Origin: Carex sylvatica
Lineage: Eukaryota > Streptophyta > Magnoliopsida > Poales > Cyperaceae
NCBI GenBank assembly: GCA_964058845.1
Contig: CAXKVR010000062.1
Location: forward strand, 1 to 64,000
DNA: 64,000 nucleotides
Direction: 5' to 3'
Shown piece by piece: positions 1-64,000 of this stretch. How positions within the stretch are numbered: position 1 is the first letter of the stretch; each line of letters starts with the position of its first letter. The notes under the pieces are model-generated. The model worked only from the letters and a program-made list of their open reading frames with translations, did no database searches and had not been told where the DNA came from. Both the position numbers and the translations under genes were made by a program.

Positions 1-215
1 ATATTGCCTAGGTGGTAAAATTGCAAAATGACCTTTTCATTTTTTCAAAGGTTTTTATAACTCCAGAGTTTTTGGACTTTAATTTGTGTTGTGCTTGTGC
101 CTAGTAGTTTTTTGAGTTAAATTCCATGACTCTTTTATGGACTGTCTTTCCAATTCAATATTAACTATTCACAAAAAGAGAATTGCATATGACTTATTGA
201 ATCTCAATGTGATAG

Positions 216-550
216 GTCGAGAGAACAGTGCAAACAAGTTGCTTATGGCGCAGTTAAGAAATTGGACCACATATAATCCGCCACCAGCCCATTTCTTCCT
301 CATCTCCAGCGATAATGTTTTTTCGACCATCCTCCACCGCCTCAGGATGAATAACTACAATGTTCTTCTCTCCTGCAGTCATAATCAGGTCAAAGCCTCC
401 CTATATAGTGCATCCACTTTAATGTGGCCATGGATATCGCTTGCCAAGGGGGAGGATTTCACCCCTCTGCAATTCAATCATCCTCCTGATGGTATGGATG
501 GTTCATGGTATGGACATCATAAGGGAGTCCTTGTTGACCCCTTTGAGAAG
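216..550 (+). pseudogene. isolated exon of an NYN-domain ribonuclease-like gene
   Basis: The translation contains NPPPAHFFLISSDNVF, LHRLRMNNYNVLLSC and STLMWPWISLAKGE. This is the pattern of the second half of the plant NYN domain (MARF1/limkain-b1 type, PIN-like fold), where families usually read NPPPA..FLISGDRDF..LHRLR..NYN-LL. I place the exon from an acceptor (gatag, AG at 214-215) to a donor (aag|gtataa after 550). The start phase matches the homologous exon in the tandem array at 10.9-32.7 kb. The acidic centre GDRDF reads SDNVF here, so one metal-binding Asp is probably lost. I find no first NYN exon in the window upstream and no convincing next exon, so this is a fragment, or the last visible part of a gene that begins off the left edge. 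Confidence 0.6.
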
Positions 551-1874
551 GTATAATAAAAGTAGTATCCCTTCTATTGCTCTTTCACACTCAAATTACA
601 TCTTTATGCACTTAAAAGAAGGAACAAAAAGTAATTTACCAAGGTTCTATAAAAAAGTTGGTTACGTGCATAAAAAAGACTAGTATTGGTGCTCAGAATC
701 TAGGACTAATAAAGGAGACCATACAAGTATGTTTTTTTTTCCTTATAATTTGGGACCAAAGCATCTCCATCGGCTTGCAAATTGAATTTCATTCTTATAT
801 TGCCTCAAATTTCATTCTTCTTCTTTTTTTAATTTGTATGGTTGAATTGCTTAGTATGAGACTTGAGCATTTATTCCAAAACTATGGTTAGTATGGTAAT
901 TGTTTGGGCCCAACCGATGTATCCAAATGACAGACAAACCCCTACTCACAATCACAGGAACTGATGAAGAGATTTTCCGAGATGAATACTGGTACAGTCT
1001 CCAAGATGGAAGAGGACAACATACGCGTCGAATTCCATGCAGCGCTTTTAGACGAGCTCTGTCACAAGAAAATCTCCGAGGAGGCCTATGTGAAGTACAC
1101 CTGTTTCTTGAACGCCATGCCTTGTGCTGATTTGATTTCAGTGGGGAGGGCACTTAACCTATGGCCACTAGTCGAAAGAAGCTAATTTTTTCTATTTATT
1201 TTGCATGTAATATATGCAGCCTTGCAAAGTTTTTGTAAACTTTAATTATTATTTGAATAAATTATGATATATCTGGGAGTGTGAAGATTTATTTATTCAT
1301 TATACATTTACATGCTTTGACGAAATATGTGAAGATGTGGTAATCCTTATTTCCGTAGTTTTTTGTTCTAATAAAAGCTTGTAATATTCTGATTCTTTAG
1401 AAGATGCATAACATTGCCTATATTCTCCTAGCCTTAAAAAATGTTTCCTCTCTTTGTGCAGTTTTATGCCTTTATGTAGTTTTAATAATATGAAGCTTAC
1501 CTCAACAAAAAAAGAACTTTCAATGTAATGGCTACACCTGTTCCTATTTACTTGTGTTCCTCTTTACTTATGAAAATTTAATATCTGCATCAATTGGGTA
1601 AATTGAATTTTCTTTTCTAAATTTCTGAAGTAATTAGTATATGATGGCCATGTGCAACATTTTGCATGTTACTATTTTACTAGAAGGGCACAATACATAT
1701 TTCTGATGTTGTGGAGGTACTCATGATATTTTTATTTTTCAAGCTTCATGCATAAAATCGGTATTTTCTATTTTACTGTTCATGACTTGCGTACCTGGTG
1801 CCTGTTGTTGTATGGTACTGAAAAACCTTGTGTATTGTGCATAAAAAATAACATTATTGGAGTTAATTCTTCAG
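551..1874. other. AT-rich stretch with one unrecognised open frame
   Basis: Mostly AT-rich DNA without clear genes. At 964-1185 (+) there is an open frame of 73 residues with protein-like composition (EEDNIRVEFHAALLDELCHK, AMPCADLISVGRALNLWP). I do not recognise the family. It might be a further exon or a captured fragment, because both neighbours are single exons of decayed genes. No RNA gene or transposon end was seen. Confidence 0.3.
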
Positions 1875-2083
1875 GAACCTCTTAGACCACTGGTGCTGGG
1901 AGGGGATCACTCAATTTCATACCAAGTGGTTAGAGCTGTCTCAAAAAGCTCGGCGGGCCTGTGGACATACTTCACTTGGATGCACATCCTGACATTAATG
2001 ATGCATTTGAAGGAAATAAGTACTCACATGCCTCATCTTTTGCTCGTATAATGGAAGGAGGCTATGCAAGACGGCTCCTCCAG
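1875..2083 (+). pseudogene. single exon of plant arginase, frameshifted
   Basis: Two reading frames together give the arginase core: EPLRPLVLGGDHSISYQVVR, then in the next frame GGPVDILHLDAHPDINDAFE and SSFARIMEGGYARRLLQ. GGDHS and DAHPD are manganese-ligand motifs of the arginase/agmatinase fold, and the wording is that of plant mitochondrial arginases (arginine to ornithine plus urea). The exon lies between an acceptor (ttcttcag) and a donor (cag|gtgagt), so it is a genomic fragment, not a retrocopy. One base is missing near 1943-1946, where TCA-GAA-AAG is expected. The exon is 209 nt, and one added base would make 70 codons. No other arginase exon was found on either side, so this is a broken relic. 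Confidence 0.82.
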
Positions 2084-3521
2084 GTGAGTTTTGTTTAATA
2101 GTTTCTCATTTCTCAAGTTTGTGGATAGTGGAGTTTATTAGATAGGGTGGCGATAGATTAGGATGGGTCTGTCTAGTGCCAATAATATCAGGTTGTACTT
2201 CACCTACCGGCAGGTCAAGATGACCCAACCTACAGTTCCTCAAGGTGATTTTTGTTTAATTGTTTCTCTTTCGCTCAAGTTTTCAGAAATCAGTATTTAT
2301 AGAGTGGTGGCAAATGTATTTCCAGTATCACTCAACTCAAGCTGGTTTTAACGATTCGATTGACACCCACTTGTGCTCCTCCCACACCACTCTCTCTCCT
2401 TCGCCAGTTGTGCCTTTCTCCTTCTCCTCTCCAATATGGACTGTGACGAAATAAACAAGTTCAAAGTCAAGCATTTTACTAGACTGGAGGGTGAAGTTAG
2501 AAAATTTCTGTTTGATCTATGGTGCTGAGGAGAAATTAAAGGATTAAAAGAAAGAGACACTTCGTGTTCTTTTTATCCTTTTGAGTTCATTTCTCTTTTA
2601 AATAGAATGATATGAAAGTATACTGTATGGGATTAAAGTGAAAAATAGATGACAGAGTTCAGTTTTTTGTGAGAGAATATTAGGTTCTATTTTACATTGA
2701 GTTGTACAACTCATGGTTATTTGGTGTTAAATTGGCTATGATTGCATATTTGATAATGTTTGGCTTACTTGTAACAGGTATGTATTGAGTTTATGAAATT
2801 CTGGAAAGGGCACTGCTCCAAAATTCTTTCCAATTCATCCGTCACCCCTTCCCACACATACATTTCTTGCTTTTACAAAACCTAACTTTGCTATCCGATC
2901 CAATATTGTTCTCAATTTTCAAGTCATCTTAAACATCTTCGTACTAGTACCATCTGGTTTTCAAGTTATCTTAAACACCTTGGCTATATGGTTTCAAATT
3001 TTCAATATTGCTATCTCTTCCTTTAGAGACAATATTGTTCTAGACACCTTCGTATCAGTACCTTCTGGTATGGTACTGTTCCTGCTATGCCTTCATATCA
3101 GTACCAGTAGAGAATATCTTACACACATTTCTTACTTTTACAAAATTTAAAGGATGAATATAAAGAATATCCAAGTTGTGTAATTTCTTGTCAAATTACA
3201 TCATTAGTCATACAAAGAAAAATGAAAGTTTGAGTAGCGTAAATATGATGAATACAAACTTGAGCTGAAATACAAACTTCCAATAAATTAGTTATAAAAT
3301 GAAACCCATGATTTGTCGTCGCCATCTAAAAAAAAGGGTACTAAGTGGTACTGCAAAATCACAGTGCATTTTCCAAAAATTACTGATGTCGAGAGTATGC
3401 AAAATCATAGTTGGGATCTAAAAAAGGGTACTAAGTGGTACTGCAAAATCACAGTGCATTTCCAAAAATTGCTGATGTCAAGAGTATGCAAAATTGGTTT
3501 TTTTTTACAAATCATAATTAA
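2084..3521. other. AT-rich intergenic DNA, no gene seen
   Basis: No coding similarity was recognised. Only short, overlapping open frames in unrelated phases occur. The stretch includes the 90-bp tandem duplication annotated separately. Confidence 0.5.
3329..3507. repeat. 90-bp direct duplication
   Basis: The segment beginning aaaagggtactaagtggta recurs exactly 90 bp downstream (ggg at 3336 and 3426) with only a few differences. It is a local tandem duplication in non-coding DNA. Confidence 0.85.
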
Positions 3522-3950
3522 TTAAATTAATTTTAGCAAAGCAGCATGATTACTTCTTTTTTTTTTTACAAAAACCACAAGGACCGAATCTCCGACGATA
3601 TACACGGTCTTTGCATCACTCTTCCTTGGGAAATCATTCTTCTGCCGCGATGATGATGCGGTAAGTTCATCTAATTTTGCGTGCCCGATACGGGACACAG
3701 TATCAATGAGTTCCTGATAAGTGCTTATGTTAGCTATACTTAGCCATTCTCTCATCTTACTAGAGAGGTTTTGAATTATTAGCTCAATGGCCTCTTTTTC
3801 TAGCATTGAGTGGCTTTCTTTTACACTCATGTTACGCCATCTAGTGATGTATGACATAGCTGACTCACCAGGCTTATGTTTCATCCATGCTAGGTCTGCC
3901 AACCTGACTTGGTTGGTTGTAGTGGTAAACCTATCTATGAAAAGAGACAC
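3522..3950 (-). mobile_element. Ty3/gypsy-type gag fragment
   Basis: An open frame of 142 residues on the minus strand contains the retrotransposon gag core: LADLAWMKHKPGESAMSYIT, then RWRN, and IELIIQNLSSKMREWLSIAN. This matches the plant gag family that packages retrotransposon RNA (L..L.Q.PGES...Y..R.R pattern). The frame is short for a gag, lacks a zinc knuckle, and I found no protease, reverse transcriptase or integrase next to it, so it is a remnant. A plus-strand frame over the same bases is a shadow. Confidence 0.6.
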
Positions 3951-4140
3951 TATGTGGTCCCATGAGTGTACACTCCTAGGTTATAAGGAGCAGTATCAGT
4001 CAAAGGCTGGTCCAAATAAACTTCTAGAGAATTGCCGGCAGAGGAAGGCCAGGTTTCTTGCCGAATCTCCAAGCACTTCCCTTCCCCTATCCCTCTCTGC
4101 TTTCTTTCAAGCACGAATCATCATGTATCTCCCCAATTGA

Positions 4141-4890
4141 AGCCGAGAACACAAAAGAGGAAAAGTGGATAAACCCAATTGTGAGGAATTGAAGTAAAAG
4201 GGTTCAACAGGGCCTCTCTTATGCACAAGGCAATGCTACTGGAGACCTCAATTTGTTAAAATGCGGATTGAATCAAGTCTGGACATGAATAGGGAAAAAC
4301 TGGCTTGGGTTCAATGCAATACAGCCTCTGGATGATGACAAAATAGAGGAATCACCTCCCAGGGTGCAGGAGCATGCGAATTAAAACATGCTACATTTGG
4401 CCATGCAATCAAAGGGGTCTGATGCAATGTATAGTATCCAAGGTCAATCCAAGGGCTCAAATCAATCCAACTCATGAAGGATGATGTGTTTAAGCATAAT
4501 TGGATGATTCTCTAATACGGATATACATGGAATGATATGAATCAAGCATAACCAGTGATCAAACATCTGATGGTCAAGATGAAACCACCTCAGCTGATGC
4601 AAGACATGAAACCCTAAATATTGCCTATAAAAGAGCACCCATAGCCAATGCAAAAAACAAGACACAGATACCATATAGCTCTGTTAGGCTAGATACAATT
4701 GTAAAAGCCCTGAAATACAATAGATTAGCTTAATAGAAGCTAGTTTCTCCCCTTCTCTTCTGTAGCAACCTAACTAATAGGTGATTAAGAGGCTCAGATA
4801 CAATGTAAGACCCTTGTGGGTTAAAGTTATGTAAGCTTACTTGGTAAATAAAACTTTTCTTTTGAATTTTGTGGTTTTCCTTTGCATTTT
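4141..4890 (+). mobile_element. possible LTR fragment with TATA box and polyadenylation signal
   Basis: In plus orientation the stretch has a TATAAAAG box at 4626-4633 and an AATAAA signal at 4847-4852, with a T-rich tail after it. That is the U3-R-U5 order of a retrotransposon LTR. No matching second LTR, primer-binding site or target duplication was identified. Its orientation is opposite to the gag fragment next to it, so the two may come from different elements. Confidence 0.35.
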
Positions 4891-4999
4891 CTTCTTCTTT
4901 TCTGTTTCTTCTGTAATATTTTCTCCTAAAATCATCAAAACCTGCATAAAAATGTATAAAAACATTTAAAATACAAAGCTTCACTGTTTTGATACAACT

Positions 5000-6840
5000 T
5001 TTTCATAAAAATTACATTTTAGTATATTTTTCTTATTTTTCTGCCCTTTTTCTTTTCTTTTCTGCCTTTCCTTAATCATTTTATAAATTAATTATAAGCA
5101 AAAATGAGTGTAGTTAGCCAGCTGGCATCCTTGCTCATTTAAACCTATGATTTCTTTACAAAAATGATTAAAAATGGAAAATAAAGTGATTTAATTAAAA
5201 GATAAACACACAAAGGCTGTTTAAAGTGAGCCAGCTGGCATCCTTTGCAGTTCTCAACCCTAAGTCCACTTGAGAGAGCCTAATTGCAGCTAAATCCATA
5301 GAAATGATGAGATTATGCCCTTTCAAATGGTTAATTTCATTATTTTGAAGGGTTTAAGTGCAAATAGTGAAAAGCTAAGGGCTTGGATGTAAATATGCAG
5401 CTGTTATGCTGTCAAAATAATGTTTACATCCTTTCCCCATGAAGCTTTGATGATATAGCTCATTAAAATCAAGTGGATATGCTCAAAAATGTGATTTTCT
5501 GAAATTCAGGGACTTCCCTGCATATTTCCAAAGTCTGACATACTTTAAAATATATTTAAAAAGATTTGATGACCATTGAAACCTTTGATTTTCTTTTTTT
5601 CTTGATACTGGTACAAATACAATAGTATAATACCCTTAAAAATATGTTATGAACCAAACCAGACCTATAAATATGCATATAACACCTACTTATACTCTTT
5701 TGGAGTGATATTCAGTGCTCCCATGAATAATATATGTTACTGGTACACCATAAGGCACTGAAATGCACCCTTTTGACCTATACTGATAGATTTGTCAATA
5801 CTGATTAATTGAAGGACTAAACTGCAAAACCAACTTCACAGACAGATAGAACGCAGAAAAGAACATGAAATAGACCTAAAATTTGCATCATTTGGACATT
5901 CCTACAAGAAGATATGGATCTCCAAAGTTCAACTTTCAAAAATATAAAAATTCTGATTTTATTCTGCAAAATTACCAGTATTGCCCCTGGTACTATACAG
6001 GCCTTTTAGCTGAGAAATAGTGTTCAGGTAATCATTAAATTTTGAGTAAAATTCCTTAACACATATATCTTTGATCCTATGAAATTAAAATTACATTCCA
6101 TATATTAAATTCATGAGAAAAAGGATCTAATGTTCTGAAAATATGAGTTCATGCACTCTTCAGTTGGCTAGAGTTAAATCCAGAGTAATCTGATGGTTCT
6201 GGGACATTCTGAATGCTTATAAATGATCTGAATAACCCCTTTGAATGATTTAATTAGTCATAAACCTCTCTAATTGACCATTGGTACCAAACCGGTATTG
6301 AAACCGAAAGAGAAGAACTTGAATCATGAGTAAATCCTCTTTAAAGGTGTAATTGATACTCTTGCATACCTTTACACCTTTAAACAATATCAAATCACCA
6401 AGTTATTGAAGAAAAATCGGAATAAAATCAAACAAAATCGATCCAAACCTCAATCGGTACTGACAGGTATTGTTCATGTCGATATCGCCACCCCTGATAG
6501 CCGCCGGTGGCCGATAATGGTCTAAATGGACTCCTATAATCTCCACGATCATGAATCTTCTTGGCCGGTGACGCCGTGGTCGGAATCGGTCGGACTCATT
6601 TTGTCAGATGCCAACCCTAACCCGACAATGGTGTAGCACAGTTTTTAAAGCAGATGCACTAATCTTGAAGCAATGGGGATAAATCTGAAGGCTCATATTC
6701 AAAATTAAGAATCAACGGCTCTCTGACAGAATGGGACCCCTTTGTCAGTGATCCAAACAAATTTAAAATGATATGACACGAATCCTAAAGTTTAATTGAT
6801 GAAATCCTAGCCTCTGTACATTAATTGATAATATAGTACA
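5000..6840. repeat. decayed dispersed repeat, left copy of a direct pair
   Basis: Part of this stretch recurs in the same orientation at about 9,290-10,300. The clearest block is 6,530-6,800 against 10,020-10,280 (shared phrases such as tttgtcaga, aaccctaa, cttgaagcaa, tctgacaga and gacacgaatc/ggcacgaatc). Similarity is patchy upstream. The pair could be old LTRs of one element or two copies of a repeat family. No coding frame was seen. Confidence 0.5.
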
Positions 6841-7479
6841 CTTTTTGAAGGCCCAGAAGCCCAAATCTTGAAGCCCGGTTGGATTAAATCCCCCTGTACA
6901 TATCTTGAAACCCAGTGCAAATCTCAAAGGTTTATGTAGAGATCTTGACATCTTAGCACAGATCTTAAAGCCTAGGTGCCATGAATTCAAAGCTCAGCAC
7001 ACTTATCAAAGGCCCAGTACACTTGTTAATGATCTGAGCCCAAATCTCAAAGCCTATCAGGCTTGCACCAATCTTAAAGCCTACTAAATTAAATCCAAAG
7101 GCCCAGCACACATCTTAAAGCCTTGAAAACCCAAATCTTGAAGCCCAGCACTAATCGTAAAACCTAGATATGACCAAAAAGATGCCTTTTGCATATAAAC
7201 TCCTCTGATTAAAGAAAATATGTAGAGAGACCCCTGGAAATTTACATAAAGGCCCCTGGCAGCATAAAATCTTTATAAACATGTCCTTGAAAGCCCAATT
7301 TTCATTCCAGACCCTATAAAGAGTCTAAATTATAACCTCAGGTCCCTGGAAATTACAAATAGGGGCCTAGGGATATAAAAAACTTTGCAAACAAGTCCTT
7401 TTTAGTCCTTTTTGGCCATAATTTTTTGTTTCAAGTCCAAATCGACTCAAACCAGTTAAAAATGAACCCAAATTTAATC
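6841..7479. repeat. degenerate short-period repeat (cttgaagccca phrases)
   Basis: Variants of aatcttgaagcccag / aatctcaaagcc recur at irregular short spacing through 6,850-7,160, giving a decayed tandem look. No gene was seen. Confidence 0.45.
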
Positions 7480-7559
7480 CTCTACAATTCTAAGTAATAA
7501 TTGAACATATTTAAGTTTCATCCATAACCTGAAATGACCAAAATACCCCTCTCTCGACA

Positions 7560-9170
7560 TATTTTTATGAAAAGTGATATTTGAATGTATATTTCTCAAG
7601 TTTAAATCATATAAATGATGCTTCCTTGCATATTCTCGTGTACTGAAAGTATTAAAAAACACATGCACGTGTACATAGGACAAAGATAAAATGTCCAGAT
7701 CATGTCCAAATCAATTGAGAACCTACCAAAATGACCAAATAAACCTTGCATGAGCCCCCTTTCAAAGCCCCATTACTCAATTCACAACTAATAGGTACAA
7801 ATTCTGGAATGAACAAGGTATTCAGCTTGACCAGAAAGGTCTCTCTGATGTAATTAACGGCGGGGGCTTGCGCCCGTCAGGAGTTAAACGTCCCCACAAT
7901 CGAAAACAATAAAACTCTGACGAACCGATCATGAACATAAGTACACCGCAAGGGTGAACCAGGAGGAAAGCAGAGAGAGAGAAAAAAGAAATCTGATACG
8001 TCACATCAGCCCGCACTGTCAGCTAACCTGACGAACCACAAATATATAAAACATGAAACTCTCAGTGTGCGAACTTTTCTACCGCCTACAGGAAGGCAAG
8101 GAAAAGGTCTTGCCATCTGTGTCTTTTGGAGGAAGGTAGTAGTATACCTCATCTTTCACTTCAGTTTCCTCCTCGGTTATAGACCCAAGGGACTCTTGTT
8201 CAGCCATGGGAGCGGGTGTGGAAAACTTCAGCACTTCCGAGGTTGGGATTGCGAAAGCCCTGAAAAACATCATCCCTTCATTGGCTAGAAGGTTGTTCAG
8301 TTGGTTGGTTGCTGCAGCAAGGTAGTTCATCATCATTGACATCCTGCAAACAAACAAGACTTAAAATTTCATTAGTCAATTTTACATATGTGTATAAATT
8401 ACAAGAACCTGATTGGTATACATGAGTTTAGCCCGATTACTCAATTCATAGGCAGCGATAACGAACATAAAAGGACAAGGCTTTACCCAAGCAGTCCAAT
8501 GACTTGGTGCTTTGGAAATTTGAAAAGTCATTGGTTACTTAGATATAGTTCCTTTTGTGTTCGTATCGGATCCCGAACATGTGAGGAGAAGTTTGTCCCA
8601 CCGGGCATGCCAAAACCTGTAGGTGGCAGAAAGTCGCACGGGTCAGGTTAGCTAACGATGCGGATTATATTTAAATGGAAATGCTCCCGCATTGGTTCAG
8701 TGCTCTAATGGTCTCTACGACACCGAACTCGGGACCATTTATTGTTTGACATCTCCCTGCTTTCCTCCTGGTTCACCCTTGTAACGGACCTACGTTCATG
8801 ATCAGTCTATCGGTGTTTTATTATTTCAATTATGGGGACGTTTAACTCCCAACGGGTCCAAGCCCCGCCGTTAATTACATCAAAAAGACCTTTCAAATCA
8901 AGCTGAATACCTCGTTCATTCCGGGATTTGTGCCTATTGGTTGTGAACTGAGTAATGGGGCTTTAAATAGGGCTCATGTAAGGCTCATTTGGTCATTTGG
9001 TAGGTTCTCGATTGACTTAGACATGGTTTAGACATTTTATCTTGGTCCTATGTGCATATGCATATGCATATTTTTAAGACATGCGAATATGCATAGAAGC
9101 ATCGTTTGTATGATTTAAACTTAAGAAGACATGTTCAAATATCATTTTTTATATTTTTATTTATGAGTTC
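7560..9170. repeat. large inverted repeat, about 0.5-kb arms
   Basis: The left arm (about 7,560-8,045) reappears in reverse complement at about 8,640-9,170. Shared marks include cctcctggttcaccctt, ggggacgtttaactcc, gccgttaattacatca, ctcatttggtcatttggtag-type blocks and the catatg-rich end. The arms are diverged, with about 600 bp between them. The middle contains an unrecognised open frame (8,079-8,357, minus). This could be an old foldback transposon or two copies of one repeat in opposite orientation. Confidence 0.6.
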
Positions 9171-9289
9171 AAGGTATTAAAATACCTAAATAAAGGTTTC
9201 TTATAGCAATCCATGCTATATTAAAGAATAAAAATAAAAATAATAATGAGATGAGGCAATAACAGCTTTATAGCTGATTTTAGAAGCCA

Positions 9290-10300
9290 ATGAATTTATA
9301 AATATACATGTGTTTATCTTGATCCCCTTCTTTTTCCTTTTCTGTTATTGAGAAAAATATCAAAAAATATGATAATATATAAAAGGATTAATAGTGACAA
9401 GTTCTATATAAGAAAGTATATTAAGAAATAATCATGAGATTAGATGTTGCATTACATCCTCTCATTGATTATCTTATTATATAAAGCTTGATATGGAACT
9501 AAATTAAAATGTTGAAATCATGGACTTATTTAGGAATTGATGTTGCTTTCATCTTCCTACATATTTTGTTCTTTTAAAATGCCTCTCTTCAATAATAGTG
9601 AAATTTCAAGGACTTATTTGCATAAATATTTGACAGAGAGCAAGTGAAATAGAGCCATGATCATGCTCTAGGATTGGATGCTCAGTGATAGTCACTAAAT
9701 AAGTAATTTGTGCAAATTGAAGGACTTGCATGCATATATCATGTTACTGGTACAAAGGAGATCATGATCCATTACCAGACCTTGACCAAAAATTGATTAT
9801 ATATATGTGCATATAGTCACCAGGATGATAGCAAGCTTGCACCAGCCTTGTACCTAAATTATAGCTATTGAGTGCTATACTAGTACCATATATGCACCAA
9901 ATGACATGGTCTGACAGATCAGTCAGTGCAGACTGATCTGTCACTCAAACCAAAAATTCAAATTAACAGGTAGATAACAGACTTAAAAACAATCAGCCGA
10001 TGATAGCATCAATGGAATCCTGACAATTTCACGATCACAGACATACCCTTGGTTAGCGTCGCCGTGGCCAGACTCAGTTTGTCAGACACGAACCCTAATC
10101 CAATAACGGTTTAACATGGGTTCTAAAGCATGTGCATAGATCTTGAAGCAAATGGGATGGATCCAAAGGCCTATATTCAAAAATATGAACCAACGGTCCT
10201 CTGACAGAGAGGGACCCACTTGTCAGTTATTCAAATGATTAAAGATGATCTGGCACGAATCTTAAAGCTCATTTAAACCAAATCCAAGCTTCTACACAGA
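9290..10300. repeat. decayed dispersed repeat, right copy of a direct pair
   Basis: Partner of the repeat at 5,000-6,840. The block 10,020-10,280 is the best-preserved part. It stops where the A-rich tract begins. Confidence 0.5.
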
Positions 10301-10302
10301 AT

Positions 10303-10578
10303 TTAAAAAAATAAAAAATTTAAAAAAATAAAAAATTTAAAAAACAGAATTTAAAAAACAGAAATTAAAAAACAGAATTTTAAAAAAAAAATTAAAAAAA
10401 TAGAAATTAAAAAACAGAATTTGAAAAACAGAAATTAAAAAATAAAATTAAAAAAATAAAATTTAAAAAACAAAATAAAAAAATAAAATTTAAAAAACAG
10501 AAATTAAAACAGAAATTAAAAAATCAGAAATTAAAAAACAGAATAAAAAAAGAAGGGGAAATTTAAAAATTTTGAAAT
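10303..10578. repeat. A-rich low-complexity tract
   Basis: Repeats of aaatttaaaaaacag-like units with almost no C or G make a degenerate simple repeat of about 270 bp. It directly adjoins a CGGGTA-rich transposon fragment and may be part of it. The minus-strand open frames across this tract are compositional artefacts. Confidence 0.8.
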
Positions 10579-10579
10579 T

Positions 10580-10865
10580 GAAAAAAAACAGGTACGGGTA
10601 CACGGGTATACGGAAACGGGTATATGGGCACGGGTACACAGGTATACGGGCAGGGGCACGCGTACTCGGGTATACGGGCAGGGGCACGGGCACGGATGCG
10701 GATACATGGGTTCACGGGAACGGGCACTAGGGTATACGGGTACAGGTAATCCGGTTGGGGTATGGTTGGGTTTTATTCCAAAAGGGCGTACCCTACCTGT
10801 TTTATTCCCGTACCCATGTACCCGACCTATACCCAGGCTCGGGCACGGGCGGGTCAAGTACGGGC
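10580..10865. mobile_element. CGGGTA-rich hAT-like element, truncated at the array edge
   Basis: Dense variants of cgggtacacgggtatacgg fill the left half and the reverse phrase (cccgtacccatgtacccgac) the right half, as in the elements at 30,676-30,988 and 41,749-42,296. Compared with those copies, the right terminus (gcgg...tttgcaacccacta) is missing. The sequence changes at gggcgg to the exon-1 end of array unit 1. No target duplication can be recognised. Confidence 0.6.
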
Positions 10866-10945
10866 GGAACAACATCTACCTTAAAAACGTTGGCATAGGC
10901 TCTGATGAATCTAGGGTATTCAATTCCTAAAGCTTCCGAAGAAGT
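10864..10945 (-). pseudogene. remnant of NYN exon 1 in array unit 1
   Basis: The minus strand keeps only the end of the exon-1 reading (EALGIEYPRFIRAYAN..FKVD) and then runs into the CGGGTA-rich element. About 165 bp found in all other units, covering the ATG and the first 45 codons, is deleted: the sequence jumps from the exon (gcttccgaagaa) to the 5' UTR (gttctctctgtgaag). No exon 2 follows, so this copy is dead. Confidence 0.75.
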
Positions 10946-11503
10946 TCTCTCTGTGAAGAAGAAGAAGAACAACAACAACAAGAAGAGAGGAGGCGGGAGG
11001 AGGGAGAGAGAGAAAATAGAGGAGGCGGGAGGAGGGAAAGAGAGAGAGAATGAAGCTCTGCTGGCCTAGTTTAACAGAAAATTGGGTTTATCTTAATCGG
11101 CCCATTCAGCCCGGTCGCCTAATATGGGTTGTCCACTAAATAAATAATTTATCAAAGAAACAAATAGTAGTCCATAATTGTGTGACGAAGATTTTGTAGA
11201 CCATTTGTAGACAAAAGGACTGACAGCAAAAAAACCAATTGTCTTTAAATTCATTGGATATCGAATTTTTAATAGTTAAAATATTTTCGTTCACATGGAG
11301 AGACAACTGTGCGTTTGCCTTCCACGGGCAAACACGACCACCGCATCAACTTAAACTTAAAGAGAATGTTTTAATGTAATAAAAATAATATAAAATGTTT
11401 ATCCTGTTTTAAACCGGTTTTTTTAAAACCGAGTTATATTTTTAATGAAAACAAAACTGGTCCATTAAATCGTGTGGTTCAATAGTAACTAGAAACACAT
11501 TCA

Positions 11504-13054
11504 TTATCCATCAAAAGATACATTCAACTGACCATACAAAGAATTGTCTCGCTCCCCACTTGAGACTTGAGGATGTTGCACGCTAACATTACGTTGTACT
11601 TTTTTCGTCTGAGATGTTGTATCGTCCATCCGAGATTGGTGTCGCCTATTACGAGGAGTAGATTGGCAGGCGGGGGGTTCTGTGAGATCCAATTAAGGAT
11701 GTCGTTCTCGAAATAGTTAACAATTTCATGTCTCTGACCTCTGAAATTAAGAGAGAAATCACATAAATAATCTTGTATTCACAAGTGTAATTGTCTCTTA
11801 CAGAGCCTGTATATATGTATGCTGTTACAATTGGTACGGTAATTACATGTTTACCATTCCTCTTAACCATAATCTGTTACAAACCATCAGGCTAATTGTA
11901 ACTATTAGTTATATACATTTGACTGGTCAACATTCTAACTAATTGACTCTGTTAATTGTTATATTGTTCACAAAATGTTTCAGTATTCATTGTAATGTCT
12001 TTCATTTGAATTAATTAAATAAATAAGAAAAAGAACCGATTCAGTACAGAATATGCTATGTGTGTGCACTAGTAAACATTCTTGTGCCAAGCACACTATA
12101 ACTGTGCAGTTCTAACTTTTGCACCGACTAAGACTAATCAATTGTTTATAATTACGTAAAAATACTAATAAATGGAATATCAAGTGCAGGTATATTCAGT
12201 GTGTTGTACTCTAATTGTGCATGATTTGGGATCATTTCAAGATCTGTAGATATGGCCTTGCTTGAGATTATTTTTATGGTTGGTACTGTACCAGTATGGG
12301 TATTGTTGGCCCTCCCTTTGCTATATATGCATGAATGGCTGGTGCAGTCACAAGAGGGTTGGTACAAGGACAATGCACAACACTTAATGCCTATATGCAA
12401 GCTGTTACAAACTTTTAGGCCTATATGCTGACGAAATATTTTAAAAGTAAGAATTGAAAATCGTGCAGACAAAATGAAAATTTAAATTTAAAATAATTTT
12501 TCGCTAGATAAGAAAGTCCAATGTTGACTTTGAAATATGTCCTGAGTTCGCTAAGAATTGAAACCGCATCGAAAATACGAAGTTCTGGACCTTTATAGAT
12601 CCAGTGCGTTCGCACTGGTGGTGAGTGCGGATGGTTAATCCGCACTGACTCCAGTTCTTTTTTCGAAATCTTACTAAGTCCTGAGTGCGGGTGTCTTGAC
12701 CCGCACTGAATTTCAATGCATACGCATTAGGCTCGGACTTTTCTTGATTAAATGTCGTTTTGATAAAAAATTGACTAAGTACTGAGTGCGTCCGCACTCA
12801 TGAATTTCTTGTGTCATCCAAAGCGGAACAGCATCTACCTTAAAAATATTGGCATAGGCTCTGAGGAATCTAGGGTATTCAATTCCTAAAGCTTCCAAAG
12901 AAGACCCAATGAAATTTTAGACCAGAGATGGATCGCCATTTTTAGGGACCGAGCACTGCATATCCCAGAACGCAAAAGACTTCACGCTATGCATCGACCG
13001 AACCAGGCTCAGGTGAACAGCCGATCGGGGTTTCATCAAGAGAAAGGGAAACAT
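11504..13054 (-). pseudogene. NYN-nuclease-like pseudogene, array copy 1
   Basis: Reading from ATG 13,054: a basic, Met/Ser-rich leader resembling an organelle-targeting peptide, then VKSFAFWDMQCSVPKNGDP, which aligns with the NYN start (V.T.VWWDIENCPVPKG.D). A TAA at 12,917-12,919 ends this frame after 45 codons, but the same frame continues as NFIGSSLEALGIEYPRF and ANIFKVDAVPLWMTQEIHEC, which fits the domain as far as the ALSSTG-like helix. After the hairpins and an intron, exon 2 (11,738 down to 11,575) gives ILNWISQNPPPANLLLIIGD and TIQHLRRKKYNVMLACN. A deletion then joins it out of frame (TGA 11,524-11,526) to the last exon, whose own frame ends at 11,504. The acidic residues of the family are degraded (WDIEN to WDMQ; AYGD to AYAN; GDRDF to GDTNL). 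A functional product is unlikely unless the 45-residue leader peptide is used. Confidence 0.7.
12601..12799. repeat. hairpin cluster of the array unit (first instance)
   Basis: Five stem-loops lie within 200 bp: 12,601-12,618 (CCAGTGCG/CGCACTGG), 12,624-12,646 (AGTGCGGAT/ATCCGCACT), 12,684-12,707 (AGTGCGGGT/ACCCGCACT), 12,715-12,728 (AATGC/GCATT) and 12,784-12,799 (GAGTGCG/CGCACTC). Loops are 2-6 nt and four of the stems share AGTGCG. The cluster recurs every 2,108 bp through the array. It sits between NYN exon 1 and the intron, where the family would be expected to continue coding. Confidence 0.9.
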
Positions 13055-13187
13055 AGCTAAGTTCTCTCTGTGAAGAGGAAGAAGAACAAGAAGAGAGGAG
13101 GCGGGAGGAGGGAGAGAGAGAAAATAGAGGAGGCGGGAGGAGGGAAAGAGAGAGAGAATGAAGCTCTGCTGGCCTAGTTTAACAGAA

Positions 13188-13230
13188 AATTGGGTTTATC
13201 TTAATCGGCCCATTCAGCCCGGTCGCCTAA
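13188..13230 (-). promoter_or_regulatory. Site II-like promoter elements upstream of each array gene copy
   Basis: On the minus strand this reads GGGCTGAATGGGCCGATTAA, two TGGGCY-type (Site II) motifs about 150 bp upstream of the ATG at 13,054. A CT-rich 5' UTR (13,060-13,165) lies between. Site II pairs are common in plant promoters of ribosomal and mitochondrial-protein genes. The same block recurs at 2,108-bp steps in the array. Transcription is an inference. Confidence 0.45.
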
Positions 13231-13611
13231 TATGGGTTGTCCACTAAATAAATAATTTATCAAAGAAACAAATAGTAGTCCATAATTGTGTGACGAAGAT
13301 TTTGTAGACCATTTGTAGACAAAAGGACTGACAGCAAAAAAACCAATTGTCTTTAAATTCATTGGATATCGAATTTTTAATAGTTAAAATATTTTCGTTC
13401 ACATGGAGAGACAACTGTGCGTTTGCCTTCCACGGGCAAACACGACCACCGCATCAACTTAAACTTAAAGAGAATGTTTTAATGTAATAAAAATAATATA
13501 AAATGTTTATCCTGTTTTAAACCGGTTTTTTTAAAACCGAGTTATATTTTTAATGAAAACAAAACTGGTCCATTAAATCGTGTGGTTCAATAGTAACTAG
13601 AAACACATTCA

Positions 13612-15162
13612 TTATCCATCAAAAGATACATTCAACTGACCATACAAAGAATTGTCTCGCTCCCCACTTGAGACTTGAGGATGTTGCACGCTAACATTAC
13701 GTTGTACTTTTTTCGTCTGAGATGTTGTATCGTCCATCCGAGATTGGTGTCGCCTATTACGAGGAGTAGATTGGCAGGCGGGGGGTTCTGTGAGATCCAA
13801 TTAAGGATGTCGTTCTCGAAATAGTTAACAATTTCATGTCTCTGACCTCTGAAATTAAGAGAGAAATCACATAAATAATCTTGTATTCACAAGTGTAATT
13901 GTCTCTTACAGAGCCTGTATATATGTAGGCTGTTACAATTGGTACGGTAATTACATGTTTACCATTCCTCTTAACCATAATCTGTTACAAACCATCAGGC
14001 TAATTGTAACTATTAGTTATATACATTTGACTGGTCAACATTCTAACTAATTGACTCTGTTAATTGTTATATTGTTCACAAAATGTTTCAGTATTCATTG
14101 TAATGTCTTTCATTTGAATTAATTAAATAAATAAGAAAAAGAACCGATTCAGTACAGAATATGCTATGTGTGTGCACTAGTAAACATTCTTGTGCCAAGC
14201 ACACTATAACTGTGCAGTTCTAACTTTTGCACCGACTAAGACTAATCAATTGTTTATAATTACGTAAAAATACTAATAAATGGAATATCAAGTGCAGGTA
14301 TATTCAGTGTGTTGTACTCTAATTGTGCATGATTTGGGATCATTTCAAGATCTGTAGATATGGCCTTGCTTGAGATTATTTTTATGGTTGGTACTGTACC
14401 AGTATGGGTATTGTTGGCCCTCCCTTTGCTATATATGCATGAATGGCTGGTGCAGTCACAAGAGGGTTGGTACAAGGACAATGCACAACACTTAATGCCT
14501 ATATGCAAGCTGTTACAAACTTTTAGGCCTATATGCTGACGAAATATTTTAAAAGTAAGAATTGAAAATCGTGCAGACAAAATGAAAATTTAAATTTAAA
14601 ATAATTTTTCGCTAGATAAGAAAGTCCAATGTTGACTTTGAAATATGTCCTGAGTTCGCTAAGAATTGAAACCGCATCGAAAATACGAAGTTCTGGACCT
14701 TTATAGATCCAGTGCGTTCGCACTGGTGGTGAGTGCGGATGGTTAATCCGCACTGACTCCAGTTCTTTTTTCGAAATCTTACTAAGTCCTGAGTGCGGGT
14801 GTCTTGACCCGCACTGAATTTCAATGCATACGCATTAGGCTCGGACTTTTCTTGATTAAATGTCGTTTTGATAAAAAATTGACTAAGTACTGAGTGCGTC
14901 CGCACTCATGAATTTCTTGTGTCATCCAAAGCGGAACAGCATCTACCTTAAAAATATTGGCATAGGCTCTGAGGAATCTAGGGTATTCAATTCCTAAAGC
15001 TTCCAAAGAAGACCCAATGAAATTTTAGACCAGAGATGGATCGCCATTTTTAGGGACCGAGCACTGCATATCCCAGAACGCAAAAGACTTCACGCTATGC
15101 ATCGACCGAACCAGGCTCAGGTGAACAGCCGATCGGGGTTTCATCAAGAGAAAGGGAAACAT
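13612..15162 (-). pseudogene. NYN-nuclease-like pseudogene, array copy 2
   Basis: Same structure as copy 1 (ATG 15,162; TAA stop in exon 1; exon 2 at 13,846-13,683; deletion fusion to the last exon). It carries the gtaggctg variant at about 13,926 that is otherwise seen only in units 8, 9 and 10, so an edge-type allele sits next to unit 1. Confidence 0.7.
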
Positions 15163-15719
15163 AGCTAAGTTCTCTCTGTGAAGAGGAAGAAGAACAAGAA
15201 GAGAGGAGGCGGGAGGAGGGAGAGAGAGAAAATAGAGGAGGCGGGAGGAGGGAAAGAGAGAGAGAATGAAGCTCTGCTGGCCTAGTTTAACAGAAAATTG
15301 GGTTTATCTTAATCGGCCCATTCAGCCCGGTCGCCTAATATGGGTTGTCCACTAAATAAATAATTTATCAAAGAAACAAATAGTAGTCCATAATTGTGTG
15401 ACGAAGATTTTGTAGACCATTTGTAGACAAAAGGACTGACAGCAAAAAAACCAATTGTCTTTAAATTCATTGGATATCGAATTTTTAATAGTTAAAATAT
15501 TTTCGTTCACATGGAGAGACAACTGTGCGTTTGCCTTCCACGGGCAAACACGACCACCGCATCAACTTAAACTTAAAGAGAATGTTTTAATGTAATAAAA
15601 ATAATATAAAATGTTTATCCTGTTTTAAACCGGTTTTTTTAAAACCGAGTTATATTTTTAATGAAAACAAAACTGGTCCATTAAATCGTGTGGTTCAATA
15701 GTAACTAGAAACACATTCA

Positions 15720-17270
15720 TTATCCATCAAAATATACATTCAACTGACCATACAAAGAATTGTCTCGCTCCCCACTTGAGACTTGAGGATGTTGCACGCT
15801 AACATTACGTTGTACTTTTTTCGTCTGAGATGTTGTATCGTCCATCCGAGATTGGTGTCGCCTATTACGAGGAGTAGATTGGCAGGCGGGGGGTTCTGTG
15901 AGATCCAATTAAGGATGTCGTTCTCGAAATAGTTAACAATTTCATGTCTCTGACCTCTGAAATTAAGAGAGAAATCACATAAATAATCTTGTATTCACAA
16001 GTGTAATTGTCTCTTACAGAGCCTGTATATATGTATGCTGTTACAATTGGTACGGTAATTACATGTTTACCATTCCTCTTAACCATAATCTGTTACAAAC
16101 CATCAGGCTAATTGTAACTATTAGTTATATACATTTGACTGGTCAACATTCTAACTAATTGACTCTGTTAATTGTTATATTGTTCACAAAATGTTTCAGT
16201 ATTCATTGTAATGTCTTTCATTTGAATTAATTAAATAAATAAGAAAAAGAACCGATTCAGTACAGAATATGCTATGTGTGTGCACTAGTAAACATTCTTG
16301 TGCCAAGCACACTATAACTGTGCAGTTCTAACTTTTGCACCGACTAAGACTAATCAATTGTTTATAATTACGTAAAAATACTAATAAATGGAATATCAAG
16401 TGCAGGTATATTCAGTGTGTTGTACTCTAATTGTGCATGATTTGGGATCATTTCAAGATCTGTAGATATGGCCTTGCTTGAGATTATTTTTATGGTTGGT
16501 ACTGTACCAGTATGGGTATTGTTGGCCCTCCCTTTGCTATATATGCATGAATGGCTGGTGCAGTCACAAGAGGGTTGGTACAAGGACAATGCACAACACT
16601 TAATGCCTATATGCAAGCTGTTACAAACTTTTAGGCCTATATGCTGACGAAATATTTTAAAAGTAAGAATTGAAAATCGTGCAGACAAAATGAAAATTTA
16701 AATTTAAAATAATTTTTCGCTAGATAAGAAAGTCCAATGTTGACTTTGAAATATGTCCTGAGTTCGCTAAGAATTGAAACCGCATCGAAAATACGAAGTT
16801 CTGGACCTTTATAGATCCAGTGCGTTCGCACTGGTGGTGAGTGCGGATGGTTAATCCGCACTGACTCCAGTTCTTTTTTCGAAATCTTACTAAGTCCTGA
16901 GTGCGGGTGTCTTGACCCGCACTGAATTTCAATGCATACGCATTAGGCTCGGACTTTTCTTGATTAAATGTCGTTTTGATAAAAAATTGACTAAGTACTG
17001 AGTGCGTCCGCACTCATGAATTTCTTGTGTCATCCAAAGCGGAACAGCATCTACCTTAAAAATATTGGCATAGGCTCTGAGGAATCTAGGGTATTCAATT
17101 CCTAAAGCTTCCAAAGAAGACCCAATGAAATTTTAGACCAGAGATGGATCGCCATTTTTAGGGACCGAGCACTGCATATCCCAGAACGCAAAAGACTTCA
17201 CGCTATGCATCGACCGAACCAGGCTCAGGTGAACAGCCGATCGGGGTTTCATCAAGAGAAAGGGAAACAT
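15720..17270 (-). pseudogene. NYN-nuclease-like pseudogene, array copy 3
   Basis: Same structure. It is the first of four adjacent copies sharing aaaatatac instead of aaaagatac next to the last-exon stop (Tyr instead of Ser in that frame). It looks like part of a homogenised central block. Confidence 0.7.
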
Positions 17271-17827
17271 AGCTAAGTTCTCTCTGTGAAGAGGAAGAAG
17301 AACAAGAAGAGAGGAGGCGGGAGGAGGGAGAGAGAGAAAATAGAGGAGGCGGGAGGAGGGAAAGAGAGAGAGAATGAAGCTCTGCTGGCCTAGTTTAACA
17401 GAAAATTGGGTTTATCTTAATCGGCCCATTCAGCCCGGTCGCCTAATATGGGTTGTCCACTAAATAAATAATTTATCAAAGAAACAAATAGTAGTCCATA
17501 ATTGTGTGACGAAGATTTTGTAGACCATTTGTAGACAAAAGGACTGACAGCAAAAAAACCAATTGTCTTTAAATTCATTGGATATCGAATTTTTAATAGT
17601 TAAAATATTTTCGTTCACATGGAGAGACAACTGTGCGTTTGCCTTCCACGGGCAAACACGACCACCGCATCAACTTAAACTTAAAGAGAATGTTTTAATG
17701 TAATAAAAATAATATAAAATGTTTATCCTGTTTTAAACCGGTTTTTTTAAAACCGAGTTATATTTTTAATGAAAACAAAACTGGTCCATTAAATCGTGTG
17801 GTTCAATAGTAACTAGAAACACATTCA

Positions 17828-19378
17828 TTATCCATCAAAATATACATTCAACTGACCATACAAAGAATTGTCTCGCTCCCCACTTGAGACTTGAGGATGT
17901 TGCACGCTAACATTACGTTGTACTTTTTTCGTCTGAGATGTTGTATCGTCCATCCGAGATTGGTGTCGCCTATTACGAGGAGTAGATTGGCAGGCGGGGG
18001 GTTCTGTGAGATCCAATTAAGGATGTCGTTCTCGAAATAGTTAACAATTTCATGTCTCTGACCTCTGAAATTAAGAGAGAAATCACATAAATAATCTTGT
18101 ATTCACAAGTGTAATTGTCTCTTACAGAGCCTGTATATATGTATGCTGTTACAATTGGTACGGTAATTACATGTTTACCATTCCTCTTAACCATAATCTG
18201 TTACAAACCATCAGGCTAATTGTAACTATTAGTTATATACATTTGACTGGTCAACATTCTAACTAATTGACTCTGTTAATTGTTATATTGTTCACAAAAT
18301 GTTTCAGTATTCATTGTAATGTCTTTCATTTGAATTAATTAAATAAATAAGAAAAAGAACCGATTCAGTACAGAATATGCTATGTGTGTGCACTAGTAAA
18401 CATTCTTGTGCCAAGCACACTATAACTGTGCAGTTCTAACTTTTGCACCGACTAAGACTAATCAATTGTTTATAATTACGTAAAAATACTAATAAATGGA
18501 ATATCAAGTGCAGGTATATTCAGTGTGTTGTACTCTAATTGTGCATGATTTGGGATCATTTCAAGATCTGTAGATATGGCCTTGCTTGAGATTATTTTTA
18601 TGGTTGGTACTGTACCAGTATGGGTATTGTTGGCCCTCCCTTTGCTATATATGCATGAATGGCTGGTGCAGTCACAAGAGGGTTGGTACAAGGACAATGC
18701 ACAACACTTAATGCCTATATGCAAGCTGTTACAAACTTTTAGGCCTATATGCTGACGAAATATTTTAAAAGTAAGAATTGAAAATCGTGCAGACAAAATG
18801 AAAATTTAAATTTAAAATAATTTTTCGCTAGATAAGAAAGTCCAATGTTGACTTTGAAATATGTCCTGAGTTCGCTAAGAATTGAAACCGCATCGAAAAT
18901 ACGAAGTTCTGGACCTTTATAGATCCAGTGCGTTCGCACTGGTGGTGAGTGCGGATGGTTAATCCGCACTGACTCCAGTTCTTTTTTCGAAATCTTACTA
19001 AGTCCTGAGTGCGGGTGTCTTGACCCGCACTGAATTTCAATGCATACGCATTAGGCTCGGACTTTTCTTGATTAAATGTCGTTTTGATAAAAAATTGACT
19101 AAGTACTGAGTGCGTCCGCACTCATGAATTTCTTGTGTCATCCAAAGCGGAACAGCATCTACCTTAAAAATATTGGCATAGGCTCTGAGGAATCTAGGGT
19201 ATTCAATTCCTAAAGCTTCCAAAGAAGACCCAATGAAATTTTAGACCAGAGATGGATCGCCATTTTTAGGGACCGAGCACTGCATATCCCAGAACGCAAA
19301 AGACTTCACGCTATGCATCGACCGAACCAGGCTCAGGTGAACAGCCGATCGGGGTTTCATCAAGAGAAAGGGAAACAT
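17828..19378 (-). pseudogene. NYN-nuclease-like pseudogene, array copy 4
   Basis: Same structure and the same central-block variant as copy 3. No difference from copies 3, 5 and 6 was seen in any open frame. Confidence 0.7.
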
Positions 19379-19935
19379 AGCTAAGTTCTCTCTGTGAAGA
19401 GGAAGAAGAACAAGAAGAGAGGAGGCGGGAGGAGGGAGAGAGAGAAAATAGAGGAGGCGGGAGGAGGGAAAGAGAGAGAGAATGAAGCTCTGCTGGCCTA
19501 GTTTAACAGAAAATTGGGTTTATCTTAATCGGCCCATTCAGCCCGGTCGCCTAATATGGGTTGTCCACTAAATAAATAATTTATCAAAGAAACAAATAGT
19601 AGTCCATAATTGTGTGACGAAGATTTTGTAGACCATTTGTAGACAAAAGGACTGACAGCAAAAAAACCAATTGTCTTTAAATTCATTGGATATCGAATTT
19701 TTAATAGTTAAAATATTTTCGTTCACATGGAGAGACAACTGTGCGTTTGCCTTCCACGGGCAAACACGACCACCGCATCAACTTAAACTTAAAGAGAATG
19801 TTTTAATGTAATAAAAATAATATAAAATGTTTATCCTGTTTTAAACCGGTTTTTTTAAAACCGAGTTATATTTTTAATGAAAACAAAACTGGTCCATTAA
19901 ATCGTGTGGTTCAATAGTAACTAGAAACACATTCA

Positions 19936-21486
19936 TTATCCATCAAAATATACATTCAACTGACCATACAAAGAATTGTCTCGCTCCCCACTTGAGACTT
20001 GAGGATGTTGCACGCTAACATTACGTTGTACTTTTTTCGTCTGAGATGTTGTATCGTCCATCCGAGATTGGTGTCGCCTATTACGAGGAGTAGATTGGCA
20101 GGCGGGGGGTTCTGTGAGATCCAATTAAGGATGTCGTTCTCGAAATAGTTAACAATTTCATGTCTCTGACCTCTGAAATTAAGAGAGAAATCACATAAAT
20201 AATCTTGTATTCACAAGTGTAATTGTCTCTTACAGAGCCTGTATATATGTATGCTGTTACAATTGGTACGGTAATTACATGTTTACCATTCCTCTTAACC
20301 ATAATCTGTTACAAACCATCAGGCTAATTGTAACTATTAGTTATATACATTTGACTGGTCAACATTCTAACTAATTGACTCTGTTAATTGTTATATTGTT
20401 CACAAAATGTTTCAGTATTCATTGTAATGTCTTTCATTTGAATTAATTAAATAAATAAGAAAAAGAACCGATTCAGTACAGAATATGCTATGTGTGTGCA
20501 CTAGTAAACATTCTTGTGCCAAGCACACTATAACTGTGCAGTTCTAACTTTTGCACCGACTAAGACTAATCAATTGTTTATAATTACGTAAAAATACTAA
20601 TAAATGGAATATCAAGTGCAGGTATATTCAGTGTGTTGTACTCTAATTGTGCATGATTTGGGATCATTTCAAGATCTGTAGATATGGCCTTGCTTGAGAT
20701 TATTTTTATGGTTGGTACTGTACCAGTATGGGTATTGTTGGCCCTCCCTTTGCTATATATGCATGAATGGCTGGTGCAGTCACAAGAGGGTTGGTACAAG
20801 GACAATGCACAACACTTAATGCCTATATGCAAGCTGTTACAAACTTTTAGGCCTATATGCTGACGAAATATTTTAAAAGTAAGAATTGAAAATCGTGCAG
20901 ACAAAATGAAAATTTAAATTTAAAATAATTTTTCGCTAGATAAGAAAGTCCAATGTTGACTTTGAAATATGTCCTGAGTTCGCTAAGAATTGAAACCGCA
21001 TCGAAAATACGAAGTTCTGGACCTTTATAGATCCAGTGCGTTCGCACTGGTGGTGAGTGCGGATGGTTAATCCGCACTGACTCCAGTTCTTTTTTCGAAA
21101 TCTTACTAAGTCCTGAGTGCGGGTGTCTTGACCCGCACTGAATTTCAATGCATACGCATTAGGCTCGGACTTTTCTTGATTAAATGTCGTTTTGATAAAA
21201 AATTGACTAAGTACTGAGTGCGTCCGCACTCATGAATTTCTTGTGTCATCCAAAGCGGAACAGCATCTACCTTAAAAATATTGGCATAGGCTCTGAGGAA
21301 TCTAGGGTATTCAATTCCTAAAGCTTCCAAAGAAGACCCAATGAAATTTTAGACCAGAGATGGATCGCCATTTTTAGGGACCGAGCACTGCATATCCCAG
21401 AACGCAAAAGACTTCACGCTATGCATCGACCGAACCAGGCTCAGGTGAACAGCCGATCGGGGTTTCATCAAGAGAAAGGGAAACAT
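19936..21486 (-). pseudogene. NYN-nuclease-like pseudogene, array copy 5
   Basis: Same structure and central-block variant. It is indistinguishable from copies 3, 4 and 6 in its open frames, which suggests very recent copying or gene conversion. Confidence 0.7.
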
Positions 21487-22043
21487 AGCTAAGTTCTCTC
21501 TGTGAAGAGGAAGAAGAACAAGAAGAGAGGAGGCGGGAGGAGGGAGAGAGAGAAAATAGAGGAGGCGGGAGGAGGGAAAGAGAGAGAGAATGAAGCTCTG
21601 CTGGCCTAGTTTAACAGAAAATTGGGTTTATCTTAATCGGCCCATTCAGCCCGGTCGCCTAATATGGGTTGTCCACTAAATAAATAATTTATCAAAGAAA
21701 CAAATAGTAGTCCATAATTGTGTGACGAAGATTTTGTAGACCATTTGTAGACAAAAGGACTGACAGCAAAAAAACCAATTGTCTTTAAATTCATTGGATA
21801 TCGAATTTTTAATAGTTAAAATATTTTCGTTCACATGGAGAGACAACTGTGCGTTTGCCTTCCACGGGCAAACACGACCACCGCATCAACTTAAACTTAA
21901 AGAGAATGTTTTAATGTAATAAAAATAATATAAAATGTTTATCCTGTTTTAAACCGGTTTTTTTAAAACCGAGTTATATTTTTAATGAAAACAAAACTGG
22001 TCCATTAAATCGTGTGGTTCAATAGTAACTAGAAACACATTCA

Positions 22044-23594
22044 TTATCCATCAAAATATACATTCAACTGACCATACAAAGAATTGTCTCGCTCCCCACT
22101 TGAGACTTGAGGATGTTGCACGCTAACATTACGTTGTACTTTTTTCGTCTGAGATGTTGTATCGTCCATCCGAGATTGGTGTCGCCTATTACGAGGAGTA
22201 GATTGGCAGGCGGGGGGTTCTGTGAGATCCAATTAAGGATGTCGTTCTCGAAATAGTTAACAATTTCATGTCTCTGACCTCTGAAATTAAGAGAGAAATC
22301 ACATAAATAATCTTGTATTCACAAGTGTAATTGTCTCTTACAGAGCCTGTATATATGTATGCTGTTACAATTGGTACGGTAATTACATGTTTACCATTCC
22401 TCTTAACCATAATCTGTTACAAACCATCAGGCTAATTGTAACTATTAGTTATATACATTTGACTGGTCAACATTCTAACTAATTGACTCTGTTAATTGTT
22501 ATATTGTTCACAAAATGTTTCAGTATTCATTGTAATGTCTTTCATTTGAATTAATTAAATAAATAAGAAAAAGAACCGATTCAGTACAGAATATGCTATG
22601 TGTGTGCACTAGTAAACATTCTTGTGCCAAGCACACTATAACTGTGCAGTTCTAACTTTTGCACCGACTAAGACTAATCAATTGTTTATAATTACGTAAA
22701 AATACTAATAAATGGAATATCAAGTGCAGGTATATTCAGTGTGTTGTACTCTAATTGTGCATGATTTGGGATCATTTCAAGATCTGTAGATATGGCCTTG
22801 CTTGAGATTATTTTTATGGTTGGTACTGTACCAGTATGGGTATTGTTGGCCCTCCCTTTGCTATATATGCATGAATGGCTGGTGCAGTCACAAGAGGGTT
22901 GGTACAAGGACAATGCACAACACTTAATGCCTATATGCAAGCTGTTACAAACTTTTAGGCCTATATGCTGACGAAATATTTTAAAAGTAAGAATTGAAAA
23001 TCGTGCAGACAAAATGAAAATTTAAATTTAAAATAATTTTTCGCTAGATAAGAAAGTCCAATGTTGACTTTGAAATATGTCCTGAGTTCGCTAAGAATTG
23101 AAACCGCATCGAAAATACGAAGTTCTGGACCTTTATAGATCCAGTGCGTTCGCACTGGTGGTGAGTGCGGATGGTTAATCCGCACTGACTCCAGTTCTTT
23201 TTTCGAAATCTTACTAAGTCCTGAGTGCGGGTGTCTTGACCCGCACTGAATTTCAATGCATACGCATTAGGCTCGGACTTTTCTTGATTAAATGTCGTTT
23301 TGATAAAAAATTGACTAAGTACTGAGTGCGTCCGCACTCATGAATTTCTTGTGTCATCCAAAGCGGAACAGCATCTACCTTAAAAATATTGGCATAGGCT
23401 CTGAGGAATCTAGGGTATTCAATTCCTAAAGCTTCCAAAGAAGACCCAATGAAATTTTAGACCAGAGATGGATCGCCATTTTTAGGGACCGAGCACTGCA
23501 TATCCCAGAACGCAAAAGACTTCACGCTATGCATCGACCGAACCAGGCTCAGGTGAACAGCCGATCGGGGTTTCATCAAGAGAAAGGGAAACAT
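22044..23594 (-). pseudogene. NYN-nuclease-like pseudogene, array copy 6
   Basis: Same structure. It is the last of the four copies carrying the aaaatatac variant. Confidence 0.7.
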
Positions 23595-24151
23595 AGCTAA
23601 GTTCTCTCTGTGAAGAGGAAGAAGAACAAGAAGAGAGGAGGCGGGAGGAGGGAGAGAGAGAAAATAGAGGAGGCGGGAGGAGGGAAAGAGAGAGAGAATG
23701 AAGCTCTGCTGGCCTAGTTTAACAGAAAATTGGGTTTATCTTAATCGGCCCATTCAGCCCGGTCGCCTAATATGGGTTGTCCACTAAATAAATAATTTAT
23801 CAAAGAAACAAATAGTAGTCCATAATTGTGTGACGAAGATTTTGTAGACCATTTGTAGACAAAAGGACTGACAGCAAAAAAACCAATTGTCTTTAAATTC
23901 ATTGGATATCGAATTTTTAATAGTTAAAATATTTTCGTTCACATGGAGAGACAACTGTGCGTTTGCCTTCCACGGGCAAACACGACCACCGCATCAACTT
24001 AAACTTAAAGAGAATGTTTTAATGTAATAAAAATAATATAAAATGTTTATCCTGTTTTAAACCGGTTTTTTTAAAACCGAGTTATATTTTTAATGAAAAC
24101 AAAACTGGTCCATTAAATCGTGTGGTTCAATAGTAACTAGAAACACATTCA

Positions 24152-25702
24152 TTATCCATCAAAAGATACATTCAACTGACCATACAAAGAATTGTCTCGC
24201 TCCCCACTTGAGACTTGAGGATGTTGCACGCTAACATTACGTTGTACTTTTTTCGTCTGAGATGTTGTATCGTCCATCCGAGATTGGTGTCGCCTATTAC
24301 GAGGAGTAGATTGGCAGGCGGGGGGTTCTGTGAGATCCAATTAAGGATGTCGTTCTCGAAATAGTTAACAATTTCATGTCTCTGACCTCTGAAATTAAGA
24401 GAGAAATCACATAAATAATCTTGTATTCACAAGTGTAATTGTCTCTTACAGAGCCTGTATATATGTATGCTGTTACAATTGGTACGGTAATTACATGTTT
24501 ACCATTCCTCTTAACCATAATCTGTTACAAACCATCAGGCTAATTGTAACTATTAGTTATATACATTTGACTGGTCAACATTCTAACTAATTGACTCTGT
24601 TAATTGTTATATTGTTCACAAAATGTTTCAGTATTCATTGTAATGTCTTTCATTTGAATTAATTAAATAAATAAGAAAAAGAACCGATTCAGTACAGAAT
24701 ATGCTATGTGTGTGCACTAGTAAACATTCTTGTGCCAAGCACACTATAACTGTGCAGTTCTAACTTTTGCACCGACTAAGACTAATCAATTGTTTATAAT
24801 TACGTAAAAATACTAATAAATGGAATATCAAGTGCAGGTATATTCAGTGTGTTGTACTCTAATTGTGCATGATTTGGGATCATTTCAAGATCTGTAGATA
24901 TGGCCTTGCTTGAGATTATTTTTATGGTTGGTACTGTACCAGTATGGGTATTGTTGGCCCTCCCTTTGCTATATATGCATGAATGGCTGGTGCAGTCACA
25001 AGAGGGTTGGTACAAGGACAATGCACAACACTTAATGCCTATATGCAAGCTGTTACAAACTTTTAGGCCTATATGCTGACGAAATATTTTAAAAGTAAGA
25101 ATTGAAAATCGTGCAGACAAAATGAAAATTTAAATTTAAAATAATTTTTCGCTAGATAAGAAAGTCCAATGTTGACTTTGAAATATGTCCTGAGTTCGCT
25201 AAGAATTGAAACCGCATCGAAAATACGAAGTTCTGGACCTTTATAGATCCAGTGCGTTCGCACTGGTGGTGAGTGCGGATGGTTAATCCGCACTGACTCC
25301 AGTTCTTTTTTCGAAATCTTACTAAGTCCTGAGTGCGGGTGTCTTGACCCGCACTGAATTTCAATGCATACGCATTAGGCTCGGACTTTTCTTGATTAAA
25401 TGTCGTTTTGATAAAAAATTGACTAAGTACTGAGTGCGTCCGCACTCATGAATTTCTTGTGTCATCCAAAGCGGAACAGCATCTACCTTAAAAATATTGG
25501 CATAGGCTCTGAGGAATCTAGGGTATTCAATTCCTAAAGCTTCCAAAGAAGACCCAATGAAATTTTAGACCAGAGATGGATCGCCATTTTTAGGGACCGA
25601 GCACTGCATATCCCAGAACGCAAAAGACTTCACGCTATGCATCGACCGAACCAGGCTCAGGTGAACAGCCGATCGGGGTTTCATCAAGAGAAAGGGAAAC
25701 AT
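24152..25702 (-). pseudogene. NYN-nuclease-like pseudogene, array copy 7
   Basis: Same structure, back to the aaaagatac allele. Otherwise it matches the central consensus. Confidence 0.7.
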
Positions 25703-26259
25703 AGCTAAGTTCTCTCTGTGAAGAGGAAGAAGAACAAGAAGAGAGGAGGCGGGAGGAGGGAGAGAGAGAAAATAGAGGAGGCGGGAGGAGGGAAAGAGAG
25801 AGAGAATGAAGCTCTGCTGGCCTAGTTTAACAGAAAATTGGGTTTATCTTAATCGGCCCATTCAGCCCGGTCGCCTAATATGGGTTGTCCACTAAATAAA
25901 TAATTTATCAAAGAAACAAATAGTAGTCCATAATTGTGTGACGAAGATTTTGTAGACCATTTGTAGACAAAAAGACTGACAGCAAAAAAACCAATTGTCT
26001 TTAAATTCATTGGATATCGAATTTTTAATAGTTAAAATATTTTCGTTCACATGGAGAGACAACTGTGCGTTTGCCTTCCACGGGCAAACACGACCACCGC
26101 ATCAACTTAAACTTAAAGAGAATGTTTTAATGTAATAAAAATAATATAAAATGTTTATCCTGTTTTAAACCGGTTTTTTTAAAACCGAGTTATATTTTTA
26201 ATGAAAACAAAACTGGTCCATTAAATCGTGTGGTTCAATAGTAACTAGAAACACATTCA

Positions 26260-27810
26260 TTATCCATCAAAAGATACATTCAACTGACCATACAAAGAAT
26301 TGTCTCGCTCCCCACTTGAGACTTGAGGATGTTGCACGCTAACATTACGTTGTACTTTTTTCGTCTGAGATGTTGTATCGTCCATCCGAGATTGGTGTCG
26401 CCTATTACGAGGAGTAGATTGGCAGGCGGGGGGTTCTGTGAGATCCAATTAAGGATGTCGTTCTCGAAATAGTTAACAATTTCATGTCTCTGACCTCTGA
26501 AATTAAGAGAGAAATCACATAAATAATCTTGTATTCACAAGTGTAATTGTCTCTTAAAGAGCCTGTATATTTGTAGGCTGTTACAATTGGTACGGTAATT
26601 ACATGTTTACCAATCCTCTTAACCATAATCTGTTACAAACCATCAGGCTAATTGTAACTATTAGTTATATACATTTGACTGGTCAACATTCTAACTAATT
26701 GACTCTGTTAATTGTTATATTGTTCACAAAATGTTTCAGTATTCATTGTAATGTCTTTCATTTGAATTAATTAAATAAATAAGAAAAAGAACCGATTCAG
26801 TACAGAATATGCTATGTGTGTGCACTAGTAAACATTCTTGTGCCAAGCACACTATAACTGTGCAGTTCTAACTTTTGCACTGACTAAGACTAATCAATTG
26901 TTTATAATTACGTAAAAATACTAATAAATGGAATATCAAGTGCAGGTATATTCAGTGTGTTGTACTCTAATTGTGCATGATTTGGGATCATTTCAAGATC
27001 TGTAGATATGGCCTTGCTTGAGATTATTTTTATGGTTGGTACTGTACCAGTATGGGTATTGTTGGCCCTCCCTTTGCTATATATGCATGAATGGCTGGTG
27101 CAGTCACAAGAGGGTTGGTACAAGGACAATGCACAACACTTAATGCCTATATGCAAGCTGTTACAAACTTTTAGGCCTATATGCTGACGAAATATTTTAA
27201 AAGTAAGAATTGAAAATCGTGCAGACAAAATGAAAATTTAAATTTAAAATAATTTTTCGCTAGATAAGAAAGTCCAATGTTGACTTTGAAATATGTCCTG
27301 AGTTCGCTAAGAATTGAAACCGCATCGAAAATACGAAGTTCTGGACCTATATAGATCCAGTGCGTTCGCACTGGTGGTGAGTGCGGATGGTTAATCCGCA
27401 CTGACTCCAGTTCTTTTTTCGAAATCTTACTAAGTCCTGAGTGCGGGTGTCTTGACCCGCACTGAATTTCAATGCATACGCATTAGGCTCGGACTTTTCT
27501 TGATTAAATGTCGTTTTGATAAAAAATTGACTAAGTACTGAGTGCGTCCGCACTCATGAATTTCTTGTGTCATCCAAAGCGGAACAGCATCTACCTTAAA
27601 AATATTGGCATAGGCTCTGATGAATCTAGGGTATTCAATTCCTAAAGCTTCCAAAGAAGACCCAATGAAATTTTAGACCAGAGATGGATCGTCATTTTTA
27701 GGGACCGAGCACTGCATATCCCAGAACGCAAAAGACTTCACGCTATGCATCGACCGAACCAGGCTCAGGTGAACAGCCGATCGGGGTTTCATCAAGAGAA
27801 AGGGAAACAT
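26260..27810 (-). pseudogene. NYN-nuclease-like pseudogene, array copy 8
   Basis: Same structure but with private changes: cttaaagagcctgtatatttg at about 26,555-26,575, accaatcc at about 26,609, gcactgact at about 26,878 and ctatatagatcc at about 27,347. Its exon 1 lies in unit 9 and carries the edge-type tgatgaatc allele at about 27,619 and gatcgtcat at about 27,688. Confidence 0.7.
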
Positions 27811-28367
27811 AGCTAAGTTCTCTCTGTGAAGAGGAAGAAGAACAAGAAGAGAGGAGGCGGGAGGAGGGAGAGAGAGAAAATAGAGGAGGCGGGAGGAGGG
27901 AAAGAGAGAGAGAATGAAGCTCTGCTGGCCTAGTTTAACAGAAAATTGGGTTTATCTTAATCGGCCCATTCAGCCCGGTCGCCTAATATGGGTTGTCCAC
28001 TAAATAAATAATTTATCAAAGAAACAAATAGTAGTCCATAATTGTGTGACGAAGATTTTGTAGACCATTTGTAGACAAAAGGACTGACAGCAAAAAAACC
28101 AATTGTCTTTAAATTCATTGGATATCGAATTTTTAATAGTTAAAATATTTTCGTTCACATGGAGAGACAACTGTGCGTTTGCCTTCCACGGGCAAACACG
28201 ACCACCGCATCAACTTAAACTTAAAGAGAATGTTTTAATGTAATAAAAATAATATAAAATGTTTATCCTGTTTTAAACCGGTTTTTTTAAAACCGAGTTA
28301 TTTTTTTAATGAAAACAAAACTGGTCCATTAAATCGTGTGGTTCAATAGTAACTAGAAACACATTCA

Positions 28368-29918
28368 TTATTCATCAAAAGATACATTCAACTGACCATA
28401 CAAAGAATTGTCTCGCTCCCCACTTGAGACTTGAGGATGTTGCACGCTAACATTACGTTGTACTTTTTTCGTCTGAGATGTTGTATCGTCCATCCGAGAT
28501 TGGTGTCGCCTATTACGAGGAGTAGATTGGCAGGCGGGGGGTTCTGTGAGATCCAATTAAGGATGTCGTTCTCGAAATAGTTAACAATTTCATGTCTCTG
28601 ACCTCTGAAATTAAGAGAGAAATCACATAAATAATCTTGTATTCACAAGTGTAATTGTCTCTTACAGAGCCTGTATATATGTAGGCTGTTACAATTGGTA
28701 CGGTAATTACATGTTTACCATTCCTCTTAACCATAATCTGTTACAAACCATCAGGCTAATTGTAACTATTAGTTATATACATTTGATTGGTCAACATTCT
28801 AACTAATTGACTCTGTTAATTGTTATATTGTTCACAAAATGTTTCAGTATTCATTGTAATGTCTTTCATTTGAATTAATTAAATAAATAAGAAAAAGAAC
28901 CGATTCAGTACAGAATATGCTATGTGTGTGCACTAGTAAACATTCTTGTGCCAAGCACACTATAACTGTGCAGTTCTAACTTTTGCACCGACTAAGACTA
29001 ATCAATTGTTTATAATTACGTAAAAATACTAATAAATGGAATATCAAGTGCAGGTATATTCAGTGTGTTGTACTCTAATTGTGCATGATTTGGGATCATT
29101 TCAAGATCTGTAGATATGGCCTTGCTTGAGATTATTTTTATGGTTGGTACTGTACCAGTATGGGTATTGTTGGCCCTCCCTTTGCTATATATGCATGAAT
29201 GACTGGTGCAGTCACAAGAGGGTTGGTACAAGGACAATGCACAACACTTAATGCCTATATGCAAGCTGTTACAAACTTTTAGGCCTATATGCTGACGAAA
29301 TATTTTAAAAGTAAGAATTGAAAATCGTGCAGACAAAATGAAAATTTAAATTTAAAATAATTTTTCTCTAGATAAGAAAGTCCAATGTTGACTTTGAAAT
29401 ATGTCCTGAGTTCGCTAAGAATTGAAACCGCATCGAAAATACGAAGTTCTGGACCTTTATAGATCCAGTGCGTTCGCACTGGTGGTGAGTGCGGATGGTT
29501 AATCCGCACTGACTCCAGTTCTTTTTTCGAAATCTTACTAAGTCCTGAGTGCGGGTGTCTTGACCCACACTGAATTTCAATGCATACGCATTAGGCTCGG
29601 ACTTTTCTTGATTAAATGTCGTTTTGATAAAAAATTGACTAAGTACTGAGTGCGTCCGCACTCATGAATTTCTTGTGTCATCCAAAGCGGAACAGCATCT
29701 ACCTTAAAAATATTGGCATAGGCTCTGATGAATCTAGGGTATTCAATTCCTAAAGCTTCCAAAGAAGACCCAATGAAATTTTAGACCAGAGATGGATCGC
29801 CATTTTTAGGGACCGAGCACTGCATATCCCAGAACGCAAAAGACTTCACGCTATGCATCGACCGAACCAGGCTCAGGTGAACAGCCGATCGGGGTTTCAT
29901 CAAGAGAAAGGGAAACAT
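28368..29918 (-). pseudogene. NYN-nuclease-like pseudogene, array copy 9
   Basis: Same structure with several changes: attcatcaaaag at the stop end, gattggtc at about 28,786, gaatgactgg at about 29,197 and ttctctaga at about 29,365. A G-to-A change in gacccacac (about 29,566) breaks the third hairpin stem. Exon 1 lies in unit 10, whose 5' UTR has only one gaggaggcgggaggaggga block where other units have two. Confidence 0.7.
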
Positions 29919-30392
29919 AGCTAAGTTCTCTCTGTGAAGAGGAAGAAGAACAAGAAGAGAGGAGGCGGGAGGAGGGAGAGAGAGAGAGAATGAAGCTCTG
30001 CTGGCCTAGTTTAACAGAAAATTGGGTTTATCTTAATCGGCCCATTCAGCCCGGTCGCCTAATATGGGTTGTCCACTAAATAAATAATTTATCAAAGAAA
30101 CAAATAGTAGTCCATAATTGTGTGACGAAGATTTTGTAGATCATTTGTAGACAAAAGGACTGACAGCAAAAAAACCAATTGGCTTTAAATTCATTGGATA
30201 TCGAATTTTTTCATAGTTAAAATATTTTCGTTCACATGGAGAGAAACAACTGTGCGTTTTAATGGAAGAAAAATAATATAAAATGTTTAACCTGTTTTAA
30301 ACCGGTTTTTTTAAAACCGAGTTATTTTTTTTAATGAAAACAAAACTGGTCCATTAAATCGTGTGGTTCAATAGTAACTAGAAACACATCCA

Positions 30393-31613
30393 TTATTCAT
30401 CAAAAGATACATTCAACTGATCATACAAATAATTGTCTCGCTCCAAATCCTTAATTTCTCGACCCTCTTTTGGCACCCTCGGTACATCCAACAGATAATA
30501 GCACAATTCGGGGAACTCGAATCCGTTGATGAGGAAAACATCTCAGGACCTAACAGAACCACACTAAATGTCTAAATTAATTGCGTAGACCCCAAAAGAA
30601 TACCACCTTCCTCAGTACTACCTTTTGGAGATCGATGGACAGAATGTCACATAAGGATTATAGGATGGCAATACATAGGGTGGGTACCCCCAAAAGCCAC
30701 AGGTACGGGTACACGGGTATACGGGCACGGGTACATGGGTATAGGATACTCGGGTATACGGGCATGGGTACGGGTACACGGGTTCACGGGCACAGGCACT
30801 AGAGTATACGGGTACGGGTAAACCGGTCTGGGTATGGTCGGGTTTTCTCCCGAAAAGGCGTGCCCTTCTTGTTTTATGCCCGTACCCGTGTACCCGACCT
30901 ACACTCGGGCTCGGGCACGGGTACCCCGGGTAGCGGGCACGAGCGGGTCGGGTACGGGCGGCCCAGGTCGAGTTTTTGCAACCCACTAAGCAGTGGTAGC
31001 TGCAGGTGTAGAAGCGACAATGGATGGAGCTTTGGTAGGAGTAGTGGACTATTTTTTGGAATTAGTTTTCTTCATGCCCTGGGCATCAAAAGTACCAGAT
31101 TATCATAATTTAATCACTAAATTAAAGCGGAATTTTTGGGACGAGGCAAGTATATTGCCGGTGTTGTTTCGGTTGGTGGTATTTAGACGGCCATGAGGCG
31201 AGGAGGTCCTTAGTAATACAATTTATGTAAACTGAACTCAAAACAAATTGATGTTTATGTTTCATAATGCTTATTATCTTTTTTATAGTCGTCCCTATTG
31301 CCAACCTCCCTCCCTTTCAGTGATGGATACAACCTCGCATCTGAAACCTCATTAAATTTAAATGGAATACAGCTCGTCCCGTTAGCAAGAGCAGCCCACG
31401 GCCAAGTCAATGTGCATGCTTTGATGAGGAGCTTGTTTCCCCTCAGGCTGTTGCACGCTAACATTACGTTGTACTTTTTTCGTCTGAGATGTTGTATCGT
31501 CCATCCGAGATTGGTGTCGCCTATTATGAGGAGTAGATTGGCAGGCGGGGGGTTCTGTGAGATCCAATTAAGGACGTCTTTCTCGAAATAGTTAACAATT
31601 TCATGTCTCTGAC
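30393..31613 (-). pseudogene. less-deleted 3' part of the NYN-nuclease-like gene (unit 10)
   Basis: Here exon 2 (from 31,613 downward) continues past the point where the other units are cut: YNVMLACNSLRGNKLLIKAC, then TLTWPWAALANGTSCIPFKF and NEVSD. This aligns with the exon at 216-550 (STLMWPWISLAKGED.TPLQF) and so restores the end of the NYN domain. Further down the minus strand a Thr/Ser/Ala-rich linker (STTPTKAPSIVASTPAATT) is readable near 31,000-31,075, then a CGGGTA-rich transposon (30,676-30,988), then a last exon reading FLINGFEFPELCYYLLDVPR and ending YDQLNVSFDE at a TAA (30,393-30,395). The same end is found in the other units, so they derive from this form by an internal deletion. 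No exon 1 exists upstream (above 32,717), and the copy is interrupted, so it is also a pseudogene. Confidence 0.7.
30676..30988. mobile_element. CGGGTA-rich hAT-like element inside array unit 10
   Basis: It begins TAGGGTGGGTACCCC and ends TTTTTGCAACCCACTA. The reverse complement of the end (TAGTGGGTTGCAAA) resembles the end of the element at 41,749-42,296. The interior is the same (cgggta)n pattern, forward then reversed. The flanking 8-mers do not match, so the target duplication has decayed or been lost by recombination. Long open frames across it are compositional. Confidence 0.65.
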
Positions 31614-32504
31614 CTCTGAAATTAAGAGAGAAATCACAGAAATAATCTTGTATTCACAAGTGTAATTGTCTCTTACAGAGCCTGTATATATGTAGGCTGT
31701 TACAATAGGTACGGTAATTACATGTTTACCATTCCTCTTAACCATAATCTGTTACAAACCATCAGGCTAATTGTAACTATTAGTTATATACATTTGACTG
31801 GTCAACATTCTAACTAATTGACTCTGTTAATTGTTATATTGTTCACAAAATGTTTCAGTATTCATTGTAATGTCTTTCATTTGAATTAATTAAATAAATA
31901 AGAAAAAGAACCGATTCAGATGAAGCCATGTGTGTACACTAGTCCACAGTACAGAATATGCTATGTGTGTACACTAGTAAACATTCTTGTGCCAAGCACA
32001 CTATAACTGTGCAGTTCTAACTTTTCACCGACTAAGACTAATCAATTTTTTATAATTACGTAAAAATACTAATAAATGGAATATCAAGTGCAGGTATATT
32101 CAGTGTGTTGTACTCTAATTGTGCATGATTTGGGATCATTTCAAGATCTGTAGATATGGCCTTGCTTGGGATTATTTTTATGGTTGATACTGTACCAGTA
32201 TGGGTATTGTTGGCCCTCCCTTTGCTATATATGCATGAATGGCTGGTGCAGTCACAAGAGGGTTGGTACAAGGACAATGCACAACACTTAATGCCTATAT
32301 GCAAGCTGTTACAAACTTTTAGGCCTATATGCTGACGAAATATTTTAAAAGTAAGAATTGAAAATCGTGCAGACGAAATGAAAATTTAAATTTAAAATAA
32401 TTTTTCGCTAGATAAGAAAGTCCAATGTTGACTTTGAAATATGTCCTGAGTTCGCTAAGAATTGAAACCGCATCGAAAATACGAAGTTCTGGACCTTTAT
32501 AGAT

Positions 32505-32856
32505 CCAGTGCGTTCGCACTGATGGTGAGTGCGGATGGTTAATCCGCACTGACTCCAGTTCTTTTTTCGAAATCTTACTAAGTCCTGAGTGCGGGTGTCT
32601 TGACCCGCACTGAATTTCAATGCATACGCATTAGGCTCGGACTTTTCTTGATTAAGTGTCGTTTTGATAAAAAATTGACTAAGTACTGAGTGCGTCCGCA
32701 CTCCTGAATTTCTTGTGATTTTCTGAATTCCTAAAATATGTACAAGTGATGAGTGCGGGTGACTGACCCGCACTGAATATGAGTGCGGGTGGCCGATCCG
32801 CACTGAATATGAGTGCGGGTGGCCGACCCGCACTGATATTGAGTGCGCCCGCACTC
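32505..32856. repeat. extended hairpin cluster at the right edge of the array
   Basis: Unit 10 has the same five hairpins (the first with one changed base). Four more follow beyond the end of the array homology, in strict 30-bp steps starting at 32,751, 32,781, 32,811 and 32,841. The stems are AGTGCGGGT/ACCCGCACT or close variants with 5-nt loops, the last being GAGTGCG/CGCACTC with a 2-nt loop. This gives nine stem-loops in about 350 bp. Confidence 0.9.
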
Positions 32857-32899
32857 GGGGTGTTTTTAACTCAAAATCCAGATTTTCTTTTTCCCTTCT

Positions 32900-34979
32900 C
32901 TCTCCCCTTCCGCCCCTTTTCCCTATTTTCTATGGCTTTCGCCCAAGAGAGAAGAAAAAGAGAGAGAGAGAGAGCTCCCTCTCCCTCTCGAACCACCGAT
33001 TGTCGTGAGAAATTAAAGTTGGAACCGAGCAAGTGGTCATAGATCTCCCCTAGCCCTCCTATTATGTATTTCTTTCTTTTTTTTTGTTTCTCTCTAAAAT
33101 CTCAGATTTCTCGATTACTCGGGTTTTCATTTTAAATCCGAGATTTGATTTTGAATTGCTTGTAGACTAGTTCCTTGAGCTTATTTGATTGTTTATTTGT
33201 CGATTCTTTTCTCAATTTCACCTCGATTTTGAGTTTCCATTTTTTTTAGGGTTTTCGTGCCAAAACCAAAAATGGAAATAATCGTGAATTGTTTAGTTTA
33301 ATCTAACCAATTAGACTTGTAATCGGTAGGGTTACCTCTTGATCTTGAAATGCTAGAACGTGTAACGGTTAATTTGAGGTTTCAACCAAATTAGGGTTAA
33401 TCAATCGGTAAACCGAATTGTTGCGGGAACCAAAATAGAGGACCGGTACATGAATTGTTACCAAATGAAAATTTTATATGGTTTAGAGGACCTAGATATA
33501 AATGTGCGAAGATTTAGGGATTTTGAGTAAGAAATAAGGAATCAAAAGAATCGATACCAAAGCATAGGAATTAGTTAAGGAATGTGTAAGTCATTAAATG
33601 AACTCGAGTAAGTATCTCGACCATTGAACCAATATTAACCCAAGTATACATGTAACATAGGTGTAGGTTCGGCCGAGCAAAAATTCGCAGAACATTTCGA
33701 GACGTCTGATCTGTAATTGCACAATACGCTCATCATACACAAGTGCAGGATTCTTGGACTTGTTTGATATTTTATTTTCAGGAATTAAACTGTTTATTCG
33801 TTTGTCATGTTGAATATCTGATTGATTGCATCATTGAATTGTGTAACTCATATGCAGAGCCCAATCAAATTAAACTCGAATTATCGTGAATTGAATAATT
33901 TGCATGCTGGTATGGTTGTCAGTTGTGTCGATCTATTATGATCTGATTTTGGTTGAGAGTCACCACGAATTGATGATTTAGAATGTGTATGTGTGCAGAT
34001 TTATGAAATTGAGCCGTATAGCTGACTTTGATCCGACGAATTTGCAAAGTTGAGTCGTATGGCTGACATTGAGCCCGGGATCCTTCTAGCACTTTAAGTG
34101 AATGGCCCTCAGTTTTCCCAATATCGGTTGGAACGAGGGGTGAGTGATTATGTGGATGTGTGGATTGGAATCGTTGGTGACAAGTGTAATGTATGTGGCT
34201 CGGTGGCATTCTCCTACGTGTTAATGCGTTTGGACGGTCAATTGAATATTACGACAATTAAAATGATTTCAAAGTAAATTTTCTTTATATGATTTGAACC
34301 AGACCTTAGGAAACGGTTAAGCCAAGCAATTACAGATGGGTGTCAAATAAAGGGTCCAATTCGGTGGAACGTCTGTAGGTGTCAGTAACCCTACAGACAA
34401 AGGTCAGATAAAGGGCCAGCTCGAAAGAACATCTGTAGTTGCTACAAGCCCTAATAAATGAGTTAAGCCAAACATGTGTATTTGTTTGTTTGAACTTCAT
34501 CTTAAAAATTCTGTTAACTGTGATTCATTTGAATTGATTGTTGTTGAGCATATGCATCCCTTTAAATTATGAATATATATCTGTTTGAATTGCTATTGTA
34601 TGGATTTTATTTTTGAATATGGAGTTTGATTGCAAGTCCAATAATCTAAACTGTGGCAAATTCGCACTGAGAATTTATTCTCACCCCCACCCTTCAAGAT
34701 ATTTTACAAGTTCTGGTGCGACTAATTCCGGAGAGGCATGCGAGTAGTAGGCCTTTGATAGTTTACCTTTATATGACCCTAAATATTTTGTTGTATAGTT
34801 TTATGTCTTATGGTTAGTATCCGGATGAGATACTTTTGATGTATTAAACTCTAACCATACTGTGTACTATGTACTCTGATATTTATAGTTAGAAACTTGG
34901 TTTTATTATTATTGTATTGTGAATGTATGTGATTGTAAACTGAACTGCCTTGTAAGCGTACTCAGAGTAGTATGCTTAC
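32900..34979. other. non-coding region, possibly LTR-derived
   Basis: No protein similarity was found. It contains a CT-rich/GA-rich stretch (32,880-32,985) and two local duplications: gagccgtatagctgac / gagtcgtatggctgac at about 34,012 and 34,053, and gtcaaataaaggg / gtcagataaaggg at 34,342 and 34,403. It continues beyond the hAT insertion as gggactgtcgcgacccgtgg...gtgtgaca. The repeated phrases and that terminal sequence remind me of plant LTRs, but no LTR pair or primer site was found. Confidence 0.35.
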
Positions 34980-34987
34980 GGTGGGGG

Positions 34988-35785
34988 TAGGGGTGAGTAA
35001 ATCGCTCATAACTCGTGAGCCGCTCATAACTCGCTCATTAAAAACTCGTCTAAACTCGCTCATTTATCCGCTCATTTAAACTCGCTCATTAACAACTCGC
35101 TCATTTACTTAATGAGCGAGCATGAGCATGACCCAACTCGCTCATAACTCGCTCATTAAGAATTTACCACATCTAATCCCTGCCACATTTAATCCTGTGT
35201 AACATCAGCTTTGTCTCATTAAATCCTATGTAATATTCATAGTTTCATACATTTTTTTTTTGTAAATCGGCAGAACCAAAACCTCCGCCTAAAATTCAAA
35301 ACCTAACCTAACCTCCGTCAACTGCTTGTTGCTTGTTTAAGATGAATTTTCATTATTGTTTTCATAATACAAATTTGTAGGTATGTGACAAGAAAATATC
35401 TGTGTGTATGTCACAAGTAGGGCCGTCAAAATCGACAAGACGATAGTTGTTGAATTTTTATTATTTTCTGTTGTTAGTTTATGTTGAATTATTCTATTTT
35501 TGTAATATGTTGATTGTTGTCTGTTGATGCTACTGTGAAATCTATTTTTGTTGGATTTTTATTATATTATATTTAAATGAATTATGACAATTTGTTAAAT
35601 TTTGGTACTCATAAGTCATAACTCGTGAGCCGCTCATAACTCGTGAGCCGCTCATAACTCGCTCATTAAAAGCTCGCTCATTTACAACTCGCTCATTTAT
35701 CCGCTCATTTAAACTCGCTCATTTACTTAATGAGCGAGCATGAGCATACCCTAACTCGCTCATGCTCGCTCATTAATCATCCCTA
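34988..35785. mobile_element. hAT-type non-autonomous element with 8-bp target duplication
   Basis: The element starts TAGGGGTGAGTAAATCGC and ends GCTCATTAATCATCCCTA, giving terminal inverted repeats TAGGGGTGA/TAGGGATGA typical of hAT (Ac-like) ends. It is flanked by perfect 8-bp copies GGTGGGGG at 34,980-34,987 and 35,786-35,793. Both subterminal regions are crowded with aactcgctcatt repeats, as expected for hAT transposase-binding sites. There is no transposase frame, so it needs a helper. Without it the host reads cttacggtgggggactgtcg. Confidence 0.9.
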
Positions 35786-35878
35786 GGTGGGGGACTGTCG
35801 CGACCCGTGGTCGCGGGGTGTGACAATATATCTGAAGAAAATAATGTTGTTTTATAAACTTTACATTTTTTTTTTATT

Positions 35879-36123
35879 TTGACAGTGGTTGTCGAATCTA
35901 CATCATTTGCATTAACTCAAAAGAGCATCTTTTGAGTTAATATATATCGACCGTTCGATTGTAAATGGTGTCCATCCGGTTTATGCCTAAAATATCGGTG
36001 ATCTTTAATATTAGTGTGGATCTTACTTGCACGAATCTTGAAGATTATTGGACAATCCAGATGTATTAATTCAAAAGATTATTTTTTGAGTTAATGCAGA
36101 GGATACGAATTCGTGGCTGTCAA
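35879..36123. mobile_element. short inverted-repeat element (MITE)
   Basis: Ends ttgacagtggttgtcgaat and gaattcgtggctgtcaa are inverted, as are the inner blocks gcattaactcaaaag and ttttttgagttaatgc. About 245 bp, with no coding capacity. No clear target duplication. Confidence 0.7.
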
Positions 36124-36348
36124 GGTGAGTTTTACAACTTAAACATTATTTTTCCTATTTAACTAAAATATTTACAAAGGATAATGTTAATTAAACTAAC
36201 TGATTCTTTATTTGATAGAACATCATAAAATATTTGAAATATTATAGTATTAAAATAATATTATGGTTTCCAAAGTAAATTGGTATTCAACAAATTTTGA
36301 ATCAAATATATTTATTTTTGTAAATGCTTAGAATGAAGTGAAGTTAGT

Positions 36349-36693
36349 GTGTGCTATGTTTATCAAGATTTCTTAGTGAGCATAATCCCAAAATTTATTG
36401 GATCGTTTTCAAATAACGAATTCAAACTGTCGAAACCAATTTACTTTACGAGTGATGTGTGCAGAAAAAAAAAACAATTTAAAAAAGATGAAGTTTTAAA
36501 ACTTATTTTAATTCATTCATGTTTTCTTATTTTTTTATCGCTTGATTTTGTGTTGAATGAATTCAAAAAATTTAAAATATTCAATGTACATGTATTACTC
36601 ATGATGTAGGTTGGTTTTAATGTTGGAATTCATCCCAATCCGTTAGATTTTAGAGTATACTCACCAAACTCTCTTAGTGAACATAAAGCATAG
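36349..36693. mobile_element. inverted-repeat element (MITE), related to those near 54 kb
   Basis: The left part (tttatcaagatttcttagtgag, then gaattcaaactgtcgaaacc and tacgagtgatg) is mirrored by the right part (catgatgtagg...ctcttagtgaacataaa). Phrases such as tacgagtgatg and aatgaattcaaaaaattt recur at 53.8-54.4 kb, so these belong to one family. The 86-residue open frame inside is not a gene. Confidence 0.55.
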
Positions 36694-37406
36694 CTAGTTT
36701 TGCTCCTAAAAATGTATATAATGATTAGCATAATAAATGTTAATTTGTATCAGCCACTTTGTGTTTACCACATTATATGCCACCTGATGTTCTTTTTAAT
36801 GCGGTAAAACAATAATCGATTTCAAATGCGGTTTAAATATTAAGCATCTTTTCACAAAAGATATGTATAAGTACAACACTTAAATTAAATTATAGCAAGG
36901 TTAATTGCGCCATGAAGAATGAAATGACTGACATAATAGCAACAAACTGCTGTTGATTGGATCTGTATTATGTTTGAATGATTGATTGAATCTGGATCAA
37001 TTTGAAATGTTTTACGGCTTCAGAGAAAGCCTTGTAAATTTGGATTTCAAAACTTCAATAGGCCCACAAAAACTTATGCGCCAACTACCAACATTAGTAC
37101 CAAACAATTCAAACAGCATAGCCAAGTCACATAAACAAATGGGGATGTGATGTCTACATCAATAAGCCTCTCCTCTCCTCTCCTCATATAATAAATTAAA
37201 GAAGATTTTCCATCCAACTAATTTACACAATTATGACAAATGTAAGGTTAGAAACAATTAATTTCGTAAATATTGTTCCTCTAGGAATAAACCTAAATTT
37301 TGTGAAAACATTATGAATTATATTCAAAAGTCTGAAGCTATTTGAGAATTGAGAGGAACCTTTTTTGTTTTTTTCTTTTTTTTTAGCTTTTGACATTTAT
37401 TGAGAG
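36694..37406. other. AT-rich intergenic DNA, nothing recognised
   Basis: No gene, RNA or transposon end was seen. Confidence 0.5.
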
Positions 37407-37416
37407 CAAGTTTCAC

Positions 37417-37604
37417 GGAAATAAATCTGTTGCGATCCAAAAAGAATCGCAGGTCCCTGTTATACCAAATCAAACCTTTCATTTTTTTAAATACATGAAT
37501 CTTAATAGAAGTTGTTTTCATGCACAAATCTCAAAAAAAATGAAAGGTTAGATTTGGAATTACAGGTCCCTGCAATTCCTATGGATCACAGCAGATTTAT
37601 TTCC
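37417..37604. mobile_element. 188-bp foldback MITE with 10-bp target duplication
   Basis: Perfect 13-bp terminal inverted repeats GGAAATAAATCTG, arms of about 73 bp that pair imperfectly, and a loop of about 45 bp. It is flanked by CAAGTTTCAC at 37,407-37,416 and 37,605-37,614. A 9-10-bp duplication and a G-start point to a Mutator-like (MULE) origin. The stem could also fold as a small-RNA precursor. Confidence 0.85.
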
Positions 37605-37738
37605 CAAGTTTCACAAGGTTGGGGCATTGGATGTAGTTACGTCAGTGTCGTATTCCCATCTGAAGCTAATCATGGGAGATTTGAGCAGAGGATATTAGAA
37701 ATATGGTGTAGTGTGACACTGTTAAAATTCATCAACAA

Positions 37739-37812
37739 GCTCTCGTAGCTCAGTTGGTTAGAGCACCCGTTTAGTAAGCGGGAGGTCTTGAGTTCGACTC
37801 TCAACGAGAGCA
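37739..37812 (+). tRNA. tRNA-Thr (anticodon AGU)
   Basis: The cloverleaf is complete: acceptor stem GCTCTCG/CGAGAGC with discriminator A, D-arm with AGCTCAGTTGGTTAGAGC (A box), anticodon stem CCCGT/GCGGG with loop TTAGTAA giving anticodon AGT, and T-arm with GAGTTCGACTC (B box). There is no intron and the CCA end is not encoded, as in nuclear genes. A-to-I34 editing would let it read ACU, ACC and ACA. A TTTT run about 15 nt downstream can serve as the RNA polymerase III terminator. Confidence 0.96.
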
Positions 37813-38078
37813 AAATTAATTAATTTTATTTTTGAAGACAAATTTTTTTTTAATCTTTCTTGTATTTTCCAAATTTCCACGAAACGGATGGATTATCTAC
37901 TATCTAGTGGCTAGTGCACAGGGACGAAGACATGGCTTCTACTGGAGGGAGGGCCATGGCTTCATCTTGTTCTAGAAAGAACTACTACTAGTACAAGTAC
38001 TAGTGGGGCTCGTTTGCAAGGTAGTTTGCTACAGCGATGGTATTAAGAATGTTTTCATCATTTAAACAAGTTGTCTAA
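37813..38078. other. short intergenic region between tRNA and tubulin 3' end
   Basis: Nothing recognised apart from the T-run after the tRNA. Confidence 0.5.
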
Positions 38079-38084
38079 TTTATT
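38079..38084 (-). terminator. polyadenylation signal AATAAA of the tubulin gene
   Basis: Minus-strand AATAAA about 245 nt after the tubulin stop, a plausible 3' UTR length for a plant gene. Confidence 0.45.
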
Positions 38085-38324
38085 GCAACCAAATCTTATT
38101 TACATTACTTGATGAAGATAATAGTAGTCATGACATTTGAAGCCTTGACAAGCAAAGCTGTCTGACATTCAAATCGAATTTCTGAGATTAGACTGGTTGA
38201 AACCAATGCAATCAAACACAAAATAGTTTTAATCCATAAAAAGGTTCAACCAGATAACAAAAGCCACAAGACATAATCATACAACTGGAGAACCAATACA
38301 TGAACAAACAACACAGCCAGCAAC

Positions 38325-40692
<2,368 letters not shown>

Positions 40693-40765
40693 TCAACTAG
40701 GAAATTTGAAACGGCGTATACGAAGACGCCTATGAGCTATGGCAATTTTGGGTGATCAACCGTTG

Positions 40766-40772
40766 TTATATA
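40766..40772 (-). promoter_or_regulatory. TATA box of the tubulin gene
   Basis: Minus-strand TATATAA lies 146 bp upstream of the tubulin ATG, which allows a 5' UTR of roughly 110 nt. No better TATA box is closer. Confidence 0.5.
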
Positions 40773-40837
40773 GACACAGCCAGGCATGCTCATAACTCAC
40801 AAGTCCTATCCTAGGGTTTCTTTCGCTAACCCTGGTT

Positions 40838-40861
40838 AACCAACCAACCAACCAACCAACC
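40838..40861. repeat. (AACC)6 microsatellite
   Basis: Six perfect AACC units in the tubulin upstream region. The flanks ccctggtt and gtggttagaccacggtt can pair with them. Confidence 0.9.
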
Positions 40862-41740
40862 GTGGTTAGACCACGGTTTGCCAGCTCACCAAAGCCCGAC
40901 TGACTAACAGCTTTTTTACTCGATGCTCTTCAATTTTAAAAAATGGAGGTGTCCTGTTTTGAATTTAAACTGAGGGTTTAACGAGAAAGGAATTCTCCAT
41001 TGAATGATAACTGGAGAGAGATATAGGTCAGTCTCCCAAACGGTCGGGTGATAGATAATTCATAATTTAGTGCTCAAATTCAAGTTTGAAATGAGAATAG
41101 GCAGATAACTTATGGTAATAACAAAATTACCCTTGTTGGGCCTAACCGCATTGATTGTCCCGAGTTAATCTGACGGTTTACAAGAAATGTATTCAAACGG
41201 AAGGATTAATCTACGGTTCTTCTCAGTTCTCACGAGTCACGAGTTAATGAATCCCTCTTCCCTGCTGGAAATGGAAACGCTTTACGGTCTGATCTTTATC
41301 TGCTGTTGCCTGTGTGCCCATTAACTTATAGATGCCGAATTTTTGGGGTAAATCTCAGGCAGTAACAAAATTTCTTCGTAATAATTTCAAGGAAAGCTTT
41401 CCATGTTTTTATTTTAGCGTTTCACCGCATATTAATTCTTTTTGACAACATAACTACTGGGAAATAATTAGATAAAGTTACCAAATCGTATCTACATCAA
41501 GAGGTTTTTAAAAAGGAATCTCTTTTATATTTATGATTTGTTGAATATAAATTATTTTAAAATTTTAACTTGCATATATCTTCATTCACCGATTTTTTAT
41601 TAATATCCAACATTAAATAAAAAATAATACAAATGTCCATGTTTTTTTTGAAATTTTTAAAGATGCCCAAACGCCAGGATTCCTGACGGCCTTTTTTTTT
41701 TCTTTTGAAAAATTAATATCTGGTGCTTACTTCCTCTGGG
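40862..41740. other. tubulin upstream / intergenic region
   Basis: AT-rich, no gene seen. It probably holds the distal tubulin promoter. Confidence 0.45.
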
Positions 41741-41748
41741 TTCACAAG

Positions 41749-42296
41749 TAGGGGTTTGCTAACGGGTAGGGTACGGGGGGTAGGGTATACCCGGGTCGGG
41801 TACGGGTATGGGTCGGGTACGGATATACGGGTACCACGGGTATTTTTTTCAAAATCTGTACCCTACCCGTCTTATACCCGTGCCCATGGTACCCTTGACG
41901 GGTAGAGCGGTCCGGGTAGGGTACTCGGTCCGGTTCTTCTTTTCTTTTTCTTTTTTTTCTCTGTTTTTCGGTCCGATTTGGTTTTTTTTTTCTCTCTGTT
42001 TTTCGGTCCGGTTTGGTTTTTTTTTTTTTTTCGGTTGAACCGGCGGCAAATTCGAAATTTCAAAAAAAATTGAATTTTTAACGAGTTGGGTACGGGTCGG
42101 GTCGGGCGGGTACGGGCGTAATTCGGGCCGGGTTTGCTCGGATTTTGAACCAAATAACCGTACCCTACCCGTTTTATGCCCGTACCCGTGTACCCGTTTA
42201 CTCGACCCATACCCGGGCTCGGGCACGGGTACCCCGGGTACCGGGCACGGGCGGATCGGGTATGGGCCGCCTGACTCGGATATTTGCAAACCTCTA
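41749..42296. mobile_element. CGGGTA-rich hAT-type element with 8-bp target duplication
   Basis: Starts TAGGGGTTTGCTAAC and ends TTTGCAAACCTCTA, flanked by perfect TTCACAAG copies at 41,741-41,748 and 42,297-42,304. Inverted ends plus an 8-bp duplication identify the hAT superfamily. Both subterminal parts are made of cgggta/tacccg repeats. The centre is poly-pyrimidine with two gttttcggtccg(g/a)tttggttttt repeats. There is no transposase. This intact copy defines the family that also lies at both sides of the tandem array (10,580 and 30,676). Confidence 0.92.
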
Positions 42297-42304
42297 TTCA
42301 CAAG

Positions 42305-43352
42305 TACTGAAAAAATTGTCTATTGATCAAATACAATTTAGATTGTTTATACAATAAAATCTTTTATAAGTTTCTTTCTTGTTGCAAAAAACAAAAGTTA
42401 TGTTTATTTTAAAATTTGTTTATTTTTATTATAAATATATCATTTATTTTTCATTTGAAATAAATTTTGTAACTTATTATTATCTTTTCAGAAATTTTCA
42501 TTGTAGTTTTGAGACCCTAAACGATATTATTTTGGAATTTCCGAGTGCACGGGACATTTTGTAAGATAAACATTACTTTTACCTTCAAAATCTATATCTC
42601 CTCCTCCCAAACTTTTTGAAAAATAGTCTAATGCTCATAACAAAAAGTTTTGTACATAAAGTTATGGTAGTTCAAAATTTGATCAAAGACCCTCTTAGTT
42701 TGAGCTATTTTAGACATATATATTCGGATTTCAAATTGAATGTACGTATTAAAAAATCAGACCCTTACCTTTGAATTTGTTTTCTCCGGTCGATTTTTCT
42801 CTTAATAGGAAACTTAAAACATTAAGAAAAATACAATCTATCACTAACTGTGTGTCATATCATGTTCTGATCAAGGAATGATCGATTTAATATAAATCGA
42901 GAAGAAGTAAGCACCATATCTCAATTTTTTATTTTTTTTTAAAAAAAAAGGGCCGTCATGGTGATCCAAAAAGAAAGTGAAATGCTGAGAATCTCGACGA
43001 TTTTGGCATTTTTATAAATACTAAAAAAAACGTGGACATTGGTGTTTATTTTTGTTTATAAATACTAAATAAATTATGAACTCATAAATAACGAACAGTA
43101 GAATTTTGTTTATTTTTGTAGTTAAGTTGTGAGTGAGGAGTCAAGTCATCTAAGTGATCTAACTCGAGATGAGGACAAAACAGATCGACCTTGTAGGAGT
43201 GAGGAGTCTACTCTACCGTCTACCCCCATCCCAAATAAAATCAAATCAAATCAAATCAAGGAGAAGAAGCTTTCATCGCTCAGCAGCCACAACCGCTGGA
43301 TAAGCCCACGCTCACCTCACACACCCGCTTCCTCCTAATCCCTTCTAAGTTC
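42305..43352. other. intergenic region upstream of malate dehydrogenase
   Basis: AT-rich to about 43,120, then a more GC-balanced stretch with a (TCAAA)n run at 43,235-43,258 and CT-rich sequence. A TATA-like taatatata at 43,353-43,361 precedes the ATG by about 75 bp. No other gene seen. Confidence 0.45.
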
Positions 43353-43433
43353 TAATATATATTGTTTTCTCTTCTTCTTTTACATACTATTACAACTTAC
43401 AAGTGGCAATCATTCGTTTACTGATCGACAAAG

Positions 43434-46400
43434 ATGAACCCCCAAACCGAGGCTCTTAAGAGAATCCAGAGGATCGCTGCTCACCTCCATCCTCTCCCTC
43501 CACAGGTCTCTTCTCTTCTCTTCTCTTCTCCTCAATTCTTACAATTGGCTCATGTTTTACTTTTTATGTTCCCCTCCAAATTCAGTTATTCATGTCATTT
43601 TGTAGTGACAAAGTCAATTTGATCAAATATATATAACAGAACAATTAAACTTTGATACAAGTCTGTTTATATCTAGATGGAAGATAATTTGGAGCTGAGG
43701 CGCTCTGACTGCCGTGCTAAAGGAGGTGCTCCAGGATTTAAAGTGGCAATCCTGGGTGCAGCCGGTGGCATTGGCCAGCCTCTAGCATTGCTCATGAAAA
43801 TGAACCCACTTGTATCCATTCTGCATTTGTATGATGTCGTAAACGCACCCGGTGTCACTGCTGATATCAGCCACATGGACACTGGCGCTGTGGTAATTTA
43901 CTTTTCTTTTTCTTTATCTTTTTCATGTCATTTACATTCAGCGTAGGTTATTTCAAATATTACATTTTGCGTTTTGCTTCGGGTGCTTTTTAGTTGCACA
44001 ATTGAGGGGACATGGAGGCTAAAATCAATCAGTATTGAGCCGTTATCACATAATTGATGGTTTGTGAACAGTTAGATTAGATTAAGGCTTAATTGCTCGG
44101 TTGAAGCTTTATTGGAGTTTAGGTATGTTATTAGGATCAGTCAGGCTTAGTTGTGGCTATATAGAAAACAATATAAAAATCTTTGACTTCAGTTGATTGG
44201 AACTGAACTCGGAACAAAGCACAGAATTGACCTTATTCCTCCAAAGAGACTTTTAGGCTTTTACTATCGGAACAACAAGGAATGCAAACTTCTAGCATTA
44301 TCTCTATTATAAAATTATTAATACACATTAGTCACAAAAACTCACATTGAACATCAAAGCAGTCTCTAAACTATGCCAACTGAACTCCCAAAAATAAAAT
44401 AAAAAATGTTTTATTTCTGAAAATAAATAGTACACGATCTGTAAAATGATAAAACTATAACATCTATTTCTGTGCCTTTGGTTCAGGTGCGTGGCTTTCT
44501 GGGACAGAAGCAGCTGGAAGATGCCTTGACTGGCATGGATTTGGTAATAATCCCTGCAGGTATCCCCAGAAAACCGGGTATGACCCGTGACGACCTGTTC
44601 AAGATCAATGCAGGCATTGTGCGTACACTCTGTGAGGGGATAGCAAAGTGTTGCCCAGGTGCATTAGTCAATTTGATCAGCAATCCAGTTAACTCGACGG
44701 TTGCGATTGCAGCTGAGGTTTTCAAAAAGGCTGGCACATATGACCCCAAAAAGCTTCTTGGGGTCACGACTCTTGATGTTGTCAGAGCTAATACCTTTGT
44801 TGTAAGCATCCTTTTCTGTTTTTTCTTTCCAGTGCAAAGTACATTTGTACTCATTTATTGTACTTGCCACTCCCTACTTTTCTTATATTTGGAATTCAGT
44901 CAATTGACTGCAACTTTTTTTTCGTTATTTGCAAAGAATGCCAAACATGAAGCAGATTTTAGTCAAGCAAAAACCGGCCAAGTTGAATTGATCTTCTCGT
45001 GTAATTCTGTCATGCCTTTTAATAACAATGCCATTGAAACTTCTAATCAAACATATGGTTTGCTTTGCTTGAATTTGTTTCAGTTTGTGCTTAGGAAAAT
45101 AAATAAGTAATGTTAGGGACACAATTGTCAAATGTTTAACAGCCCATACTTATACCATCACAATAAGATAATGATTGTTTCTCTTTGCTAAAAGTGAGAT
45201 ACTGGGCAGTGTCATTTGCAAATTTAAGAAATTAAAACTAGTGTGTTGCTACTTACTAACAAATGAAATGAGTTAATTATTTGTTCAAAGAAACTTTTGT
45301 TCTGTTTATAAGCTATCCTTGTTTTGCTGTTTTGATGCGTGATAGGTAGCTTAGACTACCATCACCACTTGTAAATATTCTCCCTTCTCCAATCTTTGCA
45401 AGGGATATGATCAAACTATCTTACTCTCTCTATGGCCATTGACAAAGGGATAAGCTATCCTTGTACTTTTTAGGCATTTATGGAAAAATGATGTTGTCTA
45501 CATACTGTTAGTTTAGTTAAGTCGCTTTTTATAAAACAGCGAGGGATAGTTCGACCATGGGGGCATGATGGAGAAGATAATTTTTTTAGGGTAAATTTCT
45601 TAGGAGGTCACTAAACTTTATCATTTGTCATGAATTTGTCACTCAAGTTTGATTTGTATCTCTGTATTGAACTTTTAATTTGTCTCAATCAAGTCACTTT
45701 ATAATTTTTTTCATCCAAAATATTAACGGAATATGCTCATTCCGTCCAAAATACTAACGGAATATGCTCATTCATCTTTATATCACTTTATATTTTATTA
45801 GTTTTTTTGAATGGAAGAGTGACTTAATTGGGACAAATGAAAAATTGAGTGACTAATTCGTGACAAAAGATGAAGTTCAGTGGCCTCTGACGAAATTTAC
45901 CCATTTGTATATTTAAAAAAAGACTAAAGAATAGGCTGTGTTGAAGATGTTTCCTGATTGGTAAAGGGATAAAGAGGACACTTGTTATTTCCAGTTGGCA
46001 TGCAAGACATTTATCTTTTTTCATTATGGTGCTCGCATTAATCTCTTTCTTTTATTATAAATATTTTGGCAGGCTGAAGTGCTTGGTGTTGATCCAAGAA
46101 ATGTGAGTGTCCCCGTTGTTGGTGGCCATGCTGGCGTTACCATTTTGCCCCTATTGTCTCAGGTGTGTTGTGACCTCCTTTTTCACCCATTCTATGTGAT
46201 GTTTATTTTCTTACTTAGTCTTTGCTTAATGTTTAATGTATTTTCTTGTTCCAGGTAACACCACCTTGCTCATTTACACCGGAGGAAACTGCATATCTCA
46301 CTGATCGCATACAGAATGGAGGCACAGAAGTAGTTGAGGTATCTACAGTTTTCACTTTTATCCTTCAATTTCATTTGGTGTTTGGCTGCTGTACCACAGC

Positions 46401-47096
46401 ATATCCATATGAATTACACTATATTTCCTTTTGTTCAATTTATTTTCCTTGAAAGCTAAAAAATTTATGGTATATTTTCTACTTTTTCTTATATAGGCCA
46501 AGGCTGGAGCCGGGTCTGCAACATTATCCATGGTCAGCGCTTTCTACTTAGTTTTAGATTTGTTTAGTAAAGAAACATCTTACTGAGTTGTCATTTTGAC
46601 AAAAAACATAACCAATCTGGTGCTGATGTTCAATTATAGGCATATGCTGCTGCTAAGTTTGCTGATGCATGCTTGAGGGGTTTGCGAGGAGATGCCGGTG
46701 TTATCGAGTGTTCATTTGTTGACTCTCCAGTTAGATATATCTCAACATCCATTAAAATTATTTTATCATTTATATGTTTATACAAATGTTCTTCTGATTG
46801 CAACATTTTCTATTCTTAATTTTAGGTGACAGAATTGCCATACTTTGCATGCAAAGTGAGGCTAGGTCGTACCGGAGTTGAAGAAGTCTTCCCTCTTGGT
46901 CTTGTCAATGAATTTGAAAGGTCTCTCTCTCTCTCTCTCTCTCTCAAGCTGAACTGGTAGATTATTTGGTTGTTCTTGTTTAATTTGTCATTTTGAAAAG
47001 CATTGTTTAATTTATAATGGCAGAGCTGGCTTGGAGAAGGCAAAGAAAGAATTGGCCGAGAGTATCCTAAAAGGCGCTTCATTTATCAAAGGCTGA
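43434..47096 (+). CDS. PMDH: peroxisomal (glyoxysomal) NAD-malate dehydrogenase, nine exons, 356 residues
   Basis: Exons: 43,434-43,505; 43,677-43,892; 44,487-44,801; 46,073-46,162; 46,255-46,338; 46,497-46,532; 46,640-46,729; 46,826-46,920; 47,024-47,096. They add up to 1,071 nt (357 codons with TGA). All introns are GT-AG and all except the last are phase 0. Residues 10-18, RIQRIAAHL, fit the PTS2 peroxisome signal R-I-x5-H-L and come from the first exon alone. The mature enzyme shows the NAD loop GAAGGIGQP, the substrate loop [18 protein letters not shown] and the catalytic His in [11 protein letters not shown]. It interconverts malate and oxaloacetate, reoxidising NADH from beta-oxidation and serving the glyoxylate cycle and photorespiration. 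Length matches glyoxysomal MDH (about 356). No damage seen. The PTS2 rules out a mitochondrial or cytosolic isoform. Confidence 0.97.
45589..45902. mobile_element. MITE in intron 3 of the malate dehydrogenase gene
   Basis: The ends gggtaaatttcttaggaggtc and the mirrored cctctgacgaaatttaccc are inverted repeats, and the next blocks (cactaaactttatca / gatgaagttcagtg) also mirror. About 314 bp. Near the centre a 31-bp unit with attaacggaatatgctcatt is repeated in tandem (45,715-45,778). The intron keeps normal splice sites. Confidence 0.75.
46922..46947. repeat. (TC)n microsatellite at a splice donor
   Basis: The tc run starts one base after the G of the exon-8 GT donor in the malate dehydrogenase gene, so length changes would alter the donor's +3 to +6 context only slightly. 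Confidence 0.85.
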
Positions 47097-47292
47097 GTCA
47101 AGTATATAATGTAAATCAGTGCAATTAGCTTGTGAATTTTATGATTATTGATATACAATACAATCCTTGGTAAAGACTAAAGAGAGATGTTATACTATGA
47201 GAACCTTGCAATAATAGTGAGAAATATATATGTACTTGTCTAATCAATAGACTCTGCAATCTTTCTTCTAATATTTTTATGAACTTGTTAGG

Positions 47293-47298
47293 AATAAA
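47293..47298 (+). terminator. polyadenylation signal of the malate dehydrogenase gene
   Basis: AATAAA about 200 nt after the stop codon. It is the best match in the AT-rich 3' region. Confidence 0.4.
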
Positions 47299-47299
47299 A

Positions 47300-47769
47300 T
47301 GTCAATGGCGTGTTTAATTTGATGTATCGTTTTCTACTATGAGAACAGTAGTATATATAATTAATAATTTTATGTATCGTTTTCCATTCAAGTGCCATCG
47401 GATTGATTGCTTTATGGGCTTTCTCCACGGCACTATCTTCCCATGCATCCAGGCTCCAGCACACCTCAAAACATTAAATTCTATCTCAGACCAGATTGGA
47501 TTGTTCAAAATTTCTGATCCAATATTAATATATTATGGTTCGACGAATCTAAACTCAAAATTTGGGTTACTTGAGAGGATCCATCACGTACCGCACCTCA
47601 TCTCAAGTTGTAGCTACATTAATTAATCCTCCTTAATTAATATCCTGATTAAGGAGTACTCTTAATTAAACACCATATGTATAATTCCACAAACAAGGAA
47701 GCATATATATATACATACATACAATTCAAATTTCAACAACCATAAAGCATAGGAAACCGTTTGAGTCGC
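47300..47769. other. intergenic, nothing recognised
   Basis: Short opposing open frames at 47,314-47,626 have no family I recognise. Confidence 0.4.
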
Positions 47770-48295
47770 TTCTTTATGGTATAAAAATGTTAAAAAAACT
47801 AGAAGGAAACCGAAGATAATAACAAGTAATTAAACAATATCTTATGCGTTGCCACTGTATATCTATCTGTACATTAGCGGCATCTCTTGTTCTCATTTAC
47901 CTAATTTTCTGCAAAGCCTACAAACGTAAATAGGAACTTTAATGGGCATATAAAAGACGTTAAAAAGAAAAAAGAAAAACTGAAGATAATAAAAAGTAAA
48001 CAATATATATCTTAGCACTATATATATATGATATATCTTTACATTAATTAGCGGGATATACCTAATATTCTGCAAGCCTACAAATGTAAATAGGAACTTA
48101 ATTTAACGGACGTATAAAAGACATTAAATTAAAAAGAAAAAAGGAAACCAAAGATAATAACAAGTAAATAATATCTTATGTGTTGGCACTGTATATTTGT
48201 ACATTAGCATGCAGGATCTCTTGTTTTTATATATTTATCTAATCTTCTGCAAGCCTACAAATATAAATAGGAACTTTAACGGCGTATAACAAATA
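47770..48295. repeat. tandem repeat, about 160-177 bp, three copies
   Basis: The phrase ctgcaagcctacaaatgtaaataggaac recurs at about 47,909, 48,070 and 48,247, each preceded by agataataacaagtaaa and atcttatgtgttggcactgtat variants. The copies are diverged by indels. It is a minisatellite-like block without coding capacity. Confidence 0.8.
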
Positions 48296-48299
48296 TACT

Positions 48300-48990
48300 T
48301 TTCTTTGAAATAAATAGAGACCTCCATAAGCAAAGATCACATATATATATATTAAGAGATTAGAAAATGAGGTATAGAAATGGAAACTACTTGTTTTCTT
48401 AAAAATAATAATAATAATGGAGAGTGTTGTATTAATAGTTAATAGTAAAGAGAGGCTATGCCGGAAAAAGTGCGTTGGTTAAACAGGGGGTGTTAAACAG
48501 TTGGAGCTGTCGACCAATTAAATCAAAGCCGGTGAAATTCAGGTCTGTGGTGCAATAACTTCACTGCATGCATGCATGGTTCTTTTACAATATATATATA
48601 TTTAAATTTATTTATATGGAGACGATATGATTTTTGATGAGGATAACATTAATTAATGTTGCAATTAAAGCGATTAATTGGTCATTAATCTTCCAATGGG
48701 CAATTAAAGCAAGTGCTTGGTTACGTTTAAGGTAATCAATCAAAATCACTAATAATCTTCTTCTTTTTTCTCTTCTTAATTAATTTTAACATTTTTTTAT
48801 AACACGAACATAATATATATATATGGTACTTATTATTAATTGCGTATTAATTGCAGGAAGGCGATTGAATTAATGTTATCTAGTTATGAAGACAAGACCT
48901 GCATGGCATCTAGCTCTATCGAAGCGGGAAATATTGCATCTCTATAGCACAATTGGCTAGGAAAAAGTCCTAGCGTTGTTGTACGTACAA
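48300..48990. other. intergenic AT-rich region
   Basis: Simple AT runs and short direct repeats (gcaattaaagcgattaattgg / gcaattaaagcaagtgcttgg near 48,661 and 48,701). No gene seen. Confidence 0.4.
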
Positions 48991-49146
48991 CAACAAGGTA
49001 GGCACTTTTTGCGGGGGTTAAAAGTGATTTTTTGCGACGGAATACCGTAATAAACGTATTTTTTATATTAGTGACGGTACTTTTCGCGACGGAGTACCGT
49101 CATAAATGCATTTTTTCTCTCGCAAAAAGTGTCTACCTTGTTATTG
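48991..49146. mobile_element. 156-bp hairpin MITE, possibly CACTA-related
   Basis: Terminal inverted repeats CAACAAGGTAGGCACTTTTT / AAAAAGTGTCTACCTTGTTA surround gcgacggaataccgt and gcgacggagtaccgtc repeats, the kind of gcgacgg subterminal motif often seen in CACTA elements. The whole element can fold back. No target duplication was assigned. Confidence 0.75.
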
Positions 49147-52100
49147 TTATACTCAAAGGTCGAGAGTTCGATTCCCTCTCACGACTTCGTAGCTTCTACG
49201 AAGGTTTTCAAAAAAAGACATTTCAAAATTTTGACCGTAAGAAATATTTAAATCAATCTATTTGATGTACTTTGTATCAATTTTTGTTTTTTGTTTTTTC
49301 TCAAGTCTATATCCAGTGGGCTGAATATATATATTATATCTAATGTTTATATTTCCAAATAAGTAGCAGTCGTGTTTGTTAACATTATTTTTTCGTTTGT
49401 TTTGCAAATATATATATTATTGGTTGATAAGTATACGTACGTCTTCGGAACTAGCAGTGTGGAATTGAGTAATCTCAAGAAAAAAAAAAAGCTGTAGACT
49501 AGCCTCAGTGCCTCACACATTTAAATATATATCCATAAATAATTTATTTTCCATTCAGATTTCGAACCTACACAAACTCCTTTACTGTAGACGTTATCCT
49601 TATTCACTAAATCGAAAATCGGATCTCGTCCATATAACCTTTTCCTGGACAAAAAAAATATAATGTAAGTAAATTTAGTTTTTTTTTAAAATAAATAAAG
49701 GTCAATTGACTTCATTTTGATTGAATACATCCACCATTGTCTATATTCGGACGGTTCATTTAAAATTAAACAAATTAATTAAAGAATCGGGTTTGACAAA
49801 AACCAATGTCTTTCCCCAATTTCATTTTAGAAGAACGTTTTAATTTAATTACTTTGTAGGCTCGCTCCAATATTAAGAGCAGAAGACTGAAGAGTGAAAC
49901 TAGTTAGCTACTGTCGTTTCTACCTTTCTATGTATTTTTTGAAAGAATATTTTTCTATCGATTTTTTTTTTATTTAAAAAATGTAAACTTTTAAATTAAT
50001 CTTCTAGAGAAAAATATTATATGAACTTGGGAATTTAAGAACGAAGGTTGGGATTTGAAATTCCAATCCTACCCATGAAATAAGGAGTTGGAATTTCAAC
50101 TCTCGGCATAAACTCAGTTTTTATTTTTCTATTAAAAAAAGAAGGGTAAAAAATGAAAATAGCAGCTGTTGAATGGGCCGTGAGTTTAATTTGAAATAGA
50201 AAATTAGATGATTAAACACAAACCGTCCCAACTAATTATAAGACTAAGAGTGTTCAACAATTCTAATTCATTAATTTTTTCCCCCTCAAAATAAAGAACA
50301 TTTAGGAAAATATCCTCAAAAGTAAAAAAGGCTATTTATGAATTATTAGTAGGGCACAATGGCAGTGCATTTTATGGGCTTGTCAGCCCAAAAAAAGCTG
50401 ATATCATTGCATTTGCAGCTGCCAAGTCCAGACAGGGGCAGGGGCAGGGGCAGGGGCAGGGGCAGGGGCAGTCATTTTCTCTTTTTCTTTTTTCTTTAAA
50501 ATACTCTTCTTTTCTCGTTGTTTTTTGTTTTCTGTTTTGGATCTTTTTGAAAGGCTCTATATATATTGCAGCGTGCATGCATGACTTTCTGCATCTTTTT
50601 ATGATTTTGCATATTTGGGTAGGGACATCGCATGATAGGAGCCAAACGGTTAGATTTTAAATTAACGGTTAGATTTTAAATTACTGGGTCCTGCTCTCCT
50701 ATTTGGAGAGCAGCGGGAGTAGCATTCCACATGATGAGAGAAGCATGTTACCGTTTATTTGTTCCTTTAAGGCTATGCTCCAAAATCAGATGTAAATACT
50801 CATTAATGGAAATGGAGGGAAAGAAGATCGAGGGGATGTTGAATTTATTGTCAATCTCGTTGGATTTTATGTCAACATTGAGCATATATGTAATCTTATT
50901 ATGGACTGTTTATATATGGTTGTTAATTAAAGTGATCAAATAAGGTAATAGACAATTAATATATTCATTAGAATGTGGACCATGAATGTGTATAACAATT
51001 TAGGCAAAGATCAAATTATTGATAGACTGATTTAGAAATTTGTAATTCATAAAAGTACCTTTTCAGAGATCAGAAATCTGTCTTTATGGAGGGTTGTGTT
51101 GTCCACACGAATATCGATGCAGTCTCATAGCTTTTGATGTGCTAGCACGATTTTTGATGTGACTGCACATTATACCTTTTTCAAATTGGCAGATAACCAT
51201 AAATGTTATGATATATAAGGATTGATCCCAAAAGCACAAGGTAACTTAGGAAAGCACAGAAACTGAACATACGTTTTTCTCTTAAGAAAAATACAGTTAT
51301 GTGTGTCTTCTCTTTTTCTTCCACCATCAAAAATAGAGAAGAGAAATTCATTAGAAAATATAGAGAAGATTTCTCAAGGGCCATCCCTTGCTGTCTTGGA
51401 AAACTTATTCCTCGACCCGACGACAAAAGACAAGAAAGACTTCTTGCCATTGAAGACTTGTCTCGTGCTCACGGATACGGCTTACTCTACTATGGTTTTG
51501 ACTAATCCATGACAAACGACATGGAATCAAGCATTATGCTCCGCACTTATAATTTATGTTTTGGGTCTCTTTGGCATAGAACGGTCCTTAGGTTAAGGTG
51601 TGGAACTGTTTCTCCTTCCCCGGAGTGTAAGTGTTTGACCCCTAGATAAGATGTAATTGTTTGATCTCTAGATAAGACATAATTGTTTAGCCTTTATAAT
51701 TCCCCAACAGGAGAGTCTCCCCTTTTGCACAGTAATCTTACATTCCGATTTGAGAGGAAAAGCTTTCACCAAAAATCTACACAGTACTCCCCTTCATACA
51801 GTGACCGTTCTCCTTCATTTCCTATCTGATTCTCCCTTTCTGAAGCAGGTGAAAGTGCACCTGATCGGACGGACTGGTGAGATCTCCCATCTGCACAATA
51901 ATTTTTCCTTCCCCTTTCTCCGCGTACCCTTTTCTGAAGCTGAGCCTAACTATTGCATTGCAACTATCATTTTTAATGTATCATTGGTAGATAAATTACA
52001 AAAGATAAACAAGTATTTAATTAAAGTCCTTTTGACTTTTCTTGAAAATAAAATGAAAGGCATTTCAAATTGTAGGATATATGTGTGTGTGTGTACACAT

Positions 52101-52610
52101 GGGAGAATGATACTGGTAACCATATTTATTTAATAAGAAAGAAATATATAGGTAAAATTTTGAAGTAAATATGGAATAAATTATTAATATCTAATTACAA
52201 AATGATGTCTAAAAGCATCGTAATAAATAAATAAATAAAGTGCATCTAATTTGGAATTGGGGCAGTCGCAGTAGTTTCTCTCCATCCAACTGCAGTTGAG
52301 GGTGGTACAATGCTCATAAATGGTACACTAAAGTGTAGGAAATGAACTGAAATACACAGAAGCTAGCGTCATTAAATTGTAGCCATGTGTTGTCATTGAC
52401 TCATATTTATTTATTTATTGCCTTCAACTCTTCCTTCCACTTCCACATGGCGATGGTTTGAGGCTTTGAGCTATTCCATTTCAGAATTACAACCTTAACT
52501 TGTTCAGGAATGAGGATATCAATCTACTACTGCATTTATATTAATCTATTCTCACCACTTCCTCTCAAATTTTAATGTTTTAAAATGATTAATCTAACTC
52601 TACATATATA
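49147..52610. other. gene-poor AT-rich region
   Basis: No protein-coding family recognised. It contains a CAGGGG microsatellite, a doubled acggttagattttaaatta (50,648-50,684), and three spaced copies of an aattgtttgacc/aattgtttgatc phrase with tagataagatgtaa between them at about 51,625-51,690. Open frames at 51,181-51,512 and 51,750-52,133 have no recognisable domain. Confidence 0.4.
50433..50471. repeat. (CAGGGG)6.5 microsatellite
   Basis: Perfect hexanucleotide array of 39 bp. The G-rich strand has seven GGGG-type runs at regular spacing and could form a G-quadruplex. Confidence 0.92.
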
Positions 52611-52619
52611 TATATATAT

Positions 52620-52947
52620 GAGGAGGGATCGGATGACACCGTCTATTTTCAAAGTTTTCAAGGTGTCGATCCAAACCGTTCAACTTGATGAATATGTTAA
52701 AATGTGTCTGCAGATCAAATTTTATATTTTTTTGAATTTTTTTACTATTTATTCAGATGGGTACAAAAATTCAACGGTCTGAATATAGCGATTTTGTTAA
52801 ATACTTAATAAATAGTAAAAAAATTCCGAAAAATGTAAAATTTGATCTGCAGACACATTTTAACATATTCATCAAGTTGAACAGTTTGGATCGACCGTTT
52901 GGACTTTGAAAACTTTAAAAATGAACGGTGTCATCCGATCCCTCCTC
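52620..52947. mobile_element. 328-bp MITE with long perfect ends
   Basis: The ends GAGGAGGGATCGGATGACAC and GTGTCATCCGATCCCTCCTC are perfect inverted repeats, and the arms pair over about 135 bp (tgtctgcagatcaaatttta / taaaatttgatctgcagaca). It is flanked by TATATATAT on both sides (52,611-52,619; 52,948-52,956), which may be a 9-bp target duplication but lies in TA repeats. Confidence 0.85.
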
Positions 52948-52956
52948 TATATATAT

Positions 52957-54008
52957 TAAAATTTAAAACAAAATAAAAATGATGTACTTATATATATATA
53001 TATATAATTTATCTAATAAATTAGTTTATTATTTAAATAATTAAAAAATGAATTTAATTTCATTGACACTGATCTGACTTTGCTCAAAACAAAATAAAAC
53101 AAAACAAAAAGACACTGATCAGAAACCAAAATCACTAGCATTGGATTCTTTTATAAAATAATTACAGTGAATTAAGATAAAGGGTGTAATTCTCTTCTAG
53201 TTCAATATATTTAATATGATATTTTAAATGTGGGTCCACCAAATCCATTGAACACGTAGACAGATATAATTAAGTTGGGTATTTAATTTAGAGTGGTACC
53301 AGGATTTGATCCTAACTGTTTCTTTGACTTGCTGCGACTATAATTATTAATTACAGGTATTTATTGCGCCATTCAACAAAAATCAACTTATTTATTGTCC
53401 ATCAATGTCTCAACTTAATTATATGGTCAAAGAGTTAGCACTTGTCCTCTATTCTCTCCCTCCCTCCTTGCACCCCACAACAATGAGAATCAAACAATTC
53501 ATTATATTTATTTACTATATATATTCTTAATTTTAAAAATTCATTCTAAATTGAGAATCAAACTTTAATCTATTTTTAATGAATTGTAGAATGTCACAGA
53601 TTCGAAATCCCGATCACCCTTTACAACACCTCTAAAGCTCTAATTTAGTCTTTAGAGAGACCTAGTTATTATTACTTGCATAATCCTCATCATTAGTATA
53701 CCTGCTACTGATTTACTCCGCTAAAAATTAATGCAACTAAAAATTCTTAATCAATAGAGTTTGGTGATCACAATTTCAAAAATCTTTTGAATTGACTTCA
53801 AGTGACTATTGAAATCGATCTGCTTCACGAGTAATAATTGTTCATGCAAAGTTCTAAATTTTTTTGAATTCAATTAGTAAAAAAACAAGCGGTCAAAAAA
53901 ATTAATTTTTTATAAGTTATTAAAAGTTCTTTTATGTATTTATTATTCATTATTTTTTTTACCACTTGAATTTATACTAAATGAATTCAAAAAATTTTAA
54001 ATTTTGTA
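52957..54008. other. AT-rich intergenic DNA with MITE-like remnants
   Basis: 53,755-54,017 resembles the element at 36.35-36.69 kb (gtttggtgatca, cacgagtaat, atgaattcaaaaaattttaa) and looks like an older, partly lost member into which the next element inserted. No gene seen. Confidence 0.4.
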
Positions 54009-54017
54009 TGTACATGC

Positions 54018-54427
54018 GAGTAGAACTAGGGTGTTCTTAAGTTCACCAAGGCTCTATGTGAACTCAAATTTAAACCTATCAAATTGATTTCAAACAATGA
54101 ATTCAAACAATTGAAATCCATCTACCTTACGAGTGATGCGTTTGCATGTGAAAATTTTAAATTTTAAATTAATTTTGTATAGAATCAAACTGTCAAAATT
54201 AGAAGATTCAAAAATTAATTTAAATGCATTAAATTTTTTAACTTTTTTTACCACTTCACTCTATACAAAATTAATTCAAAAATTTAAAATTTTCACATGT
54301 AGACACATCACTCGTAAGATAGATGAATTTCGACGGTTCAAATTTGTCATTTGAAACCAATCCGATAGGTTTTAGAGTTGAGTTCAAAAAAGAACTTTGT
54401 GAACTTAAGAACAACCTAGTTCTACTC
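54018..54427. mobile_element. 410-bp MULE-type MITE with 9-bp target duplication
   Basis: Perfect terminal inverted repeats GAGTAGAACTAGG, flanked by TGTACATGC at 54,009-54,017 and 54,428-54,436. A 9-bp duplication and G-starting ends fit the Mutator superfamily. The inner arms mirror each other (tacgagtgatgcgt / cacatcactcgta; taattttgtatagaa / ctatacaaaatta). No coding capacity. Confidence 0.9.
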
Positions 54428-55485
54428 TGTACATGCAGGGGCAAATCTACATGGAACCAGGGATGAACAAGTACCCTACCCTGAATTTTGAAAAACAATT
54501 CTCACAGTATGTATGATGAGCTCTTGTTCTACCTTAAAAAAAGTTATTGCCCTATCTTGTTGAATCTTTGTTTCTTGTTCTCTTTGTAGTTTGTACAAAC
54601 AATTAAGTTTTGACAATCAATTTCTAGCTCCCATCCTCCTCGTCTGTGATTTTATTTGGTAATTAATAGTGAATTTCTAATAATTTATGGAGAAAAAAGA
54701 TCCCTTCGTCTACATAGACATGGAGCACGTGAGCCAATAAGAAGCACATGGTGGTTTTCTGTGAGCCACGTCCAAGATTAGAGAGAAAATAAAGCACTGA
54801 TTTTAAATTCTTTTCTTTTGTTGTTTCTTCTTCTTCATTTTCAAAGCTACGGATACTGATTGTTTTCATTTCCTTTGATCTACTAAGTTTGCTAATTGTC
54901 TAAATTATTTTCTATTTTTTTCATTTATTTATTACACATATTTTTTTTTAAGAGTCACACGGTTATTAATATATAATTTCAAGAGCTTAATGACATATGA
55001 GCATAAACCAATATTGGGTTTCTTATCTTATGCTTAGATCGGAAGAACTTTTTTTATCATGGTAATTATTTTTTATTTAGTATCCGATTAGCTAATGAGT
55101 TTGAATCCGACTAATTATTTTCTTTTCATACCCTGACGGAAATTCTGAATCCACCTCAGTGTACATGTATCACTTGAGTTAGATCAGTTTCAACAAATTG
55201 AATTTATTATTTGAAGTCAATTTGATATAATTTTTAAAATTTTGCTCATCAAACTCTCTTGATGAACACAACAAATGTTAGTTGAGCATGTTAAAAAACA
55301 AAAGACAAGAATTTTTTTTTGAAGAGTGAAGGTATAGTACAGATGAGTAGTTGGTATCCCCTCCTCGTCGGCTATAATCATTGCTCAACATAATTTCGTC
55401 CCCAATTTAATATGTAGCCTTGGGCGGATTTAAGTTTGATCGATGAGATCAATGTCCTCTAGTTTTTTTTTTGTCTTTAATTGTA

Positions 55486-55573
55486 TATATTTATATATTG
55501 TTTTAAATATATTGATATATTGTATTAAATATATTTATATATTGTATTAAATATATTTATATATTGTATTAAG
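55486..55573. repeat. AT minisatellite, 22-24-bp unit
   Basis: Four copies of atatatttatatattgtatta with small changes. Confidence 0.85.
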
Positions 55574-56011
55574 TTTGTCAAAAAAAAAAATTATATTAAG
55601 TATTTCTTTAAGGAATTTCTTATGTTTGTCCCCTCATAAATGTGAATGTGTAAATATTATTTCATTGTTACTCTCGTATTTATTACTATTTTATACTTTT
55701 GATGTAAACCTCATACGATATCAAGAGTTGTCGTATGATTTTTTATTCTTATTGAAAATAATTCTGCCTCCATAAATATTTTCAGCGGATTTGGGATTAG
55801 TTTTGCAGTCGATTTGGGATTTTCATACTAGTAGGTGTCTAATTTAGAAAAAATTAGGAAGGAATTCCTTCCTTCCTTTTTTTTTTTTTTTTTTTATCTT
55901 TTTGGAAAAATCCTCTCGTGTCTGTAATGGAACAACGAAAAAGAGGGGTGAGATTGAGATGTAATTACGGGATAATTTTTTATTTGTAGAAAATATTATA
56001 AAATAATAGAG

Positions 56012-56040
56012 AGAAAGAGAAAGAGAAAGAGAAAGAGAAA
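56012..56040. repeat. (GAGAAA)n microsatellite
   Basis: Four to five units of gagaaa in a purine-only tract. Confidence 0.85.
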
Positions 56041-56395
56041 TAATATTTTGATTTTTCGATACATAAAATTGAAAATTTTCCGATCTAAAGCTAGCGTTAT
56101 TTTTTCTTTGCTTTTTCTAATTGCATTGGATTCTGTATAGCAACTTCCTTTCGACTTAAAAGAAATTTAAGGTAACTGAAAAATAAATTTTTAGAGCTGT
56201 GAAATTTTATCAATCTTTGTATGCATGAAAATTTTAAGGTAGTCTTTCTCTTCCCTCTATTATTTTAAAATATTTTTCTATAAGCAAAAAAGTTATCTAA
56301 TTTTGGCGTGACCATTAGCAGTCCAAGTGGAATAGTGAAAAAATGTCATTGATAGTTGATAGTTGATACCTCCTCCTCAGGGCATCTCAGAATGT

Positions 56396-56430
56396 ACTGA
56401 AACTGAAACTGAAACTGAAACTGAAACTGA
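56396..56430. repeat. (ACTGAA)6 microsatellite
   Basis: Perfect 6-bp repeat. A minus-strand open frame over it, giving alternating Phe-Gln, is not evidence of a gene. Confidence 0.92.
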
Positions 56431-56885
56431 ATCAGTGTCCCTAAATTTTTCAATTTTAGAACTTGTAGACCAACTTTAATTTCTTCAAATTTACAGAATT
56501 TTAACATCACAAAATAACAGGAACTGTGCAAGTGCAGAGATGTTTGGGTAGATGGAAACATACATTTTAGCTTTTTTTGACACAGTGACAGATGAGATCA
56601 AAAGCCCCCCATAAAGACTATTCAAAGTGGCAACTGACAATGCATCATGTCATGTTTCTCTTTTTATTGTTATTTCATTTTATTTTTATCATTTTAATTA
56701 AACATTAATAACTTAAGTTGAAATTGATTTTCTTAATCTTAGCACAACTGATTGATTAAGATAAGATAGTACAAGTTATGAGCGAGGCAACCTACCTACA
56801 TTTCATATATATTAATTAATTCTCACCCAAAATCTGTTGTTGCAATAGCATTAGCATTATCATTAGCATTAGGTATCTATATATA

Positions 56886-57055
56886 CCGAAATTTTTATAA
56901 ATACCCAAAAAAAACATAAAATTACGGAATCTACCCACTATTTGAATGAAATTCGAAAAATGCCCAATCCGGTTATCCAATAACCGGATTTGGGACAAAT
57001 TTCCGGTCAACAGATTCCCGGACTCAAAACAATAAATCCGGTTAACCATTAACCG

Positions 57056-57086
<31 letters not shown>

Positions 57087-57113
57087 AAACACCTTTCCGG
57101 TTAACCATTCACC

Positions 57114-57148
<35 letters not shown>

Positions 57149-57179
57149 ACCTTTCCGGTTAACCATTCACCGGATTTGT

Positions 57180-57215
<36 letters not shown>

Positions 57216-57950
57216 GAATTTTTTTTTGTATTAAATATTAGAAATGTTGAATATATTTTTTTGAAAATAGATGAAATATAATATAATTTGATTTATTAGA
57301 AAGACTGCAACAAATAACCCGGATTAATATTTTTCAGGCCGGATTTTTCACGGCTGTAAGAAAAATTAATATATTTCTTTATGTGTTATTGGAAAAAAAT
57401 AAAAATGCTTAGATTCTGAGTTATTGATCCCGGTTCAAAAGTCACTTCTAGGTAATCCAGAAAATATTGTGATTTTTTTAGTAAATTTAATTTATTAAAA
57501 GTTGTATCTATTTTTGAAAAAAATAAAAACTTTAATTTATTTAATAGTTGTTATTAAAAAAGAATTCTCAAAATAGATACAACTTTTAATAAATTAAATG
57601 TACTGGAAAGATCACAATATTTTCTGGATTACCTAGAAGTGACTTTTGAACCGGGATCAATAACTCAGAATCTAAGCATTTTTATTTTTTCCCAATAACA
57701 CATAAAGAAATATATTAATTTTTCTTACAGCCGCAAAAAATCCGGCCTGAAAAATATTGATCCGAGTTATTTGTTGCAGTTTTTCTAATAAATCAAATTA
57801 TATTGTATTCCATCTATTTTCAAAGAAATATATTCAACATTTCTAATATTTAATACAAAAAATAAAAAAATTATGTTTAAAAAAAAATTTCTGTTCAAAA
57901 AAAAAAAAAAAAAAAAAATCAAAAAACCGGTGCACCATTAACTGGAAGTA

Positions 57951-57990
<40 letters not shown>

Positions 57991-58124
57991 GGTGAATGGT
58001 TAACCGGAAATTCGTCCCAAATCCGGTTATTGGATAACCGGATTGGGCATTTTTCGAATTTCATTCGAATAGTGGATAGATTCCGTAATTTTATGTTTTT
58101 TTTGGGTATTTATAAAAATTTCGG
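56886..58124. mobile_element. 1.24-kb foldback element with about 0.6-kb arms
   Basis: Starts CCGAAATTTTTATAAATACC and ends GGTATTTATAAAAATTTCGG, flanked by CTATATATA on both sides (56,877-56,885; 58,125-58,133). Nearly the whole element is two opposed arms, down to a short centre near 57,530. Each arm carries CCGGTTAACCATTMACCGG motifs separated by long T (left) or A (right) runs: three in the left arm, fewer and altered in the right. The ends also contain tccggttatccaataaccgga palindromes. There is no transposase. The 9-bp duplication suggests a Mutator-like origin, with the caution that it is TA-rich. Confidence 0.9.
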
Positions 58125-58420
58125 CTATATATATCTCACATTTTCACATCTTTGAATTAACCAATTAATAGTTGCCCAAATAATTAGTCCAACCCATCAA
58201 TAATCTGTGAATACAATTTTATATTTCTAGCCTTTTCATGTTTCATCTCTTTCAAGTTCCAATCCTCAATAATATTGAAATCTCATAAAAAGGGGATTCA
58301 AGTATAAAGTGAGACGCCATTAGTTAAATACTAAACCAAAAGAATTTATAAAATAAATTCTATGCAGGAATAAGATAATAATTTAATAAATTTCCATATA
58401 TTAATTATAGATGAGGAGGG

Positions 58421-58787
58421 TTAAAATGCGCCAATTAATTTTGTGCTCCAACCATACCTCATATCTTTATCTTTGTTCTCAAACTTCAATCAGTCGATTC
58501 GAACCATTTAACATGATCTACATATTAAAATGTGTTTAAAGAACAAATTTTATATTTTTTTTGGAATTTTTTTTTTTAGATAGATACATAATCATTACTT
58601 CTGGACTATTCTCCAAAAATAATAATTTTGTACCTATCTAAACAAATAGTAAAAAAAATTCAAAAATATAAAATTTGGTCTCTAAGCACATTTTAATATG
58701 GAGATCATATTGAGCGGTTTGAATTTTGAAAATAAAGTTAGAGATGTAAGGTATGGTTGAGGCATAAAACTAGCGGTGCATTTTAAA
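58421..58787. mobile_element. inverted-repeat element (MITE)
   Basis: Ends ttaaaatgcgcc / ggtgcattttaa, and the arms pair over more than 100 bp (tccaaccatacctcatatc / gtaaggtatggttga; atattaaaatgtgttt / cacattttaatat). The arm layout resembles the 52.6-kb element, with gatctacat...ttaaaatgtgt and a central atagtaaaaaaa shared, so the two are probably distant relatives. Confidence 0.7.
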
Positions 58788-58789
58788 TC

Positions 58790-60469
58790 TAATATATCAA
58801 TTTATTTTAGCAATCATTAGTGTGGTTAATTTAAGATATGAGGGAATACGAGAGATTTATTAAAGCTTAGATGGAGATGTATCCAATAATGATGTTTTGG
58901 TGGGTAAATATAAGATATTTTGAAGTTTTGATGAATAAGAAAAAATTTGTTGGATTAGTTGGTATGAAAATGAAAGTGCATGATAATGTGTGGTTTAAGC
59001 AGATGAGCATTAAAATCTGGTTAGCTGCTCGACTTAAATGAAGAAAGTGGACTACTGGAGTGGAGTGTCTCTCAGTCTCTGTAAAGACCAGAGAAAGAGA
59101 AACTTCTCATTAGAGGAAACAAAATTAACTGTGCGTGAAAGATGTACAGTATTTGGTTTCTCTCCCTCTTTTTTTTTTTGAAAAAAGAAAGAAAAAGAAT
59201 ATATGAGATTGAGCCCCCAGTCCCACCCCCTTCGTCTCTTTCTACACTAGCTGCTCTCCGATTCCTCTACAAATTAACTTTTCTGATAGAATCAATCCTC
59301 TGCTACTACTGCCAACAGCCAAGGCGGAACACATAATAATTATTATTTTTTTATTTCGCTAGCTTCCATTGAGAGCAGTCTTTTCTCTTAGCTGTTCTTT
59401 GGGGATGAAAGGAACCCATAACATAACTATACTATACGTATAACTATAACGTATAAATGTATGCAGCTAATTATGTAATAGTTATACAGTATAAACGGGA
59501 AGGGTATCGAATCCCAGTACTGGTACTTTTTTTCTGACTCGTGAACAGAAAAGGAAAGAGAGGCGAACCTGGCAAGGAAGGACTTTGAATTTTTGCAAAC
59601 AAACCATGAAGAAAATCACTTATCTAACAAGTGCCCAAACCAGCAAAAAAGTGACAAGGTGACAACCGGTCTGGTACTGCTACTAGTAGTAGTTGCGATT
59701 TCTATTCTACTTGCCACCAAACCACAAGTGATAGGTGATGCTAACATGCAGTAGGGGCATTTCTTTATTTCCTATTCAAACATCCATTCATAATCAAGAA
59801 ATAGAAACGCTAATTAATGAAGAGATCATCTAATAATATTATAAGAAAAACCGTGTGTTGTAGTTTAGTTTTAACTATAAATTTATAATCAATAAATGAA
59901 GAGCATGTTTATAATTTTGAAAGGATCTCAGTTGCAAACTTTAGTCGGTAGGGCCAAGATTTTAGGTACAAGTGTAGTGTGTACCGTTTAATCTATATAG
60001 TTAATTTCCATTTGAAGTACCGTATTTAATTAATACAACTTTTACAAAAGCCACTAATTGATGAAATGCCTACAACGGTTGCTACACTTGCAATTCACAA
60101 GAAAAACAAAAGCAAAAAATAGTACCATTGTGCCAAAGGCCCCCCAGCCATTAGACAATTATATTGTTGCTCTTAAACATTCATTCATTAATGAGCTCTC
60201 ATAAACAGCAATTTAATTACCAGACAGAAAAAGCATATCCCAAAAGTCAAAGCTAGTGCAATCCATCCCTCATATTCCCCATCCTAAGAAAAATAACAAA
60301 CCCGGCATGTCATCATAACTTAAAATAACATGGCAAAAAAAAAAAAAAAAAACAGAGACTAAAAAGCCAACAACTTGCCCCACTGATTTTTATGTACATA
60401 AAACCCTTCTAAAACCCATAAGAAAAGGGTACTGGTAAATGAACTCTGTTAAACATAGTTTCTCCCCTT
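58790..60469. other. intergenic region downstream of the receptor kinase
   Basis: AT-rich, no gene recognised. It should contain the 3' UTR of the receptor kinase next to 60,469. Confidence 0.4.
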
Positions 60470-63400
60470 TCAAATGCTGAGTAGATCTGGTGCAGGAGGT
60501 TTCTGTGGACCCGCTTGGGGCGGCTCCTCAGCTCCTTTCCCCCCTTCATCTCCCATGTCGGATCCAGACTGGTTATCCTTCAGACCTGCATCTTCTTTCC
60601 TCGGCAACTCAGTCAGAATTTGCACCACCTCTCTCATAGTAGGCCGTTGCACACTCTGTTCCTCCACACACAGCATGGCCACATAAAACACATGCATCAC
60701 CTCATTCATCGGTACAGCTTCAAGCCTAGGGTCTAAAATCTTAGTCACATTTTCTTTGCTTGAATTGGTATTCATGCGTACCCATTGCACTATGTCTACA
60801 CCATCCCCAAATTCACCGACTGGCTTACGGCCAGTAATCAGCTCCAATAAAACAACCCCAAAGCTGTACACATCACTTTTTTCATCCACCTTTAGGGTAT
60901 AAGCATATTCTGTTTAAGAAGCTATATTAGGTTTCTTTTTTACAAAAATAAAATAGGAAAGTGTCAAAATTGATTGAAAGCTACTTTGGTTAAAAGGGGT
61001 CGTGCATTATTTGATATTGACCACAGTGGGGTGTAGTTTCCATGATTGTACTAGAAGAATATGTTAAACAAAGCAACTTAACTTTTTTCCTTTTTTTTAG
61101 GTGAGGGAGGGGGTGGTAGCTATTATTAATCTACCAAGCTAGTTAGCAGTCTCATTATGATATTGAATAATAGACAGGCAGATGTCAAACACCTTTCAAT
61201 CATGGCACTTTTCATTTACCATTTTTTCAACAAGAGATACCACACAATCTTAAAGGAATCTAAACATTTGTATATGCTAAGCACAAGCTAATTATAACCA
61301 CCAACAAAATTTAGTATTACATGGCAAGCATAACATGATAGCCCTATTTGGTATTATAAAAGCATAAATTATCTTAGCATAAATAATTGCACAGAAAAAA
61401 TTAGTTGAACAATATTACCTGGAGCAATGTAGCCATAGGATCCGGCAATAGCTGACATACACTCTGATGCACCTGAGTCTTGCAAGAACTTTGCCAAGCC
61501 GAAATCAGCTACATGTGCCTCAAAATCTGTGTCAAGCAAGATATTATTTGACTTCACATCTCTATGAAGTATCAGAGGGGAGCAATCATGGTGCAAATAG
61601 CATAGCCCCTTAGCAGCCTCGACTGCTATCTTGTATCGTGTGTCCCAGAGCAAATGCCCACCTTTTTTGCCATGAAGTACTTCCCCTAAACTGCCATTAG
61701 GCATGTACTCGTAGACTAGAAGGTTGGTTTCATGGTTGGAACAGAACCCTAGTAGCCGCACAATGTGGCGGTGTCTAATTCTGCCAAGAGTCTGGATCTC
61801 AGCATTGAAACCATGGTCATGGGACGAGCCGCGGCTCATGCCTGGAAGACGCTTTACTGCCACATGCTCCCCGTTGGGCATCACACCTTTGTATACTATC
61901 CCAGCGCCACCTTTGCCAATTATATTCTCTTCCTTCAAACTGTCCAACACATCATCACAAGTGAAATCCAATCGTTGAAATGCGGTTAATTTCCATGCAC
62001 GTGCCTCGCTGGCACGCTTCAATGAGCGTGCTTTAAATATGGCAGCTATTGCAAATGTAATAGAAAAGAGTAACAAACCAATCACTACTAGGAGTTTAAA
62101 GCTGTTTGGTAGAGAACCACTTCTTTTGGTATGCACCTCACTATCAGATACACCCGGCTTACATTCACCAATGTAGGGTCCACACAAGTTGGGATTACCG
62201 ATAAATGAGGTAGCGTTGAAATAGCTGAACTGACCCGTGCCTGGTACCAGACCCGATAAATTGTTATATGAAAAATCAACAGCTGTGAGACTCTGCATTG
62301 TAGAAATCATTGGTGGGATCTGTCCATCGAGATTGTTTCGAGAAAGGTTCAAGTAATTCAGGATTCGCATACCCGTTATCTCCTCTGGAATCTGACCTGA
62401 TAAGTTGTTTCGGCTCAGATCCAAGTACGTGAGTAATTTGCACTTGGATATTTCGGGTGTGATTTCACCAGAGAATGAGTTGCTGCTGAAGTCCATTTTC
62501 GACAGCTGTTGTAGCTTCCCAATTTCTGGTGGGATTTTGCCGGAAAATGAGTTATGATCGAGGAGCAGTTTCTGAACTCCTGAGAAATTACCAATAGAAG
62601 CAGGTAGGACACCCATCAGCTGGTTATTGGATAAACTAATCTCGCCTAGGTTACTGGAACCCAGTGTGTTGGGAAATTCACCAGTAAGAAGATTGTCCTG
62701 CAACTCCACCTGTGTGAGTTCAGAAAGGCTGAACAATCCCGGTGGAATTGACCCATTAAGGTAGTTCTCCCCAAGCCGAACCCGGTTCAGTGACTCACAT
62801 TGGCCAAGAGAATCAGGTATTGGCCCAAAGAGGAAATTACCGAGTGCAATTATGGTTTGCAACTTGTTGCCATAGCACAGGTCTGCTGGCAATGACCCGG
62901 TTAGCTTGTTCGAAGAAAGGTCAAGATTTTGCAGCTGACCGTTTCGGCCAAGCGTGCGAGGGATGCTTCCAGTAAAATTATTTTCCCACAACTGGAGAAC
63001 TTGAAGGGAAGGCAAGTCACCAACAAACTCTGGAATTTCACCATACAATTTGTTGCGAAATAGGTTTAGCAGGGTCAGGTTTTTCAAATTGGAAAATGAA
63101 GCTGGGATTTTACCGGTCAGTGCATTGTTGGAGAGATCAAGAGATTTGAGACTGGACAAAGAACCAAGTTCGACTGGTAGTGTACCAGAGAATCCATTAA
63201 CCTGTAGAAACAGGGTATCAAGGTTCTTTAACAGTCCAAGCTCAGGGGGTATCTCACCCGATAAACCGCAATTGGCAGCATCGAGCCGTACTAGGTCGGA
63301 GAGGTTCCCAAACTCAGCAGGGAGACCTCCTGCGTAGGAATTAAAGTAACCAATGTATAATTCCTTGAGAGTCGACAGGTTACCCAACTCAGGGGGGATG

Positions 63401-63936
63401 GGGCCCACAAGCTCATTTCCAGACAAGGCAAGGTACTCGATGTACTGCCAGGATCCGTACTGCACCGGAATTTGACCTGAGAAGAAGTTTCCGCCTAGGT
63501 GAAGATGGCGTAGGTTTGGGATTTGTGCCAATTGGACTGGTAGTGGACCAGTTAGGTTGTTGTTGTACAGATCTAATACTGTAAGAGATCTGAGAACTGC
63601 AAGGGATCGAGGAAAGGTGCCATTGAGTGCATTGTTGGAAAGGTTGAGGTGACGGAGGGTACGGAGCAGGGAGAGTGAAGGGGGAACCGGACCGGAGAGG
63701 TTTAGTGCTGAGATATCAATGGATAGGATGAAGCGCTTGGAGGAATCGCAAGAGACACCAGTCCAGTGGGAGCAGCGGTCGGTGGAGGCATTCCAACTGG
63801 AGAGGGAACTGGAGGGGTCAGAAAGGAGGGATTTGGCAGTGAGTAAGGCTGTTTCATCAGAGCGGAGGGTGGCAGCGGTGACAGCGATGGAGAGAAGGGA
63901 GAGGAGGAGGAGGAAGAGAGTGCGCATTGCTTTCAA
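60470..63936 (-). CDS. BAM: BAM1/BAM2-like leucine-rich-repeat receptor kinase, two exons, 985 residues
   Basis: Exon 1 is 63,936-61,419 (2,518 nt) and exon 2 is 60,909-60,470 (440 nt). The 509-bp GT-AG intron splits the Glu codon of the kinase APE motif (AP-G|AA). Order: hydrophobic signal peptide (about 1-22), LRR-cap with the CSHWTGVSC Cys pair, about 20 LRRs ([10 protein letters not shown] to [15 protein letters not shown]) with the [20 protein letters not shown] island, transmembrane helix about 612-634, then kinase with [11 protein letters not shown] (about 672), [14 protein letters not shown] (about 790) and ADFGLAKF (about 810), all intact. The tail ends PDLLSI. BAM proteins at the plasma membrane bind CLE peptides and act in meristem, anther and vascular development. 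The ATG at 63,936 gives the leader; the in-frame Met 3 codons later is an alternative. CLV1 is less likely given the wording of the LRRs and tail. Confidence 0.95.
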
Positions 63937-64000
63937 ATAATTTTATTTTTCCTCTTCTCTCTCTGTGAAGAGTGAAGAGAGAAGGATTGAGTTGAGACTT
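63937..64000 (-). promoter_or_regulatory. CT-rich 5' leader of the receptor kinase
   Basis: On the minus strand the 64 bases before the ATG are pyrimidine-rich (cttctctcttcactcttcac), typical of plant 5' UTRs. The promoter lies beyond the window. Confidence 0.5.

Follow-up and report, generated by a model that had tools for sequence, protein, structure and literature searches.

A tandem array of an apparently chimeric NYN gene and LTR unit in the sedge Carex sylvatica

Some human macrosatellite units carry reading frames. Human macrosatellites that have been described include TAF11-Like, SST1, PRR20, ZAV and D4Z4, as presented in PMC3018141. Satellites derived from dispersed repeats, from pieces of LTR retrotransposons or from an intron are on record in PMC7004042, and LTR elements, of which Cassandra is an example, have been reported in tandem arrays (PMC7215508). 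In models, unequal recombination was found to build tandem repeats from random sequence (Smith 1976, cited in PMC7004042), and recombination alone was found to fail to explain satellite persistence (Walsh 1987, cited in PMC7004042), a point that, in the form in which it is cited there, counts against unequal exchange as a complete account. The array reported here lies in a window of 64,000 nucleotides, this being the whole stretch of DNA that was analysed (contig CAXKVR010000062.1 of assembly GCA_964058845.1, positions 1 to 64,000 of the forward strand).

Organisation of the array

At window 10864-32717, units followed one another head to tail with an exact period of 2,108 bp, as determined from letter identity at that lag and from BLAST with one unit as the query; unit positions are given in the frame of window 17000-19107. 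Both methods bore out the initial annotation, which had proposed a ten-unit array of a 2,108-bp module over this interval, the two edge units being counted: a left-truncated U1, eight full units U2-U9 and a variant U10. Letter identity at lag 2108 was 0.99-1.00 across the 500-base bins 11001-27001, dropped to 0.82 in the edge bin 27501, and lay at 0.20-0.34 in all remaining bins. U1 (10864..12783, plus strand) was recovered by BLAST as 10864-10944 (unit 40-120) and, after a gap, 10964-12783 (unit 289-2108); its 81-bp left piece was 94% identical to the unit and, by eye, had several bases as in contig C237 where the unit differs. U2-U9 (12784..29647, plus strand) were complete 2,108-bp units according to lag identity, BLAST and the variant table, and the rightmost unit, U10 (29648..32717, plus strand), consisted of 29648-30444 (unit 1-880), an extra 1 kb and 31445-32717 (unit 895-2108 followed by 1-30).

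The high identity claimed for the amplification was likewise confirmed, with 20 variable columns among nine copies in register, the central units U3, U4, U5 and U6 letter-identical (0 differences among them) and 4, 7 and 9 differences from the consensus in the left copy, U8 and U9, respectively. The longest block free of a unit-distinguishing base measured about 10.2 kb, bounded by variants in U2 at 13928 and in U7 at 24165, and the copy number should be read as that of the assembly. The locus has the units of at least about 1 kb, the head-to-tail order and the high identity of a large-unit array, and among the matches listed in the 64-Mb, possibly incomplete assembly it kept to the one or few loci typical of a macrosatellite, with the gene part forming no further array among them. 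Classical satellites form long arrays that are abundant in the genome; a single array of about 22 kb among the matches listed did not correspond to this, and the earlier statement that the module is not a classical satellite held.

Gene fragment and LTR fragment within the unit

Each unit is, to judge from its sequence, a chimera of a minus-strand NYN gene piece and an LTR fragment. On the minus strand of the unit, positions 453-273 were CT-rich upstream or 5' UTR sequence, 272 to about 33 exon 1 and about 1066-899 a partial exon 2, and the intron between the two exons spanned the unit boundary. Exon 1 of the representative unit (17004..17270, minus strand) aligned with the joined C237 exons over residues 1-89 at 80% identity and contained one TAA in frame; LTR takes the place of its 3' end, and the reported match extends about 27 bases into that LTR. 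The adjoining CT-rich segment (17272..17452, minus strand) was common to the C237 gene by sequence comparison, and next to it lay segment X (17453..17897, unit 454-898, without strand), for which a query of 17440-17905 gave 11 listed matches, ten in the array and one of 115 bp at 86% on C43. The truncated exon 2 (17887..18063, minus strand) covered residues 97-155 of the 206-aa query without an internal stop, and the intron from exon 1 to exon 2 (18066..18753, minus strand) had pieces in common with C237 at 5.4-5.9 kb and 61.2-61.9 kb.

The in-frame TAA of exon 1 was found in 9/9 array copies covering that place and was absent from the C237 copy, so that an intact reading frame of the NYN family was lacking in the array, and in all nine of the units U1-U9 the exon 2 match broke off at residue 155 or 156 of 206. 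The amplification of a broken minus-strand NYN gene, as first proposed, is upheld by both features. The accompanying claim of two NYN exons fared less evenly: array exon 2 spoke for it when compared with the Pfam model for NYN, reaching 20.9 bits at E 5e-4, which is under the curated cut-off of 24.2, and the two exon 1 pieces alone gave no match to that model, the case for exon 1 coming from its match to the C237 gene, whose joined exons scored 27.7 bits, above the cut-off. Synonymous and non-synonymous differences between unit and C237 numbered 5 and 10 in exon 1 and 2 and 10 in exon 2, and those between U10 and C237 in exon 2 numbered 9 and 14, in each case too few to judge selection. A protein search with the 206-aa NYN exons (54 candidates) returned nothing at E 0.001, and a 509-aa query of NYN plus exonuclease-like sequence (7,992 candidates scored), possibly swamped by low-complexity words, also returned nothing at E 0.001; neither result is evidence of absence. 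As a protein-coding locus, the array most likely does nothing.

The best match of the array gene part was the C237 gene at 5099-6222, and C237 was the only other place of the gene part among the matches listed. The overlap of C237 with the window was compared in two stretches: window 1-1909 agreed with C237:151869-153777, and window 7004-7303 with the final 300 bases of that contig, neither showing a mismatch; C237 would most simply be the left neighbour of the window contig. In that case, the NYN gene (5.1-6.2 kb) lies about 157 kb and a partial copy (61.2-61.9 kb) about 101 kb from the array. These two places matched each other piecewise (four main pieces at 90-95%), which points to a region with a history of local duplication. 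On C237:5099-8537, open stretches 3' of the NYN exons and in the same orientation bore a resemblance to a WRN-type 3'-5' exonuclease; one of the three pieces tested scored to DNA_pol_A_exo1 (E 5e-4, below the cut-off). Another NYN gene, more distantly related (38% identity in exon 2 with that of C237) and identical where the end of C237 overlaps, was seen at window 1-1200. Rfam gave one tRNA gene, at window 37739-37812, and no other family in the window, and an LRR kinase at the right end of the window had its best named match in Rhynchospora pubera (93%), followed by Juncus effusus (80%). A GGGTAC-rich dispersed repeat was present at window 10588-10849, to the left of the array, and at 30699-30988 and 42089-42261; it occurred in at least 38 places (42 rows with neighbouring rows merged, 40 of 378 candidates scored), and window 42089-42261 and 30809-30958 both aligned to a single position within one stretch of C237.

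The hairpin cluster of the unit, with its GTGCGG...CCGCAC hairpins, had been listed initially among the minus-strand contents of the module. It belongs to a fragment of about 384 bp (18754..19137, plus strand, start approximate) that extends into the next unit and ends at the junction with exon 1. The corresponding query (unit about 1755-2108 plus 1-30) gave at least 36 matching places beyond C62 and C237, with 39 of 223 candidates scored, and 25/25 of those taken as loci L010-L034 also matched the sequence right of the array from 32308, L014 to 32898 only. Copies started with TGTTACG and ended with GTGTGACA, and 5-bp flanking duplications were present in both of the two copies with both ends, ATACC (3,306 bp) and GATGA (2,725 bp), the first bases of the latter copy being degenerate. 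The copy on C295 (2,641 bp) was followed 11 bases on by TGGTATCAGAGC, presumably a primer binding site of plant type, with gag and aspartyl-protease domains farther on; the family thus showed the flanking duplications of an LTR retrotransposon in 2/2 copies and its primer site, gag and protease on C295. The hairpin cluster is accordingly the 5' part of an LTR that is dispersed in the genome, measures about 2.7 kb and is of putative Ty3/gypsy type, and it is separate from the gene; the name Ty3/gypsy is provisional, with gag, RVP_2 and a Ty3 capsid match below the cut-off as its basis. A genome search with the unit, by which the initial annotation had proposed to recognise an ordinary repeat family, gave a divided answer, the LTR part being dispersed and the gene part, among the matches listed, not.

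Changes on both sides of the hairpin stems were found in 2/47 pairs with a covariation term of -0.02, which gave no support to a conserved RNA structure. The relatives of the hairpin segment occur in 12.6-12.8-kb tandem repeats, and for that reason ribosomal DNA was considered as its source; Rfam was empty in L035, L036 and L038, and the LTR ends with gag and protease decided the matter. A Helitron end was dropped given the LTR ends and flanking duplications. The repeats on C295:1-30000 (L035-L037) had a period of 12,757 bp, were about 99.9% identical and carried one LTR of the array-LTR family each, with a second repeated sequence starting immediately 3' of the protease domain, and those on C456:1-16000 (L038-L039), of about 12,604 bp by match spacing, likewise carried an LTR from this family each. 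A long LTR copy (about 32338..34986, plus strand) bordered the array on the right, its start degenerate and its 3' end truncated. By eye, the units and this copy had in common variants absent from most of 19 further aligned copies, as if the array units and the right-edge LTR descended from one LTR copy.

Unit junction, right-hand unit and proposed history

At the unit junction, LTR sequence ending in AATTTCTTGTG was followed by TC and then by exon 1 beginning with ATCCAAAGCGG, or in wider form CCGCACTCATGAATTTCTTGTG-TC-ATCCAAAGCGG. The LTR at the right edge goes on past CTTGTG, and on C237 the exon 1 sequence extends on ahead of ATCCAAAG; the two sides have little sequence in common at the junction, which gives the join a non-homologous look. 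The palindrome GAGTGCGTCCGCACTC is 14 bases away from it. On its left side, the array begins (unit 40) no more than about 10 bases from this junction, and both array edges may mark the LTR-exon 1 join as the duplication junction; the closeness on the left could be due to chance or to the dispersed repeat, which has its end at that point.

The extra 1,000 bp (30445..31444, without strand; BLAST and C237 comparison) were present in U10 only. The first 254 bases (30445-30698) were assigned to nothing, bases about 255-545 (about 30699-30988) were the dispersed repeat, and bases 545-1000 (about 30989-31444) corresponded to C237:6063-6517 at 94%, that is, to the remaining exon 2 and downstream sequence. 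Exon 2 of U10 (31285..31614, minus strand) covered residues 97-206 without an internal stop, at 86% to the C237 protein, and was the only one among the array units to reach the query end. A foreign origin of the 1 kb was ruled out, since it carries the rest of exon 2 at these DNA and protein identities. U10 differed from the consensus at 27 of 2,036 aligned bases, with 136 gap columns in addition, and at 1 of 368 within its first 400 unit positions, as if that end had recently been exchanged with the array. U10 looks like the progenitor form, from which the other units would differ by a deletion of about 1 kb and by the LTR-exon 1 junction.

We consider it probable that the locus is a young, locally homogenised, macrosatellite-like array of a dead gene fragment and an LTR fragment with the following history. 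A local duplication of the NYN locus would have brought the 5' end of one copy, with exon 1 and upstream sequence, to lie left of the exon 2 and intron that belong to another, and an LTR of Ty3/gypsy type would have come into the intron, adjoining exon 1. An illegitimate exchange may then have joined the LTR at about position 400, beside the short palindrome, to exon 1 and so produced a tandem duplication, after which the left copy would have lost about 1 kb from the interval that separates segment X and exon 2, and the 2,108-bp unit would have resulted. Unequal crossing-over or conversion would have amplified and homogenised this unit, the middle most and the edges least, with the old unit form kept at the right edge. 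The anatomy, the junction letters, the stop, the identity pattern and the longer right unit are observed, and the order of events and the mechanism are what we infer; the LTR-exon 1 junction could also have been made by a deletion within the LTR prior to amplification. No function for the array would be needed and none is supported, and the same would apply to an RNA role of the hairpin stems, in view of the few pairs changed on both sides. The position of the junction near a palindrome and the recurrence of the same LTR family in the C295 and C456 tandem repeats led to the idea that the palindrome-rich 5' part of the LTR is a hotspot of tandem amplification and the locus a satellite in the act of arising, still joined to its progenitor, which we consider unlikely.

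Repetition of one real unit by the assembler would be consistent with the letter identity of U3-U6, but 20 variable columns tell the units apart, both edges are unlike the centre, the right unit is longer and distinct, and the ambiguous stretch of about 10.2 kb is shorter than many long reads, so that an artefact is quite improbable. Small RNAs from unit transcripts that silence the related NYN gene would be in keeping with the identity of about 91-96% between the units and the C237 gene in exon and intron pieces and with the palindromes of the units, but the chance of this is small: all listed unit matches in the window lie on the plus strand, hence without an inverted copy; inverted repeats in the scanned stretch 10300-12000 amounted to two weak pairs (75-76%), and the 2/47 stem pairs changed on both sides argue against such a role as well.

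A mobile element that forms tandem copies, either as a Helitron-like rolling circle or as a gene-capturing retrotransposon, the element in question being the 2,108-bp unit, is suggested by the union of a retrotransposon LTR with gene sequence and by the 12.6-12.8-kb tandem repeats with the same LTR family. It has very little in its favour once it is considered that whole-unit copies outside the locus were absent among the matches listed, that the gene part was found elsewhere only on C237 among them and that the LTR part of the unit ends within the LTR. Some sedges are holocentric, and the centromere units of these plants consist of satellite arrays about as long as the present one. With an array of about 22 kb and an LRR kinase closest by name to Rhynchospora pubera, a centromere-type satellite of the sedge host comes to mind, but a holocentromere repeat should recur often, and one gene-part array among the matches listed in 64 Mb leaves this explanation with a negligible probability.

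Comparison with described tandem repeats

The initial annotation had stated that an NYN-nuclease array of this kind was not known from a description. Neither such an array nor a plant macrosatellite made of a gene piece was found in titles and abstract starts of the open-access papers listed, which leaves absence from print unproven; the force of the statement is reduced by the fact that arrays of this sort are known, given the intron- and retrotransposon-derived arrays and the macrosatellites on record (in PMC7004042 and PMC3018141, as far as these describe them). The value of the array is that it lets the origin of a long-unit tandem repeat be followed stepwise at a single locus: a gene resembling the source is close by, the source LTR is still present, an edge unit resembles the progenitor and the middle is homogenised. 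It is useful to models of satellite origin as one case of a known process.

Like the human macrosatellites as characterised in PMC3018141, the array has large units placed head to tail at one or few loci, some such units containing gene sequence; it differs from them in being a plant array of a truncated, stop-bearing 5' fragment of an NYN gene fused to an LTR. With the satellites considered in PMC7004042 it has in common the tandem amplification of an arbitrary piece of the genome that contains LTR-retrotransposon or intronic sequence, whereas its unit is long and chimeric and forms one array of about 22 kb. The Cassandra arrays, as portrayed in PMC7215508, resemble it in that LTR sequence is tandemly repeated, probably via recombination. 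In contrast to these, the unit of the present array contains an LTR fragment of about 384 bp with no internal region of the element seen, and its junction looks non-homologous rather than LTR-LTR.
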